A stretch of DNA of 64,000 bases, from assembly GCA_030220185.1 (NCBI GenBank), contig JASPKZ010007546.1:887501-951500 (forward strand), given 5' to 3'. This stretch comes from Diploptera punctata. Taxonomy: Eukaryota; Arthropoda; Insecta; Blattodea; Blaberidae. The position numbers were made by a program, and so were the translations under genes. This document shows positions 1 to 64,000 of this stretch, piece after piece. The first letter of the stretch is position 1. Each line of letters starts with the position of its first letter. The notes beneath the pieces were generated by a model. It ran no database searches. It saw nothing but the letters and a program-made list of their open reading frames with translations, and was not told where the DNA came from.

Positions 1-132
1 ACATCTGCCGCAAGTATTTTTTAATGTTTTGTTGTAGTCACAGGATCTTTTGGATGCCAGTAAATTTATGTTGCTATTGATGTATTATGCAAGAGTTTGA
101 TTACTTCAGTTTTACCTTAACCAGCATATACC
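1..132. other. No recognisable feature
   Basis: AT-rich sequence with no coding, repeat or structural signal that I can identify before the first transposon terminus. Confidence 0.5.
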
Positions 133-804
133 GAGCTTCCCATATAAACCCGGACCGGCCTCACGGGGTTTCACCCATCAGGCAGCGCTCTCTCCTCGTC
201 CGCATTTTACTCTGCCAGCTGCTCGTCCTTGAACTAGTCAGTTTACTATCGTTTGACAAGATGAGACGTCAGCTGACATTAGAGCAGCGCATTTATGTGT
301 GTAAATGTTATTATAAATACGAATCAGCTCGTCGCGTTCGCGAGGAATTTATTCGGAACTTCCCTGGACAATTACCTCCTTCCAGATTGACAATCCACAA
401 TCTTGTGACTAAATTTGAGACCACTGGTTCAGTACAAAATAAGAAACACACGCGAAGGCGTACGGTTCTCACCGAAGAAAAATTAGACGAAATTGGCGAA
501 AATTTGGAACGTTCACCACAAAAATCATTACTGAAATTAGCACAACAAGTTGGGATTTCAGTATCTTCTGCACATACAGCAACAAAATTGTTAAAACTCA
601 AACCTTACAAGTGTACACGTGTTCATTGTCTAAACCAAGGTGATCCCATAGCACGTGTGTGGGAGGACAACATTTCCAGCATTTTCTATAAGGTAAGAAA
701 CAGTTCAAGGACGGGTGGCAGGCAGGGTGAATTGCGGGAGGAAAAGAGAGCACTGCGTGCTGGGTGAAACTCCGTGAGGCCGGTCCGGTTTTATATTGGA
801 AGCC
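133..804 (+). mobile_element. Deletion-derived DNA transposon with 55-60 bp terminal inverted repeats
   Basis: The left terminus (GCTTCCCATATAAACCCGG from about 135, then GGCCTCACGGGGTTTCACCC) is matched in inverted orientation at about 745-804 with only a few mismatches. Both ends then run into a run rich in AGAGAGC/GCGCTCTC. The interior holds only the N-terminal helix-turn-helix part of a transposase. This is the structure expected of a non-autonomous, internally deleted cut-and-paste element. I could not settle the target duplication. Confidence 0.75.
261..767 (+). pseudogene. Transposase N-terminal HTH domain (DUF4817-like), catalytic part deleted
   Basis: The ATG at 261 starts MRRQLTLEQRIYVCKCYYK, the typical opening of the DUF4817 helix-turn-helix domain that heads Tc1/mariner-related transposases of insects. 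A second helix-turn-helix follows (KSLLKLAQQVGISVSSAH). After about residue 120 the similarity stops and the frame runs through unrelated sequence and the right inverted repeat (GGRQGELREEKRAL). No DDE catalytic region is present, so this is a remnant. The open frame extends upstream to 87, but that part lies in the inverted repeat and is not protein-like. Confidence 0.7.
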
Positions 805-1088
805 CGTTACATATGCTATATGGCCAAAAGTTTCTGGACAGATGTCCATTCTCATTTATCTCTGATAGGAATGTTACTATTTAATATTTAAAGGAAGTAA
901 CACTATGAGGTTTAGATAAAATTTTATCACTCATCTCATATTTTTCTTCTTTTTTTGAACTAGTTTCGGAATTTCTGGTTTTGTTTTCTTCCTGGTAACT
1001 TAAGTAGTTGTAATTAATATTTTATTTTAGGAAGTGATATTTTGAGGTTATTTTAATTAAATTATTTTTAGTCTCTTCATCTTACCTC

Positions 1089-1147
1089 AATATTAATGTT
1101 GATTTGTTCTTGAACATGTTTTGATTATATCGTAATCATCGTCAGTA
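1089..1147 (-). ncRNA. Decayed hammerhead ribozyme in the left arm of a PLE palindrome
   Basis: On the minus strand the core reads CUGACGA, then stem II GAUUAC/AUAAUC-like, then AAAAC where GAAAC is expected. The G12 change should inactivate it. It is the mirror of the better preserved copy at 1148-1196. Confidence 0.55.
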
Positions 1148-1196
1148 TCTTGCCCAGACTGATGATGATTATGATATAATCGAAACATGTTCAAGA
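1148..1196 (+). ncRNA. Hammerhead ribozyme, PLE-associated, core intact
   Basis: CUGAUGA at 1159-1165, then a perfect stem II (GAUUAU, loop GAU, AUAAUC), GAAA at 1182-1185, and a two-pair stem III in ACAUGU. The outer helix UCUUG (1148-1152) pairs with CAAGA (1192-1196), leaving six unpaired bases (CCCAGA) before the core. Stem I is therefore weaker than in a textbook type I hammerhead; activity is uncertain. Confidence 0.65.
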
Positions 1197-1290
1197 ACAA
1201 ATCAACATTAATATTAAGGTAAGATGAACAGACTAAAAATAATTTAGTTAAAATAACCTCAAAATATCACTTCCTAAAATAAAATATCAG

Positions 1291-1640
1291 TTTTGGAACT
1301 TTACATTTCAGTTCCATCTTCAATATTTTCATGACTGTTGTTGTGTTGTCTTGAAGAGCTGCCTTTTGCTTCCCCTGTTGGTAGACAGAAAAACCTCAAA
1401 ATCATGTTGTTTTCCCCGGGAATTTCAAAGTTCATTAATTTCTCCTTTTTGACCTGATTTTGAGGTTTTTTATCTATCAAAAGAGGGAGTGAAAGGCGAC
1501 TCTTCAAGACAACAGAACATCAGTCACAAAAATAATGAAGATGGAACTGAAGTGTAAAGTTCCAAAAAAAAAAGGAGAAAAATATGAGGTGAGCAATAAA
1601 ATTTTACCTAAATGAATATACCTCATAGTATAAATTCCTA
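1291..1640. mobile_element. PLE inverted dimer, EN C-terminal part in both arms
   Basis: The minus arm (1301-1455) encodes the EN tail with KLMNFEIPGENN and ends with the EDGTE codons that overlap a hammerhead core (here UUGAAGA and AAAA, decayed). The plus arm (about 1475-1640) repeats GAAGATGGAACTGAAGTG and the ATATGAGGTGAG block, then CCTCATAGTATAAATTCC. The arms meet near 1460. Confidence 0.7.
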
Positions 1641-2035
1641 AAATTAGTAACTGTGAGGTTTATTTTAATTATTATGAGTTAGGATATTTTCACTCACCTC
1701 ATATTTGTGATTTTCTTGCAGACTGCAGTTTCTATACTCTATGTGTTATCATCAATGCTTCCTAACTGTTGAATTTGCAGTTGGCAATCTTGTAGATTGA
1801 TTTCTGCTCTCTCTGTTGGCTGACCAATGAACTTCCAATTCAACTTTTTTTTTTCTTTTTCCCCGGGAATTTCAAAATTCATTGTTTTCTCTTAGTCTTG
1901 TGGATGTAAATTTTCTCCCAAATTGTGAGTTCCTTAAATTTATCTAACTGTTTCAGTAATTTGGCCTTTGTTTCGTTTCTGTGTTTTTCTGACCATGCAT
2001 GTTACCTCAAGAACAAAGAATATTCGATACAAAAG
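1641..2035 (-). mobile_element. PLE 3' fragment with EN tail, 5' truncated
   Basis: Reading on the minus strand: EN residues around ETKAKLL.QLDKF, ELTIWEKIYIHK, NEF.IPG and KFIGQPTE, then a ribozyme-like block (UUGAUGA ... GAAAC UGCAGU C at about 1712-1752), AATATGAGGTGAG, and CCTCACAG towards 1655. Several stops show that it is dead. It belongs to the same subfamily as the copy at 7606-8270. Confidence 0.7.
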
Positions 2036-2320
2036 AATTTATTAAATTAATATTGAGAAGCTAAAGCTATTACTATGATAGAAATAAGTAAATTAATAAA
2101 CACAATTAAAAAAAATTATAAGTCAAGATGGATACAACATGTTCATCGAATGGAAGATCACAGAATACCCAAACTAATGTTAAGATATCAACCTGCAGGA
2201 AGAAGAAAACCAGGACGTCCACTCAAAAGACTTCTGGATGGTGTTTCTCTTGAGGCCGAAACAGGTCAACAAATGGCCTAAATTCGTGAATGTACTATGA
2301 TGATGATGATGAACTTATTG
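2036..2320 (+). mobile_element. 5'-truncated LINE 3' end with (ATG)n tail
   Basis: Reading frame 2075-2281 gives the usual C-terminus of insect LINE ORF2: WIQHVHRMEDHRIPKL, then GRRKPGRPLKRLLDG, followed by a stop and a TGATGATGATGATG tail. This part lies downstream of the RT domain. The first about 65 bases (GAGAAGCTAAAGC...AAATAAGTAAATTAAT) recur in inverted pairs near 38540 and 38710. Confidence 0.75.
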
Positions 2321-2324
2321 TAAT

Positions 2325-2465
2325 TCAATGGTAAAGAGAAAAATTTTTGCCTGAACCAGGAATCGAACCCCGAACCTTTAGCTTTCCGTGCTAATTCTCA
2401 GTGGAAAGCTAAAGGTACGGGGTTCGATTCCCGGTTCAGGCAAACATTTTTCTCTTTACCATTGA
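2325..2465. repeat. Inverted pair of tRNA-like SINE fragments
   Basis: AATGGTAAAGAGAAAAATTT followed by GCCTGAACC.GGAATCGAACCCC (a B box in reverse) is repeated in inverted orientation after a spacer of about 15 bases, giving arms of about 58 bases. The unit resembles the 3' half of a tRNA (anticodon stem, GGTTCGATTCC B box, 3' acceptor strand GGTTCAGGC). The same SINE occurs at 38295, 38630 and 40974-41660. Confidence 0.75.
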
Positions 2466-4085
2466 TTTACAAAAGAATTTACAGAAATACTTTACTACAT
2501 GTGACAGAAAAAATTGTTCTAAGTTCCAACCGTACACCATGCACATGCACCAACAGACACAAAGTGGTGTACACTATGGAATCACAGGATACAGCCAACA
2601 TATACACGATATTTGAACTCGTGTTGCCAACCAACCTAAAAGCTAACCTAATGCAATTTAAGTACTCTAACCTGTGAAAGAATGCATGCTGATTTTATTT
2701 AGTGTAAGTTATAAGTATAGACTCTGCATTAGAACACAGAATATTTGTTAAAATCCATATGACTGCCACGTCTTCATGTACTTCAATATCTTGAAAAAAT
2801 ATATTCTAATAATCGTTAGAAAACATGTAAAAAATCATTGCAAATGGTGGGAAATAATTTGAAAAATGAAACCCTGTTACAACCGAGATTATCTCAGCCA
2901 TAACATAGCGTAAAAAAAGGTTTCTATATTTTAAATTACCTTTGGCCCGAGTGGTTGGCCTTGGTTTTGACGGGAAAACATCACATTTGTACACAGAAAC
3001 ACATAAAACCATAAAACAAAATATATTTATTTTAATTATCACAATACATAAAAATATTAAAACAAAACCATTTTAAAACATTTAAATCAAGGAAGCTAAA
3101 AGTGGTCATGTTGAATCGCACCACACTTTGATTTGAAACTTAACTATGTGTATGAAATTATGAGAGAATCAATTAAGTCAACTGTAGTTTATTAATGTTA
3201 ATTTTTAAGTAATTTAATTTGACCCTTAGGTCTAATTATTTGCCAAAGCATGTTCATTTTAATCTAAAGTTACTAAATAAAGAATCGACCATTTTGAAAG
3301 AAACATGATCCTTTTTAGGATGAAAAATTTAGAAGTTCCATGCTTACCCATGAAGCGTCTCCACTTGTCCCATGGAGACCGAAGCGAACACTTCGGTCCC
3401 CGTTTCCATTCTGATTTCGTTAAAAAAATCGCGAATATTTATATGATCGTTTTTAAGTTTCTAATCATGGGGAAAACTCGGGTGGAAAGTTAACTTTTCC
3501 TTTTTCCATACATGTGGGGTTTTCTCATCGGTTTTACTTCCAACCCACTTACAACTTTCACCTGATGTACTTCAAAACTTTCATCTATGTCAAAATGGAA
3601 ATCTCTGTTTTTCCCATCAAAACATGTTGATATTTAACCTACATCCTGGTGTTGTTGTAACAGATTTCAACAATAAGTCCCGGATATCATAAATTTTTAC
3701 TCGTTTTTTACTTCCTAACAGCCCTTGTATGACTTGAGTATGACCCAATCAGCATTTTAAAAGTGATTATTTTTTTCCTGTCTTCCGGTATAATACATAA
3801 GTATATATCGCATATGGTTTTATAGTTTTTTATAATATATTTATTTACATTGCGATTATGCCCTGTCGTAGTCGCAATAAACCCTAAGAATAAAATTTGA
3901 CAGCAGTTTACGAAGGAATTAAAAAGTCATGTCACATGTTGTAAAGTTTAGCCAAATTTGCATTATTTTGTAATAAAGAAACATTATACATTGAAATTAA
4001 AAATAATGTAGAATTGAATACATAATTCCTAAAGATATGATAGCAGCCTCTGATTATAGATAACACAAATATCTGTTATTAATTT
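2466..4085. other. No gene or repeat recognised
   Basis: AT-rich intergenic DNA of 1.6 kb. Short open frames (for example at 2806-3042 minus and 3305-3493 plus) have no recognisable domain and look like chance. Confidence 0.5.
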
Positions 4086-4375
4086 CGTAATGGAGGTTCC
4101 AAGGTGCAAATGGATTAGTCGATACCCTCCGCCTTTGGGTTCTGAGTTTGCATCTTGGCCAATACTTGTGGGTTTGAAGTAGATGAATTGGAACGGGCAG
4201 GTTTTTCTTGGGGTTTCTTCCATTTTCCCTTCCCAAAACTTCATTCCACCACTTCTTCATATTCATGTCATCCATTTTGTTTCATTTCATCTTCCCCTGT
4301 GATGGTGTGACAGGCCTGCTCATATCACAGACCCTAAGTAATAGGAGCTTCATCTCAACTCATCCCTTGACTTGG
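4086..4375 (+). mobile_element. SINE, family 2 (diverged copy)
   Basis: Shares the family body seen at 16943, 42159, 57408 and 62159: GGGCAGGTTTTTCTTGGGG, then TCCATTTTCCCTTCCC.AAACTTCATTCCACCA, then CATCC.TTTTGTTTCATTTCA and a region ending TAGGAGCTTCATCTCAACTC. The tRNA-like head is badly eroded here. Antisense open frames over it are not genes. Confidence 0.75.
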
Positions 4376-4734
4376 CATTGTGCCAGACTTTACTTTAGTC
4401 CTTTGTCAACCTAAAGCTTCTACAAAATTAACAAATAAATGTGGAATGTTTCCTCTTCTTCCAGTCATAACACAACAGGCATGAAGGACTATGGGGGAAT
4501 GGATAATTTTTAGCCAACTGCATGGTGAGGAGAAAATTTTCCAATATTCTTTTGGAAGTTAAATGGGCCCCAAAGACTAATTTGGATATGAAAAAAAGAA
4601 GAAAATATCTTCTCTCTTCCATTGGCCAGATATACCAGGGCCATTTACTTTGTAAATGTAATCAGATGCCTTGCCATTTATACTTCTTGGCCCTACTCCA
4701 ATTGAAAGTTAATATTTATTTAATATTTAAAGGA
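4376..4734. other. No gene recognised
   Basis: AT-rich filler between a SINE and a PLE fragment. The short overlapping frames at 4428-4770 have no protein-like composition. Confidence 0.45.
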
Positions 4735-4912
4735 AGTGACACAGTGAGGATTATTTTAAATAATGGTTAGATATGCACGACTCACCTCATATTTGTAGCT
4801 TTCTTGAAGACCAGGCTTTTAAGCATCATTATCAATTCTTTACAACTTTCCAAACAGCGGTTGGTGATTCTGTAGGTTGATTTCTGCTCCCTCTGTTGGC
4901 TGACCGATGAAC
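4735..4912 (-). mobile_element. PLE 3' end, 5' truncated
   Basis: Minus-strand copy of the 7606-8270 subfamily: GGAAGTGACACAGTGAGG long end, CACGACTCACCTCATATTTG, then a ribozyme remnant (UUGAUAA kept, right side of stem II and GAAA lost), and the EN tail broken off in the codons for the FIGQP motif. Confidence 0.7.
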
Positions 4913-5238
4913 TAAAATGAATCATCCTTTTAATTTAACTATACATCTTATATTCTTAAAATATCACATTTACATGGTTTTATTATATGTTCAAAGTTAA
5001 AATTGGGAAACACATTATGAGGTTCTTAATTAATAAATTAATGAGTCATAATGACTCATTAATTTATTATTATATGTTACCTAAAGAAGTAGGGTTTTGA
5101 TGAACATGTGCTATGTTCTGATTCTGGAACTTAAAATTTCACACCAAGTCATTTTGTTTTTAACTTTACTATATATAATTTCATTAAATTTATTGTATTT
5201 TTACACAACAATTAGTACAAACAAGTGTTAAATGAGAT
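4913..5238. repeat. Duplicated segment X, copy 1 (interrupted twice by PLEs)
   Basis: Starting at AATGAATCATCC.TTTAATTT this tract matches 10653-10985 closely. Copy 1 is broken by the 75 bp insertion at 4992-5066 and by the 2.1 kb insertion at 5239-7339, and resumes at 7352-7440. Copy 2 lacks both insertions, so it serves as an empty-site reference. Confidence 0.8.
4992..5066. mobile_element. 75 bp miniature PLE hairpin with 12-nt target duplication
   Basis: TTATTATATGTT occurs at 4980-4991 and 5067-5078. Between them lie a PLE 'long' end (CAAAGTTAAAATTGGGAAAC, CATTATGAGG) and a palindrome centred on AATGAGTCATAATGACTCATT. Copy 2 of segment X at 10711-10730 is uninterrupted at this point. 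The ends match the 237 bp insertion at 36482. Confidence 0.85.
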
Positions 5239-5284
5239 TAAGGTAGAATATGTTTATCACTCACCTCATATTGTTCTTCTTATT

Positions 5285-5337
5285 TGATTATAAACTAGTT
5301 TCGGAACATAGTTTCTGTTCCATCCTCAGTATCATCA
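5285..5337 (-). ncRNA. Hammerhead ribozyme, PLE subfamily A, intact core
   Basis: On the minus strand: stem I UGAUGAUA, core CUGAGGA, stem II GGAAC...GUUCC, GAAA, stem III AC-UA-GU, H17 = U, then UAUAAUCA returning stem I with one mismatch. It is identical to the plus-strand copy at 7203-7255. The core codons read TED G of the EN, and the EN stop codon UAG lies in stem III. Confidence 0.85.
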
Positions 5338-6290
5338 CGACCGTTGTTCTGTCGTCTTGAAGAGTTGTCCTTCTCTCCTTCCATTGGCTGACTGAAAAAC
5401 CTCGAAACCAGGTCATTCTCACCGGGAATTTCAAAGTTCATTAATTTCTTCTTTTCGCTCTTTTGAATGTAGATCTTTTCCCAAACAGTAAGTTCTTTTG
5501 GTTTTTCTATTTGTTTTAATAATTTTGCTTCTTTCTCGATAAGATGTTTTTCAGACCATGCATGGGCAGCCACTGCTGATTTTCTACTTCCCCTTTCTTG
5601 ACATTCCTGAGATGTTCTTTAACTCTAGTTTTCAAATTTCTTTTAGTTTTTCCTATGTAGAATTTCTCACATTCTTCACATTTAATTTGATAAATCCCTG
5701 ATTTGTTTCTTCTTTAATTTTCTCATTCTTATTAGGTCTAATCAGTCTACTGATGCTGTAGTCATTTTTGGGTGCTAACCTTATGTTGAAATCTTTAACA
5801 ATTTTTGAAACTTGTGGTGTTTTAATGGATGATATGTGAATTTTCTAAATTTTACATTATCTTCTTTTACTTTTAGAAGAGTGCTTTGATTAATAAATTT
5901 TTGTCTTTTGAACTTGCTTATTTTTTTGAGTATCATTTTTATAGCAAAACCATTTTTCGTGGCTACATTGATTATGTGTTCTTTTTCTGTTTCATAATTT
6001 TCTTTGTTCATTGGTATGTTCACTAATCTATGTGTCAAACTATTGAAAACTGCTTCTTTGTGAGCTATGTGATTGAAACCTAAAGCTTTTATGTAGTTAT
6101 CTATATGTGTCTTCTTTCTGTAAATTCCAAATTCTATCTTATTTTCTTCATTCCTTTTTAAGTTGAGATCTAAAAATGGTATTTCTCCATTGATTTCCTT
6201 TTCCATAGTGAACTTTATAGTTTGACTTTGAATGTTCAATAATTTTAATGCATCATCTATCTGTTTATGATTAACAGATAGATGATGCAT
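5295..6290 (-). pseudogene. PLE RT thumb plus GIY-YIG endonuclease, left arm (frameshifted)
   Basis: From 6290 down, the frame reads the C-terminal RT region typical of PLEs: INGEIPFLDLNLKR, FGIYRKKTHIDNYI and NSLTHRLVNIPM, ending near 5781 by frameshift. The endonuclease follows in another frame (GIY, CEECEKFYIGKT, LKTRVKEHL), then 5573-5295 gives AWSEKHLIEKEAKLL, ELTVWEKIYIQKSE and MNFEIPGEN. No RT catalytic YADD segment is present because the copy is 5' truncated at the dimer centre. The GIY-YIG nuclease nicks the target for insertion in this family. Confidence 0.8.
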
Positions 6291-6298
6291 TAAAATTA

Positions 6299-7245
6299 TT
6301 GAACATTCAAAGTCAAACTATAAAGTTCACTATGGAAAAGGAAATCAATGGAGAAATACCATTTTTAGATCTCAACTTAAAAAGGAATGAAGAAAATAAG
6401 ATAGAATTTGGAATTTACAGAAAGAAGACACATATAGATAACTACATAAAAGCTTTAGGTTTCAATCACATAGCTCACAAAGAAGCAGTTTTCAATAGTT
6501 TGACACATAGATTAGTGAACATACCAATGAACAAAGAAAATTATGAAACAGAAAAAGAACACATAATCAATGTAGCCACGAAAAATGGTTTTGCTATAAA
6601 AATGATACTCAAAAAAATAAGCAAGTTCAAAAGACAAAAATTTATTAATCAAAGCACTCTTCTAAAAGTAAAAGAAGATAATGTAAAATTTAGAAAATTC
6701 ACATATCATCCATTAAAACACCACAAGTTTCAAAAATTGTTAAAGATTTCAACATAAGGTTAGCACCCAAAAATGACTACAGCATCAGTAGACTGATTAG
6801 ACCTAATAAGAATGAGAAAATTAAAGAAGAAAACAAATCAGGGATTTATCAAATTAAATGTGAAGAATGTGAGAAATTCTACATAGGAAAAACTAAAAGA
6901 AATTTGAAAACTAGAGTTAAAGAACATCTCAGGAATGTCAAGAAAGGGGAAGTAGAAAAATCTGCAGTGGCTGCCCATGCATGGTGTGAAAAACATCTTA
7001 TCGAGAAAGAAGCAAAATTATTAAAACAAATAGAAAAACCAGAAGAACTTACTGTTTGGGAAAAGATCTACATTCAAAAGAGCGAAAAGAAGAAATTAAT
7101 GAACTTTGAAATTCCCGGTGAGAATGACCTGGTTTCGAGGTTTTTCAGTCAGCCAATGGAAGGAGAGAAGGACAACTCTTCAAGACGACAGAACAACGGT
7201 CGTGATGATACTGAGGATGGAACAGAAACTATGTTCCGAAACTAG
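6299..7245 (+). pseudogene. PLE RT thumb plus GIY-YIG endonuclease, right arm (frameshifted)
   Basis: Mirror of the left arm. Frame 6299-6757 carries the RT thumb. A shared 1-nt deletion near 6742 shifts the frame. The EN follows at about 6770-7245: SGIYQIKCEECEKFYIGKT, catalytic arginine in LKTRVKEH, AWCEKHLIEKEAKLL, ELTVWEKIYIQKSE, and the terminal EDGTETMFRN whose codons are the ribozyme core. The CxxC pair between GIY and YIG is typical of PLE nucleases. Differences from the left arm are few. Confidence 0.85.
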
Positions 7246-7255
7246 TTTATAATCA
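7203..7255 (+). ncRNA. Hammerhead ribozyme, PLE subfamily A, intact core
   Basis: Stem I strand 7203-7210 (UGAUGAUA); core CUGAGGA 7211-7217; stem II GGAAC/GUUCC with an 8-nt loop; GAAA 7238-7241; stem III A7241-U7246 and C7242-G7245 around UA; H17 = U7247; stem I return strand 7248-7255 (UAUAAUCA, one mismatch). Cleavage is predicted between 7247 and 7248. The minimal stem III resembles hammerheads reported from PLEs of other animals. Confidence 0.88.
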
Positions 7256-7443
7256 AATAAGAAGAACAATATGAGGTGAGTGATAAACATATTCTACCTT
7301 AATGAATATACCTCATAGTGAGAATTCCTAAAATAAGTAGTTAAATGAGATATTCATGATAGTCTCAATTCCTTTTAAAAGAAGCATTAACTTAATAAAA
7401 AAAGTGAATCTGGTTATCTTACCTCATAAATACTTGATGTTTT

Positions 7444-7605
7444 GTAAATTAATTAGTCATTTTTTACATCTTATCTCATATTTTATGTTTCTTTAAACAT
7501 GGGAACTAGTTTTCAAAAGAAAGATAAAATATGAGGTAAGATGTAAAAAATCACTCATTAATTTACGAATTAAGAACCTCGTAATATTATTTCCCATATT
7601 TAACT
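7444..7605. mobile_element. Short PLE inverted dimer
   Basis: ACATCTTATCTCATATTTTATG at the left is mirrored by ATAAAATATGAGGTAAGATGT at the right, around a core with GAACTAGTTTTC. The left side ends short (TTAATTAGTCATT). The right side runs on through AAGAACCTCGTAATATTATTTCCC, the usual long end. No endonuclease sequence remains. It sits just downstream of the end of segment X copy 1. Confidence 0.7.
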
Positions 7606-7706
7606 CACCTCATATTTGTAGATTAAGTATCCTTCAGACAGTTAAAGAAATTAGTAATATTCAAGAAATTTCTGCATATAATAAGTTTCAAAACATTTTC
7701 AGAAAA

Positions 7707-8189
7707 TTGAACATTAAATTAGCACTGAAAAAATATTATAGCCTGAATAGATTAATTAAAACCAACAAAAATGAAAACATTGATGAAGGCAACAAATCAG
7801 GAATTTATCAAATTAATTGCAAAGTCTGTAAAAAAATATACTTAGGAAAAACAAAAAAGGAACTTGAATACAAGATTGAAAGAACACCTTAGAAATGTAA
7901 AGAATGGGGAAGTAGAAAATTGTCATTAGTTGCATATGCATGGTCAAAAAAACACAGAATCAAAACAAAAGCCAAATTACTGAAACAGGTAGATAAATCT
8001 GAGGAATTCACAATTTGGGAGAAAATTTACATCCACAAAAATAGAAAGAAAATAATGAACTTTGAAATCCCTGGGGGAAAAAATTTTATTTGGAAGTTCA
8101 TCGGTCAGCCAACAGAGGGAGCAGAAATCAACCTACAGGATCACCAATCACCATTTCGAAAGTTGCAAAGAATTGATAATGATGCTTAA
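7707..8189 (+). pseudogene. PLE GIY-YIG endonuclease, subfamily with one frameshift
   Basis: NKSGIYQINCKVCKKIYLGKT gives the GIY..CxxC..YLG signature in frame 7707-7892. After a frameshift near 7870-7920 the frame continues with AYAWSKKHRIKTKAKLL, EFTIWEKIYIHKN, MNFEIPGG and FIGQPTEGAE. It ends at 8189, inside the hammerhead. It is diverged from the 5239 dimer but collinear with it. Confidence 0.8.
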
Positions 8190-8214
8190 AGCATTGAAAC
8201 CCTGGTCTTCAAGA
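8168..8214 (+). ncRNA. Hammerhead-like ribozyme with U3/A8 core
   Basis: Core UUGAUAA at 8173-8179 in place of CUGANGA; stem II GAUGC/GCAUU; GAAA at 8196-8199; stem III ACC-CU-GGU; H17 = C; GAA/UUC begins stem I. C3 to U and G8 to A change together, which keeps a Watson-Crick pair at the catalytic core. Confidence 0.65.
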
Positions 8215-8270
8215 AAGCTACATATATGAGGTGAGTCGTGCATATCTTACTCCTATTATTTAGTATTTAT

Positions 8271-8799
8271 TACCAACAATAGTCATGTGATATTACAATA
8301 GTTAGACATACAGACGAAAATATGAAAAATAATTTTGGGATATCATCATTGAATTACACACTTAAATTGTGTGAATCATAGATAAGATTATTTAAGCATG
8401 CAAGCATGACTGCTGACTGACTATTCGCAATTCTCAAAAACCATTCAAGTGTGGAGTTATATTTCCAAAGCAATTCTACCTTACCATGTCATATAAAATC
8501 ACATGTATTTTTCTGAAAAGTTTTCCAGTTTCAGAATTTTAAGAAGTTGGCCTCTCATAAAATAGAAGTATTCCTTTTTTTATTTCATGATATTGTATTT
8601 ATTTTGTTTGTTCAATGTACTGGCCAAGGTCATCCAATCATTTGTGTTAATAAAAATCATGTGTAATAATGTTCAAAAGTAATTGGCTGTCTCTTTTTTT
8701 GTTTTCATTGGTAGTGAATTAATCAATTTTATTATTATTGTACTCCTCAGAGACTGTGATATATAGGATCTTTCTTATATTACACAATTTTTAAAAATG
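8271..8799. other. No gene or repeat recognised
   Basis: AT-rich spacer between a PLE copy and a DNA transposon remnant; I see no coding or structural signal. Confidence 0.5.
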
Positions 8800-9275
8800 T
8801 AATAATTAAGTCAAAAATGCATCAAAATAAAAAATTATTATTTTTTATTTTCATTTACATGCACTCCCATTTAAGTGTGGGAAATTATATCAGGCATATG
8901 TCCACCTCCACTGCCTCGGCAGGCAGTTACTCGGCCTATGAAGTTCCTTCAGTCTGTGATCTCAATTCGTGGCGACTTGGAATGGCCTCCCAAATCTTTT
9001 GACATTACTCCATGTGACTTCTTTTTATGAGTTATTGTGAAGTCCAAAATCTACATGAACAAACCACAAACAGTTCTCCAACTTAAGGAAGAAATTCAAC
9101 GTCATCAACAGAGATGTCTGTGAAAGGGTTGTCACAAACTTCATAGACCGAGTAACTGCCTGCGGAGACAGTCAAAGTAGACATATGCCTGATACAGTTT
9201 TCCACACTGAAATGGGACGTATGTAGATAAAAAAAAAGTTTTATTTTGATGCATTTTTGACTTAATTATTGCATT
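8800..9275 (+). mobile_element. Deletion-derived DNA transposon keeping only the transposase C-terminus
   Basis: Terminal inverted repeats include AATTAAGTCAAAAATGCATC and a following A-rich run (8803-8835), mirrored at about 9225-9270. The interior plus strand reads SWRLGMASQIFDITPCDFFL, then KSKIYMNKPQTVLQLKEEIQ. This is the C-terminal end of a DDE transposase (ITPCDFFLWG..K..VY pattern), with stops. CTCGGCAGGCAGTTACTCGG near 8918 has an inverted partner near 9148. Confidence 0.75.
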
Positions 9276-9886
9276 AATTAAATATATGTAGGAAATGACA
9301 CTATTCTCTGTCCAACGTAAGAAGCACACTTTGACATTTAACTTCCGAATGTATTACTCTGCGTAACACGTGTGAGAGTTCAGGAGAACTCTGTCAGCTG
9401 TTTGTTATAAACCGATAAATTAATGCACAACAATCGTTTTAATTTTCAATGTTGCAGGTTGTATTAACATTTACAATGGTATGCCAAAAACTAATTAAAT
9501 TATAATTATTAATATTAAACAAAATTAATTTAAATTAAAATAACCGAGTTAAGTTAACATAAACTACCCGACAGCCACCATATTTCTAACTGACATTCAA
9601 CTTCTTCTCAAGAATCCTTCAGTTTCAAACAAATGCAAATTTTTAGTTAGTCTCCGACCTTCGAAGAAATATGTAAGTATATACTGCATTCTGATCAACT
9701 ATAGTTAACATATATATCTTTAAATACATAATTATATTAATCGAATACATGATCTATTTTTTCGCTTCTGCTGAACTGTGCTTTGGTCATGAACGAATCG
9801 GCCAGTAACTGCAGCAGTCATGTGCTTCATGGATTACCCGCCTATTTATTTTTCCTGAAGTATCTTTCTTAGGCTGGACAGAAAAT
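9276..9886. other. No gene recognised
   Basis: About 600 bases of AT-rich sequence with no supported feature up to the PLE end at 9887. Confidence 0.45.
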
Positions 9887-10036
9887 ATGAGGTTGGTTTT
9901 AATTATATTTGAGTTGTATATTTTGACTCACCTCATAGCATTGAGCATCGAGAATGTCGCACAGTTAGCGACAAAACTGGTCTGCATAAAAATCAAGAAA
10001 TATGAGGTGAGTCAAAATACACAACTCAAATATAAT
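9887..10036. mobile_element. PLE inverted dimer remnant
   Basis: GAAAATATGAGGTT at the left, ATTTTGACTCACCTCATAGC, then a plus-strand hammerhead-like block (UCGAGAA, GUCGC...GCGAC, AAAACUGGUC, UGC at about 9945-9986) and AAATATGAGGTGAGTC with the mirrored AAAATACACAACTCAAAT. It belongs to the subfamily of the 14710 dimer. The 3' side is cut by the next insertion. Confidence 0.7.
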
Positions 10037-10079
10037 AAATAAATTTAGTCTGGGTAATCTTCTAAGTACCAATAAAAAA

Positions 10080-10517
10080 GTAAATGTTCCAGACAGTAAG
10101 AAATCTGGAATTTATCAAATAAATTGTGAAGATTGCAATAAAGTTTATATAGGAAAAACAAAAAGGAATTTGGAAATTCGGACAAAAGAACATTTCAGAA
10201 ATATTAAAAATTGTGAAATTGAAAAATCTGCAATTGCTGCACATAGTTTATTAGAACATCATAAAATTGGAAGAGAAGCTAAACTTTTAAAACAAGTAGA
10301 GAAACCTTTGGAATTGGCAGTTTGGGAAAAAATATACATTCAGAAAAACAAAAATAGATCAATGAATTTTGATATCCCTAACAAAATTACATTGATTTTG
10401 AAGTTCATAAATTCAACCATAGATGGCAGCACTGAAGATGGCGACAATAGAATAGTTGACGGCCGAAGAATTTCGTCAGTCGGAGTTATGGCTGAAGATG
10501 AACATGACTATGTTTGA
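10080..10517 (+). CDS. PLE GIY-YIG endonuclease (open frame, 5' truncated)
   Basis: The frame is open from the element's truncated 5' side: KKSGIYQINCEDCNKVYIGKT holds GIY, CxxC and YIG, followed by the arginine of LEIRTKEHFRN, AAHSLLEHHKIGREAKLL, ELAVWEKIYIQKN and MNFDIPNK. The last codons cover the hammerhead at 10485. The ATG at 10170 is internal to the domain and is not a natural start. This is the best-preserved nuclease frame in the window, but no RT is attached. Confidence 0.8.
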   Translation, partial: VNVPDSKKSGIYQINCEDCNKVYIGKTKRNLEIRTKEHFRNIKNCEIEKSAIAAHSLLEHHKIGREAKLLKQVEKPLELAVWEKIYIQKNKNRSMNFDIPNKITLILKFINSTIDGSTEDGDNRIVDGRRISSVGVMAEDEHDYV

Positions 10518-10533
10518 AATCGCGATATCATGG
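10485..10533 (+). ncRNA. Hammerhead ribozyme, PLE subfamily B, intact core
   Basis: Stem I GUUAUGG (10485-10491) pairs with UCAUGG after the cleavage site, using G-U wobbles. Core CUGAAGA 10492-10498; stem II GAACAU/AUGUUU with loop GACU; GAAA 10516-10519; stem III A-U and U-A around CGCG; H17 = A10527. The copies at 43234 and 42867 differ from it by paired changes. Confidence 0.85.
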
Positions 10534-10649
10534 AAGCATGAATCCTATGAGGTGAGTTGTTTAAACAATATGTTCTCCGATGAATTTTAATCAAATATAA
10601 TTAATTATTGCATTTTTAAAAATTGTGTAATATATGAAAGACCCTATTT

Positions 10650-10960
10650 CTAAAATGAATCATCCCTTTAATTTAACTATACATCTTATAATCTTAAAAT
10701 ATCACATTTACATGGTTTTATTATGTTACCTAAAGAAGTAGGGTTTTAATGAACATGTACTATGTTCTGATTCTGGAACTTAAAATTTCACACCAGGTCA
10801 TTTTGTTTTTAACTTTACTGTATATAATTTCATTAGATTTATTGTATTTTTACACAACAATTAGTATGAACAAGTGTTAAATGAGATATTCATGATAGTC
10901 TCAATTTCTTTTAAAAGAAGCATTAACTTAATGAATAAAGTGAATCTGGTTATCTTACCT
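10650..10960. repeat. Duplicated segment X, copy 2 (empty sites)
   Basis: Uninterrupted counterpart of 4913-5238 plus 7352-7440. At 10876-10887 it shows GTTAAATGAGAT followed directly by ATTCATGATAG, where copy 1 holds the 2.1 kb PLE dimer. At 10711-10730 it shows GGTTTTATTATGTTACC, where copy 1 holds the 75 bp hairpin. What X originally was I cannot tell. Confidence 0.8.
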
Positions 10961-10981
10961 CATAAATACTTGATGTTTCAT

Positions 10982-11025
10982 TTGACATGTTTCGATATGT
11001 TGTCCATACCATCATCAGCTTGTCC
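10982..11025 (-). ncRNA. Hammerhead ribozyme with CUGAUGA core, PLE-associated
   Basis: Minus strand: CUGAUGA, stem II GGUAUG/CAUAUC with loop GACAA, GAAAC, stem III AC-AU-GU, H17 = C. The classical stem I is poor, but GACA before AAG-CUGAUGA can pair with UGUC that overlaps stem III, as in the relative at 49364 where this helix grows to 8 bp. The fold may differ from the standard one. Confidence 0.6.
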
Positions 11026-11380
11026 CTACTGTTGATTTTTTTGTTGTCTGCTCTGGATGTGAACTCCACTCCAACTTCTGATTGACATAAGAACTTATGA
11101 ATCAAATATTTTCCCCCAGGAATTTTAAAATTCATAATCCTGTTTTTAATTTTCTGGATGTAGATCTTCTCCCAAATGGCGAGCTCTTTAGTGTTTTCTG
11201 TTTTAATAATCTTGTGTTTACATCAATTTTATGTTTTCCTGACCAGACGTGAGCAGCTACTGCAGATTTTACTAATTCTCCATTTTTTACATTTCTAATG
11301 TGTTTTTTTTTTGTTCTAATGGTAAGTTGCTCTTTGTTTTTATCTATATAAATCTTACCACAATCAGCACAATCTTGTAT

Positions 11381-11614
11381 TTATTAAGGTAGAATTTTTT
11401 ATCACTCACCTCATATTGTTCTTTTTATTTGACTATAAACTAGTTTCGGAACATAGTTTCTGTTCCATCCTCAGTATCGTCATGACCGTTGTTCTGTCGT
11501 CATGACCGTTGTTCTGTCGTCATGAAGAGTTGTCCTTCGCTCCTTCCATTGGCTGACTGAAAAACCTCGAAACCTTAATGAATATACCTCATAGTGAGAT
11601 TTCCAAAATAAGTA
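11381..11614. mobile_element. 234 bp PLE insertion with asymmetric ends
   Basis: ACAATCTTGTAT at 11369-11380 and ACAATCTAGTAT at 11615-11626 are the target duplication (11/12). Inside, a minus-strand subfamily A 3' end with hammerhead is joined after CCTCGAAACC directly to the plus-strand tip TTAATGAATATACCTCATAG. The plus arm is thus reduced to the terminal about 40 bases. A 20-nt unit ending GTTGTTCTGTCGTCATGA is tandemly repeated near 11485-11525. Confidence 0.85.
11430..11482 (-). ncRNA. Hammerhead ribozyme, PLE subfamily A, with stem I covariation
   Basis: Same structure as the copy at 7203 with core CUGAGGA and GAAA intact. Stem I reads UGACGAUA / UAUAGUCA against UGAUGAUA / UAUAAUCA: a U-A pair has become C-G by two matching changes. 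Confidence 0.88.
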
Positions 11615-11840
11615 ACAATCTAGTATATTCCTGATTTTTTCTTTCATCAATCCTTTCATTTTTGTTAGTTTTGATAAGTTTATTTAGGCTGAAATCATTT
11701 TTTGGTCCTAATTTTATATTAAATTAGTCAAAAATCTTTTGGAATTTTTTGTGTGCCCATAGATGGATATGTGAATTTCCTGTATTTCTTTTTAATTTCT
11801 TAATGACCAGATTCACCTTATTTATTGAGAAGAACCTCAT

Positions 11841-13466
11841 AATGATACTTCCTGTTGTAATTTATTGTTCTTCTAAAATTGATTTATTCTAAAGTTCTCT
11901 ATCATGGGAGGAATTTTTCTACATTTTTTATTTTAGTGCCTCACAAATAAAAGTTGCGCTCATCAGAGTTTGACTATGATCTACTAGTTTTCCTCTTTGT
12001 AGCAACATAGAAATAAATATATGGTAATTATTTTATCATAAGTAATGCCACGAGTGATTTCCAAAGTATCACGAAGTGAGTCGTGAATTTATCTAGAGAA
12101 TTTGGAAATCAAGAGTGGCATTTGTTAGGACTATTTAACGAATAAAATTAAGCTGTTTACTCACAAATCATTATTTAACTATAGTTATTTTAAAATATTT
12201 ATATATTTAATGTAAACGGCGATGTTTGAAAACAAATGAGAAACGATTGGTACGCTTCATCTGCTTCTTTTGTTTATCACTGCAACCAGATCATACTATT
12301 TATTGCCAAAGGAACGCAATATTGTAAGAATGCTCTCTAGTGGAGAAAAAATTAAACACATCAAACTGTATATTAATTAATTTCTGATGTCATATGATGT
12401 AAATATGACAATTATATTTTTCTGGATTATTACCTGGGAAAAAATACATTTAAGAAAGTGCAAACAGTGTTTTTTTTGTGGTATAATAAATTGCTACAAA
12501 TGTTTTTATATTAACTCCTGCAAGCGCTATGTGTTGACATCTATGCATTATATCGTCGCTTAAGAAACAATACCAAGTAACTAACAAAATGAACATTTTA
12601 CATGAGAAACAAAAAACTGTTTACTTTTCCCCTTAGTACCTATGCATTGAAACCATTGTATCTATAAGTTTAGCAAGGTCATGTTACAAAATTGCATCCC
12701 AATCTATGTTAGAACTGAGCACACTTCTTCCGTGATGCTAACAGTATAAAAATGTCAATTTCACCAAAAGTGTCAGTTATGCAGTATTGTTTCATAAGCG
12801 ACGATATATACAATCTGGTAGCCGTATTTCTTATAGGCTCAGTCACTGCAAAATAATGGTCAGAACTGTTCAGGATATTAAAAAGGAGGAGCTTTCTTTA
12901 ATATGGTAAATATAACACTGATAAATATTTCGTGAAACATGACTCTGATTGGTTGTAAAACAGAAATCATTAAAACGTGATTGGTCATTGACTCCCATTT
13001 GGGACACGAGTTAAATAGTCATTTTATTTATTCAAGCATTGAATGTACATGGTTATTATAACAGGAGTAATTTTTTTCTGCAGCTGTTATTGCTTGCATG
13101 TGTATCTGGTTGAGATTCCTTGCATGAAATATTTTTCCACAATGAAGTCATTTGGATATTTTTAGTTATTTTGCTACAGGTATGAAAATAAGTGATGTAA
13201 ATATTGTAAATATAATAATAACTTTGCCTTTTTGTAAAAAAAGTATTATATAAATTGAGTTATTTGATTGTGAATTAATGTTAAATATTCTGTAGTAAGA
13301 TGTTATAGAATTGTATTAAATTGTATTGTAAGTAGATTTTACAACAAAATGATTATTTTTGTTAATAAAATGTTATAATAAAAACATGAATGATATACCT
13401 CATATTACATAAAAACAAAATTCTAATTCAATAGAAGATTTTCCTTTGATATCCTTTCTTCTTATA
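11841..13466. other. No gene recognised; one inverted repeat
   Basis: AT-rich tract of 1.6 kb. TATATCGTCGCTTAAGAAAC (about 12549) is mirrored as GTTTCATAAGCGACGATATA (about 12789), with CAATAC/GTATT continuing inward. This is probably the inverted termini of an unclassified short transposon of about 260 bp. No coding frame stands out. Confidence 0.5.
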
Positions 13467-14025
13467 CAGGGCTATTCAGAAACAAGGAACTGATTTCAAA
13501 CATTTATTTCTTCCAAACTACAAAAAATAAAAACACAATTTCAATGTTCTTGGAAAGAGAAAGGTTCAAATTTCACTATTTTATGCATTCAATATGAAGA
13601 CCATGTGTTACACGACATATATCAAAACGGTGGCTCAATTTTGCCTGACATGAATCGGCTAGTCTCTAGTTATCAAATTCACAGCTTAAACAATTTGATA
13701 TTGCAGATTTTCAAGAGTGTCAGGCATAGGGGGGATAAAAACACTGTCTTTTACGTAACCGCACAGATAAAAATCACACAGGATTAGGTCTGGTGACCTG
13801 GGAGAACACTGGTAACGAAGTTGATCTTCTGCTCCTCCTCTTCAAATCCAACATCCTGTTGTGTCGCCATCTTAATACAAACAATCAACATGACAAGCAA
13901 CAGCACCAATGCAGCCGTGATAGGAACTTCAAACTTTTCACTTTCCAGTAACGTTAAAATTGTGTTTCTATTTTTTGTAGTTTAATAAATGTGTGAAATC
14001 TATTCCTTCTTTCTGAATAGCCCTA
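13467..14025 (-). mobile_element. Deletion-derived DNA transposon with about 110 bp inverted repeats
   Basis: CAGGGCTATTCAGAAACAAG at the left is matched by the complement of CTTTCTGAATAGCCCTA at the right. The similarity extends about 110 bp inward (CATTTATT..AAACTACAAAAAATA.AAACACAATTT). The minus-strand interior preserves a transposase C-terminus: S.DLILCDFYLCGYVKDSVF and later FDICRVTHGLHIE-like codons, with stops. TATA/TA flanks both ends. Confidence 0.75.
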
Positions 14026-14697
14026 TATATAAAACTATACTATCTATATGCAAATAAGATGTCAAATCTCAGTAATTTTAGAAGAAAGACTGTCACGAAA
14101 ATACATGGATCCATTCAAGAAAGAAATGAATATAGTAATTCTTAAAATGTAACAAGGAACATAATTATCTTTATGTAGGTCATTAGGTATTGCCATAAAA
14201 TATCCATGATCTTTCAAGTTTTAAGTTAAAATCTAGACAGGGTTGATGAATTTTTTCAATTCATAAAAGTCCTGGGTTTTACTTCTGTTGGAAATGGAAG
14301 TAAATCCAAAGGTCCTGTGTCTGAAATATGAACCCTTTGAGAAATATTTGTTGGCCCTTCTGTACTCAGCTTTGAATTTCAATGCAAATGACATGAGTTG
14401 TTAAAGAGGATCATTAAATGCAGTAAAATACAACTCATATTAAAATAGTTACATTAAGATTGGTAAAATAAAACCAAATAGGCAATGAAAATATAATGGA
14501 AGAAGAAATGTTGGAAAACCTAAGACTACAAGGATACAATTGTCAAGAGGACAATTGATAATAGGACAAATAAAATTCAGTTATTGAAAATAAGTTCAGG
14601 GACTTGTTAAATATTATACTCATTTACAGCAACCATTTCAATCAACCTTAGTTCTTCAGAAAATGTGGTGTAATGGATTTATATATTTGTTTTAGAT
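14026..14697. other. No gene or repeat recognised
   Basis: AT-rich spacer with no supported feature. Confidence 0.5.
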
Positions 14698-14709
14698 ATT
14701 TGTATTATT

Positions 14710-14912
14710 TATATTTGAGTTGTGTGTTTTGACTCACCTCATATTTCTTGATTTTTATGCAGACTAGTTTCGTTGCTAACTGTGAGAATGTCGCACAGTT
14801 AGCGATGAACCGGTCTGCATAAAAATCAAGAAATATGATGTGAGTCAAAACACGCAACTCAAATGTAATTCAAATAAACCTCATAGTGTTATTTCCTACA
14901 TTTATTTAATAA
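14710..14912. mobile_element. 203 bp PLE inverted dimer with 12-nt target duplication
   Basis: ATTTGTATTATT at 14698-14709 and 14913-14924. The arms TTGACTCACCTCATATTTCT and its mirror meet inside the hammerhead stem II (ACAGTTAGC region, about 14795), so each arm keeps only the 3' half of a ribozyme (GAAAC UAGUC UGC in the left arm, GAACCGGUC UGC in the right). The right arm carries the long end AAACCTCATAGTGTTATTTCC. Confidence 0.88.
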
Positions 14913-14957
14913 ATTTGTATTATTGTTTTTGTTTCAGTTAAATTATATTCATCTTCA

Positions 14958-14980
14958 ATATGTTTCTATCATTTCAACTA

Positions 14981-15018
<38 letters not shown>

Positions 15019-15064
15019 CATAATTTTTGTTTCTATTAAAATATTACTATTGCTTCTTCTGCTG

Positions 15065-15103
<39 letters not shown>

Positions 15104-15112
15104 ACTTACTTC

Positions 15113-15144
<32 letters not shown>

Positions 15145-15160
15145 CACTTACTCACTGGCA
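14958..15160. repeat. Microsatellite block (ATT)n, (CTA)n, (CTTA)n
   Basis: A TTTCTATCATTTCA lead, then (ATT)n, TTTTTGTTTCTATTAAAATA, GCTTCTTCTGCTGCTACTAC with (CTA)n, and (CTTA)n. The (CTTA)n part reads (GTAA)n on the minus strand and is the tail of the adjacent RTE. The rest recurs at 15913-16045 on the far side of that RTE. Confidence 0.85.
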
Positions 15161-15905
15161 CTATCGAACTTGTAGGTTCATGGCCGCACAAACATAAGCT
15201 CTCCATACATCCCTATCCTGAGCTAATGCTCTCCAATCATTTCCCGCACAATCCACTTCCCTCAAATCATAGTTAATGTTATTTTCCCACCTCATTCTTC
15301 GTCTACCAAATGGGCGTTTTCCGTCTGGCTTTCCTACAAGAAGCCTCCATGCACGTCTTTCATTCCCCATATGCGCAACATGTCCTGCCCATCACAGTCT
15401 ATGAGACTTAACTATTCTTGTTATATCTGGCTTCCTATAAAGACCATGTAGTTGATTGTTATGTAGTCTTCTCCATTCACCTGTCTGTTCAGCTCTCTTT
15501 GGTCCAAAAATTGTCCTAAGAACTTTATTCTCAAATACTCGTAATCTCCTTTCCTGCCTTAAAGTAAGAGTCCATGTTTCGCATCCATATAATATAACTG
15601 GTAGAATAATAGTTTTGTATATTTTCAGTTTAATGTTTTTTGAAAGGAGTTGGGAAGTCAAGAGTCTCTGTAATACATAATAACATGCATTTCCAGAATT
15701 GAGCCTATGTTTAATTTCCTTGTGCATCACATTCCTGTTTGTGATTATTGTTCCTAGGTATTTGAATTCAGCCACTTCCTCAAAATTTCCCTCATTTGTC
15801 ATTAGCTGTCTATTTCCATTATATAATGTATTTTTATGTGTGACCATATATTTAGTTTTATTGATATTTACTTCCAGTCCCAATTTCTTAGTGTTACTCA
15901 ACTTA
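15161..15905 (-). mobile_element. RTE-clade LINE, 5'-truncated 3' end
   Basis: Two minus-strand frames cover the end of ORF2: 15901-15392 (KYLGTIITNRN, ILYGCETWTLTLRQERRLR, FENKVLRTIFGPKR) and 15370-15161 (MGNERRAWRLLVGKPDGKRP, DLREVDCAGNDWRALAQDRD, MNLQVR then stop). It is about 90% like the fuller copy at 24614-27878. The frames are separated by a 1-nt shift at about 15380. Its tail is (GTAA)n. Confidence 0.85.
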
Positions 15906-15912
15906 ATATTTT

Positions 15913-15925
15913 TTCTATCATTTCA

Positions 15926-15970
<45 letters not shown>

Positions 15971-16045
15971 CGTTTTTGTTTCTATTAAAATACTACTACT
16001 ACTACTGCTTCTTCTGCTGCTACTACTACTACTACTAATACTACG
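15913..16045. repeat. Second copy of the microsatellite-bearing flank
   Basis: TTTCTATCATTTCA, (ATT)n, TTTTTGTTTCTATTAAAATA, (CTA)n and GCTTCTTCTGCTGCTACTAC repeat the block at 14958-15100 in the same orientation. The RTE lies between the two copies. Confidence 0.8.
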
Positions 16046-16314
16046 TTACCCAGAGGAAGAAAATATCTGCGTGGGGATGATGGTATAGTGTGGCATGGAG
16101 GTGTTGATTTTATGTGCAAGTGGATTCCTCGAATAATACCTTTGGGTAGTGATAACATGATGAATGTTGTTTTATTTTACTACCCATAGCAAATTAGATC
16201 TGTTGATAGAGATTCCTGCTATCATGATCTATAAAACAAGCCTATTAGACATATTAATTGTATTAATTTGATAATATTAGCAATTAGTATTAAATGTTAT
16301 TTTAGTTTTATAGG

Positions 16315-16935
16315 CGAACAGCCTCATGGGCTAGTGGTCAGCATTACTGACTACTGTGCATGAGGTCCTGGGTTTGATTCCTGATCAGACCATAGGAATT
16401 TTTTCTTAAAAGGAATTATTCCTATGGTTGCCCATGGTCTGGAATTTAGGTTAAGTTTAGGTTAAGAACTCTCCTGGCGCTTCATTATCATTTATCACCC
16501 ATCATATCATCAGGGTCCACCGCTGTGGTTTCGAGGTAGCATGCTGCCTTGTCACGCTACGGGCCTGGGTTCGATCCCCGGTCGGGACAGTATTTCTGGG
16601 TGAGGTTTTTATTGGGGTTTTTCCTCACCTGTAAGACAAATGTCAGAAAAACTTTAAGGCCCAAACGGTCCCCAAAATCATATGGCCATCATCATCATCC
16701 TCCTTCACCGGTGTGGAAAGCAACGGGAAGCTACCACACCTACAATTCCCTAGTAAAGCTGCAAGCATAGCATGAAAATGCTATGATTGCAGTAAGGACC
16801 TGCCTTCAGGCAGAATTACTAACTCCGCCTTCCAGCTGCCCCAACCTAAGAAATGGATTTCAATTCTGCCAATGCCAGGGGAGAAAGCCAGAAATGTCAT
16901 AAAAGACAACCTGGTGGTATTAGACAAAAAGAAAG
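16315..16935 (+). mobile_element. SINE family 3 with a SINE family 1b nested inside
   Basis: 16315-16513: tRNA-like head (AGTGGTCAGCATTACTGACTA..., B box GGTTTGATTCC), then the body TAGGTTAAGAACTCTCCTGG and CACCCATCATATCATCA. At about 16514-16823 a second SINE enters (GGTTTCGAGGTAGCATGC, B box GGTTCGATCCC, CCTCACCTGTAAGACAAATG, CTACCACACCTACAATTCCC). The first body resumes at TAACTCCGCCTTCC and runs to GGTGGTATTAGACAAAAAG. Confidence 0.75.
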
Positions 16936-16942
16936 TTTTATA

Positions 16943-17215
16943 GGCGGCTCCATGGCACAAGTGGTTAGATGCTTGCCTCTCACCGCTGGTGTCTCAAGAT
17001 CGAGTCTCACTCACTCCATGTGGGTTTTGTTGTGGATGAAATGGAGCTTGGGCAGGTTTTTCTCAGGGTTTCTCCAATTTTCCCCTGCCACAATTTCACT
17101 CCACCATTTCTCCAAACTCATCTCATCCATTCATTTCATTTCATTTTGTTTATCTGCCCCTAAGATGGTGCATCAGGTGTGGAAGTGTACAATACAACCT
17201 TGACTCGCATGGCAT
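16943..17215 (+). mobile_element. SINE family 2
   Basis: tRNA-like head GGCGGCTCCATGGCACAAGT with A box like GGTTAGATGC and B box GATCGAGTCTC, followed by the body GGGCAGGTTTTTCTCAGGG and CCCTGCCACAATTTCACTCC. It is a plus-strand copy shortened at its 3' end compared with 62159-62490. Confidence 0.8.
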
Positions 17216-17734
17216 TCAGCTGTCTCGTGCTTGCCTGCTTTCCTTCTTGTGACTTTCTTTCTCTGGGAGAATAATATTACCACTGATGCTGCTGTCATTA
17301 TTATTGCCTTTATTTAATTGATTTATCAAATTTATTGTTTATTTATTTATTTACACATTTTTTTTTATTACAGTGATACTGCATGATCTTAAATTTGACT
17401 AGGGCTGACATAGAAGGAGGGAGGACGTATGCAGAGTGAAAAAGGTTTGCAATATGAACATGCTAAAAGAAAATATTCTCAACTTGGTGATTAAAATAGT
17501 GGATGCCTCTCTGTTTCCCATGATAACGCTGTCAAGCTGCATTATTCAGATGACCATCCCAGTCTGAAATTCTACAACAGTTATACTGTATTTTGTTTAT
17601 TTGGAGCGAACCACAAATAATATACATATTATGGTCATCAATAGTTCAGTAAGTCCATCTGTATTATAGTATGTTTCTAAATTCTGCTACTATTTCAATC
17701 ATAAAATTACATTTTAAATTTAATTTACAGTGGG
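17216..17734. other. No gene or repeat recognised
   Basis: AT-rich spacer with a short TTTA run; nothing supported. Confidence 0.5.
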
Positions 17735-17820
17735 AGGAAACACTATGAGGTATTTCTATTAATAAAATGAGTTGGAAGGAAAATGTTTTTTAACATCGCA
17801 CCTCACAAAAGTTGCGTGTC

Positions 17821-17872
17821 TTCACAATACCGGTTTCAAAAGTTTAGTATTACTTCCATCTTCAGTCAAATT
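17821..17872 (-). ncRNA. Hammerhead ribozyme, PLE subfamily C
   Basis: Minus strand: CUGAAGA, stem II GGAAGU/ACUUUU, GAAA, stem III AC-CG-GU, H17 = A. Stem I starts with UGA/UUG-type pairs and is weak. Mirror of 18247-18299. Confidence 0.7.
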
Positions 17873-18246
17873 CCAACTGTTGAAATTTCGTCGTTAACAT
17901 TATCTTCTGAACTGCCATCTGGTGTAGATTTTATGAACTTGGAGATTAAATTATTCTTGTCGGGGATATCGAAATTCATTGCTTTATATGGTGAAATTGA
18001 AAAATTGGCAATTGCAGCTCATAGTTTGCTAGAAAATAATAAAATCGGAAAAGACACTAAACTTTTGAAACATTTGGAAAAACCTTTAGAATTGACAATT
18101 TGGGAAAAGATATACATTCAGAAGAATAAATATAAACCAATGAATTTTGATATCCCTGACGAGAATAATTTAATCTCCAAGTTCATAAAATCTACACCAG
18201 ATGGCAGTTCAGAAGATGATGTTAACAACGAAATTTCAACAGTTGG

Positions 18247-18299
18247 AATTTGACTGAAGATGGAAGTAATAATATACTTTTGAAACCGGTATTGTGAAG
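18247..18299 (+). ncRNA. Hammerhead ribozyme, PLE subfamily C
   Basis: CUGAAGA at 18253-18259; stem II GGAAGUA/UAUACUUUU with G-U pairs; GAAA at 18281-18284; stem III AC-CG-GU; H17 = A. The EN stop codon (UGA) lies just before the core, so in this subfamily the coding part ends slightly earlier than in subfamily A. Confidence 0.72.
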
Positions 18300-18417
18300 A
18301 CACACAACTTTGTTAGGTGAGATGTTAAAACATTACTTATTTTAGGAATTCTCACTATGAGGTATATTCATTAAGGTAGAATATGTTTATCACTCACCTC
18401 ATATTGTTCTTCTTATT

Positions 18418-18470
18418 TGATTATAAACTAGTTTTGGAACATAGTTTCTGTTCCATCCTCAGTATCATCA
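18418..18470 (-). ncRNA. Hammerhead ribozyme, PLE subfamily A, G12 mutated
   Basis: Same as 7203-7255 except that GAAA reads AAAA, which should abolish cleavage. All stems are intact. Confidence 0.75.
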
Positions 18471-19072
18471 CGACCGTTGTTCTGTCGTCTTGAAGAGTTG
18501 TCCTTCTCTCCTTCCATTGGCTGACTGAAAAACCTCGAAACCAGGTTATTCTCACCGGGAATTTCAAAGTTCATTAATTTCTTCTTTTCGCTCTTTTGAA
18601 TGTAGATCTTTTCCCAAACAGTAAGTTCTTTTGGTTTTTCTATTTGTTTTAATAATTTTGCTTCTTTCTCGATAAGATGTTTTTCAGACCATGCATGGGC
18701 AGCCACTGCAGATTTTTCTACTTCCCCTTTCTTGACATTCCTGAGATGTTCTTTAACTCTAGTTTTCAAATTTCTTTTAGTTTTTCCTATGTAGAATTTC
18801 TCACATTCTTCACATTTAATTTGATAAATCCCTGATTTGTTTTCTTCTTTAATTTTCTCATTCTTATTAGGTCTAATCAGTCTACTGATGCTGTAGTCAT
18901 TTTTGGGTGCTAACCTTATGTTGAAATCTTTAAAAATTTTTTGAAACTTGTGGTGTTTTAATGGATGATATGTGAATTTTCTAAATTTTACATTATCTTC
19001 TTTAACTTTTAGAAGAGTGCTTTGATTAATAAATTTTTGTCTTTTGAACTTGTTTATTTTTTTAAGTATCAT
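18428..19072 (-). CDS. PLE RT thumb and GIY-YIG endonuclease, longest unbroken PLE frame
   Basis: 214 codons without interruption: FRKFTYHPLKHHKFQKIF (RT C-terminal), NKSGIYQIKCEECEKFYIGKT (GIY, CxxC, YIG), TRVKEHLRN with the catalytic arginine, AVAAHAWSEKHLIEKEAKLL, ELTVWEKIYIQKSE with a candidate catalytic glutamate, then EDGTETMFQN. It is 5' truncated at the dimer centre. It shows that the copies at 5239-7339 have lost a base near 5802/6742. There is no natural start codon here. Confidence 0.8.
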   Translation of the reverse strand: MILKKINKFKRQKFINQSTLLKVKEDNVKFRKFTYHPLKHHKFQKIFKDFNIRLAPKNDYSISRLIRPNKNEKIKEENKSGIYQIKCEECEKFYIGKTKRNLKTRVKEHLRNVKKGEVEKSAVAAHAWSEKHLIEKEAKLLKQIEKPKELTVWEKIYIQKSEKKKLMNFEIPGENNLVSRFFSQPMEGEKDNSSRRQNNGRDDTEDGTETMFQN

Positions 19073-19236
19073 TTTTATAGCAAAACCATTTTTCGTGGCT
19101 ACATTGATTATGTGTAGCCACGAAAAATGGTTTTGCTATAAAAATGATACTTAAAAAAATAAACAAGTTCAAAAGACAAAAATTTATTAATCAAAGCACT
19201 CTTCTAAAAGTTAAAGAAGATAATGTAAAATTTAGG

Positions 19237-19408
19237 GACTCTCCAGGCACACCACTATCATCATCATCACCCATCATATCATCGGGGCAACGTAACCCTG
19301 CGTTCCAGGCGCCCCAACCTCAGAAGTGGGTTACAAGTATGCCATGCCAGGAGAGAACACCAGGAATGTTGAAAGACAATCTGGGGATTTAGCAAAAAAA
19401 AAAAAATT
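19237..19408 (+). mobile_element. SINE family 1 body, 3' part with A tail
   Basis: GGGACTCTCCAGGCACACC, CATCATCATCACCCATCATA, CAACGTAACCCTGCGTTCC, then GCCCCAACCTCAGAAGTGGG and a terminal A run. It is joined directly to the plus arm of a PLE and lacks the tRNA-like head. Confidence 0.75.
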
Positions 19409-20044
19409 ATTAGCCAAAAGGCCATATCTCAACTTTTTTAAATTTTCGGTTGTTTTTACTATAATAATGTTTAATGGTGTCTCTACCAATTTCTAACAAG
19501 GAAACTGTTCACCATTGCATGCAGAAAGCTATCTTGAAATTTCTTTCAGAGAAGCATTATGAGTCCATGTCCATATTTAACTGCAATACACTAAAATCCA
19601 GTGCCAAATCTCTCATTTAAACTATAGGGAAAAGTCATACAACACCTGAATTGGTAGATTGGATAACCCTCACTACCTGCCGTCTGCACTGCATCCTGTT
19701 TCACTTCACTCTGCTCTTACTCATGCAGGGAGACTATCTACTGTGTACAGTGGGTTGATATTGCTGGATTCTGCCTTCAATTTATGTGCCTTGCAGTTAA
19801 AAATGGCAAATTTTTTAGACACGGCCTCGGTACATCACAATATATCTTGAGAGAAATTTTATTGTAGGTTTCGGCGTGTCATGGTTGGCAGTTCACTTGT
19901 AAGCTAAACAGTGCATATTATATTCAAAGTCACGAAAAACTGTATAAATTAGACAAATCTCAAAATTGTATTGAAATCGTAAGCAAAATTAGTAGCAATG
20001 GTCCTCGAAACTGCGGTTCTGTGTTGAAGGACATAGATATATCC
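19409..20044. other. No gene or repeat recognised
   Basis: About 640 bases with no supported feature; open frames are short and of chance composition. Confidence 0.5.
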
Positions 20045-20392
20045 ATCGAAAGTAATTCTGCCTTAAGGCAGGTCCTTCACTGCAATCATAGCATTTTCAT
20101 GCTATGCTTGCAGCTTTACTAGGGAATTGTAGGTGTGGTAGCTTCCTGTTGCTTTCCACACCAGTGAAGGATGATGATGATGATGATGATAAGGATGATG
20201 ATGATGGCCATATGATTTCGGGGACCGTTTGGGCCTTAGTTTTTCTGACATTTGTCTTACAGGTGAGGAAAAACCCCGATAAAAACCTCACTCAGAAAAA
20301 CTGCCCCAACTGGGGATCGGACCTGGGCCCGCTGCATGACAAGGCAGCATGCTACCTCAAGACCACAGCGGTGGACATCATAGTTATATGAG
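20045..20392 (-). mobile_element. SINE family 1b, minus strand
   Basis: Right to left on the minus strand: head GTCCACCGCTGTGG.CTTGAGGTAGC, B box GGTCCGATCCCC, then CCTCACCTGTAAGACAAATG, GGCCCAAACGGTCCCC, a (ATC)n run, CCACACCTACAATTCCCTAG, GCAAGCATAGCATGAAAATG and the end CCTGCCTTAAGGCAGAATTA. Same order as 16514-16823 and 35167-35465. Confidence 0.8.
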
Positions 20393-20918
20393 GTAAGAAT
20401 ATTCATGATTCTATTGATTTTATTAAAATAGTGGTATAATTCTCCTTGAGATATGGACAATTTTGCTTATCATTAAGACCTAAAACCTCCTGGAGTCAGG
20501 AAATATGTTTATACATGAAGGAGAAACATCTACAACCAGGAGATTGGATGGACCGACAAAATTGGCTATTAGGAATCGGACGATGTCAAAGACATTTATC
20601 AACCGATGATCTATCTAATATGATGTATGGAAACATAGCACTTTTCTTAACAAAAATTACACTGTTTTCAAGTTACGTTTATTTTGCTTAATAAGCATGC
20701 TTTTTTTTTCCTGCCCATTATGCAAAAGAGCTTAAATCTCATACTTACTGAAATCAAAAACTATTGTCACATCTGTACTCAGTTGTGTATAACATGCTAG
20801 ATTTTATTTCGGATATGTATTGAAAAGTCCAATAGCAATAATGTCAAATTGTGTGTGTTAAATTCCTAATCAGGTGAGTAAATGCGTACATTAATTAATT
20901 AAATTAATTATATTACTC
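20393..20918. other. No gene recognised
   Basis: The open frame 20446-20691 (81 codons, EICLYMKEKHLQPGDWMDRQ) has no family I recognise and no codon-use support. It may be chance or an old transposon piece. Confidence 0.4.
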
Positions 20919-21130
20919 TTCTTCTTCCTTCCAAGTATTAGGCCAAGGCCTGTTATGATCCTATAGAAAATTTTCCCTCCAGCGTTTCATAGGACGGCCC
21001 AGTGATCTTCCGGGAAATTCTCGTATATGACTTGAAAGCATAATAATAGTCCCTTCGATTGGTTGCGGCCAAAGAAAGGCAAGACCAGTGATGGGGCTGC
21101 CATCTTATAGCCTCTCGTCAGGCTTTTCTG
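20919..21130 (-). mobile_element. LINE family 3b 3' end, 5' truncated
   Basis: CTTCTTCTTCCTTCCAAGTA, TTAGGCCAAGGCCTGTTA, GGATCCTATAG-like and TTTCATAGGACGGCCCAGTG are shared with the copies at 35554, 48504 and 50253. On the minus strand this is GRSLGRPMKRWRENFL-like coding, a stop, a short UTR and a (GAA)n tail. The upstream border is vague. Confidence 0.7.
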
Positions 21131-21424
21131 GAGAAGAAAAGAAAATAAAGGAAAGAAGAAATGGAAGAAAGGAAAGAAGAAATGGAAGAAAGGAAAGACT
21201 CCCTAGCCCTCAGATGCCCTAATAGCATCGGAGTTGAAAAAACAAGAGTTAACCAAGAGAGGTTAGATAGTAAAGTTAAAAGATTGCAAAACACAAGTAA
21301 GTGGAAGAAATGTTTTGCTCAGCTTGAGAACCTTGTGGTCGCCATCCACATATCCCCTAGATGAGGACCCCTGAGGGGAATTATATTACTCCTTATGAAT
21401 AATAAATTATAATATATATATATA
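21131..21424. other. Purine-rich tract, no gene
   Basis: AAAGGAAAGAAGAAATGGAAG is locally duplicated (21145-21200). A frame of 67 codons is a by-product of this repeat. Confidence 0.5.
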
Positions 21425-21735
21425 TTTTTTTTTTTTGGTCTAATTCTACCAGGTTGTATTTTATGACATTTCTGGTTTTCTCCCCTGGCATTAAAGAAAT
21501 TGTAATCCATTTCTTAGGTTGGGGCATCTGGAGGCGGAGTTACATTACTCTGATGTTATGATGGGTGATAAATGATAATGAGGTGCCAGGATAGTTCTTA
21601 ACCTAAATTCCAGACCATGGCAACCACAAGAATAATTTCCTTTAAGAATAAATTCCTATGGTCTGACCGGGAATCGAACCCGGGACCTCATGAACAGTGA
21701 TCAATAAAGCTGATCACTAGCCCATGAGGCTGGTC
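21425..21735 (-). mobile_element. SINE family 3, minus strand
   Basis: T-rich start (the A-rich tail on the minus strand), GGTTGTATTTTATGACATTT, TAGGTTGGGGCATCTGGAGG, then CTAAATTCCAGACCATGG and a reverse B box GGGAATCGAACCCGGGACC with the tRNA-like head towards CTAGCCCATGAGGCTG. Full-length relative of the interrupted copy at 16315. Confidence 0.8.
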
Positions 21736-22690
21736 ACACACACACACACACATATATATATATAAGTTAATGTGTGTATGTGCCAGAATAAGTCTCTAAC
21801 ACCTACAGGAATTTCAAATAAACTTGGTACATATTAATTACAACATGGAAAAGTGGTTATAAGGGGTAAGAGACAGAGAGTTAGGGGAGTTGAAATGATA
21901 AAAGAAAAAAAAAAGACTGATATATATTTCAGCCTAACTTTGGAATACCTAGAGCAATTTCAACATATGTCAATACACATATAACCTACTATCTGGAAAA
22001 TATATTGTGGCCAAGAGGTGATGACATGTAAAAATGGTCAAAGAGTATCTATAGTTAATCCGGTTGATGCAGTTCTGATGACAATTAAACCCAGATTAAT
22101 TTCTGTAGTAAAGCTTGGTTAAGAAAAATGTGAAATTTGTGAGGAGTTTAATATCCATGATGACAGACAAAGGAAAATATAGGATTCCTGTGAATACTAA
22201 CATATGGAAGAAATCATAAAGGACAAAAAAAACTAGGGCAATGTATAATAAAGGAACATAAATATTTCGGAATACATTGTGCAGATGTGGAATAAGCAAT
22301 AATGCTGCCTAGATTTGAAATGTTTAGGTCATCTAAATTCGTACATAGAATAGTCATTTACAATTAAAGCTTGATTGTGGTAGGCAAAAAACAAAAGAAG
22401 TCTAAACCTTTTGGAATTATTTGGCATGAAATACTTTTGGATAGATCAAGGAAGAGCTTCTACCAGTTTCAGTTATCTAAAAGAGATATTAAAATAATAA
22501 CGCTGTGGCTTGACAACTGTTGAGGCCAAAACAAGAATTGGTGTCTTTTTCTTTTTTTTTTTCATCTAAATGATAATCCCAGGTGAAAAAGCTACAAATA
22601 AAATTACTATAAAGATATTTTGAGCTAAGTAATACATTTATAGTGGCTAATTCTTTTCACCATAGATTTGAATTGTCAATGCAAAGAATG
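21736..22690. other. No gene recognised; (CA)n(TA)n at the start
   Basis: A CACACACACACA/TATATATA run at about 21738-21765, then 900 bases without a supported feature. It may be the diverged upstream part of the LINE at 22690, but I cannot show that. Confidence 0.4.
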
Positions 22691-23545
22691 GAGCTTTATA
22701 GGCTCTGCTGTTAAAAATGGGGAAATACAAACTATCATTTGGATGTTCAAGAAAGTGGAAGGTTGGGAAGGGAATTTATGATTATAAAGGTTATACTAAT
22801 TTCTTGGTGGCATAAATGATAGAATAAATGAATTTGGAACTGGTTTCATAGTAAGAAAGAACTTCAAGAATAATATAATAGACTTTCAATCAATAAATGA
22901 AACAATATGTGCACTATGTATTAGAAAAACTTTACAATGTGTGGATAATCAATGCACATGGACCCACTGAAGACAAAGATGAAAACACAAAATACATTAA
23001 ATTTAAAGAAGAAAACATTATCACTTTATCTCATACTCCAAGGATAGAAGACATATGAGGTGAAGTGATAATTTTTTTTCTTTTAATATGTACCTCATAA
23101 TGTTAATTCCTATAAAGATCAACAAAAAGCTGTTGTGATACATCAAGAATGTCACAAATTCAGTGACAAAACCCGGGTCTGCAAAAAAAATCAAGAAATG
23201 TGAGGTGAGTCAAAAAAAACTCAAATTTAATTAAAATAAACCTCATAGTGTTATTTCCTACCTACATATGTTTAACAAAATATATATACACATATTCTAC
23301 CTTAAAAAATATATATATTTTATCAAGAAATGGAAAATATATATAATAAATTACCTTTGAATGATATCAAGTTGATTGTTGGTGATTTTAATGTCCAGAT
23401 TTGGAAAGTAGAGCTTTATAAGTGTGTAATAGGCACACATAAAGTTTACATGGTTTTACAAATGTAAACAGGGGGAAAGACTGATAGATTTCACCAATGG
23501 TAAAAATTTGGTTGTTAGTTCAACTTCTTACATTTATTTGAAAAT
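22690..23545 (+). pseudogene. LINE apurinic-endonuclease domain, interrupted by a PLE
   Basis: Reading around stops: EFGTGFIVRKNFKNNIIDF, then VIINAHGPTEDKDENTKYI (NAHxPTEDKD is the APE-type nuclease block), and after the PLE insertion IYNKLPLNDIKLIVGDFNVQ (GDFN block) followed by TDRFH-like codons for the NGxRLIDFA region. The RT is missing. It is diverged from the RTE at 24614. Confidence 0.7.
23003..23320. mobile_element. PLE 3' ends, two tips in tandem, inserted in a LINE
   Basis: CATATGAGGTGAAGTGATAA...GTACCTCATAATGTTAATTCC is followed by a hammerhead remnant (AUCAAGAAUGUCAC...GUGACAAAACCCGGGUCUGC) and GTGAGGTGAGTC...AAACCTCATAGTGTTATTTCC. So two PLE termini of different subfamilies lie side by side. 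Borders with the LINE are approximate. Confidence 0.65.
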
Positions 23546-23624
23546 ACAATAGGAAATAACATTATGAGGTTTTACTTAATAATTAAGTTTGGTCTGTGTA
23601 TTCTTACCTCATATAGTTGCTTCT

Positions 23625-23675
23625 GTTGGACATATGTTTCAAAGCATTTTTGCCCCATCCTCAGCTAGTACAGAC
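23625..23675 (-). ncRNA. Decayed hammerhead ribozyme in a PLE arm
   Basis: Minus strand: CUGAGGA, stem II GGGGC/GCUUU with wobble pairs, GAAAC, stem III ACA-UA-UGU, H17 = C. The core is complete, but stem I is not convincing. Confidence 0.55.
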
Positions 23676-24088
23676 TGATTTTTCCCAATTTGTCAGCCCT
23701 GGATCTTGACTCCTGTTCTCTCTTTCTGTGGTCCAAAGAATTTGCTAATCAGATTCCTCTCCCTGTGAATTTCAAAATTCATAATTCTCTCCTTCTTCTG
23801 TATGTAGATTTTTTCCTATATGGTGAGTTTGTGTTTTCTAATTGTTTTAATAATTTTGTGCTTAAATCTATTTTGTGTTTTTCTGACTAAACGTAAGCAG
23901 CTACTGTAGATTTTTCTACTTCTTTTTTTTTTACATTTCTTTGGTTCTAATGGTTAAATTTCTCTTTGTTTTCGCTATGTATATCTTATCATAATCTGCA
24001 CATTTTATTTGTATGTTCCTGACTTTTTACTATCATCAGTCTTTTCATTTTTGTTGGTTTTTATTAGTTTATTTAGGTTATAATCATT

Positions 24089-24191
24089 GATCCATATTTG
24101 GTTCGTCTTCCGGGCTTATAGGCCGTGGTCTATAAGCCCGGAAGACGAACCAAATATGGATCAAGACGCCGGCCGTGAAAGCCTACAATTA
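24089..24191. mobile_element. 103 bp hairpin insertion related to the second PLE lineage
   Basis: GTTATAATCATT flanks it (24077-24088 and 24192-24203). GATCCATATTTGGTTCGTC, then TTCCGGGCTTATAG, is mirrored exactly after a spacer of about ten bases (arms of about 32 bp), followed by AAGACGCCGGCCGTGAAAGC. The complement GGCTTTCACGGCC starts the element at 36815, and GACCACGGCCTA matches its 3' part. So this looks like a miniature of that element. Confidence 0.8.
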
Positions 24192-24637
24192 GTTATAATC
24201 ATTATTTGCTGCTAATCTGATATTAAATTTTTCAAAAATCTTTCGGAATTTTATTGTGTGCCCATAGATGATATGTGAATTTCTTGTATTTCACTTCCTT
24301 TGGTTTATCTATTTGAAGAGTACTTTCATTCCTTAATTTTTTTTTTGTACTTACCAATTTTTTTTTGCGTTTCATTTTCTCCTCAAAACCATTTTCTTTT
24401 GCCATTTCAATTGTGTGTTTTCTTCTCTAACTCATAATTTTCTCTGTTCAGTGGTATATTCACCAATCTATGTGATAGGTTATTGAAGACTGCCATTTTG
24501 GGTGAAATATGGTTGAATCCAGTTGATTTAATGTAGTTATCTGTGTGTCAATCTTTTCTATGAATGCCAAATTCCATTTTCTTTTTTTCTCATTTCTATG
24601 TATTTTCAGATCTTACTTACTTACTTACTCACTGGCA

Positions 24638-24847
24638 CTATCGAACCCGTAGGTTCATGGCCGCACAGACATAAGCTCTCCATACATCCCTATCCTGAGC
24701 TAATGCTTTCCAATCATTCCCTGTATAATCTACTTCCCTCAAATCATAGTTAATGTTGTTCTCCCACCTCATTTTTGTTCTACCAACTGGGCGTTTTCCT
24801 TCTGGCTTTCCTACAAGAAGTTTCCATGCACGTCTTTCATTCCCCAT
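24638..24847 (-). pseudogene. RTE ORF2 C-terminal end
   Basis: MGNERRAWKLLVGKPEGKRP, MRWENNINYDLREVDYTGND, WKALAQDRDVWRAYVCAAMN, then LRVR and stop. It is out of frame with the preceding RT segment, which ends at 24885. It is the conserved tail that follows the RT in this clade. Confidence 0.85.
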
Positions 24848-24884
24848 GCGCGCAACATGTCCTGCCCATCGCAGTCTACGGGAC

Positions 24885-25637
24885 TTAAACTGTTCTTATT
24901 ATATCTGGCTTCCTATAAAGACCATGTAGTTCATTGTTATGTAGTCTTCTCCATTCACCTGTCTGTTCATCTCTCTTTGGTCCAAAAATTTTCCTAAGAA
25001 CTTTATTCTCAAATACTCGTAATCTCCTTTCCTCCCTTAAAGTAAGAGTCCATGTTTCGCACCCATATAATATAACTGGTAGAACAATAGTTTTATATAT
25101 TTTCAGCTTAACGTTTTTTGAAAGCAGTTGGGACATCAAAAGTCTCTGCAATGCATAATAGCATGCATTTCCAGAATTGAGCCTATGTTTAATTTCTTTG
25201 TGCATCTCATTCCTATTTGTGATTATTGTTCCTAGGTATTTGAATTCAGCCAATTCCTCAAAATTTCCCTCATTTGTCATTAGCTGTCCATTTCCATTAT
25301 ATAATGTATTTCTACGTGTGACCATATATTTAGTTTTACTGATATTTACTTCCAGTCCTAATTTCTTAGTGTTACTCAATAGTGTGTGCGTGTTGGCCTT
25401 TAGTATCTCCTCGCTATCGGCCAGTAGTACTACATCATCAGCATAAACTAACAGTTTATTAATACCATTGAGTTGTAAGCCTTCCTCATTCTCTAAAGAT
25501 TTAATGGCATGCTCTAGTACAAAATTAAATAGTAGAGGAGATAGTGCATCTCCTTGCTTTAACCCATTCTGGATTTCAAAAGTGTCTGAAAACTGTTTGC
25601 CTACACGCACCCTACTCGTTGAGCCACTTAGACACAT
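24885..25637 (-). pseudogene. RTE reverse transcriptase, palm and connection
   Basis: FEIQNGLKQGDALSPLLFNF, then LLVYADDVVLLADS with the catalytic YADD box, EVNISKTKYMVT, FKYLGTIITNRN, KTIVLPVILYGCETWTLTLR. 250 codons are open. The first RT blocks lie in other frames upstream (25640-26029), separated by shifts. Confidence 0.88.
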
Positions 25638-26028
25638 TCGTATAAGTCTAACTAACTTTTTAGGAATTCCAAACTCCAGCAGGATACTATATAACTTCTC
25701 CCTCTTAATTGAATCATATGCTTTTTTGAAGTCTACATATAGTTGATGTACAGTACCATTATATTCCCATTTCTTTTCTAAAATCTGTCTTATACTAAAA
25801 ATCTGATCTGTTGTAGACCTGTTTCTTCTAAATGCACATTGATGATCTCCTAGAATGTCATCAATATAGGGAGTAAGTCTGCTTACTAATATATTTGTTA
25901 GAATTTTGTACGAAGTTGAAAGTATGAGATGCCCCTATAGTTGTTGCAATCAGTTTTATCTCCTTTCTTATAAATTGGTACGATAATTGATTCCTTCCAT
26001 TCATCTGGAAGAGCTTCTTTTTCCCAAA

Positions 26029-26625
26029 TCATATAAGCAACCAGCGTATCTTGTCCATCAATTTTTCTCCCCCTGATTTTATCAGTTCTGCTGGGATCTC
26101 ATCTGAACCTGATGCTTTATACATCTTCAATTTTTCAATTGCCATTTCAACCTCTAATGCACTTGGCTCTGCGACTAGCATTTCTGCTGTCTGTAAGTTA
26201 TTCTCCTCAATGTCCTGTTCTGTATGTACATTTAATAGCTGATTAAAATAACTTTTCCATCTATTTAATATACTCTTGGAATCTGCAATCATATCCCCAT
26301 TTTCATTCCGAATTATGTTTGTTCTAGCCTGAAACCCTTTCTTCTCTATACTAATTCCCTGATATAATTCTCTAATGTTCCTATTTTTTGCATTCATTTC
26401 AAGATCATTAATCTTCTCTCTCAAATATTCCCTCTTTTTACTCTTTAGTAACTTGGTGGTTTCCCGTCTAACACTACCCAATTGCTCTAAATTTACCTCA
26501 TTTGGCTCGTGTAACCATTTAATTTTTGCTAGCTTTCTTTTCTTTACAATGTCGGCACATTCCTCATCAAACCATTTCTTGTTTTGCCTCTTTTTTAAAC
26601 AACCAATGCTTTCTGATGCTGACAA
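26029..26625 (-). pseudogene. RTE linker and RT N-terminal region
   Basis: KKRQNKKWFDEECADIVKKR, YLREKINDLEMNAKNRNIRE, LYQGISIEKKGFQAR, FNQLLNVHTEQDIEENN, and KASGSDEIPAELIKSGGEKL, the block leading into the RT fingers. It ends with a frameshift at 26029 (RWLLI). Confidence 0.85.
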
Positions 26626-26799
26626 TTTAATAGTATCTCTTATAGCCTCCCATTCTTTATTTATATCAGTTTCTTCTTCATTGCCACATTGTCATCTGAA
26701 GATTCCAGTACTTCAAATCTATTAGCAATTTTGATTTGGTATTCTTGCCGCATTTCATCATTTTTCAAGTTTTTTAATTCATATTTTACAGAATCATCT

Positions 26800-27675
26800 T
26801 TAGCGTTTGTTCCTCTCATAAGCGATAGCCGTTGTGCTGATTTTCACCCTGACCAGATGATGATCTGAATTGCAGTCTGTCCCTCTAACTGATCTAACAT
26901 CAATGATGCTACTGTGCCAGCGTTTATCCACTAATACATGATCTATCTGGTTCCGAGTTTCTCCATCTGGGGACGTCCAGGTGTATTTATGAATATCCTT
27001 ATGCTGAAATGTTGTGCTCTTAACAACGAGATTCTTTGATATGGCAAATGTGACTAATCTAACCCCATTGTCGTTACTATCTTTATGAAGACTGCATTTG
27101 CCTATTGTTGGTTTGAATATATCTTCCCGCCCCACTTTTGCATTAAAATCTCCTAAGACAATTTTCATATGATATCGTGAAAGGCTATCAAATAAGCATT
27201 CTAATTCTTCATAGAACTCATCCTTGATCTTGTCATCTTTATCTTCTGTGGGGGCATGTACATTTACAATTATAAAATCATGTCGTTTACCCTTTAGAAT
27301 TATGTATGATATCCTATCACTAACAAACTTAATATCTCGGATAGCGGATAGGATCCTCCTTCTGACTAAAAAACACGTTCCAAATGCAGGTCTTTCTGCA
27401 CCCCCATAGTATAATGAAAAGCTTCCTGATTCCTGACTACCTTCTCCTGGCCACCTAACTTCCTGCAAAGCGACTATATCCAAGGGCGATTTATCCAATT
27501 CCCGCGTTAATATCTCTAGTGCCCCACTATTGTATAAAGTCCTAACATTCCATGTTCCTAGGAACATGTCCCTGTGTTTGAGCCTTTGGCATGGGTTCCC
27601 TGAAGTAGTCCCCGCCCGGAGAACCGAATGGGGGACTATTTGACCTCTGGAAAATTTTACCCCAGTAGAACCCAT
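26800..27675 (-). pseudogene. RTE apurinic-like endonuclease domain
   Basis: 291 codons: FLGTWNVRTLYNSGALEILT, DIVALQEVRWPGEG, FIIVNVHAPTEDKDDKIKDE, IVLGDFNAKVGRED, NQIDHVLVDKRW, TDCNSDHHLVRVKI. These are the N, E, H..PT, GDFN, D and SDH active-site blocks, all present, so this domain itself looks intact. It makes the nick that primes reverse transcription. The frame is lost at 26800 before the RT. Confidence 0.9.
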
Positions 27676-27853
27676 GTCCGCATTTCTTGACGGTTGTATT
27701 TTTATGTTGAAAGATCGTCACTCTTTCGACCAAGGTACTTATTTCGTCTGGCTTATCACCTTCGACCAGTCCGGCATGGGTAACCCTATCGGCAGCAATG
27801 CTACCGCCGGCATAGCTCTCAGGATCATTTAAGCACACAAGCCACTCCACCAC
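27542..27853 (-). other. RTE 5' leader / short upstream frame
   Basis: GC-richer than its surroundings. It carries an open frame (ESYAGGSIAADRVTHAGLVE) that overlaps the start of the endonuclease frame. It lies where RTE elements have a 5' UTR or small ORF1. I cannot say whether it is translated. Confidence 0.45.
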
Positions 27854-28074
27854 GACAAGGTAAAGATACCATGGAGGGATTTTCAGATCTAAAAATGGTA
27901 ATTGTGTTCTTTTCTGTTTCTAATGTTAATTTGATTGTTTTCTTATGTATATTCAGGAGTTTAAGGCATCTTCTTTGTGTTTTTTGTTTAACTATAGCAA
28001 TAACATTGTCCACTTATCTGCACCAAAATTTCAACTTATGAATATGTGCTTTTTTTGTTCAATCAATCATAAAT

Positions 28075-29060
28075 TTAGATCTAATTTAAACTTAGAAATA
28101 CCATTTTTAGATCTAAATTTACAAAGGAATGAAGAAAATAAGATAGAATTTGGAATATACAGAAAGAAGACACATATAGAATACTATATAATAGCTTCAG
28201 GTTTTAATCACATAGCTCACAAAGAAGCAGTTTTCAATAGCTTGACACATAGATTAGTGAACAGAAAATTATGAAAAAGAAAAAAGAACACATGATCAAT
28301 GTGGCTATAAATAATGGATTTGAAGAAATAATGATACACAAGAAATTAAACCAAGTTCAAAAGACAAAAATTTATTAATCAAAGTACACTTCTAAAAGAA
28401 AAAGAAGAAAACATAAATTCATTAATGAAAGTACTCTTCAGACGGATAAAAATATAGGCAAAAAATTCAAGAAGTTCACATACCATCCTTTAGTATTTGA
28501 CAAGTTTCAAAAAATTTTCAACATTAAATTAGCACCGAAAAATGATTACAGCTTAGGTAATTTAATAAAACCAACAAAAATGAAAAGATTGAAGACTGCA
28601 AAAAATCGGGAATTTATTAAATTAATTGTAAAGATTGTGAAAAGATATACATAGGAAAAACAAAATGGAATCTAAATACAAGATTAAAAGAACACCTCAG
28701 AAATGTTAAAAATGGAGAAACTGAAAAATCTGCAATAGCTGCACATGCCTGGTCAGAAAAACATAGAATAGAAACCAAAACAAAATTACTTAAACAATCG
28801 GAAAAACCGAAGGAACTCACAATTTGGGAAAAAATTTACATATGCAAGAATGAAAATACAACTATGAATTTTGAAATACCCGGTTATAAGGAGAGAGGAC
28901 TGATTTGGAAATTCTTCAGTCGGCCACCAGATGGCGCGGAGGTCAGTCTGCAGGATAGAAGGCCATTGGACGTCAGTTGTGAACGTGACACAGCATTGAG
29001 AATGTCACAAATAATGTGAAGAAACCCTAGGTCTGCTATGAATTATGAAGTATGAGGTGA
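28075..29060 (+). mobile_element. PLE plus-strand arm, facing the 23550-28070 arm
   Basis: RT thumb (EIPFLDLNLQRNEENKIEFG, IYRKKTHIEYYIIASGFNHI) with internal duplications around 28350-28440, then the GIY-YIG domain (KSGIY.INCKDCEKIYIGKT at 28608-28670), AAHAWSEKHRIETKTKLL, and a hammerhead followed by GAAGTATGAGGTGAGTG at 29045. The two arms belong to different subfamilies, unlike the recent dimers. Confidence 0.75.
28992..29037 (+). ncRNA. Hammerhead-like ribozyme with U3/A8 core
   Basis: AGCA, core UUGAGAA (28996-29002), stem II GUCAC...GUGAA, GAAA, stem III ACC-CUA-GGU, H17 = C, then UGCU pairing with AGCA. Against CUGANGA the changes are C3 to U and G8 to A, which can pair with each other. 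It is shared with 40457-40501. Confidence 0.7.
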
Positions 29061-29094
29061 GTGAAATAATAAAAAATAAACAATAGAAAACATA

Positions 29095-30250
29095 AAATTC
29101 AAGAAATTCACATATCATCCATTGAAGCACCAATTTTTTTTTTTTTAATTTCAACATAAGATTGGCACTGAAAAACGACTTCATCATCATTAGATTAATT
29201 AGATCTAACAAAAATGAGAAAATAGAAGAAGAAAACAAAACGAGATATCAGATTAAATGTGGAGAATGTGAGAAAGTCTACATAGGGAAAACAAAGAGAA
29301 ATTTGAAAATTAGAGTGAAGAACATCTCAGGAATGTCAAGAAAGGGGAAATTGATAAGTTTGCAGTGACATGGTCAGAAAAACATCTTATCAAAAGGAAG
29401 GGCAAAATTACACTGGTCAACATTATTTCTGTCTCATGAGTACCAATAGTTGTACTTACTTAATGCAGTTTTTTATTGTGTTTTCAAATATGTATTTGGA
29501 ATTTCTCCATCACTCACAGTTTTTTTTATTTGAATTTCAATTAATGGATTTAAATAATTATTTTTTTAATAAACCTAGATTTCTTCCCGGAAAATCTTGG
29601 CGCAGTGAGCGATGAGCATGGGGAACACTTTCATCAGGAGATTTCAGCTATGGAAAAGAGATATCAAGGCACATGGAATCGTTATATGCTAGCCGATTAT
29701 AGTAGGACCATCAAGAGGGATGCTCCACAGGCGAAATATAGCAGAAAATCGTCATTTCTTACTTTCTAGGTGAGTCTGAATGTTCGAATGTTGTGTAGTT
29801 ATGAATGTAGAAAATATTAAAGTGTTTGAAATTATAAATGCCTGACTCTCAGAAACCTTGTGTAATGGAGAAAAACCGATATCATATTTGAATTCAGGAG
29901 AAAAAATACTATCAGAATCACATATTTTTCTTCCTGAGACAAAAAAAAGTTTTTTTGTTGCTCAGTGTTGTTAAAACAAATAGAAAAACCCAAAGAACTG
30001 ACTGTTTTGGGAAAATCTACATTAAAAAAAACGAAAAGGAGAAATTAATGAATTTTGAAATTCCCATGGAACATGTTTTGATTCTGAGGTTTTTCAGTCT
30101 ACCAACAGAGGGTGCAAAAGATGGCTCTTCAGGACAACAAAACAATGGTTGTGGAAGTACTGAAGACGGTACCTAAGAATGTGCTGAAGCTAGACTAATA
30201 GGATGAAAAATATGAGGAGAGTGATAAAATTATACATAAATGAAAGACTC
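29095..30250 (+). mobile_element. PLE plus strand, EN part split by a DNA transposon
   Basis: TTGAAATTTCACATATCATCC-like RT-thumb end, then NKTRYQIKCGECEKVYIGKT and LKIRVKNISGMSRKGK (29162-29368), broken at 29410. It resumes at 29968 with LLKQIEKPKELTV, MNFEIP and LPTEGAKDGSSGQ. The end overlaps a decayed ribozyme (CUGAAGA, GGUAC...GUGCU, GAAGC at about 30163-30205) before AAATATGAGGAGAGTG. Confidence 0.75.
29411..29967 (+). mobile_element. 557 bp DNA transposon with CACTG ends in a PLE endonuclease
   Basis: Ends CACTGGTCAACATTATTTC and the complement of GTTGCTCAGTG form imperfect inverted repeats. Removing it restores the EN frame (AKLLKQIEK) with a 3-bp TTA/TTG duplication. Inside, frame 29582-29769 reads ENLGAVSDEHGEHFHQE, MEKRYQGTWNRYMLADYS and ends KSSFLTF*. 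I know this peptide only as a repetitive element piece. A CMC/CACTA-like superfamily is possible but not shown. Confidence 0.65.
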
Positions 30251-30559
30251 TAGTTTGCAAAAACTGTACATGAAATTTATTCCTTATCCTGAAGTGGTAG
30301 TGTTTGTTAGAGGTAAAATTCTTACAATAATAGCATAGTACAGGGTATGGTATAAAACTATTCAATTAAAAATGGAGGAAATATCTCTTCATGCAAGATG
30401 CTTTAAGGTAATAGTCCTACTACTGTACTTACCTTCCAAAAGTCTGATAACCTGTAGAAAGAAGTTAATTTTTACTCAAAACAATCTAGTAGATCCAAAA
30501 AACCTGATGAGGTTTATGCCATAATATATAGTATATTTTAGAGTTTATACCTTGCATTG
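30251..30559. other. No gene recognised
   Basis: AT-rich spacer between a PLE 3' end and a LINE 3' UTR. Confidence 0.45.
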
Positions 30560-30646
30560 TTAATATTAATCATCAATGGCAGGCATTGATTAGGCCATTG
30601 GCCTGTTCCGCTTCAGGAAAGAAATTAATCCCTCCATCTCTTCTTA

Positions 30647-30924
30647 AGGGGGCACGCCGTAGCGTAGTGGTTAAGGCACTGAGCTACAAGCCGGAGGGTC
30701 GAGGGTTCAAGTCCCGTTGGGGTCAGGATTTTTAAACTGACCCAAACCCTCTGGCGGCACTATGGCCCTGGGGTCGACTCAGCCTCTAACTGAAATGAGT
30801 ACCAGACGCTTGTTCTGGGGGTAAATGCGGCCGTCACGCAGGGCTGACATAAAGTGCCGATTGTCTAGAAAAAGTGGTACTCCTACTACCCCAAGGGCCT
30901 CTGGGCCTGTTGTGGGATCACTTT
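30647..30924 (+). mobile_element. SINE family 4, complete, with 11-bp target duplication
   Basis: ATCTCTTCTTA at 30636-30646 and 30925-30935. tRNA-like head: GCACGCCGTAGCGTAGTGGT carries an A box and GGGTTCAAGTCCCGTTGGGG a B box. The body follows (CTGACCCAAACCCTCTGGC, GGCGGCACTATGGCCCTGG, TAAATGCGGCCGTCACGC) and ends at GGCCTGTTGTGGGATCACTT. It splits the 3' UTR of the LINE at 30560-34035. Confidence 0.88.
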
Positions 30925-31651
30925 ATCTCTTCTTAGGTCTTCCTGGGTCTCTTCGCCCTGTGGGTCTGTAATTCAATAGCTGCAGAGGTAGTCTATTGTT
31001 TGGCATTCTCAGAAGGTGTTCATGCCAATTATTTTGATATTTTTGAATGATTTCAGTTATTGCTGGTGGGTTGAGAGCTTTGCAGATATCTTCATTACGT
31101 ATGTGATCATAAAGCGTATAACCTGCTAAAGGTCTTAATAACTTCATTTCTGCAGCTACTATCCTATTTAATTTACCTGTAGTAAGAGTCCAGGTTTCAG
31201 AACCATAAAGTAGAGTTAGAAGAGCCATTGTTTTATAAAATTTTAGAATTGTATCTGGACGTACTTTTCGGAAAAGAATGCTTTTTATTGTTCCTATAAG
31301 TTTTTGAAATTTGACCAATTTTATGTCTATGTCTTTACATGTGTCATAGGAAAGATTGCAGCCAAGATAAGTAAAGTTATTAACTTGTTCTATTATATTG
31401 TTGTTAATAACAATTTTAGTTCGTATCGGTATTTTCCCTTGAAACGCCATAGTTTTTGTCTTACTCACCGAAATTTGTAAATTATAATCTTGGGTTATAT
31501 TTGACAATCTATGTATTGCTCTTTGTAGGTGATCTTCAGAAGAAGCCAATATTACTTGATCATCTGCATACATTAATGTGTTGAGGGGTCGACCATCAAT
31601 CATAAAGTGTGATTGTGATTGGTTTTGCCATATTTTTATGATTTCATTCAT
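30923..31651 (-). pseudogene. LINE 2 RT palm to C-terminus
   Basis: LNTLMYADDQVILASSEDHL holds the catalytic YADD. Then ISVSKTKTMAFQGKIP, NNFTYLGCNLSYDT, YGSETWTLTTGKLNRI, RNEDICKALNPPAITEI, and NNWHEHLLRMPNNRLP with GRRDPGRPKKR. It is truncated at 30923 by the SINE target site. Confidence 0.88.
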
Positions 31652-32287
31652 ATATAAATTAAATAGAAGAGGGGAAAGTGGACACCTTGGGATATTAGTC
31701 TATCTGATTTGCTGATTTCATTATTTATTTTTATTCGAATTCGTGTGTTATGATACATGCTTTGAATCGCTTGAATTAAATGCTTGGGTATTCCTGCATT
31801 ATGTAAGATATCCCATAATTTTATTCTGTTTACTGTGTCGAAGGCTTTATGATAATCAATGAATATCATAAAAGTTGGTATATTAAATTCTCTATGTTTT
31901 TCTATGATTTGTGCTAACGTAAAGACACTATCTATACAGGATCTGTTGGGTCTGAAAACCATTTCGTTCTTCTAGGATAATTGCATTAGAAATTGTGTTT
32001 AATCTGTTGGTAATTATTTTTGCATAAATTTTATAGGCAGCATTTAGCAGACAAATTCCTCTATAATTATTAATATCATTTTTGTTTCCTTTTTTATGAA
32101 TAGATACAACTAACAAGTTATTCCATTCATCTGGTACACAGCCAGTCTTCCAACATATATTAATAAGATCTAAAAATTTGTTTAAGAATCGGATCGAAGC
32201 ATATTTTAATAATTCTGTGTTGATATGATCTGATCCTGGTGTCTTCCGTAGTTTGCATTTGTATAACGCGAAGTTCAACTCATCCAA
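31648..32287 (-). pseudogene. LINE 2 RT fingers and palm, two overlapping frames
   Basis: 32287-31928: KTPGSDHINTELLKYASIRF, LVVSIHKKGNKNDINNYRGI, CLLNAAYKIYAKIITNRL. 31962-31648: NRSCIDSVFTLAQIIEKHRE, FMIFIDYHKAFDTVNRIKLW (the F.DY.KAFD block), ISKSDRLISQGV. A shift near 31945 separates them. Usual LINE RT order. Confidence 0.87.
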
Positions 32288-32371
32288 GATGATAGGATCT
32301 ACATCATAATCACTGGAAGTATGTTGTGTTATATTAGTTGTGGCAGTCCAAAACTGCTCATAGTAATTTAA

Positions 32372-32920
32372 TCATTTAGTCATTGGGATGGGATTTATGT
32401 TTAAGTTATCTTTAACAGATTTATTTAATTCTTTTAATATTTTATACGCTTTGACTTGTTGTCCATTAACATCATATTCTATATTATTGCTAATAAATGT
32501 TTCCCATGTTTGGCGTTGGATCTTGCGAACTTCTCGTTTGGCAATTGCTGATAGTCTTTTATAATTCATCAAGTTTTTGTCTGACCTATCATTTAAGTAT
32601 TTCATATAAGCTTCCTTCTTACATTTAATTTTATCTGCAATATCATCATTCCAAATAACTAAACCTCTTCTATTTTGTCTCTTTGTTTTTGTACCAAGAG
32701 CCTCTGTTGCTGTCTTTAGTAATATTTCTTTCAATGTTTCCCATTCCTGATTAATGTTGGTGCTTACCGCATACTGTGGGAGGTATGTATTCATTCGAAT
32801 TTGATATAAGTTTCTAATACTGAGCTCATGTAATAGATGTATTTTAAAGTATTTCTCAGAAGAATTTCTCTTTCTTTGAGTTTTATGCCATCTTAGTGGG
32901 ATATTGATTGTGGACGCCAA
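32372..32920 (-). pseudogene. LINE 2 linker between endonuclease and RT
   Basis: NIPLRWHKTQRKRNSSEKYF, LKTATEALGTKTKRQNRRGL, WNDDIADKIKCKKEAYMKYL, KREVRKIQRQTWETFIS. This matches the basic linker segment (WWN.E...I..K..AY..WL) found between nuclease and RT in many insect LINEs. Confidence 0.8.
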
Positions 32921-32999
32921 TAGATAGTGGTCAGAGTTAATATCGTAACCTCGAAAGACTCAAGTGTCTTTAACATATGGCAAGGTTTTATTATTAGTG

Positions 33000-33640
33000 A
33001 TCACGTAATCAATTATTGATTTAGTCCCTCTTGCTGACCATGTATATTTGTGAAAGTCTTTATGTCAGAAAAAGGAATTAGTGATTTTAAGATTATTAAA
33101 TGGTGGAAAATCAATAAGTTGTTCTCAATTTTTATTAATGATTTGTTCGCCGTTGTTTCCAACAATTCCTTGTAGTGGAGTGTTGCCAATTCTGGCATTT
33201 AAATCGCCTGCTATTATAATGTAATCTGATTTGTTTATGTTATTATATTGAACCTGTAACTCCTGATAAAATTTCTCTGATTCTTCAGATTACCCTTCTT
33301 CCGGGGCATATACTCCAATTATAGTCATGAAACCTTGGCATACTTTTACCCGTAATGTTAGAATTCTTTCATTAATGTAGCAATATGAATCAATTTTATT
33401 TTTCCATTGTGTTTTTATGAAGATTGCTATTCCTGCTGCTGCTCGTTTGAGGTTATCTACACCGCTATAAAGTAGAATATAATTTCTAAATTCTTTACTT
33501 CTGCGTAATTTTTTTCTTAGTTTCTGGAATCACTGCTATGTCAATTTTGGCTTCTTCTAACTCTTTAATTAATTCAGTTTCTTTATTAGACAGATATCTG
33601 GCATTCCATACACCAATTTTCATTTCGTTATTCCTTTTCT
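33000..33640 (-). pseudogene. LINE 2 endonuclease domain, decayed
   Basis: Minus-strand fragments in different frames: MKIGVWNARYLSNKETELIK-like at 33640-33580, IVGVYAPEEG at about 33320-33290, DYIIIAGDLNARIGNTPLQG at 33230-33180, and TWSARGTKSIIDYVIT at 33040-33000. The order N-terminus, YAPEEG, GDLNAR, and SIIDY fits an APE nuclease. Stops and shifts throughout. Confidence 0.75.
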
Positions 33641-34035
33641 TTGCATTTGTCGTCTTTGTGATATCAGTCCGGTCATTTCTTTCCTTTAGATTCTGAGTAT
33701 GTATAGATCTCCTCAGAATGGGTTACCAACCCATCGCTGAGAAAGTTCAGTGGTGGGGTTGCCACCTTGAGGCCTCTGAACTTGCCTGCTTTTCTGTTTG
33801 GGAGTGCTCCCATAGCCAGTGGGTCCGGTTTATGAGTGCCGGAATCTCGCTCTCACCCTCTCCCATCTGCTGTAATTATGAGTTACATTGTCCAGAGGTC
33901 ACGATGAGGACGTGGGAGTAGGATTTGCTGGTAGAGCTGCCTGGTCTTATGATAGTTGGCTTTACACAACATTTTATAGAGCATGCCAATCTGGCATTAA
34001 CAGCTCCACTGTGGCCATTGCCAGCCTTTATTTTA

Positions 34036-34385
34036 AGAATATAAAATATATGTATATAAAATTGTACCTTTCTTCAAAATTGATGTATAAATCCATCAGT
34101 AATACTTTAATCAAATAAGTAATAAAATATTTATATGGTATTATAAAATCTTCTATAAAATGTACACATTTCATATGGTTGCTAAGGTAAACAATTTTCA
34201 TAATTATATAGTTTTAGTTATTTGAAGCCATAATTCACTATGAAAATATAATATTACTATGTAAAACTATCCATAAATCTTTCATAAAAACTGATATATC
34301 AAAATGTATCACAATATTTATATAATTATCTCTCAAAAACCTATAAATATGGAGCACTTAATACTTAATGTTTTCTTATGTCAAC
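34036..34385. other. No gene recognised
   Basis: Very AT-rich spacer before a miniature PLE insertion. Confidence 0.45.
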
Positions 34386-34397
34386 AATGTAAACAAT

Positions 34398-34439
34398 TAC
34401 TTATTTTAGGAATTCTCACTATGAGGTATATTCTACCTT
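34398..34439. mobile_element. 42 bp miniature PLE made of two ends only
   Basis: AATGTAAACAAT at 34386-34397 and 34440-34451. The insert is the long end of subfamily A (TACTTATTTTAGGAATTCTC, ACTATGAGGTATATTC) joined straight to the short end (TACCTT). Nothing lies between them: no ribozyme, no EN. Confidence 0.85.
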
Positions 34440-34884
34440 AATGTAAACAATATCAATAATATTAATTCTTTTTAAAACTATGGTAACATATTTCTGTGAA
34501 AGCTTTATAGCTTTTGTAAAATGTATAAAATATTTGGCTTCAGTATGTTGCTACTAATGTAAATAAATTTTAAAACAAGATGGCCAAGGTGAAAGAACCT
34601 AGCATTATAATCTCATTGCCCCACATGGTGGATCTGGCACTAGGATCACCAGAGGTAGTATAAATATACATCAAACTTTCTACATTTTTCTCTTCATGAA
34701 TTAATGAGTCATTTTTTTTTTACATCTTACCTCATAGTTTATGTTAGTATTTGTATGGACATTTATAAGCTTTGGTATCCTTTAAAATCTTTTAATTGGT
34801 CTAGAAGCTACCATGTTATCTCTCTATATTTGAGATTCAGTGGCTTTACAGACCAGGTTTATTCCACAGAAATTCCCACTCAGG

Positions 34885-35110
34885 AAGCGAGTTGATTTTG
34901 GTGGACTAATGATTACAATGCTTACCTCTTGTCCCGAGGTTCACAAGTTCAAACCCAGTCAGGATTGATGGATTTATATGGGGGTAAAAATTCTGAGCAT
35001 GGCTTTCTTTTCAACCATGGGTCCATGCCATAGATTTATAGCAACTAAAAGAATCTCAAGCCTGGAACCTCTTATTCAATATTTATCGACCTTTCATGAT
35101 TAGATTTGAA
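34885..35110 (+). mobile_element. tRNA-like SINE, family 5
   Basis: TTGGTGGACTAATGATTAC gives an A-box-like start, GTTCACAAGTTCAAACCCAG a B box, then GGATTGATGGATTTATATGG. Relatives at 49970 and 55290 share the ACTAGT...GGTTCAAACC...GAGTTAATGGA pattern. The body is too diverged to border. Confidence 0.6.
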
Positions 35111-35166
35111 TTGTGATCTTAGTGATCTGAAATGATAAAGATCATTTTAAAATAAAATGCTAACAT

Positions 35167-35465
35167 TCATCCATAGTAATTCTGCCCGAGGGTAGGTCTT
35201 TCACTACAATCATAGCATTTTTATGCTATGCTTTGCAGCTTTACTAGGGATTTATAGGTGTGATAGCTTTCCACACCTGTGAAGGATGATGATGGCCGAA
35301 TGATTTTCGGGGCCCGTTGGGCCCTAAGCTTCCTGACATTTGTCTTACAGGTGAGGAAAAACCCCGAAGAAACCTCACCCAGGAGCCTGTCCCGACCGAG
35401 AATCGAACCCAGGCCCGCTGTGTGACAAGCAGCATGCTACCTCGAGACCACAGCAGTGGACATGC
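35167..35465 (-). mobile_element. SINE family 1b, minus strand
   Basis: ATGCTAACAT occurs on both sides (35157-35166 and about 35463-35473). On the minus strand: head with CGAGGTAGCATGCTGCTTG, B box GGTTCGATTCTC, CCTCACCTGTAAGACAAATG, then the 3' part GCAAAGCATAGCATAAAAAT. Open frames on either strand here are artefacts of the SINE. Confidence 0.8.
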
Positions 35466-35553
35466 TAACATAGTGAGTGATAATTCAAAGAATAATCAAT
35501 ATTTCACCTGTGTCATATCCATGACAGTTTTCATGTTAATGCATAGACTTTGA

Positions 35554-36090
35554 GAGAGATCTAATCAATTTAAATATCTTGGATATTATCTCTCTATCTG
35601 GGATGAAAAGGATATCCCTGAAAAAGTTACTAGTTATAATAAAAGATTAGGAATTATTAATCAAGTTATGAAACCATCCCTTGTACAAAAAAACACCAGA
35701 TTATGTTTATATAACACTTTGGCTAGACCAGTGTTGACCTATGGTAGTGAAGCATGGACACTAAAAAAACAACATGAAAGCAGAATAACGGCTTGTGAAA
35801 TGAGATTCATGCGCAGAACAGCAGGTTACACCAGATGGGATCGGAAAAGGAACACCGATATCTTAAAAGAATTGAAGACTACGCCAATTTTGGAATATAT
35901 TAAACAGTACCAACTAAATTGGAAACACCATCTTGAAAGAATGAGTTCAAATCGGATCCCCAAAGCTGTTTATAATTATATACCAAGAGGACGAAGATCA
36001 CTGGGCCGTCCTATGAAACGCTGGAGGGAAAATTTTCTATAGGATCGTAACAGGCCTTGGCCTAATATTTGGAAGGAAGAAGAAGAAGAA
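35554..36090 (+). mobile_element. LINE family 3b, 5' truncated, with target duplication
   Basis: GCATAGACTTTGA (35541-35553) and GCATAGCCTTTGA (36091-36103) flank it. The frame 35668-36042 reads MKPSLVQKNTRLCLYNTLAR, YGSEAWTLKKQHESRITACE, RRTAGYTRWDRKRNTDILKE, HLERMSSNRIPKAVYN and GRRSLGRPMKRWRENFL, then stop, UTR and (GAA)n tail. This is the post-RT C-terminus of an insect LINE; RT itself is lost. Confidence 0.87.
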
Positions 36091-36339
36091 GCATAGCCTT
36101 TGAAAGAATTGATGGCACACAGATCATTTTTAACTCCCAGAACGAAGCCATTGCGCATGATCAGAGGTCAGCTACTTGGTTCACAAGTGCACAACTATTT
36201 GAGAAACTGAAATCCATTCTATTTTGTGTAAGAAATAATTTCATGTAAATAAGTTGTGTGGTAAATGCTGTAAATAAAATAAAGCAAAACAAATAAAAGA
36301 AAACAAACAAAATTAATTGAAATAAGGATAAGAGAGAGA

Positions 36340-36430
36340 AAGAGAAAAAATATAGCATGACAGTGGGATCGAACACTCGACCTCATGCATGGGAAACAGA
36401 TGTTCCCTCCACTAGACCACAACCATCCAT
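36340..36430 (-). repeat. tRNA-like sequence, minus strand
   Basis: GTGGGATCGAACACTCGACC is a reverse B box, followed by a possible anticodon arm (CATGCATGGGAAACAGATG) and CTCCACTAGACCACAACC as a reverse A box. It is probably a SINE head; no SINE body was recognised. A true tRNA gene is unlikely because the acceptor stem does not close. Confidence 0.45.
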
Positions 36431-36481
36431 GATAGAAATAGTCTGTGTGAATCAATGCAATACTCCAGGACTTACTTGTAT

Positions 36482-36718
36482 TCAAAGTTAAAATTGGGAA
36501 ACACATTATGAGGTTCTTAATTTATAAATTAATGAGTCATTTTAACATCTTACCTCATATTTCCTGTTTTATCAAACACGGTAACTATAGTTTTCAAATG
36601 ATCTTGTCATTCATGGCGGTTGAAAATGAATGACAAGATCATTTGAAAACTATAGTTACCGTGTTTGATAAAACAGGAAATATGAGGTAAGATGTTAAAA
36701 TGACTCATTAATTTATAA
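36482..36718. mobile_element. 237 bp PLE inverted dimer with 12-nt target duplication
   Basis: ACTTACTTGTAT at 36470-36481 and 36719-36730. The arms (about 105 bp, virtually identical) meet at about 36617. Each arm carries CATCTTACCTCATATTTCC and a hammerhead-like block (UUGAAAAUG, GAAUGA/UCAUUU, GAAAAC UAUAGUU, with CGGU/ACCG as an outer helix). The left end is long (CAAAGTTAAAATTGGGAAAC, CATTATGAGG); the right end is short (AATGACTCATTAATTTATAA). Confidence 0.88.
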
Positions 36719-36814
36719 ACTTACTTGTATATTGAAATTAGATATTAACTTGACTTAGTTTAAATTAATCAGATGCATTTTGTACTAGTTGTGGAAATAA
36801 ACAAATTTGTTATA

Positions 36815-37320
36815 TATTGACTTAGGCTTTCACGGCCAGAGTTTCTATGATGAAGTACAATATCAGAATACAGACATATTATCTAACTGCACACATTATT
36901 TTACCCATCTACAACGAGAAGCAATCGAAATATTCAAACATAAAAACAGTTTTAATAGAAAAGAAGAATCATTATAAGTCAACAAAATATGGAAACCGGT
37001 TATAAAAAACGCAGAATGCAAACCTCTACAAGAACAGTCTACTAGATCATCAAACAGCAACCTCATTGGAGCAATGGAAGTCCCTATCACTGACCAATCA
37101 GAAGTCAGATATACCCTATGCACACATCGCGGTGAACGGTATAAATAGGACAGACAGTGGTCAAGTTGCTAGTCTCGAGACAACCCTTGAGGATGCCCCA
37201 GATGCAGTCTCTGGTGAAACGTCGGAGAACTTCAAGTTTCGAGACCACGGCCTACAGCTCGGAAATCTTCTTCAAGATCATCATAAACTCGTTATCCCTT
37301 GTGTTTTGTAAATGAATTAA
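36815..37320 (+). mobile_element. Second PLE lineage: EN tail plus a GAAACGTC ribozyme region
   Basis: Starts AGGCTTTCACGGCC. The frame then reads REAIEIFKHKNSFNRKEESL, VNKIWKPVIKN, a PLE EN C-terminus quite unlike the dominant lineage. A TATAAATAGG box at 37140 and a hammerhead-like element (TTGAGGA, CCAGA...TCTGG, GAAACGTC) follow, then GAGACCACGGCCTACAGC. The order EN tail, promoter-like box, ribozyme fits a PLE terminal repeat. Confidence 0.7.
37172..37245 (+). ncRNA. Hammerhead-like element of the second PLE lineage
   Basis: Outer helix GUCUCGA (37172-37178) with UCGAGAC (37239-37245); core UUGAGGA 37187-37193; stem II CCAGA/UCUGG-like; GAAAC then GUC. GAAACGUC is the commonest hammerhead 3' core in PLEs and other retroelements. 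C3 is U here while G8 is kept, so the core pair would be U-G. Confidence 0.55.
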
Positions 37321-38294
37321 TGAGATTTTAATTTCATTTCTGTTATAACCTGGAAGTTCTGATTGGACCAACTCAAAAGGAAGGAGTACTACTGACTTAC
37401 TCCCATCCAATTCGTCCAATCCCATTTATTTGTTTATAAAAAATTGTCAATTCAAATATTCAAAGTATTTTACATATTAAATCAGTTTGAAATACATCTA
37501 ACTGTATTAACAGTTTATATTGACCAGTTTGAATTTTTTATATATACTTATAAAAAAAATTGAATTTTCTAACTCAATCTTATTTTCCATTCTTAATAGA
37601 AATAAATATAGTCATATTTAAATATTAAATAAAAAACCTTTATCATTTTATATGGGGATAAATATCCGGTTTTTCAATCATCATCGTCATAATCATAATA
37701 ATAATAATAATAATAATAATCATCATCATCTCGTCGTCGTTATTATTGTCGTTATTGTTGTTATTGTTATTCATTTTCTATATATGACCTGCTTCCTTTA
37801 ACTAATTTATTTCCCTTTATAAACAAATTTATTTATCTAACAAAGCCTAGTAATATGTAGGTATTATGAAAATTAACGACATTATTTAAAAAAGTTTCTG
37901 AATAGAATCAAACCTGACCCACGTTGTCGCAAGAGAGCATCTTATTGACTGCTCCACTAAAGTGAATGATAAGAATACTGCATGAAGAAAGACTTATGTC
38001 CCCTGATTCAAACTCAAAGGAGACAGCATAAATAAAAACTTACTAGTGTGAATTGCTCTTCAAAATTTAAACTTTCCATCATTGAGAGTTGCGCCGTCAA
38101 TTTTTTCAAAGGCTGTACATATTCATAATCCTAAATGATATTTTTTTAAATGACTCAGTAAGAAGTTCCATTCTTCAAATATTAATTATAATATAATCTA
38201 TTTCTTGTTTAATATTTGCACAATTTTACTGAAATATCCTGTATTTTACACAAGAAACCATACATTAAATAAAAAAAGCACACTTATTGTAAAT
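37321..38294. other. No gene recognised; (ATA)n/(ATC)n run
   Basis: A microsatellite ATAATAATAATAAT then CATCATC lies at about 37690-37740. GAATCAAACCTGACCCACG at 37908 is a possible reverse B box of an old SINE. Otherwise empty. Confidence 0.5.
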
Positions 38295-38770
38295 CAATGG
38301 TAAAGAGAAAAATTTTTGCCTGAACTGGGAATCGAACCCCAAAACTTCAGCTTTCTGTGCTAATGCTCTGTCCACTGAGCTAATTTAGGCTTCATTCCCA
38401 TCCAAGCGAAAATCCTTCCTTTATCTTACTCTACTGGTCCCACAGTCAATTGCAATGAATCATCATTCACAAATACGCAATGAACAGCTTTCTACATTAA
38501 GAAGACAAGAAGGGACTCCACACAGCTATAGCATTATTTATTAAATTAATATTGAGAAGCTAAAGCTATTACTATGATAGAAATAAGTAAATTAATGAAC
38601 ACAATTAAATTATTGTAAATCAATGGTAAAGAGAAACATTTTTGCCTGAACCAGGAATCGAACCCCGAAGCTTTAGCTTTTCATGCTAATGCTCTGTCCA
38701 CTGAGCTAATTTAATTTACTTATTTCTATCATAGTAATAGCTTTAGCTTCTCAATATTAATTTAATAAAG
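38295..38770. repeat. Two tRNA-like SINE copies and an inverted repeat
   Basis: Minus-strand SINE copies at about 38295-38400 and 38612-38706 (AAAATTTTTGCCTGAAC, GGAATCGAACCCC). The second is enclosed by an inverted pair: GAGAAGCTAAAGCTATTAC with ATGATAGAAATAAG at 38550-38590 and its mirror at 38715-38760. The same 60-base unit stands next to the LINE tail at 2036. Confidence 0.7.
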
Positions 38771-38778
38771 CACACTTA

Positions 38779-40075
38779 TGAGGTGTGATCAATAAGTTTC
38801 CGGAATGAGGCCATAAACACAACACAACACTTCAAAGTTTCTATTCAGCACTGTCACCCTCGAAGTAATAACCTTGGGAGTTGATACACTTGTCCCAGCA
38901 CTTCTGCCAATGCTGGAAGCACTTCTGGAAGTCGTCTTCTTTAAATGTGTCCAATGCCTTCTGCGATTCGCGCTGGATGACATCAATGTCCTCAAAACGA
39001 TGTCCTCGGAGCCGAATCTGCTGGAGCCAGATCTGGAGAATAGGCTGGATGGGGAACAGTACTCATCCTATTTTTGTCCAAAAACTGGCGGACAGAAATT
39101 GCTTTGTGCGCAGGCGCATTGTCGTGATGCAGGAACCAGTCACCAGTCCTCCATTTCTCTGGCCGTTTGCGTCGCATACTCTCCCTCAATCTTTGCAACA
39201 CTTGTTTGTAGTACACTTGATTCACTGTTTGACCCCGTGGTACAAATTCCTTATGCACAATTCCATTAATGTCAAAAAAAAACAATCATCATTGACTTCA
39301 CATTCGATCGAACTTGTCTGGCTTTCTTGGGGCGTGGAGATGCAGGACTCTTCCATTGCGAAGACTATTGTTTAGTTTCTGGATCGTAGCCATTTATCCA
39401 TGTTTCATCACCAGTAATAACCTTTTCCATGAACCGTGGGTCATTTTTAAGCTGTTCTTTAAGATCTGTGCAGGCAATCACACGACTTTCCTTTTGGCCA
39501 TTTGAAAGGAACTTCGCAGCAATTCTTCACATGTTCAAATCGTCTTTCAAAATGCTTTGAACACTTCCAAACGAGAGTGCTAGTGCATCAGACAGTTCTG
39601 GTATTGTAATGCGCCTATCATTTAATACCATGTCACTCGCTCGATCGATATTTTTATTGGTTTTGCTGGAAGTTGGTCGTCCCAGACAATTTTCATCCTT
39701 AACCGATGTCACGCCCCTTTTAAATTTCGAAAACCACTCAAATGCTTGAGATTTGCCCATTGCTTCCTCCCCATAAGCTGTTCTTAACATTTGATATGTT
39801 TCTGTTACAGTTTTACCAAGTTTAAAGCAAAATTTGATGCATGTTCTTTGTTCCTCGTAATCCCGCATTGTTGCTACACAGAGAAATCGCCGCACGCACA
39901 AAACATGTCTTCACTTCAGAGCTTCTACCAGTATACTGCAAGGTCAGAGAAGGTCGTGCGACCCCTCAAATTCACCACAAGGAAATTCTGAGTGTACAGC
40001 CTGGGTGAAAATTAAAAACTCCTCAATGGCATAATTGTTTTGAAGCCATTCCAGAAACTTATTGATCACACCTCG
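38779..40075 (-). mobile_element. mariner transposon, 1.3 kb, with both inverted repeats and TA duplication
   Basis: TGAGGTGTGATCAATAAGTT at the left and the complement of AACTTATTGATCACACCTCG at the right, each flanked by TA. The minus strand carries a full but frameshifted transposase. It lies immediately upstream of the first recognised host exon (about 70 bp away), so it is either in an intron or close to an exon border. Confidence 0.92.
38810..39900 (-). pseudogene. mariner transposase (D,D34D type), inactivated
   Basis: 39901-39527: MRDYEEQRTCIKFCFKLGKT, AFEWFSKFKRGVTSVKDE, GRPTSSKTNKNIDRASDMVL (HTH part). Around 39430-39290 the catalytic ITGDETWINGYDPE region is out of frame. 39285-38992: FFDINGIVHKEFVPRGQTVN (second D), WFLHHDNAPAHKAISVRQFL, HPAYSPDLAPADS, where a small deletion removes the FFLFP part. 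LRGHRFEDIDVIQRESQ lies downstream in another frame. Several lesions, so not functional. Confidence 0.9.
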
Positions 40076-40147
40076 TATATTATTTCCATTTTATAGGCCT
40101 ACCATATTAATGAAATTTTAATTTTTTGTCATTTTTTTTAAATTTAG

Positions 40148-40261
40148 GTTGGGGCAGTGAACTTCAATGTTCTGCATTCACTTCTTCATGTGATTATCCA
40201 ACAACTGAATTTGACCAAGACGCAAGTGGAATTCCGAGGAGCTGACTGTGAGAGAATTAAA
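40148..40261 (+). CDS. Host gene, first recognised exon (QRICH2-like/DUF4795 protein, tentative)
   Basis: Acceptor TTTAAATTTAG before and donor GTAATT after. It reads VGAVNFNVLHSLLHVIIQQL, NLTKTQVEFRGADCERIK and joins in phase to the next exon as ..IK|SVLQTAPPSP... The motif GAVNFN.LH.LLH is, as far as I recall, the start of the conserved part of QRICH2-like proteins, which are linked to cilia and sperm flagella; this is family knowledge, not proven here. The start exon must lie upstream and I could not find it. The left border may be off by one base. Confidence 0.7.
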
Positions 40262-40429
40262 GTAATTAACACTTTATCATTTGGACCATGAATTATTTTG
40301 AAAGACCATCTTGAAGCAAGCAGGACTAGTGGTGTTCTCTATATACTACAACAATATCTTGATTAAATTCATAACTCTTCTATATTCATATGTTGAGAAG
40401 GTTATGGCACTGTTGATAGCAAATCATTA

Positions 40430-40549
40430 TTAAGTTATGTAGGTAGGAACGTGAACAGCATTGAGAATGTCACAAATACAGTGACGAAATCTAGATATGC
40501 CAGGGAGTTAAGAAGTATTAGGTGAGTCAAGAAACAACTAAACAAAAAA
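40430..40549 (+). mobile_element. 120 bp miniature PLE in intron 1 with 12-nt target duplication
   Basis: AGCAAATCATTA at 40418-40429 and 40550-40561. The insert is essentially a U3/A8 hammerhead followed by AAGTATTAGGTGAGTC and a short A-rich end. No EN codons and no CCTCATA long end. It is in the same orientation as the host gene. Confidence 0.85.
40457..40501 (+). ncRNA. Hammerhead-like ribozyme with U3/A8 core, all stems paired
   Basis: GCA (40458-40460); UUGAGAA 40461-40467; stem II GUCAC/GUGAC with loop AAAUACA; GAAA 40486-40489; stem III AUC-UA-GAU; H17 = A40497; UGC closes stem I. This is the cleanest U3/A8 copy. Confidence 0.72.
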
Positions 40550-40561
40550 AGCAAATCATTA

Positions 40562-40973
40562 ATTGGATAGAGAGATTAAAAACTCCATGGTACCACAAAC
40601 CATTGTCCTACTATTCTCACATCCATGTGTGCCATTTACAGATGTGGATGATCATCCAGCCGAAATAGGAGTGACACGTAGTCAAGTATGTCGGGATCTC
40701 TGGTTTCTCAACCTGGAGCCACTACTTATTGTAGCTACCCAAATTCCTTATGATGCTCAGTGGGTACCAATCCCATACTGACTGAAATTATATGAGAGAA
40801 CTTCTTCCCTTAAGCGGAATTGAACCAGGGAATGTCCTGTAGCTCTATGCCATGTAATGATATGCATTAGACCCTCGGCTACAGCACAGAATAAATAGAG
40901 AGAGAGAGAGTGACATTAAGCCTAGTGTTTTTTTTATTCCCCAGGTTGTCCCTTTTTGGACATATCTGGTGTA
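40562..40973. other. Intron sequence, possible tRNA-like remnant
   Basis: GCGGAATTGAACCAGGGAAT near 40814 looks like a reverse B box, with a (GA)n run at 40897. The 72-codon frame at 40563 has no recognisable domain. Confidence 0.4.
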
Positions 40974-41695
40974 TAAATTATATTTGAAGAGAAAAATTTT
41001 CGCCTAGACCGAACCCGGGACCCTTGGCTTTCCGGGCCAAGTGCTCTACCAACTGAGCTACCGAGGCGAGTTATGATCTAGACGTAAATTTTTCTCTTAT
41101 ATACGTTGTAATTCCCTATCGCCAAATGCTTTTGAAACCATTGTTTCTATCTTTGCAAATGGTGGCTTCTTAGTTAAGAAGACATTTATTGGGAATTTAA
41201 CATTACTTTATAAAGCTAGTAAGGCTTCTAATGATGTTTTTATTATTGATTTAACATTTCTCACTGAAAGATAAATTATATTTGAAGAGAAAAATTTTTG
41301 CCTAGACCGAGACTCGAACCCGGGACCCTTGGCTTTCCTGGCCAAGTGCTCTACCAACTGAGCTACCGAGGCGAGTTACGATCTAGACGCAAATTTTTCT
41401 CTTACTAGCTTTATAAAGTAATGTTAAATTCCCAATAAATGTCTTCTTAACTAAGAAGCCGCCATTTGCAAAGATAGAAACAATGGTTTCAAAAGCATTT
41501 GGCGATAGGGAATTACAACGTATATAAGAGAAAAATTTGCATCTAGATCGTAACTCGCCTTGGTAGCTCAATTGGTAGAGCACTTGGCCCGGAAAGCCAA
41601 GGGTCCCGGGTTCGAGTCTCGGTCTAGGCGAAAATTTTTCTCTTCAAATATAATTTATCTTTCAGTGAGAAATGTTAAATCAATAATAAAAATAT
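40974..41695. repeat. Three tRNA-derived SINEs inside a 250-bp inverted repeat
   Basis: 40974-41218 (TAAATTATATTTGAAGAG... SINE ... GCGAGTTATGATCTAGACG ... TAAAGCTAG) is mirrored at 41404-41662. A third SINE in minus orientation fills the centre (41281-41400). Each SINE has a convincing tRNA fold: GGTAGCTCAATTGGTAGAGC (D arm), CTTGGC.C.GGAAAGCCAAG (anticodon arm) and GGGTTCGAGTC (T arm). The anticodon loop lacks U33 in at least one copy. Confidence 0.8.
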
Positions 41696-41699
41696 CTGG

Positions 41700-41995
41700 T
41701 GTTCTCATTGTAATCCACTTCTTAGGTTGGGGTGCCTGGAAGGCAGGGTTACGATGTCCCGATGATATGATGGGTGATGATGATGATAGTGATACTCCAG
41801 GAGAGTCCTTAATCCTAAGCTTAATCTAAGATGAATATGAGTGATGATGATTGCAATGACCATATGATGTTCAGGGACCGTTTGGGCCATATAGTTTCCT
41901 GACATTTGTCTTACAGGTGAGGAAAAACCCCAATAAAACCTCATCCAGGGAACTGTCCCCACTGGGGATCAAACCGGGCAGCATGCGGTGGTCTG
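41700..41995 (-). mobile_element. SINE family 1, minus strand, head truncated
   Basis: TGTAATCCACTTCTTAGGTTGGGG, AGGCAGGGTTACGATGTCCC, GATGATATGATGGGTGATG, then CATATGATGTTCAGGGACCG, CTGACATTTGTCTTACAGGT and a reverse B box (GGGGATCAAACCGGGC). Same order as the copy at 45430-45827. Confidence 0.75.
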
Positions 41996-42158
41996 TCTAG
42001 TGTTTTTCAACAGCAATAAATTATATACCAGCACCAAGTTTTACTTTTTCCCTTCTCTTTGGTTTCATCGTCCCTCACAGAACACACTTTACTATACATA
42101 CATTCAACCTGAATTTCTTTCTATACATAATACAAATAGATAATGTGGTCTCTCAAAA

Positions 42159-42489
42159 TAAATATCCTCAACTCATATCCAACTGAGGATTGAGTCGAGG
42201 ATGAGATGAGATGAAGCTCCTATATTTATAGAGGTCTGTGAACTACAAGGGTGCCAGCCGACCACTCCTGATGCACCATCACTGAGGCAGATGAATGAAA
42301 TGGATGAGATGAGTATGGAGAAATGGTGGAATGAAATTTGTGGCAGGGGAAAACGGGAGAAACCCCAAGAAAAACCTCCCTAAGCTCCATTTCGTCCACC
42401 ATAAAACCCACATGGAGTGACCGAGACTCGATCTTGGGATCCCAGCGGTAAGAGGCGAGCATCTAACTGCTTGCACCATGGAGCCGCCA
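42159..42489 (-). mobile_element. SINE family 2, complete, with target duplication
   Basis: TCTCTCAAAA at 42149-42158 and 42490-42499. On the minus strand: GGCGGCTCCATGGTGCAAGC head, B box GATCGAGTCTCGG, body GGGAGGTTTTTCTTGGGG, CCCTGCCACAAATTTCATTC, and the end GGAGCTTCATCTCATC with CAATCCTCAGTTGG. Confidence 0.85.
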
Positions 42490-42866
42490 TCTCTCAAAAC
42501 AATGCATAAGTTAAAAATAAACCTTAATGCTATTTATCAGTTGAGTGGCAGAACATGAAGTATAAAAGTGGAGTGAATTTTCATTGGACATACACACACT
42601 CATGCGTAAAAGCAAAAAGAATCCTCAAGCTGTTCCTCACAGAGAACTTCTCACTACTCCTTATCCTCCCTTGTTTTGGGAAATTTGCCATTGAAATTGA
42701 GTGAAAATGAGAAAGACATAAAGAATGTAATGGAATAACATTAAATGGAAAATAAATACTGAAAACTGATTAAGTTAGAAATTTTTCTAACTGAATCATT
42801 GTTCAATATGTAAAATTCATCGGAGAACATTTTTTTTAAACAACTAACCTCATAGAATTCATGCTT

Positions 42867-42915
42867 CCATGATACCACGGTTTCAAACACAGTCGTGTTC
42901 ATCTCCAGCCATAAC
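42867..42915 (-). ncRNA. Hammerhead ribozyme, PLE subfamily B, A6 mutated
   Basis: Minus strand: GUUAUGG, CUGGAGA (A6 to G), stem II GAACAC/GUGUUU, GAAA, stem III AC-CGUG-GU, H17 = A, UCAUGG. The sixth pair of stem II is C-G here, U-A at 10485 and U-G at 43234. Confidence 0.75.
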
Positions 42916-43233
42916 TCCGACTGACGAAATTCTTCGGCCGTCAACTGTTCTATTGTCGCCATCTTCAGTGCTGCCATCTATGGTTGAATTTATGAACTTC
43001 AAAATCAAAGTAATTTCGTCAGGGATTTCAAAATTCATTGATCTATCTTCATTTTTCTGAATGTATATTTTTTCCCCAAACTGTCAATTCCAAAGGCTTT
43101 GAAAAAATATACATTCAGAAAAATAAAGATAGATCAATGAATTTTTTCGAAGTTCATAAATTCAACCATAGATGGCAGCACTGAAGATGGTGACAATAGA
43201 ACAGTTGGCAGCCGAAGAATTTCGTCAGTCGGA

Positions 43234-43282
43234 GTTATGGCTGAAGATGAGCATGACTGTGCTTGAAACCGCAGTATCATGG
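43234..43282 (+). ncRNA. Hammerhead ribozyme, PLE subfamily B, intact core
   Basis: GUUAUGG 43234-43240; CUGAAGA 43241-43247; stem II GAGCAU/GUGCUU with loop GACU; GAAA 43265-43268; stem III AC-CGCA-GU; H17 = A43276; UCAUGG. Relative to 10485 the third stem II pair changed A-U to G-C and the second stem III pair U-A to C-G. Confidence 0.85.
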
Positions 43283-43394
43283 AAGCATGAATCCTATGAG
43301 GTGAGTTGTTTAAACAAAATGTTCTCCGATGAATTTTAATGATTATACCTCATAATGTTTACTTCCCAACATTAATTTAATAGTTCAATATGTA

Positions 43395-43727
43395 TTTTTT
43401 ATTTCTTTTTATAGCATTTTTAGTTAAATATGTGTTAGATAATAGATCTATAGAGATAGATCATCTGTATTAAATTGTTAATATTTAGTTATTAGCTAGT
43501 TATTTTGCATTCAAATTGGCTGTATATGATTCTAATGGGATGACAGATTAAAAAGTATATGATATAATAAAGGTAATAGCCTCAATGTGAAAATTATACT
43601 TTTTTTTTTTTTTCGTTTTCCCAACAATTTGTAGTTTGTGGGTTAGATCTCTTTTCAGGGCAACTATTCAATTCATTATTTAAATATAGCACATTTTCAC
43701 AAAATACATGAATATAAATAACTGTAT
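43395..43727. other. Intron sequence, nothing recognised
   Basis: AT-rich with a T run at about 43600. Confidence 0.5.
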
Positions 43728-44295
43728 ACGGGTGAATTATAAATATGGCTATACATTTGATCGCGTTGTGTGATGAAAATATTACCATTACAGGAAATAT
43801 GAAATTACCGTTGGAAAGGCAATTATTCAAGTTACAAAAATTGAATAAAACAATACAGTGTAGAACTTACATCATTAGTCAAAATGGCATTGAATATGCA
43901 ACAACAAATTACAATTGCTGCATGGGCAATAACGTATGCTAATGATCGTGAGGCCACAAGACGGGCAAGATGTGAGTTTAACGTAGCATTGCAGCCATCG
44001 ACTGTGGGGAAGTGGAGAAAACGACTGCTGGAAACGGGAAGGATGCAGAAAATCAAACCTCCTGAAAGACCTCGCATTAGCACAGATGCAGAAACAACGA
44101 AGAGAATTGTGGAGACGTTCGACGCTAGCCCACAAAAATCAACCCGCCAAGCTGCACGTGAGCAGTGATTTGTTTTGTTCTATTGTTGTAACTTGAAAGA
44201 TTCCCTTTCCAATGATAACATCATATTTCCTTTAATAATAATATTTTCGTCACAATATGCAATCAAATATATAGCCATATTTCTGAATCACTCTG
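43728..44295 (+). mobile_element. Deletion-derived DNA transposon (DUF4817 type) in intron 1
   Basis: GGGTGAATTATAAATATGGC and TATACATTTGATCGCG at the left match the complement of the right end (GCAATCAAATATATAGCCAT, ATTTCTGAATCACTC) over about 100 bp, including TTGGAAAGG. TATA lies just outside each end. Only the transposase HTH part is inside. Confidence 0.8.
43884..44168 (+). pseudogene. Transposase HTH domain (DUF4817-like), C-terminus deleted
   Basis: LNMQQQITIAAWAITYANDR, REATRRARCEFNVALQPSTV, KWRKRLLETGRMQK, DASPQKSTRQAAREQ then stop. Same fold and deletion logic as the copy at 261-767, but clearly a different family at the sequence level. Confidence 0.7.
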
Positions 44296-44344
44296 TATAT
44301 ACCAACCTACTAGTACACGTCCTGCAATGTGACAAAAGATCACT

Positions 44345-44450
44345 AAAATTGAATCAGAAAATGCATCTCACCTCATATGATACATTTTCTCTTACAGACA
44401 TATGTTGAGACCATTGTCCACATCATCAATTAGACGATCTCATATAACTT
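44345..44450 (-). mobile_element. PLE 3'-end remnant, minus strand
   Basis: GCATCTCACCTCATATGATA is the usual terminal motif. Further in (minus strand) UUGAUGA, UGGACAAUGGUCUC, AACAUAUGUC recall a ribozyme that has lost GAAA. Confidence 0.55.
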
Positions 44451-44598
44451 TGTACTGATTATTGTTATATTGAATCAAAGATGTTGAAGCATCTCTAAAC
44501 GAAATTGGAATAAAAGAATAATGTGATTTCTGTTATATGTAAAGTTTTTTATATCCATGTAAATACACTAATTTTTATGTATTGTAATCTAATTTCAG

Positions 44599-45210
44599 TC
44601 TGTACTTCAAACTGCACCACCTTCTCCAACCCTGAAACTGTCTGAATATACTGTAACTCATGAAGGTAACAAGACAAACCTAGGTAATAACAAAGAAAAT
44701 GTAAAACAGTCCAATCCTACAACTAATAAAAATGGAGAAGTAAAAAAGGAAAATAAGAAAAAGGAAGACAAAGATATGAATAATGAAGAAAATAGTAGAC
44801 CATCTACTTCGTCAAGTAACAAGGAAGGTGAAGTGAAGAAAGATAATAAAAAGGTAGACAATCCAAAGAATAAGGTTGTAAATAAAGATAATGGAAAAAA
44901 TGAAGAAGCAAAGAAAGGAAATGGAAAGAATGAAGAAATAAAGAAAAACAATGGAAAGAAGGAAGAAATAAAGAAAAATAATCCAAAGGCAGAAGAAGCA
45001 AAGAAAGGCAATGTGAAGAAAGGAGAAAATGTGGAAAAGGTAAAAGTAGAAGAGGATCATGTAGAAAGCAAAATGGAGAAAGAAGATAGTATAGTGCTTA
45101 TACAACAGGCAAAAGATGCAGAACCCTCAAAAGTAGTTGAAAGAGTTGTTCTTAAGGAAGAGCCAATGAAGCAAGTCTCAAAAGAAGATCTTGATAAAAT
45201 TGAGGAAAAA
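44599..45210 (+). CDS. Host gene, second recognised exon, Lys/Glu-rich
   Basis: Acceptor CTAATTTCAG at 44598 and donor GTAAGT at 45211; 204 codons, phase 0 at both borders. It begins SVLQTAPPSPTLKLSEYTVT. Residues about 45-150 are a low-complexity stretch of Lys, Glu and Asn with near repeats (KKGNGKNEEIKKNNGKKEE). It ends EPMKQVSKEDLDKIEEK. This stretch is probably disordered and would explain length variation. Antisense frames here are mirror images of the repeat, not genes. Confidence 0.85.
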
Positions 45211-45429
45211 GTAAGTAAAAAAAAGTCTGAATAGTTATTACATTATTTTTAGTTTTGGTGACTTTTTAACGGTTTATAAATAGAACATTTTCATTTTTTT
45301 AAAATAGAAGTAAATTCAACATGATCATTCTTTTCCAGTTTTTAAGAGCTTAGAACATTTTAAACTGAAGTGAATTTTATAAAATGTCAAATAGTTTTAT
45401 AACTAGAGCCCGGATTTGTATGCAATATA

Positions 45430-45827
45430 TATATATATATATATATATTTTTTGTTCAATGTCACCTGTTTATCATTCGACATTTCAGGTGTTCTCTCCT
45501 GGCATTGGTGTATTGTAACCCACATCTGAGGTTTGGGGCGCCTGGAAGGCAGGGTTATGCTGCCACAATGATATGATGGGTGATGACGATGGGTAATGCT
45601 GCACCAGGAGAGGCCTTAAACCTAAACTTAATTTAATGAGGTGAATATGATATTGATGATAATGATGGCCAGATGATGTTTGGGGACCGTTTGGGCCTTA
45701 AAGTATCCTGACATTTGTCTTATAGGTGACGAAAAACCTCACCCAGGAAACTTGTCCCGAGCGGGGATCGAACCCAGGCCTGCTGCATGACAAGGCAGCA
45801 CGCTACCTCGAGACCACAGCAGTGGAC
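45430..45827 (-). mobile_element. SINE family 1, complete, inside the hAT end
   Basis: TTTGTATGCAATATA at 45415-45429 and 45828-45842. Minus strand: head GTCCACTGCTGTGGTCTCGAG, B box GGTTCGATCCCCGC, CCTCACC-TATAAGACAAATG, GGCCCAAACGGTCCCC, then CCTCTCCTGG, CACCCATCATATCAT and CTCAGATGTGGGTTACAATAC. Because its duplication is hAT sequence, it inserted after the hAT. Confidence 0.88.
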
Positions 45828-46324
45828 TTTGTATGCAATATAAGTACTAAATATGCATGAAAAATGTAGAAAAAATGCACCCTTAATATGCAAAAACAGA
45901 TTGTAATAAAACCAAATAAATTATTTGCTTTGTGGGTAATCTTAATTTAATACTGGCTGTTTAAAGAGATAATGAAGGTTTGCATAAGGTTTTCTTGCGT
46001 GAACTTCTTCATCTGTCAGTGAAGAAGGTTTTATACAATGAAAATGCCCTTTCTACATCACATGATGTCACAGGTGTGTGTGAAAAACACCACAGTTCTT
46101 CTTCAGAGAATTCCTCTTTGGTTACAGATTTTTCACTATCTCCAGAGAACATTTTGCTAATTTGACAAATTTTGTTGTAGCCAGGATTTTTATTTAATAC
46201 TTCACTAAACTTATCAAATGTGATTTTAGCAATACCGTAATATTACTTCTCAAGGCCCACGGGTATTCCCCTCTTACACAGATGTAAATATAGACTTACA
46301 CTTATATCCAATTGATTGCAGAGA

Positions 46325-46460
46325 CTTTATTAATTAAACATCATCATCATCATGAACAAATTCGTTTTAGGCAATGTGGCCTGTACGGTAAACCTAGCGA
46401 AGATGGTCTTGATCTTTCCACCGATGTTTTGGTCTTCCTTGGTCCCTATGTCCAGTTGGG
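46325..46460 (-). mobile_element. LINE tail fragment within the hAT remnant
   Basis: (CAT)n then GCAATGTGGCCTGTACGGTA and CTTTCCACCGATGTTTTGGT. On the minus strand this resembles the coding end and (ATG)n tail of LINE family 3, though diverged. Confidence 0.5.
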
Positions 46461-46799
46461 GTATATTAATTAAACAAATATATTAATTAATAATTAATTA
46501 CTTACTAATAATTAGCTGAAGGGAAAATTATAATTTAATACCACATTTAGGAGTAAAATATGCATTTATGCATTAAAAATCTAAACTAAGCATTTCCCCC
46601 TGGAATATGCATTTCTATGCATTATCAAATACCGCTCAAATTGTCTTGATGGGACCACTTAACATGTAAATCATTTCTGCATTCTTTTTTTAATGCAGAA
46701 AACAAAACATGCATTTCGCATACAAATCGGGGCTCTATTTATAACATTTTAATATGAAATCTGTCCAGTATGTGATGTATGTTGTGTTATTGTATATAG

Positions 46800-46964
46800 G
46801 TTTCTGATCTGGCAAAGCAAGTTACACAAATGCAGGAACTGCCAAACAATGAAGATTTGATCCAGCGCAGTCGCACCTCTTCAGAGGAAAAGCCAGTGGG
46901 CAGTATGTGGCATATTTTAAACCTTTCACATAGAATGGATGCTGCTGAACAAGTCATTCAAAGG
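46800..46964 (+). CDS. Host gene, third recognised exon
   Basis: Acceptor TTGTATATAG, donor GTAACT; 55 codons, phase 0/0. VSDLAKQVTQMQELPNNEDL, SRTSSEEKPVGSMWHILNLS, HRMDAAEQVIQR. The tryptophan-containing MW.ILNL..RM.A.E block continues into the next exon as a heptad-like helix. In QRICH2-like proteins an MW..(I/M)NL..R.. motif opens the DUF4795 coiled region; I use this as supporting, not decisive, evidence. Confidence 0.85.
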
Positions 46965-47269
46965 GTAACTAAAACCATAATACTAGATCTTACTATTTTT
47001 TATTTTTTTGGCGTGCTGCTCTTTATAGTTTAGCTATTGTCTCCTTAATGATATTAGGCCATTATTATCTCCCCTCTGCCTTTTTCATCCATCTCTAACT
47101 CATAAATTATTTAGGTCCTTCTCTGCACCATCCAGCCATCCCAACTAGATCACCCTCTGTCTCTTCTCCCTCCTGGATTTCTTCAAAAACTCTTAAAACT
47201 TCTACCACCACCCATCCTGATTACATGCCCAATCTATTCAATCCTTTAACCTCCATTAGAATTATCCAT

Positions 47270-47815
47270 AAAATAACAGAAGCCAAAAATTGCATGAGGA
47301 TATTAAAAATCTAAACAAAAATGTTGTTCTACAATGGATTCCAGCACATTATGGCGTGGAAGGTAATGAGAAGGCTGATGTGCTTGCAAAAAAAGGTACA
47401 CTCATCCAATAGAGTAAGATCAATTACCTATCTTACAAATCAGTACAACTCTACACCAAAATGAAAATAAAATCCGATATAGCTGAACAAAACAAAACCC
47501 GATGTTAAACCAAGATATATAAGACATTACTAGAACCAAATACAATACCAAACAGCCCTCAATCAATTGCAGTTGCATTATTTCGTCTTGAAACTGGTCA
47601 TGATTGCTTGGCAGCACATTTACATAAAATTAAGCTACTAGACTCTCCACACTGCATAATATGCAAGAACACAAATATGATAATGAACAAGGATCACTTG
47701 ATGTTCTACGCTGATCTTCAGAAAATAGTTGGAATACCATTCCAAATTGCTGATTATTATTGGGAAGCCCACAAGCGAATGATGACAAATCAAGAGCTTC
47801 AGAACATTTGAATAC
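47270..47815 (+). pseudogene. LINE RNase H tail and zinc knuckle, broken
   Basis: VVLQWIPAHYGVEGNEKADV and LAKKGTLIQ are the C-terminal RNase H motif (QW.PAH.G..GNE.AD.LAK). Then LFRLETGHDCLAAHLHKIKL and SPHCIICKNTNMIMNKDHLM (CxxC..H), ending NQELQNI*. It is related to the copy at 58880. Confidence 0.8.
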
Positions 47816-48029
47816 TACTACTAATACTACCATTAGAATTATATTAAAGAGGTCATTTATACAGGTGATAAATTTCTATATTAAATAATATATTGTAAAT
47901 ATTGTCCATCCTTCCTGAATTTTTATAGGTCTATAAATCTTCCTCAGAATTGTTCTTTCTCTACTATTTTACTGCACATGTATCATAACCCAAGTTTTAC
48001 ATACATACAAAACAGTTGATTTTTAATTC

Positions 48030-48295
48030 ATAAGAATTAAATGAATCGTGATTTCTTCTTACCTCATACTTCTATGTTTTTTTAAACACAGCACTGCAGT
48101 ATCAGCGACCATTGTCACCATCCTGAGCTGTTTTCATGACTGCCAATTTTTTCTTTTGCTGGTAATTATCCAAACTACCATCTGTTCTTTTGAAGGAATT
48201 ATTTTCTAAACTGCCATCTGATGTTCTTTTGAAGTAATCATTTTCTAAACTGCCATCTGTTGTATTTTTTAAGAACTTTTTAATTACCGTACTTC
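48030..48295 (-). mobile_element. PLE 3' end in intron 3
   Basis: CTTACCTCATACTTCTATG, a ribozyme remnant (48086-48135), then EN tail codons (DNYQQKKKLAVMK, SSKEQMVVW-like) with an internal duplication: TTCTAAACTGCCATCTG occurs three times between 48170 and 48260. Confidence 0.65.
48086..48135 (-). ncRNA. Hammerhead-like element with GAUA in place of GAAA
   Basis: Minus strand: ACAG, CUCAGGA (G5 mutated), stem II GUGAC/GUCGC, then UGAUAC and ACUGCAGU stem III, and CUGU closing stem I on ACAG. The relative at 53757 has the same GAUAC. Confidence 0.5.
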
Positions 48296-48503
48296 ATTAT
48301 CATCATCATCATTCTGACAGGTCATATTCCTCAAAGTACTGTTATGATTTACTGAAGTTTTCCTTCCAGCTCTTCTTGGATCATCCCAATGATCTCTCCC
48401 CTTGTGGAATATAGTTTAGGATTCCCTTGGGGACTCTTCGTCTAGGCATTCTATTAACACATTGTTTCCAATTATCTCTATAGTTATGGATGTGATGGAA
48501 GTT

Positions 48504-48602
48504 CTTCTTCTTCTTCTTCTTCTTCTTCCTTCCAAGTATTAGGCCAAGGCCTGTTACGATCCTATAGAAAATTTTCCCTCCAGCGTTTCATAGGACGGCC
48601 CA
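48504..48602 (-). mobile_element. 99 bp LINE family 3b tail with 12-bp target duplication
   Basis: GTGATGGAAGTT at 48492-48503 and 48603-48614. The insert is (CTT)n, CCTTCCAAGTATTAGGCC, AAGGCCTGTTACGATCC and TTTCATAGGACGGCCCA: an extreme 5' truncation. Confidence 0.85.
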
Positions 48603-48712
48603 GTGATGGAAGTTAAAAATTAAAATGTACCTGTTGGCAGGTGCCATCATCCTCACAAAGTTGAGGACAACGGCACCTGCCAGCAGGTACATTTTAATTT
48701 AACTTTCATCAT
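48603..48712. repeat. Foldback element
   Basis: GAAGTTAAAAATTAAAATGT then ACCTG.TGGCAGGTGCC is mirrored as GGCACCTGCCAGCAGGTACA then TTTTAATTTAACTTTC around TCATCCTCACAAAGTTGAG. The arms are about 43 bp. It sits in the LINE 3c coding end. Confidence 0.75.
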
Positions 48713-49235
48713 ATGACTATTCACCTCAACGGAATTTGATATGAACTTTATTAGTATTGAGTTATGGATGTATTCAAGGTCTGGGTCTATGTCAAGTTCC
48801 TGAAGGATATTGGAATTCCTTTTCATATCCCACTTAGTATAGCCTGCTGTTTGGTGTATGAACTTCATTTCACTGGTGGTAATCCTCCTTGCATCTGTCT
48901 TCCACAAAGTCCACTCTTCACTGCCATACGTAAGATAGGTCTTGTCAGAACTTTATATAGACAAAGAGATGTGTGTTTTTGAACTAGAGTTGGTTTTATT
49001 ACTTTGTTTATAATTCCAATGGACAATTAAAGTTGACAATTTTTCCATGAATATCTAACTCTTCTTGAAAAGACAGTGTGTAACCAGGGTATCTAAATAC
49101 ATCGACTCTTTCTAGAATTTTACCATGAAGACAAATTTTACTTTGTACTGGCTTTTTTTCCAAAAAGCCATTATTTTAGTTTTCTCAACCGTCTTTACAT
49201 CTCTGTTATATTTTGTTTAGCCCTTGTTAATAAAT

Positions 49236-49492
49236 GAGGTAAGTCTGTTACATCTTACTTCATAAAAAGTTGGGTCCTTTTGGACATGTTTCAATACACC
49301 TGAGTATCATCAAAATATATAGTGGGAGTCGACACCCAGGGCTGACAATGTAAAATTCAACAGTCTGGACAAGCTGATGATGATACGTAGACATATTGAA
49401 ACATGTCCAGAAGAACTCAACTTTTTACGAGGTAAGATGTAACAGACTCACCTTACTTATTAAGAAGAACCTCATAATGTTATTTCCTTCTT
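49236..49492. mobile_element. PLE inverted dimer, GAGGTAAG type
   Basis: AATGAGGTAAGTCTGTTACATC and its mirror ACGAGGTAAGATGTAACAGACT enclose an EN tail piece and a CUGAUGA ribozyme. The right side carries the long end AAGAACCTCATAATGTTATTTCC. The arms are unequal: the left arm has a decayed ribozyme (GACATGTTTCAATACACCTGA). Confidence 0.75.
49364..49411 (+). ncRNA. Hammerhead-type element with an 8-bp closing helix
   Basis: UCUGGACA (49364-49371) pairs perfectly with UGUCCAGA (49404-49411). Inside lie AG, CUGAUGA (49374-49380), stem II GAUA/UAUU, and GAAACA. This helix uses bases that would form stem III in the standard fold, so the element may fold in two ways. Confidence 0.55.
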
Positions 49493-49969
49493 CTTTCTCT
49501 ATGTGATGTAGTTTTACCATTGACCTGTTTCCACATCAAGAGACCGTATCCCTCCATGTAGTTATGGGGGCCCAACATTTCTTCTTCCTTTGTGTTGGTA
49601 GTGAAGCAAAATTTATGGGAGTCTGTTGGGTGTCATTCTTTCTATATGTTGGAGCTAGTTTGATCTTTAATTTTATCTATAACACTGCTGATGTTTAATT
49701 CGGTTCTTATTTCTTCATTATATTTCTTATCTAACAATGTATAGCCTGCTACTGAAAGCCTTCACTTATAGTACAAACAGACTTACGTATGTCACTAAAT
49801 TATTATTAAATAATAATTTTTTTAAAGTTATATTTTATACTAAGCCACTTTCTGTACTTCTTCTATTACTATCCAAAACATAACATAAATATTTTATATA
49901 GTTTTTTTATCTCTTGCGTTATTCTAGAAGAGAAGGCAAACTCCAAATAATCTTATTAACCCATATATG
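49493..49969. other. Intron sequence, probably diverged LINE
   Basis: CATTGACCTGTTTCCACATC and neighbouring blocks may continue the LINE 3c RT region on the minus strand; too diverged to annotate further. Confidence 0.4.
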
Positions 49970-50235
49970 TCGGCCGTGGTGGACTAGTTGTTATGTTCCT
50001 TGCCTGAGGTCCCAAGGGTTGTGGGTTCAAACTAGGCCGGAGTCAATGGAAAAATCCAAGGAGCAAGTCCTCTGGGAGAGGTTTTAAGCCAAGTCTGATG
50101 ATTTTCAGGCTTGTAAAAGATCCTTAAGCCTGAATAAAAAGGTCTCTTAGTAAAATTTACCGACCTTGACATCCTAGTAATATCTTGGTTGCCTGCTAAG
50201 TATCTTATTCGGTCAGTATATTGACCATATACCAT
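49970..50235 (+). mobile_element. tRNA-like SINE, family 5
   Basis: GGCCGTGGTGGACTAGTTGT (A box region), TTGTGGGTTCAAACTAGGCC (B box), then GGAGTCAATGGAAAAATCC and TTTTCAGGCTTGTAAAAGATCC. The 67-codon frame on the other strand is incidental. Confidence 0.7.
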
Positions 50236-50252
50236 TCATGATGTCTGTGGGC

Positions 50253-50857
50253 TTCTTCTTCTTCATTCCAAGTATTAGGCCAAGGCCTGTTACGATCCTA
50301 TAGAACATTTTCCCTCCAGCGTTTCATAGGATGGCCCAGAGATCTTCGTCCTCTTGGTGTATAATTATAAACAGCTTTGGGGATCCGATTTCAACTCATT
50401 CTTTCAAGATGGTGTTTCCAATTTAGTTGATACTGTTTAATATAATCCAAAATTGGCATAGTCTTCAATTCTTTTAAGATATCGGTGTTCCTTTTCCGAT
50501 CCCATCTGGTGTAACCCGTTGTCCTGCGCATGAATCTCATTTCACAAGCCGTTATTCTGCTTTCATGTTGCCTTTTTAGTGTCCATGCTTCACTACCATA
50601 GGTCAACACTGGTCTAGCCAAAGTGTTATATAAACATAATCTGGTGTTTTTCTGTACAAGGGATGGTTTCATAACTTGATTAATAATTCCCAAACTTTTA
50701 TTGTAACTAGTAATTTTTTCAGGGATATTCTTTTCATCCCAGATAGAGAGATAATATCCAAGATATTTAAATTGATTAGATCTCTCTAAAATTTTGTTCT
50801 GGAGATAGATTTTACTTTGTATGGGGTCCTTCCCATGAAATACCATAATTTTAGTTT
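50253..50857 (-). mobile_element. LINE family 3b, 5' truncated, with target duplication
   Basis: TGTCTGTGGGC at 50242-50252 and 50858-50868. The minus-strand frame 50870-50391 reads TDKTKIMVFHGKDPIQSKIY, NQFKYLGYYLSIWDEKNIPE, LARPVLTYGSEAWTLKRQHE, RRTTGYTRWDRKRNTDIL. The C-terminal GRP...KRW part lies in another frame at 50390-50290. (GAA)n tail. Confidence 0.88.
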
Positions 50858-50995
50858 TGTCTGTGGGCAAATAAGAGTAACTAAATTAACTTGTTCTAGT
50901 AACTTCTAACAAAGGAGAGGCTATGGCTCGACATTGGGCTATACCATTATAGATAGATAGATAGGTTAAAGATAACTGTTTTCTTATTTTAACAG

Positions 50996-51369
50996 GTAAC
51001 ATCACTGGTTGAAGATATTGCTAAGGCCACAGGAGTTGATGTAGGAGTGGTGAATGAAATACCATTAATGCAAAGGCGATTAGAACTTTTGGAAGCCAAC
51101 TTTAAGAAGTTCAAAGGCCAACTGAAGAAAACACTTGAGGAATTTACTCCTACTGGTGCTCCTAAACGAGATGAACCTACTAACATGCTTGAGTCTGAAT
51201 CTAGTGAAGAAAAAATAACTGATGCTATTGCGCCTTTTCCTAAAGAAGAAAGAGCTGCTGATTTTGAGCATGTTACACATGATGAAGATGTTGGAGAAGA
51301 AGAGGGAGAAGAAGAAGAACTGGAAGGAGCTGAAAAAAAAGATTTGTCAGCTTTGGAATATTTTAGACG
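50996..51369 (+). CDS. Host gene, fourth recognised exon
   Basis: Acceptor TTTTAACAG, donor GTATGT; 374 nt, entering in phase 0 and leaving after two bases of a codon. VTSLVEDIAKATGVDVGVVN, EIPLMQRRLELLEANFKKFK, GQLKKTLEEFTPTGAPKRDE, then an acidic run (EDVGEEEGEEEELEGAEKK) and DLSALEYFRR. The first 50 residues look like an amphipathic helix. The intron 5' of it holds LINE and PLE insertions. Confidence 0.87.
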
Positions 51370-51479
51370 GTATGTTACATTAAATTGTGGCAACTTAGGT
51401 TATTAAGATGTAACATTGAAATATTTCCATTATATAATAATAAAAAAGTTAAATATTAAACAACATTACAATTAATATA

Positions 51480-51999
51480 ATAAATTTGGGAATTTTTACA
51501 TTATGAGGTTTTCTTAATAAGAATCAAATAAATTGTGAATTCTTCTTACCTCATACATCTATGTTTATTTAATACAAAACAGAAATACATCATTCCCATT
51601 GTCAGCTGTTTTCACGAGTCAATTTTTTAGTATGCCAGTAATTTTCTAAACTAACACGTGGTGTACTTTTGAAGAAGTAATTTTATAAACTGCCATATGA
51701 TGTACTTTTGAAAAACTTTGTAATCAAACTTGGTTTGTCTGGAACCTCGAAGTTCATGGTTCTAGTATGGTTTTCTTGAATTTGTATCTTTTCCCAAACT
51801 GTTAATTCCAAAGGTTTAGATAGATGTTTGAAAAGTTTTGCTTCTTTTTCAATTCTATGACTCTCTAATAAACTATGTGCCGCTATAGCTGATTTTTCAA
51901 TTTCACCATTTTTTTATGTTTCTAAAGTTTCTAAAAAAATAAATAGAATAAAAATAAAAAAAGAACACTTTAGAAACATAAAAAAATGGTGAAATTGAT
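51480..51999 (-). mobile_element. PLE inverted dimer, minus arm and turn
   Basis: Long end TTTTTACATTATGAGGTT, CTTCTTACCTCATACATC, a ribozyme remnant (ACAGCUGACAAUG at about 51590), then the EN tail (TRTMNFEVPDKPSLITKF, ELTVWEKIQIQ, AAHSLLESHRIEKEAKLF) to about 51910. At about 51938 the strand turns and ACTTTAGAAACATAAAAAAA-TGGTGAAATTG starts the plus arm. Confidence 0.8.
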
Positions 52000-52746
52000 C
52001 ATCATCATCATCATCCATGCAAATATTAGGCCATGTGGCCTGTTACGGTCTCAAAGAGCAATTTTCCATCCAATGCTTTTTTTGGACGTCCCAGCGACCT
52101 TTTGCCTGGGGGCATTAGCGAAGTATGGCTTTTGGAATTCTATGAGATGGCATTCGTTGAAGATGGGCTTTCCAGTTGTTCTGGTAGTTTTGTATATGGT
52201 GAAGAATGGGTTTTACATCCAACTCTTCCATAATTTCCTCATTTCTTTTATGGTCCCACTTTGTGTAACCTGCTGTTCGGCGCATAAATCGCATCTCGTA
52301 TGCTGTTATTCAGCTTTCATCTCTTCTTCGTATTGTCCATGCTTCACTACCATATCTTAATACTGGTCTTGCGAGAACCTTATAAAGCCGTAATCTTGTG
52401 TTCTTCTGTACTAAAAATGGTTTCATTATACTGTTAATTATCCCCGTTGTTTTTGTAAAATTTGTGATTTTCTTTGATATATCAGCTTCATCTTGAAATG
52501 TTAAATTATTATAACCCAAATAATTAAATTTGTTTACTCGTTCTAAAATGTCATCATCCAAAACAATTTTACTAGATATAGGGTATTTCCCACAAAAGGC
52601 CATCACTTTAGTTTTCTTTGTATTGATTTCCATATTGTACCTTTTTTGCAATTATATTAAAATTGTGTATAGAATACTGTAAATCTGTTTCTGTTGGAGC
52701 TATTAATAGCAAATCATCTGCAAAAAGCAAAGAGTCTATTTTATGG
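52000..52746 (-). mobile_element. LINE family 3a, 5' truncated, inserted in the PLE plus arm
   Basis: (ATC)n tail, AAATATTAGGCCATGTGGCC, TTTGGACGTCCCAGCGACC, then the frame 52651-52310: MEINTKKTKVMAFCGKYPIS, RVNKFNYLGYNNLTFQ, LARPVLRYGSEAWTIRRRDE. It breaks the PLE EN between EI and EKSAIVAHS. Confidence 0.85.
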
Positions 52747-52970
52747 AAAAATCAGCTATAGTGGCACATAGTTTATTAGAGAATCATATAATTGAAAAAG
52801 AAGCAAAACTTTTGAATCATCTATCTAAACCTTTGGAATTAACAAGATATACATTCAAAAAAACTGTACTAGAACCATGAACTTCAAGGTTCCAGACAAA
52901 CCTAGTTTGATTACAAAGTTCTTCAAAAGTACATCAGATGGTTATTATAAACCCAACTGGATTTCTTAGG
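52747..52970 (+). mobile_element. PLE plus arm, EN tail (continuation)
   Basis: EKSAIVAHSLLENHIIEKEA, KLLNHLSKPLELT, then RTMNFKVPDKPSLITKFFK-type codons and a stop of similarity at about 52935. Together with 51480-51999 it forms one dimer split by a LINE. Confidence 0.75.
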
Positions 52971-53640
52971 CTTAAAGGACCTTCGGGACTTGGAAAATCT
53001 GGTAGCGTTTATCTAGCCGAGCGTTAGTATGAGGATGTACAGTTACACATGTGTTGAAATAAACAAAAGAAGTCTTATTTTAAACTATTTTATTACTAAG
53101 GTATAAATAATTAGAATCCCTAAGTATTCTAGCCCTAAATAACTAATCTAAGCCTATATTAAAAACTACAGTATTTTCTGGGGTTTGAGAGAGTGGGAGT
53201 TGTGGAAGTTATAAATCTGCCCTAATCTACATGTTTAAAAATGTTATATCCCCTTTTGAAATATAGTATTAAAACAGTCTACATTGTTTAGAATTCTATC
53301 AAAATAGTTAAGGTAATTGATTCTTTTTACAAAAAGTACGGACTACATATTAAGAAAAATGGTCTGTGACTTACCCTTCAGCAGTTTACACACACAGACA
53401 GACAGACACGAGACCCTCATTTCTCAAGTGTTATATACTCAATTTGACCTCTAGTTACCCTAACTGTACTCACTAACATTCCAATAATCTAAATGTAGGG
53501 ATGTTTACAGTTAGCTGTGCAAAACTTTGCTCTGAACTATATCATGTCTAAACTCTATCTCAACAGACTTTGAATGTCTAAACTCTATTACAAAAGACTT
53601 TGCTTGAATAATTAAAATAATCTATAAAACAATAAAAAAT
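52971..53640. other. Intron sequence, nothing recognised
   Basis: CCTTCGGGACTTGGAAAATC and what follows do not match a family I know. CTTTGAATGTCTAAACTCTAT is locally duplicated near 53560-53600, and a (CAGA)n run lies at 53395. Confidence 0.45.
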
Positions 53641-53900
53641 CTATATAAAAGACTATGTATTCATAACAATGGTAGATTAGAAAATGACTTCATCAAAAGT
53701 ACACCAGATGGCAGTTTAGAAAATTACCGGCATAATAAAAAATTGACAATCGTGAAAACAGCTGACGATGGGAACGATATATTTCCTGATACTGCAGTTC
53801 TGTATTAAAAAAACAAAGATGTATGAGGTAAGAAGAATTCACGATTCATTTGATTCTAACATTACAATTTAACAAGAAATATCTCATAACAGGATGTATG
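53641..53900 (+). mobile_element. PLE 3' end in intron 4
   Basis: EN tail codons (DFIKSTPDGSLENYRHNKKL), a ribozyme with GAUA, then GATGTATGAGGTAAGAAG. It is similar to the outer part of the 51480 dimer but a separate copy. Confidence 0.7.
53757..53803 (+). ncRNA. Hammerhead-like element, A14 changed to U
   Basis: ACAG (53758-53761), CUGACGA 53762-53768, stem II GGAA/UUCC, GAUA instead of GAAA, stem III ACUGCAGU, H17 = U, CUGU. All helices pair; only A14 departs from consensus, as in the copy at 48086. Confidence 0.6.
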
Positions 53901-54011
53901 GAGGAAGTCATTGTAGTAATTCAGACTCTTATTAAAGAGGAAATCTTTCTGGCCATGGAAGGGCCTCTTTTACAGATTTCAGATTTTATATGTCACATAG
54001 ATTTAATAGTA

Positions 54012-54948
54012 CAGTAAAATTTGCTCAAAGTGGAATTGCATGGGACCAATTTTTTTTCCACATTAGACAAAATTCTGCTTTATAAAAAAACTAAAACTTA
54101 TTAATAATCTTAGATTACAGAATACCATATATGTCTTTTTATGTACCTTCCACTGGCTTTGAAAAATTAAGTATAGAATGTATGAGCGACTTCAGCGGTA
54201 ACGCGAAAAAAAAGCAGTCCCGTTTCGTCAGCGTTAAAAAATATCTCTTAGGTCCTGAAATTAAAGTATGCAGTTTCAGTTCCTGCTCACTAACTACACT
54301 TTCGTCCACATCCTTTGATTCTCCTCAAATTTCATTCCATACTACATTATGTCGTCTTTTAAAACTGTCCAGCCAACCTGAAGATGCCTTGAAATCGTTA
54401 TTCCCTAGGGATTTAACAACAGCTAGAGCTTGGCTTTGAAACATCGGTTCGGAAATTTATCTTAAATCACTTCTACTTTTTGTTTGATGATAATGATACA
54501 GACGTTCATCTTTATTTCATAAATTCAGAATGTTACCTGTGAAAGATTGATCTCAGAACTTTAAATTAATTTAAGATTTTACAGTGCAGTAGTTATTTGT
54601 AAGATAGGTATCTGTATTTTGTGTAATGAGTATGCAGTGAGGCCGAAATAAAATTTTAAGCACAGGTAGAATCTATACTTCACCCGGCAGCAGGAATCAT
54701 TCTTTATTGTTTTTTGGCATAACCAAAATTCAATGAAGTGGAAACTAATTTATTTTTCTGTCTTTCCCGCTTTATAAACATTTATTTCATGAATTGTGTA
54801 CAAATATCCTGTTTTCGCGTTGGACAGATTCAGTTTTATGCAAAATAAATACATGTAAAATTACTATTATTTTGCCAAGACTAATAAATTTATTCACATT
54901 GAACAAATTTCTGCATTATCCATGTTCCAGATTAAACAAGTTTTACTG
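54012..54948 (-). mobile_element. pogo/Tigger-type transposon remnant in intron 4
   Basis: CAGTAAAATTTGCTCAAAG at the left and the complement of TTAAACAAGTTTTACTG at the right, each next to TA. On the minus strand (54450-54120) it reads FKASSGWLDSFKRRHNVVWN-like codons, the CENP-B HTH of pogo transposases, then SKDVDESVVSE. The DDE part is deleted. Confidence 0.82.
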
Positions 54949-55119
54949 TAGCATGATTTATTCTTTGTCCTTGTCCCTTCCATGGGAGGCTCCAAGTCCA
55001 GAAAACTAAATTTTATAAGAGACTGTTATGTTCTCTCTTCTCCTTCTTTTCACTGAATTGGGTCATTTTTTTTTTTGTGTAATTTAAAAAAGCTGCAATT
55101 ATATTATTTTATGTTTCAG

Positions 55120-55271
55120 TGAAATCCCTCCTGATATTCCATATGCTAAAGATTATAAAGATGAACCAATTACAGACGAAGTGTTGAAAATCATGAGAAT
55201 AGATATCGAACACTTGAAGTATAAGATCAATATGTATACCACAAGAGTCAAAGATATTATTCACATAACAG
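55120..55271 (+). CDS. Host gene, fifth recognised exon
   Basis: Acceptor TATGTTTCAG, donor GTATGT. It completes the split codon from the previous exon (CG|T = R): REIPPDIPYAKDYKDEPITD, EVLKIMRIDIEHLKYKINMY, TTRVKDIIHITG. It leaves after one base. Frame and phase fit both neighbours, and the YxxK/heptad pattern suggests a helix. Confidence 0.88.
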
Positions 55272-55289
55272 GTATGTATCATCTCGAGG

Positions 55290-55440
55290 CATAGTCAGTC
55301 TTGGAGGACTAGTAGTAACCAAGGTTTACAGGTTCAAACCCAACCAGAGTTAATGGATTTTTCAAGGCATAAAAATCCCAAGCTTGGGATCTAAAGCTGA
55401 GGTCCAATGTCATACACTTATGACTAGGGCTCGGATGTTT
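55290..55440 (+). mobile_element. tRNA-like SINE, family 5, eroded
   Basis: GTCTTGGAGGACTAGTAGTA, then GGTTCAAACCCAACCAGAG (B box) and GAGTTAATGGATTTTTCAAGG, as at 49970. Confidence 0.6.
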
Positions 55441-56084
55441 AGGACCTATAAAATGCCTATAAAAGACCTTTAAAAAGACCTAAAGATATCCTATAAATAA
55501 CCTAAAAACTGGAAAAAGGAGGTAAAAAGTTTTGCAGCTGCAATGAGAGGATAAAGACAACTTTGCTGCCTTCACCCTCTGTTCGAGATAATTTTCAGGA
55601 AGTGGCAACTTCTTAGAAAATTTGTAGTCAAAATACAATAATTCAGGTTGTCAGTGGTTAAAGAAATGAGATATTTTATGAAAGTTCAATAGATTCTTGC
55701 GGAACAAAAGTGTTTGGAATGTGAAAAGTCATTAGAAAATAAAACTAGATAGTGTTTTTAAGAGAAGTTGGAATTGAGGCTAGACTCTGCAGATTCTTAA
55801 ATTATACAAATGGTATAAATATAGTCAAAAAAAAAGGTAAAGTTGCAAAAAAAAAAGGCTGTTAAAACCTGAAAAAAAGGCTAAAAAAAGGACCAATAAG
55901 CCAAAAATATCCAAAAAAAAAAAGGACATATAAAACCCATAATTTTCTGAACTACAATGAACCAAAATGTATATATATATATATATGTTATTTTGGCCTT
56001 GTCTCCAGATAACTTCCGTGCCCTACTAATGATCTTAGCTGTTAAAGAGCATCATTAAATAAAATAACATAACAAAAAAATAAA
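55441..56084. other. Intron sequence, A-rich repeats
   Basis: CCTATAAAATGCCTATAAAAG followed by several GACCTAAA variants, and later AAAAAAGG units (55830-55930). It could be the body of an old hAT (the start CTAGGGCTCGGATGTTTAGG resembles such ends), but I found no matching right end. Confidence 0.4.
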
Positions 56085-56345
56085 TTGAAGGGCTCGGCTG
56101 TAAATATGGTAACTGACAAATTCTTGAAAATTGTGTTGTAGCATATAAACTGTGATATGTGACCTCCTGAAGCATTTGGTGCACTTTGTTTTATTTACCG
56201 TGACAATACATCTGCTATATATTGATGGATGTAAAAACTATGTGCACCAAATGCTTCTAGAGGTCACATTTACAGTTTATATGCTACAACTCAGTTTTCA
56301 AGAATTTATCAGTTACCATGTTTTACAGCTGAGCCCTTCAATTTA
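56085..56345. mobile_element. Foldback MITE, about 260 bp
   Basis: AAATTGAAGGGCTCGGCTGT and the next 100 bases (GTAACTGACAAATTCTTGAA, GTAGCATATAAACTGTGA, GACCTC.TGAAGCATTTGGTG) are mirrored at 56240-56345 around a 60-base loop. No coding capacity. Confidence 0.8.
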
Positions 56346-57119
56346 GAGCCAGAGTCAGATTTTAAAAATTATAATTTTATTTTTGTAGTTGATAAGTTTT
56401 AGGGGAGAAAAGAAAACAAATTTTCAAGCAAAAGTTTACTTTGAAAATTTCATATTATTTTAGATACTATTTGAGCCATAATTCAGATTTGTCCCATGCC
56501 ATAGCTGAGTGGTTTAAGGCATGATGTTTCGGTGTAGAGCTACGGATTTGTGCTAGTTTGAGTCCTCATTGGGTAGAAATTTTCTCATGGAATTTTAGCC
56601 AGTATGGAATTGGTGCTCACCCAGCATCATCAGAGATTTGTGTAGCTACAATAAGTAACAGCTCCAAGTTGAGAAAACCAGCTATAATGGCTGGAGAACT
56701 CTGCATGCTGACTACAATGCATCCCTATACTTGCTGGTTGATCATCCACCTATGTTATTAACATATGTGGATGTGAGGTCAGCAACTAGTTGGTAGGCTA
56801 GGGCTGTCACACCAAGAAGTCCCATTTTCGTAGTGTTACTCAATAGTGTATGCATGTTGGCCTTATATTTTTTTAAATTTAAGCAATTATCTAACCAAAT
56901 CAGTTGTGAATAAAATTTTTAAAAATATGAGTGTAAAATATACATCAACATGGTGTACAACTCAATGATATATACTAATGATGTAGAAGGTTATTATTAG
57001 GCAATAGAAGGAAATACTAAAGCCAACACATACAAACAAATTCTATTAAATGAAAACAAATATATAGTCACACACACACAAATATAATTTCTAATGGAAA
57101 TGGGCAGTTAAAATTAGAT
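56346..57119. other. Intron sequence with a tRNA-like remnant
   Basis: GTCCCATGCCATAGCTGAGTGGTTTAAGGC-like block at 56494 (A box) and TAGTTTGAGTCCTCATTGGG (B box) mark another eroded SINE at about 56490-56760. The 67-codon frame there is incidental. GGTAGGCTAGGGCTGTCACAC near 56793 begins an RTE-like fragment (AGTGTTACTCAATAGTGTATGCATGTTGGCC is close to the RTE RT region at 25371). Confidence 0.45.
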
Positions 57120-57131
57120 ATATATAAATAT

Positions 57132-57395
57132 TAATAGTGAGTGGAGAACATATTTTAATCGACTCACCTCATACATTTTCAAACTTCTTTGATACCGACA
57201 GTTTCAGACAAAATCATGTCCTTCTTCAGTCATGGCTTCCACATGTGCCATGACTAAAGAAGGACATGATTTTGTCTGAAACTGTCGGTATCAAAGAAGT
57301 TTGAAAATGTATGAGGTGAGTCGATTAAAATATGTTCTCCACTCACTATTAATGATATAACCTCATAATGTTTACTTCCCAACATTAATTTAAAT
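57132..57395. mobile_element. 264 bp PLE inverted dimer with 12-nt target duplication
   Basis: ATATATAAATAT at 57120-57131 and 57396-57407. The arms are virtually identical (about 110 bp) and meet at about 57244 (CCACATGTG). Each has a hammerhead and GTATGAGGTGAGTCG. The left end is short (AATAGTGAGTGGAGAAC). The right end is long (AACCTCATAATGTTTACTTCC). Confidence 0.9.
57188..57235 (-). ncRNA. Hammerhead ribozyme in the left arm, intact core
   Basis: Minus strand: CCAUGA, CUGAAGA, stem II GGACA/UGUCU, GAAA, stem III AC-UGUC-GGU, H17 = A, UCA closing UGA. The mirror copy in the right arm (57250-57297) reads CUAAAGA, so the arms differ exactly at G5. Confidence 0.75.
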
Positions 57396-57407
57396 ATATA
57401 TAAATAT

Positions 57408-57715
57408 CCTCAACTCGTGTCCAACTCAAGGTCGGGTCGAGGGATGAGATATTTATAGAGGTCTGTGAATGACAAGGGTACCGGCCGACCATGCCTGATG
57501 CACCATCACAGGGGCAGATGAATGAAATGAAATGAAATGGATGAGATAAATATGGAGAAATGGTGGAATGAAATTATGGCAGGGAAAAACAGGAGGAACC
57601 CTGAGAAAAACCTGCCAAAGCTCCATTTCATCCACCACGAAATCCACATAGAGTGACCAAGACTCAATCTCGGGTGAGTGGCGAGCATCTAACAGCTTAT
57701 GCCACGGAGCTACCA
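57408..57715 (-). mobile_element. SINE family 2, minus strand
   Basis: CCTCAACTCGTGTCCAACTC, TGAATGACAAGGGTACCGGC, then GAGAAACCTGCCAAAGCTCC-like body and the head side GGAGCTACC. It sits directly beside a PLE dimer in intron 5. Confidence 0.8.
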
Positions 57716-58394
57716 GTTAAAAATAAATAAGGGTAATTTCAAATTAAATTCAAATGACTAGGAATAGTAAATTACAAACAAGTGCAGAAAGAAATTAATG
57801 GTATTTTCAACTCTGGAAACATATCTTATTATATAATCAATTGAGTTGGTGTTTACTTGATGAAAATCCATATTTATTAATTAAATAAAAATAAAACATA
57901 GTTTTATTTTTATTTAATTAATATATATCTTATTATGCATTACAGGCAGGGACTCTTGTCATCCCAACTTTGCTAAAAAATGTATAGTTATTCTTCCATT
58001 TATATGGATGCAAAACATTACCTCTTATTTTAAGGGAGGAGAAAAGATTATAAAACTATTTGAACAAAAGTTCTTAGAAAAATTTCTGGGACCTAAGAGA
58101 GATGAACAGATAGGTATAGTGGAGAAAACTATTAACAATGAGTAACATGATCTTTATGGGAAACCAGATGTAATAAGAACAGTTAAGTCTTGAAGATTCT
58201 GAAGGCATGATATGTGGCATGAATTAGGAATGAAAGAGGGACATGGAATCCAGAAGGAAAGTGAGCAGATGGGATAATAACCATTGTTTGAGGAAGGTGA
58301 AGTATACAAGGAATCATTTGAAAATACATTGTGTTTCTAAATGAATATCAGAGTTTAAGGCTTTGTAGTATTTAGTACATTTAATGTACAATTA
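57716..58394. other. Intron sequence with an eroded LINE piece
   Basis: 58010-58200 reads FIWMQNITSYFKGGEKIIKLF, EQKFLEKFLGPKRDEQIG-type codons, the 'FENKVLRKIFGPKRDEQTGEWRRLHN' block of an RTE on the plus strand in broken form (as short pieces). TTTTATTTTTATTTAATTAAT is mirrored around 57893-57920. Confidence 0.5.
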
Positions 58395-58720
58395 TAAATA
58401 AAACGCCAATGAAAGAGCAACTCAAACAGTTTTTGCTACAAGTGTTCAATGTGAGCACCATTCGTCACACGGCACATATCAAGTCAATAAGCGAGTTCTT
58501 CCCAAACCTTGATCAATGTGTCTGGAGTAATTGTTGCAACAACTGCTTCAATCCTCTGCCTTAAGTCAGGTAGGTCAGTTGGTAGCAGAGGCACATACAC
58601 ATGAACCTTTATGATTCCACAAAGGTAAAAATCGCATGGCATAAGATCTGGTGAATGTGGAGGCCATGTGAAACAAGCTCTGATTGGTGAATCCAGCAGT
58701 CAGATATAACATTGTTTAAC
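58395..58720 (-). mobile_element. DNA transposon remnant, transposase C-terminus
   Basis: On the minus strand the codons read SPDLMPCDFYLCGIIKVHVY, LPTDLPDLRQRIEAVVATIT, VWEELAYRLDMCRVTNGAHI, EHL. This is the C-terminal part of a DDE transposase of the DUF4817-associated type. No inverted repeats were found. Confidence 0.75.
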
Positions 58721-58879
58721 CAATTGTGTACATCTAGGTGAGGCTGCGTGCCATACTTAGTCAGAGATGTGCAATAAAGTATAAATCACATACATCAATA
58801 TTGGAATAACTTAGATCGTTATAGAAAAGTGTTGCATTAAGATTTTTAATTATTAAATGGTTCAAATTGTATTTTGATT

Positions 58880-59760
58880 TCATTGCTTTATGGTGCTGGC
58901 TGATGCACCCATCTATCTATATCATAGTCTAAAAGCTCTAGCATTAGAAGCTGTGAATAAGAGATATCCACCAGAAGAATGGTTACATGTATACACAGAT
59001 GGATCTACTATTGATAACAACTCAGGATCAGGAATTACATGTGCATTATTTTCATTTTATCAACCAGCAGGATACCACACAATAAATTTTGATGCGGAAG
59101 TAACAGCTATTCATATTTCATTCCAACAATTACTATACAGAATAAATAAAATTCAAAATGCTGTCATACTCTCTGATTCTAATGCAGCAATATATGCAAT
59201 AAATTCACACAAAATGAAGTCAATACAAATTAAAGAGTGCTACAAAATGATTCAACAACTCCAAAAACTACAGAAAAGAATTTAATTGCAATGGATACCT
59301 GCACATTGTGGGAAATGACACTGCTGATTTTCTTGCCAAAAAAGGCTCCAATCTAATTCAGAATACTACCAAAAGCTTATCTTTCACATCCATAAAAAGA
59401 ATAATTAAAAACAAATATAAAATCAAACAAAACCAAGACCTATGTAATAAAGCCAAAGACATAAAATGGAATATTTTGTAACGAAGCCAGATATTATCCC
59501 AGAAATTCCACGTAAAACTACAGTAGCAAAATTTAGACTGCTTACAGAACATGACTATTTGGCCAAACATTTATATAAAATAGGAATCTACACGAATCCA
59601 AATTGTCCTCTATGCAACAAAGATGAAGAAATGAATGAAGAACATCTACAAACCTGTGAAGTATTACCTGTTAGATCCTCCATAGAGAAATATTGGAGAG
59701 CAAGAATGCTAATGGCTTCATTGCCAAGGCCCAGCATTTGAAAACGACAACATCTATATC
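58880..59760 (+). pseudogene. LINE RNase H domain and zinc knuckle
   Basis: 58890-59285: WLHVYTDGSTIDNNSGSGIT (first D), NFDAEVTAIHISFQQLLYRI (E), AVILSDSNAAIYAINSH (second D). A shift follows, with WIPAHCGK-type codons at 59290, then 59466-59741: IPEIPRKTTVAKFRLLTEHD, CPLCNKDEEMNEEHLQTC (CxxC..H..C). This is the C-terminal part of a LINE ORF2 with RNase H; RT is missing. Confidence 0.85.
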
Positions 59761-60090
59761 ATAAGAAGGCACAGCTTGAGCAGCAGTCAGTTAACATAAA
59801 GATTCTTGTTTTATAAAAATTCTTCAAAACATTACAATACAAAATGGCCAACTGTCATAATATTGTGGTATGTTCTGGTCTCAAATAAAAAATATAAGTT
59901 TCAAAAGCTACTATCTGAACAAACTCATTCAGTTCCACTTTTTAATATCTAATTAAAAAATAAAATAATGGTATAAACTATGGAATATTACAAAGTAATG
60001 TTCTGTGTTGTGTAAGCCTTATGTTCTCTTAGTTAAGATGTTTATAGTAAATTTTGTAAAGTACTAACATGCATTATTTTTTCTTTTCAG
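59761..60090. other. Intron sequence, nothing recognised
   Basis: AT-rich, ending in a good polypyrimidine tract (TATTTTTTCTTTTCAG). Confidence 0.5.
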
Positions 60091-60152
60091 AAAAATTCCC
60101 AGCAACTATTTTTCATGACGCACTCATACAAATATCTCTTCTTAGAACAAGG
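60091..60152 (+). CDS. Host gene, sixth recognised exon (62 nt)
   Basis: Acceptor TTTTTTCTTTTCAG, donor GTAAAT. It completes the split codon (G|AA = E) and reads EKFPATIFHDALIQISLLRTR, leaving in phase 0. Too short to find without the phase of its neighbours; the clean join to ..IIHITG|EKFPATIF and on to IDECNELV supports it. Confidence 0.8.
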
Positions 60153-61197
60153 GTAAATAAGAGTTTTTATAAGTTTGTTATAATCATCAATACCAATGAT
60201 TATTATTTTTATGTTTATTATTATTAATACTCTTATTGCTATTTATTAGGCTCAAGTTTAGAATACTTTACCTATGATTTTTCATACTACATTCTTGTAA
60301 TACTGTTGTTCTATGTACTTTTTTTTTGTCTTTTCTAACATTTCATATTATTTTAAACATTTTGCAACAATATTTATAACTTTTTTTTACAATTAGTAAA
60401 TATTTATCCACGTACACAATGATTTCTTCAAAGTTCTGCAGAATCATTGTGCGCATGCACAAACACTTAAAGGAACTTCTGCTGGATGGCAGAGATATCT
60501 GTGAAATCGGATTGACCAACGTTTTAAAATACATTTTAAGAAATGGAACTTCACTCACTTCATTTTGTTAGGTTAGTGTACATCAGATTACTTTACACTT
60601 CATTAAATATTTTTTTTTTATTTAGGAATATTTCATAATACAGTGTTTATCCTTCAACCCAAAGTGATTTGTCGTCAGATGTTCTTGTCTAAAGCATCTT
60701 CTTCCCTCAAAATCTCTAGCTTCCATACTTCTCTTCACTCTATCCATCCATCATTCTCTAGGCCTGCCTCTTCCACTTGTTCCATTAGCTTTCCAATTAA
60801 GGATCTTCTTTGGTATTCTCTCTTCTTCCATTCTTATGAGGGTCCATACCATTTCAAACGTTTTTCTTCTATTTTTCCTAATATTTTTTTTTCAACTTGC
60901 ATAATTTCCCTTATTGTGCTGTTTTTGACCTTATCCCTTCTTGAAATTCTTGTCGATCGCCTCCAAAAATCCATTTCTACTGCTAACAGCTTGTTGGCTT
61001 GTTTTCTACTTACTGTCCAGGTTTCGGACCCATAAATAAAATGCTTTGTGCTTTGTAATAGAACTTGAAATATAGTTTTCTTCATTTTGTATATTATTTT
61101 TCTATCCCAAAACACTGAGATCAACATACCAATGAGTCTTCTTCCATCAGTTATTCTTCTTTCAATTTCTGTACTTGAATTCTCACTTTTATCTAAA

Positions 61198-61575
61198 ATA
61201 GGCTACACAAAGTGGGACCATAAAAGAAATGGAAATTATGGAAGATTGTAATTAATATTTAATTTTAGGAAGTGATATTTTGAGGTTTTAAGAACAAATC
61301 AACATTAATATTGAGGTAAGATGATCAGACTAAAAATAATATAATTATGGAAGAGTTGGATGTAGAACCCATTCTTCACCATATACAAAACTACCCGAAC
61401 AACTGGAAAGCCCATCTTCAACAAATGCCATCTCATAGAATTCCAAAAGCCATACTTCGCTACTGCCCCCAAGGCAAAAGATCGCTGGGACGTCCAAAAA
61501 AGCGCTGGATGGAAAATTCCTCTTTGAGACCGTAACAGGCCACATGGCCTAATACTTGCATGGATGATGATGATG
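61198..61575 (+). mobile_element. LINE family 3a, 3' end, interrupted by a PLE
   Basis: GYTKWDHKRNG at 61200-61232, then after the PLE MEELDVEPILHHIQNYPNNW, KAHLQQMPSHRIPKAILRYC, GKRSLGRPKKRWMENSS, stop, CAGGCCACATGGCCTAATAC and (ATG)n tail. GATCCTAAATA / ATCTAAAATA-like sequence on the two sides may be its target duplication. Confidence 0.82.
61246..61342. mobile_element. 97 bp miniature PLE with 12-nt target duplication
   Basis: AATTATGGAAGA at 61234-61245 and 61343-61354. Left: long end TTGTAATTAATATTTAATTT, TAGGAAGTGATATTTTGAGG. Right: AAGAACAAATCAACATTAAT, ATTGAGGTAAGATGATCAG and a short end. It is the deletion derivative of the palindrome at 1010-1290. Confidence 0.87.
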
Positions 61576-61735
61576 AGATCCTAAATATTTAAAATTTTTA
61601 ACATTACGTATTCTTCCTGAATTAGATTTTAGCTCAATGAAATATATTGTTTTGTTATAATTTATCTGTAATCCCAATTTTTTGTATTCTATCTCTAATT
61701 TTCTTAACATGAAAGATGCATCATCTGTATTAAAT

Positions 61736-62142
61736 AATATGTATGTAATTTATTTTGTTAGGTTAGGAAGGGGGAAGTTGGTTTACTTTCACTTCTTATA
61801 AACTTTGGGAATTTATTGCGAAGGCTGGTCATATCAATTTCACACATATATCCGCCATCTAGCAGAAGTTTCTTTAAGCATTCACACATGTTTGTTTGGC
61901 CCACTGTGATTTGTAGAAATTTAGAAAAAAATTTTTGGTAGAGGTAAACTAAACTTTTTCCTTTTTTAAAATTATTTTTCACTGAGAGTAATTAATATTA
62001 TAATTACAAAGAAATAAACCATGTCTTGATAATGATCCCACATAAGGAGATTGAAACATCGACACAATAAATTTATATTTTGACTGAGATATTGTTTATT
62101 TCTTTGTAATTATAAACTTTTTCCATTTTTTATTATTTTTTA
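61736..62142. other. Intron sequence, nothing recognised
   Basis: AT-rich; TTATTTCTTTGTAATTATAA near 62096 has an inverted partner near 61990-62015 (TTATAATTACAAAGAAATAA), possibly an old foldback. Confidence 0.5.
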
Positions 62143-62158
62143 TTAATGATGTTTTTGT

Positions 62159-62490
62159 GGCAGCTCCGTGGCGCATGCAGTTAGATGCTCGCCTCTCACT
62201 GCTAGGATCCCGAGATCGAGTTTCGGTCACTTCATGTGTGTTTTGTGGTGGACGAAATAGAGATTGGGCAGGTTTTTCTCGGGGTTTCTCCCTTTTCCCC
62301 TGCCACAAATTTCATTCCACCATTTCTGCATACTCATCTCATCCATTTCGTTCATCCGTTCCTGTGACAGTGCATCTGGGTGGACTGGCACCCTTGTTGT
62401 TCACAGACCTCTATAAATATAGGGGCTTCATCTCATCTCATTCCTCGACCCGACCCTTAGTTGGACACGAGTTGAGGTTATTTATTTATT
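62159..62490 (+). mobile_element. SINE family 2, complete, with 16-bp target duplication
   Basis: TTAATGATGTTTTTGT at 62143-62158 and 62491-62506. Head GGCAGCTCCGTGGCGCATGC, B box GATCGAGTTTCGG, body GGGCAGGTTTTTCTCGGGG, CCCTGCCACAAATTTCATTC, and a 3' end GGGCTTCATCTCATCTCATT, GACACGAGTTGAGG then a (TTTA)n tail. Best full-length copy of the family. Confidence 0.9.
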
Positions 62491-62559
62491 TTAATGATGT
62501 TTTTGTCATTCAGATTCCCTAAGCCCAACAACGATATAGTGCCCAAAAATATGAGATTC

Positions 62560-63125
62560 ATTCATTCATAGTATTCTGCCCAAGAGCAGGTCTTTTACTG
62601 CAAACTCAGCGTTCTCTACTCTTTCCTTAACTCAGCTTTCCTTTTTGTATCTGCATACAAACCATTTATTTTAATATTGTCTATTATCTGATGTCTTTTC
62701 TGCCTCTAACTTTCTTTCTGTTGACTATTCCTTCTAGGGCATCCATCAGTAGGCAGTTTCTTCTTAGACAGTTGCCAATCCAATTTCTTTTTCTCTTCTT
62801 TATGAGTTCCAGCATTGTTTTTCCTTCACCCACTCTGTCTAGCATGTCTAGTACATCTTTATTTCTTTCCTTAACTCAGCTTTCCTTTCTGTATCTGCAT
62901 ACAAACCTTTTATTTTAATATTGTCTATCATCTGATGTCTTTTTCTGCTTCTAACTTTCTTTCCATTGACCATTCCTTCTAGGGCATCTGTTAGCAGACA
63001 GTTTCTTCTTAGCTAGTGACCAATCCAATTTCTTTTCCTCTTCTTTATGAGTTCCAGCATTTCTTCCTTCACCCACTCTGTCTAGCATGTCTAGCACATC
63101 TTTATTTTTTATTTTATCTGTCCAT
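62560..63125 (-). mobile_element. LINE tail with an internal direct duplication
   Basis: The minus strand encodes a LINE C-terminus around KKKLDWQ.L...LPTDGCPRRN and an MIDNIKI..LYADTK-type stretch. The segment 62620-62830 is repeated at 62860-63085 (AACTCAGCTTTCCTTT.TGTATCTGCATACAAACC, GTCTAGCATGTCTAG.ACATC), about 240 bases apart. Too decayed for clade assignment. Confidence 0.65.
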
Positions 63126-63209
63126 TTTACACGTTAAATATGAGATAATAAAGATAAAAATAATCTAGATAAAGGTACAGTATTTATGTAAAATTTGTAA
63201 CATGTTTAG

Positions 63210-63473
63210 ATTGATGAGTGCAATGAGCTGGTGAAGCAGAAGGTTGGAATTGGCTGGTATGAAGATAGCAAGAAACTGCAGGCAAGTATGAGTGAATTGG
63301 ATGGGAAAATGAGTGTGTGTACACAACAGTTAGAGGGTGTCGATAACACATTGACGCAATTCATAGAGCACACTGAACCTCTTCATAACCAGATTGCTCT
63401 TATTGAGAAAGAATTGGGCGAACTACAGGTGACAGCCAATACCGGCGCTCCAGTCGTGGAAACATTCTCACAG
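63210..63473 (+). CDS. Host gene, seventh recognised exon
   Basis: Acceptor AACATGTTTAG, donor GTAACT; 88 codons, phase 0/0. IDECNELVKQKVGIGWYEDS, KKLQASMSELDGKMSVCTQQ, LEGVDNTLTQFIEHTEPLHN, QIALIEKELGELQVTANTGA, PVVETFSQ. Regular heptads indicate a coiled coil. The gene continues beyond the window, since the donor is good and no stop is met. Confidence 0.87.
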
Positions 63474-63499
63474 GTAACTCTCATTTGTTTTAATACAGC

Positions 63500-63711
63500 A
63501 TAATATAAATATATTTTGGTTAATACCTCTTTATTTATTTATTTATTCATTCATTCATTAAATTAATTAATTTATTCAGTATGCTCCATTCACTTATTTA
63601 TTCCTTTTTTCCATTTATTCTTTCAGTTACATAATCATTCATATTTTAATTTATTTAATTTGTTTGTTGAAGTACCTTTAATTAATTCTTTCATTCAATT
63701 CACTCAATTTA
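63500..63711. repeat. Imperfect (TTTA/TTCA)n tract
   Basis: TTTATTTATTTATTTATTCA followed by TTCATTCATTAAATTAATT and further diverged units. Confidence 0.7.
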
Positions 63712-63790
63712 TTTTCTTATCACTCACCTCATATTCTTCTAATTTACCTAAATAAGTGTATCTGATAGTGTGAATTCCTGAAAAAGTAAA
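63712..63790. mobile_element. 79 bp PLE tip with 12-nt target duplication
   Basis: TCACTCAATTTA at 63700-63711 and 63791-63802. The insert reads TATCACTCACCTCATATTCT then AATTTACCTAAATAAG, ATAGTGTGAATTCCTG, i.e. a minus tip fused to a plus long end, similar in plan to the insertion at 34398. Confidence 0.82.
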
Positions 63791-64000
63791 TCACTCAATT
63801 TAATTTGTTTATTTCATTCATTCATGCATTATTTCAATAATTTATTATTATTATTTTTTGAAATTATTATTATTATTTATTTAGTTACTATACTAATTCT
63901 GAGCTAAGTTCTAGTTGTATTGTAAACAAAGCAGATGTATGAAGCATTTTCATTGGTCGAAAAACAATTTTACCTTTGAGCGTGTAAGAAAATGTACTTC

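Follow-up and report, generated by a model that had tools for sequence, protein, structure and literature searches.

A hammerhead ribozyme variant predicted at the end of the endonuclease frame in Penelope-like elements of Diploptera punctata

A stretch of 64,000 nucleotides from Diploptera punctata (contig JASPKZ010007546.1 of assembly GCA_030220185.1, forward strand, positions 887,501–951,500; hereafter, the window) raises the question of whether the same bases can be held both as a ribozyme and as the C-terminus of a nuclease. At positions 7204–7254 (+), in a copy denoted A1a, a hammerhead drawn from the sequence runs across the last codons of an endonuclease (EN). As drawn, stem I consists of GAUGAUA and UAUAAUC with one mismatch, and the core CUGAGGA (7211–7217) is followed by an extra U at 7218. 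Stem II occupies 7219–7237 with 6 bp, the GAA at 7238–7240 lies within GAAA, stem III is the self-complementary ACUAGU at 7241–7246, and H17 (U17) is at 7247. The EN frame (6694–7245, +) has 183 aa between stops in a 5'-truncated copy and reads the core as ACT GAG GAT GGA, that is, T-E-D-G; its stop codon TAG (7243–7245) sits within stem III, 2 nt ahead of the predicted cut. As a prediction, this hammerhead is well supported. An earlier sequence-only reading had placed a hammerhead at 7203..7255, with its core doubling as the EN codons T-E-D-G and the EN stop in stem III; all three points were borne out, and our predicted cut, 7247/7248, agrees with the one proposed there. The same reading had suggested that the overlap ties the nuclease C-terminus to the ribozyme by dual selection, and this suggestion is weighed below.

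The ribozyme-bearing sequences are 5'-truncated copies of a Penelope-like retroelement ending in a GIY-YIG EN. The Pfam GIY-YIG family was matched in four frames, with E-values of 7.2e-08 (A1a, 6694–7242), 5.1e-07, 3.7e-07 and 9e-05, while the frame at 17771–18250 matched no Pfam family. CxxC and YIGKT are visible in the EN alignment, and we take CxxC before YIG to be the Penelope-type EN layout. PDB matches below an E-value of 0.01 were to I-TevI-like endonucleases only. A telomerase-like reverse transcriptase (RT) in the same ORF was not found in the window, where the copies are truncated upstream of the EN; matches to RVT_1 at 24888–25934 and 30926–31699 were not assigned to the ribozyme-bearing element. 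A search of viral contigs with a single EN protein returned two matches of 38 residues each, and querying viral and genome contigs with the EN alignment gave no relatives. A hammerhead-plus-motif pattern matched one contig, in which no hammerhead was recognized by eye. Inverted repeat pairs were detected at 36521–36719, 57130–57353 and 42811–43338. As a separate observation, head-to-head inverted terminal repeats (36521–36719, 57130–57353, 14709–14868 and 49223–49467) have their axis at or near the core or just upstream of it: the axis at 36620 is the C3 position, and that at 57241.5 lies 12 nt upstream of C3. EN copies of the same family also form head-to-head inverted pairs, at 43034–43338, 17788–18330 and 5237–7339.

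The EN tail does overlap the hammerhead, and in more families than first claimed. Within the A1 family, copies A1b (5280–5341, −; C3 at 5329) and A1d (11425–11486, −; C3 at 11474) carry hammerheads with EN stops at 5297–5295 and 11442–11440, respectively, the former with the same EN overlap as A1a. The EN frame of A1c (18428–19135, −; 235 aa) runs through a hammerhead copy (C3 at 18462) in which GAAA has become AAAA. A decayed A1 relative, A1r1 (30153–30200, +; C3 at 30160), reads TEDGT up to a stop at 30174–30176 and has a C as its extra nucleotide. In the A2 family, the hammerhead of A2a (8166–8212, +; C3 at 8173) has the core UUGAUAA and a predicted cut at 8207/8208, and its EN reads IDNDA up to a TAA (8187–8189) in loop II; copy A2b (1712–1767, −; C3 at 1755), with a decayed stem II, reads IDDNT up to a stop at 1741–1739. 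The A3a frame (10011–10517, +; 168 aa) ends in a TGA at 10515–10517 that is U11.1-G12-A13 of its hammerhead (10486–10533, +; C3 at 10492; predicted cut at 10527/10528). Two further A3 copies are A3b (43235–43282, +; C3 at 43241), with EN residues AEDEHDCA and a mismatch in stem III, and A3c (42860–42920, −; C3 at 42908), with one core base altered. The EN of A4a (hammerhead 18242–18300, +; C3 at 18254) stops at a TGA (18251–18253) directly 5' of the core, and A4b (−; C3 at 17865) lies on the opposite strand to A4a. In A5 (28985–29042, +; C3 at 28996) the EN frame reads CUG as a codon, giving LRMSQIM up to a TGA (29017–29019) in stem II. Family B has hammerhead-like motifs at 23624–23671 (B1, −; C3 at 23664) and 10978–11025 (B2, −; C3 at 11018); stem I of B2 as drawn has no pairing, and the B rows have only 0–1 bp adjoining the core. 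The sequence-only reading had counted at least four subfamilies with the overlap. The motif and the EN reading into it were found at each of its sites (7203, and also 8168, 10485 and 43234, where C3 is at 8173, 10492 and 43241, respectively), but the sequences at 10485 and 43234 are 85.0% identical over 266 columns and form one subfamily, so that the named sites amount to three. A family without an EN was also observed, at 9948 (+) and 23143 (+); its core is UCRAGAA with AAAA, and stem II is kept, with A-U and G-C interchanged between the copies.

Families differ in how the EN frame crosses the core. Read from the codon that holds C3 to the stop, A1 gives TEDGTETMFRN, its decayed relatives TEDGT and NEDGTEV, the A2 copies IDNDA and IDDNT, and the A3 copies AEDEHDYV, AEDEHDCA and AGDEHDCV; in A1, A2 and A3, C3 is the second codon base. 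In A5 (LRMSQIM) and in B2 and B3 (beginning LMM), C3 is the first codon base. Two reading frames thus cross the core among the families, and A1, A2 and A3 share xCU GAN RAU. E-D-G over the core is found in the A1 family and in decayed A1 relatives at 1535 and 30160; the proposal that it is kept to fit the core was rejected, since AEDE, IDND, IDDN, LRMS or LMM is found elsewhere. A stop within stem III is confined to the A1 family. In other families the stop codon falls within loop II or stem II, coincides with U11.1-G12-A13 or immediately precedes the core, a scatter to be expected of a frame that runs to the first stop it meets. From the nuclease motif as far as the ribozyme, the EN frame has no stop in a single copy from each of A1, A2, A3, A4, A5 and B. 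For these six families the product of shuffle probabilities was 2.8e-7, for copies picked after the frames had been seen, with B2 included and B1 left out; other frames are also open, one in A1a and both in A2a. For family B the frame is in doubt. In the reading of B2 and B3 it stays open through the motif and passes the predicted cut; an indel distinguishes B1 from B2, one of which is frameshifted. An EN stop clear of the ribozyme, the kind of case that the sequence-only reading had named as refuting if seen in genome-wide consensus elements, was seen in one copy, B1, at 28 nt upstream of C3, and there the B1/B2 indel clouds it. A universal rule of one-frame overlap was rejected, given the other frame of A5 and B, the stop before the core in A4 and the position of the B1 stop.

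The explanation that we favor, with a probability of roughly 0.7, is that these copies have a compact Penelope-like 3' end: selection maintains the ribozyme RNA, the overlapping peptide is a passenger, and the overlap reflects compaction. The EN domain itself is under purifying selection between families: comparisons of A1a with A2a, A3a, A4a and A5 gave pN of 0.19–0.23 and pS of 0.69–0.88 (several dN/dS values of 0.00, which reflect pS saturation, were left out of the results). The tail behaves otherwise. Downstream of the G in the (D/E)G pair, six aligned EN sequences from five families had no conserved column. Dual selection, under which the acidic C-terminal tail is important to the nuclease, the core stays in the one frame encoding that tail, and protein and RNA put constraints on one another, is unlikely, although it is the best of the alternatives. 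It would account for the frame and acidic tail shared by A1, A2 and A3, for the listed stem II 5' differences among A1/A1r1 and A3 copies being synonymous (GGA/GGT, GAA/GAG, CAT/CAC), and for pN of 0.22 and pS of 0.71 over the nine overlapping codons of A1a and A1r1. Against this, other families have a different frame and different residues over the core, A2a and A2b differ nonsynonymously in stem II codons, an A3b change that preserves stem II pairing turns V to A, and the A1a–A2a overlap has pN of 0.70 and pS of 0.54.

Differences by codon position speak on both sides. Between the core and the 5' strand of stem II they numbered 3/7/10, a slight third-position excess, and in the linker 20/26/25 (seven pairs of copies), with no third-position excess; changed codons were 8 synonymous and 10 nonsynonymous in the former region and 15 and 40 in the linker. 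The tail and linker statistics come from window copies that are partly decayed, with members shared between pairs. The hint of codon constraint in 3/7/10 is moreover confounded, since the free RNA positions are the wobble positions in xCU GAN GAU. In the frame of the A1 family, the only positions that the RNA consensus leaves open are wobble positions, namely N7 and the extra nucleotide, and thus RNA selection alone imitates codon constraint. For the same reason, codon constraint was rejected as proof of dual selection. With a variable peptide, two frames, an unconserved tail and an even linker, the window copies do not support the tie between nuclease C-terminus and ribozyme that the sequence-only reading had put forward.

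The RNA, by comparison, is conserved in its structure. Stem II is conserved as pairing and not as sequence. With one row from each of ten families, 49 of 50 cells were paired, compared with a shuffled mean of 28.9 (0/20000 shuffles as high); seven of these families came from a descriptor that requires stem II and stem III pairs, while A5, B1 and B2 were located via the downstream ATGAGG motif. Pairing held in 96 of 100 cells across 20 drawn rows and in 92.9% of 70 cells in a 14-row alignment. The latter had 23 cells with double changes compared with 6.3 when shuffled (0/500 as high), and a covariation score of 1.000, compared with at most 0.242 when the alignment was slid. Between A3a and A3b, for example, a stem II pair went from A-U to G-C with both sides changed, one change being synonymous and the other the V to A replacement. 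These double changes also bear on the view that the motif is vestigial, carried in a terminal repeat, no longer needed and overlapping the EN without consequence. We consider this improbable, a shade more so than dual selection. It draws on the several window copies with altered core bases (A1c, A1r2, A3c, A6b and A6c); core changes in single copies would fit decay after insertion, and a vestige would lose the pairing that double changes have held in stem II across families.

The descriptor, comprising the core, stem II, GAAA, stem III, U16.1-H17 and a stem I of at least 3 bp, was run on both strands of the window and gave ten matches, each with a single additional nucleotide following A9. The core YUGANRA was present in 10/10 matches and the strict CUGANGA in 7/10; the copy at 43241 is missing among them because of its stem III mismatch. 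In 60 dinucleotide shuffles, the mean was 0.07 matches (maximum 1) with the extra nucleotide and 0.08 without it. A chance origin of the hammerhead motif is very unlikely, and an artefact of inverted repeats, palindromes and AT-rich composition, for which one could cite the large palindromes that hold C1 and C2, is the least credible reading of all given these shuffles and the covariation of stem II.

Without the extra nucleotide, the descriptor had no match in the window. A canonical hammerhead core was accordingly rejected, and our claim is one of a hammerhead variant. The extra nucleotide, overlooked in the core description of the sequence-only reading, lies between A9 and stem II and is a U in 18 of the 20 drawn rows, all of which were laid out by a script with one extra nucleotide. 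An extra residue at this place is reportedly tolerated in the hammerhead of the viroid CChMVd, in work by de la Pena and Flores of 2001. That case reportedly shares the extra core nucleotide and differs in being a viroid, in having another extra base and in lacking a reading frame. The extra nucleotide may also explain why Rfam, in the hammerhead-model search proposed by the sequence-only reading, gave no hammerhead match at the gathering score or at E ≤ 10. In 11 of the 20 drawn rows, stem III is perfectly self-complementary over 6–10 nt; it is absent from A1r2, and the script left one base too many on the stem III of rows A6b and A6c. When eight monomers were folded, the minimum-energy structure contained a three-way junction in one (A5), as might be expected given the short stem III, and folding z-scores ranged from −2.30 (A1a) to +0.66.

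Under the compact 3' end, each unit would close with a minimal type I hammerhead in which stem III is short and often self-complementary and A9 is followed by one extra nucleotide. The EN frame reaches this ribozyme without a 3' UTR and ends, judging by sequence, at whichever in-frame stop the ribozyme supplies. In a tandem transcript, the cut would lie past the EN stop of one unit and ahead of the ATGAG/GTRAG of the next, separating the units, and stem III would pair best between two ribozyme copies. Selection would act on the RNA, so that the last 5–11 EN residues, counted from C3, would be passengers of the ribozyme sequence, and the overlap would be a matter of compaction rather than of protein function tied to the core.

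The proposed boundary is marked by a recurrent motif. In A1a, a splice-donor-like ATGAG/GTGAGT is located at 7271–7281 (+), 23 nt after the predicted cut, and ATGAGGTRAG or a near variant was found 16–23 nt after the predicted cut in 14/14 rows. ATGAGGTRAG occurs 31 times on both strands of the window (19 as GTGAG, 12 as GTAAG), after ribozymes and in solo repeats, for example at 7271, 8226 and 10547 (+) and 11414 (−); ATGAGGTYAG occurs once. This purine bias resembles that of the splice donor AG/GTRAG. No tandem unit, splice acceptor, second exon or full-length element was seen in the window, the acceptor and exon having been sought no further than the motif. The near-constant spacing from the predicted cut to ATGAG/GTRAG provides a concrete, testable unit boundary.

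The overlap could conceivably serve as a switch, though we regard this as a long shot. Ribosomes finishing the EN would pass along the core strand and hold the ribozyme unfolded, leaving translated transcripts intact; transcripts without translation would fold, pair stem III with that of a second copy and be cleaved after the EN stop, ahead of the next unit's ATG. If so, translation and template processing would be mutually exclusive on one RNA. The idea raises the question of whether translation of the nuclease competes with folding of the ribozyme.

The compact 3' end has partial counterparts among known elements. The excerpts consulted describe minimal type I hammerheads in Penelope-like elements, with a reduced helix III and proposed cleavage as dimers (PMC7761336, PMC6155905, PMC7229834), and one of them calls their role a mystery (PMC7761336). 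The window elements share the type I order, the reduced helix III and the association with such elements; they differ from the hammerheads as described in those excerpts by the nucleotide added between A9 and stem II and by the overlap with the EN C-terminus. In PAc, a Poseidon element of Anolis carolinensis, the ORF begins within a hammerhead: C3 and G8 precede the start codon, and the cut comes 26 bp into the ORF; this ribozyme cut only with the protein present and was dispensable for insertion in vitro (PMC11167929). PAc thus resembles the window elements in that a hammerhead and a Penelope-like reading frame share bases, but there the overlap is with the ORF start, whereas in the window it is with the EN end, and the predicted cut comes 16–23 nt before the next ATGAG. 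Rotifer terminons have hammerheads near the 3' end of Penelope-related elements as well; these adjoin telomeric repeats, and the excerpt consulted states no overlap with an EN frame (PMC6431247). Our literature search, whose scope did not take in the main ribozyme surveys, returned no description of a hammerhead over an EN end, and absence from print is not claimed. An overlap at the EN end, together with the extra nucleotide, would make these a variant of the known Penelope-like hammerheads, for which we do not claim priority.

Several other features were recorded in the window. The drz-agam-1 ribozyme model had a weak match at 33856–33934 (−) of 23.1 bits (gathering score 37; E-value 3.3), which is probably due to chance. 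Five tRNA-like matches above the Rfam gathering score, at 38318–38708 (−) and 41001–41630 (both strands), are perhaps tRNA genes or tRNA-derived repeats. Three further matches, which together would be in keeping with an arthropod genome, are a DUF4817 helix-turn-helix at 81–764 (+), a Mos1-type HTH at 39530–39910 (−), and, at 24888–27717 (−), an RT of LINE-like type preceded by an endonuclease/exonuclease domain.
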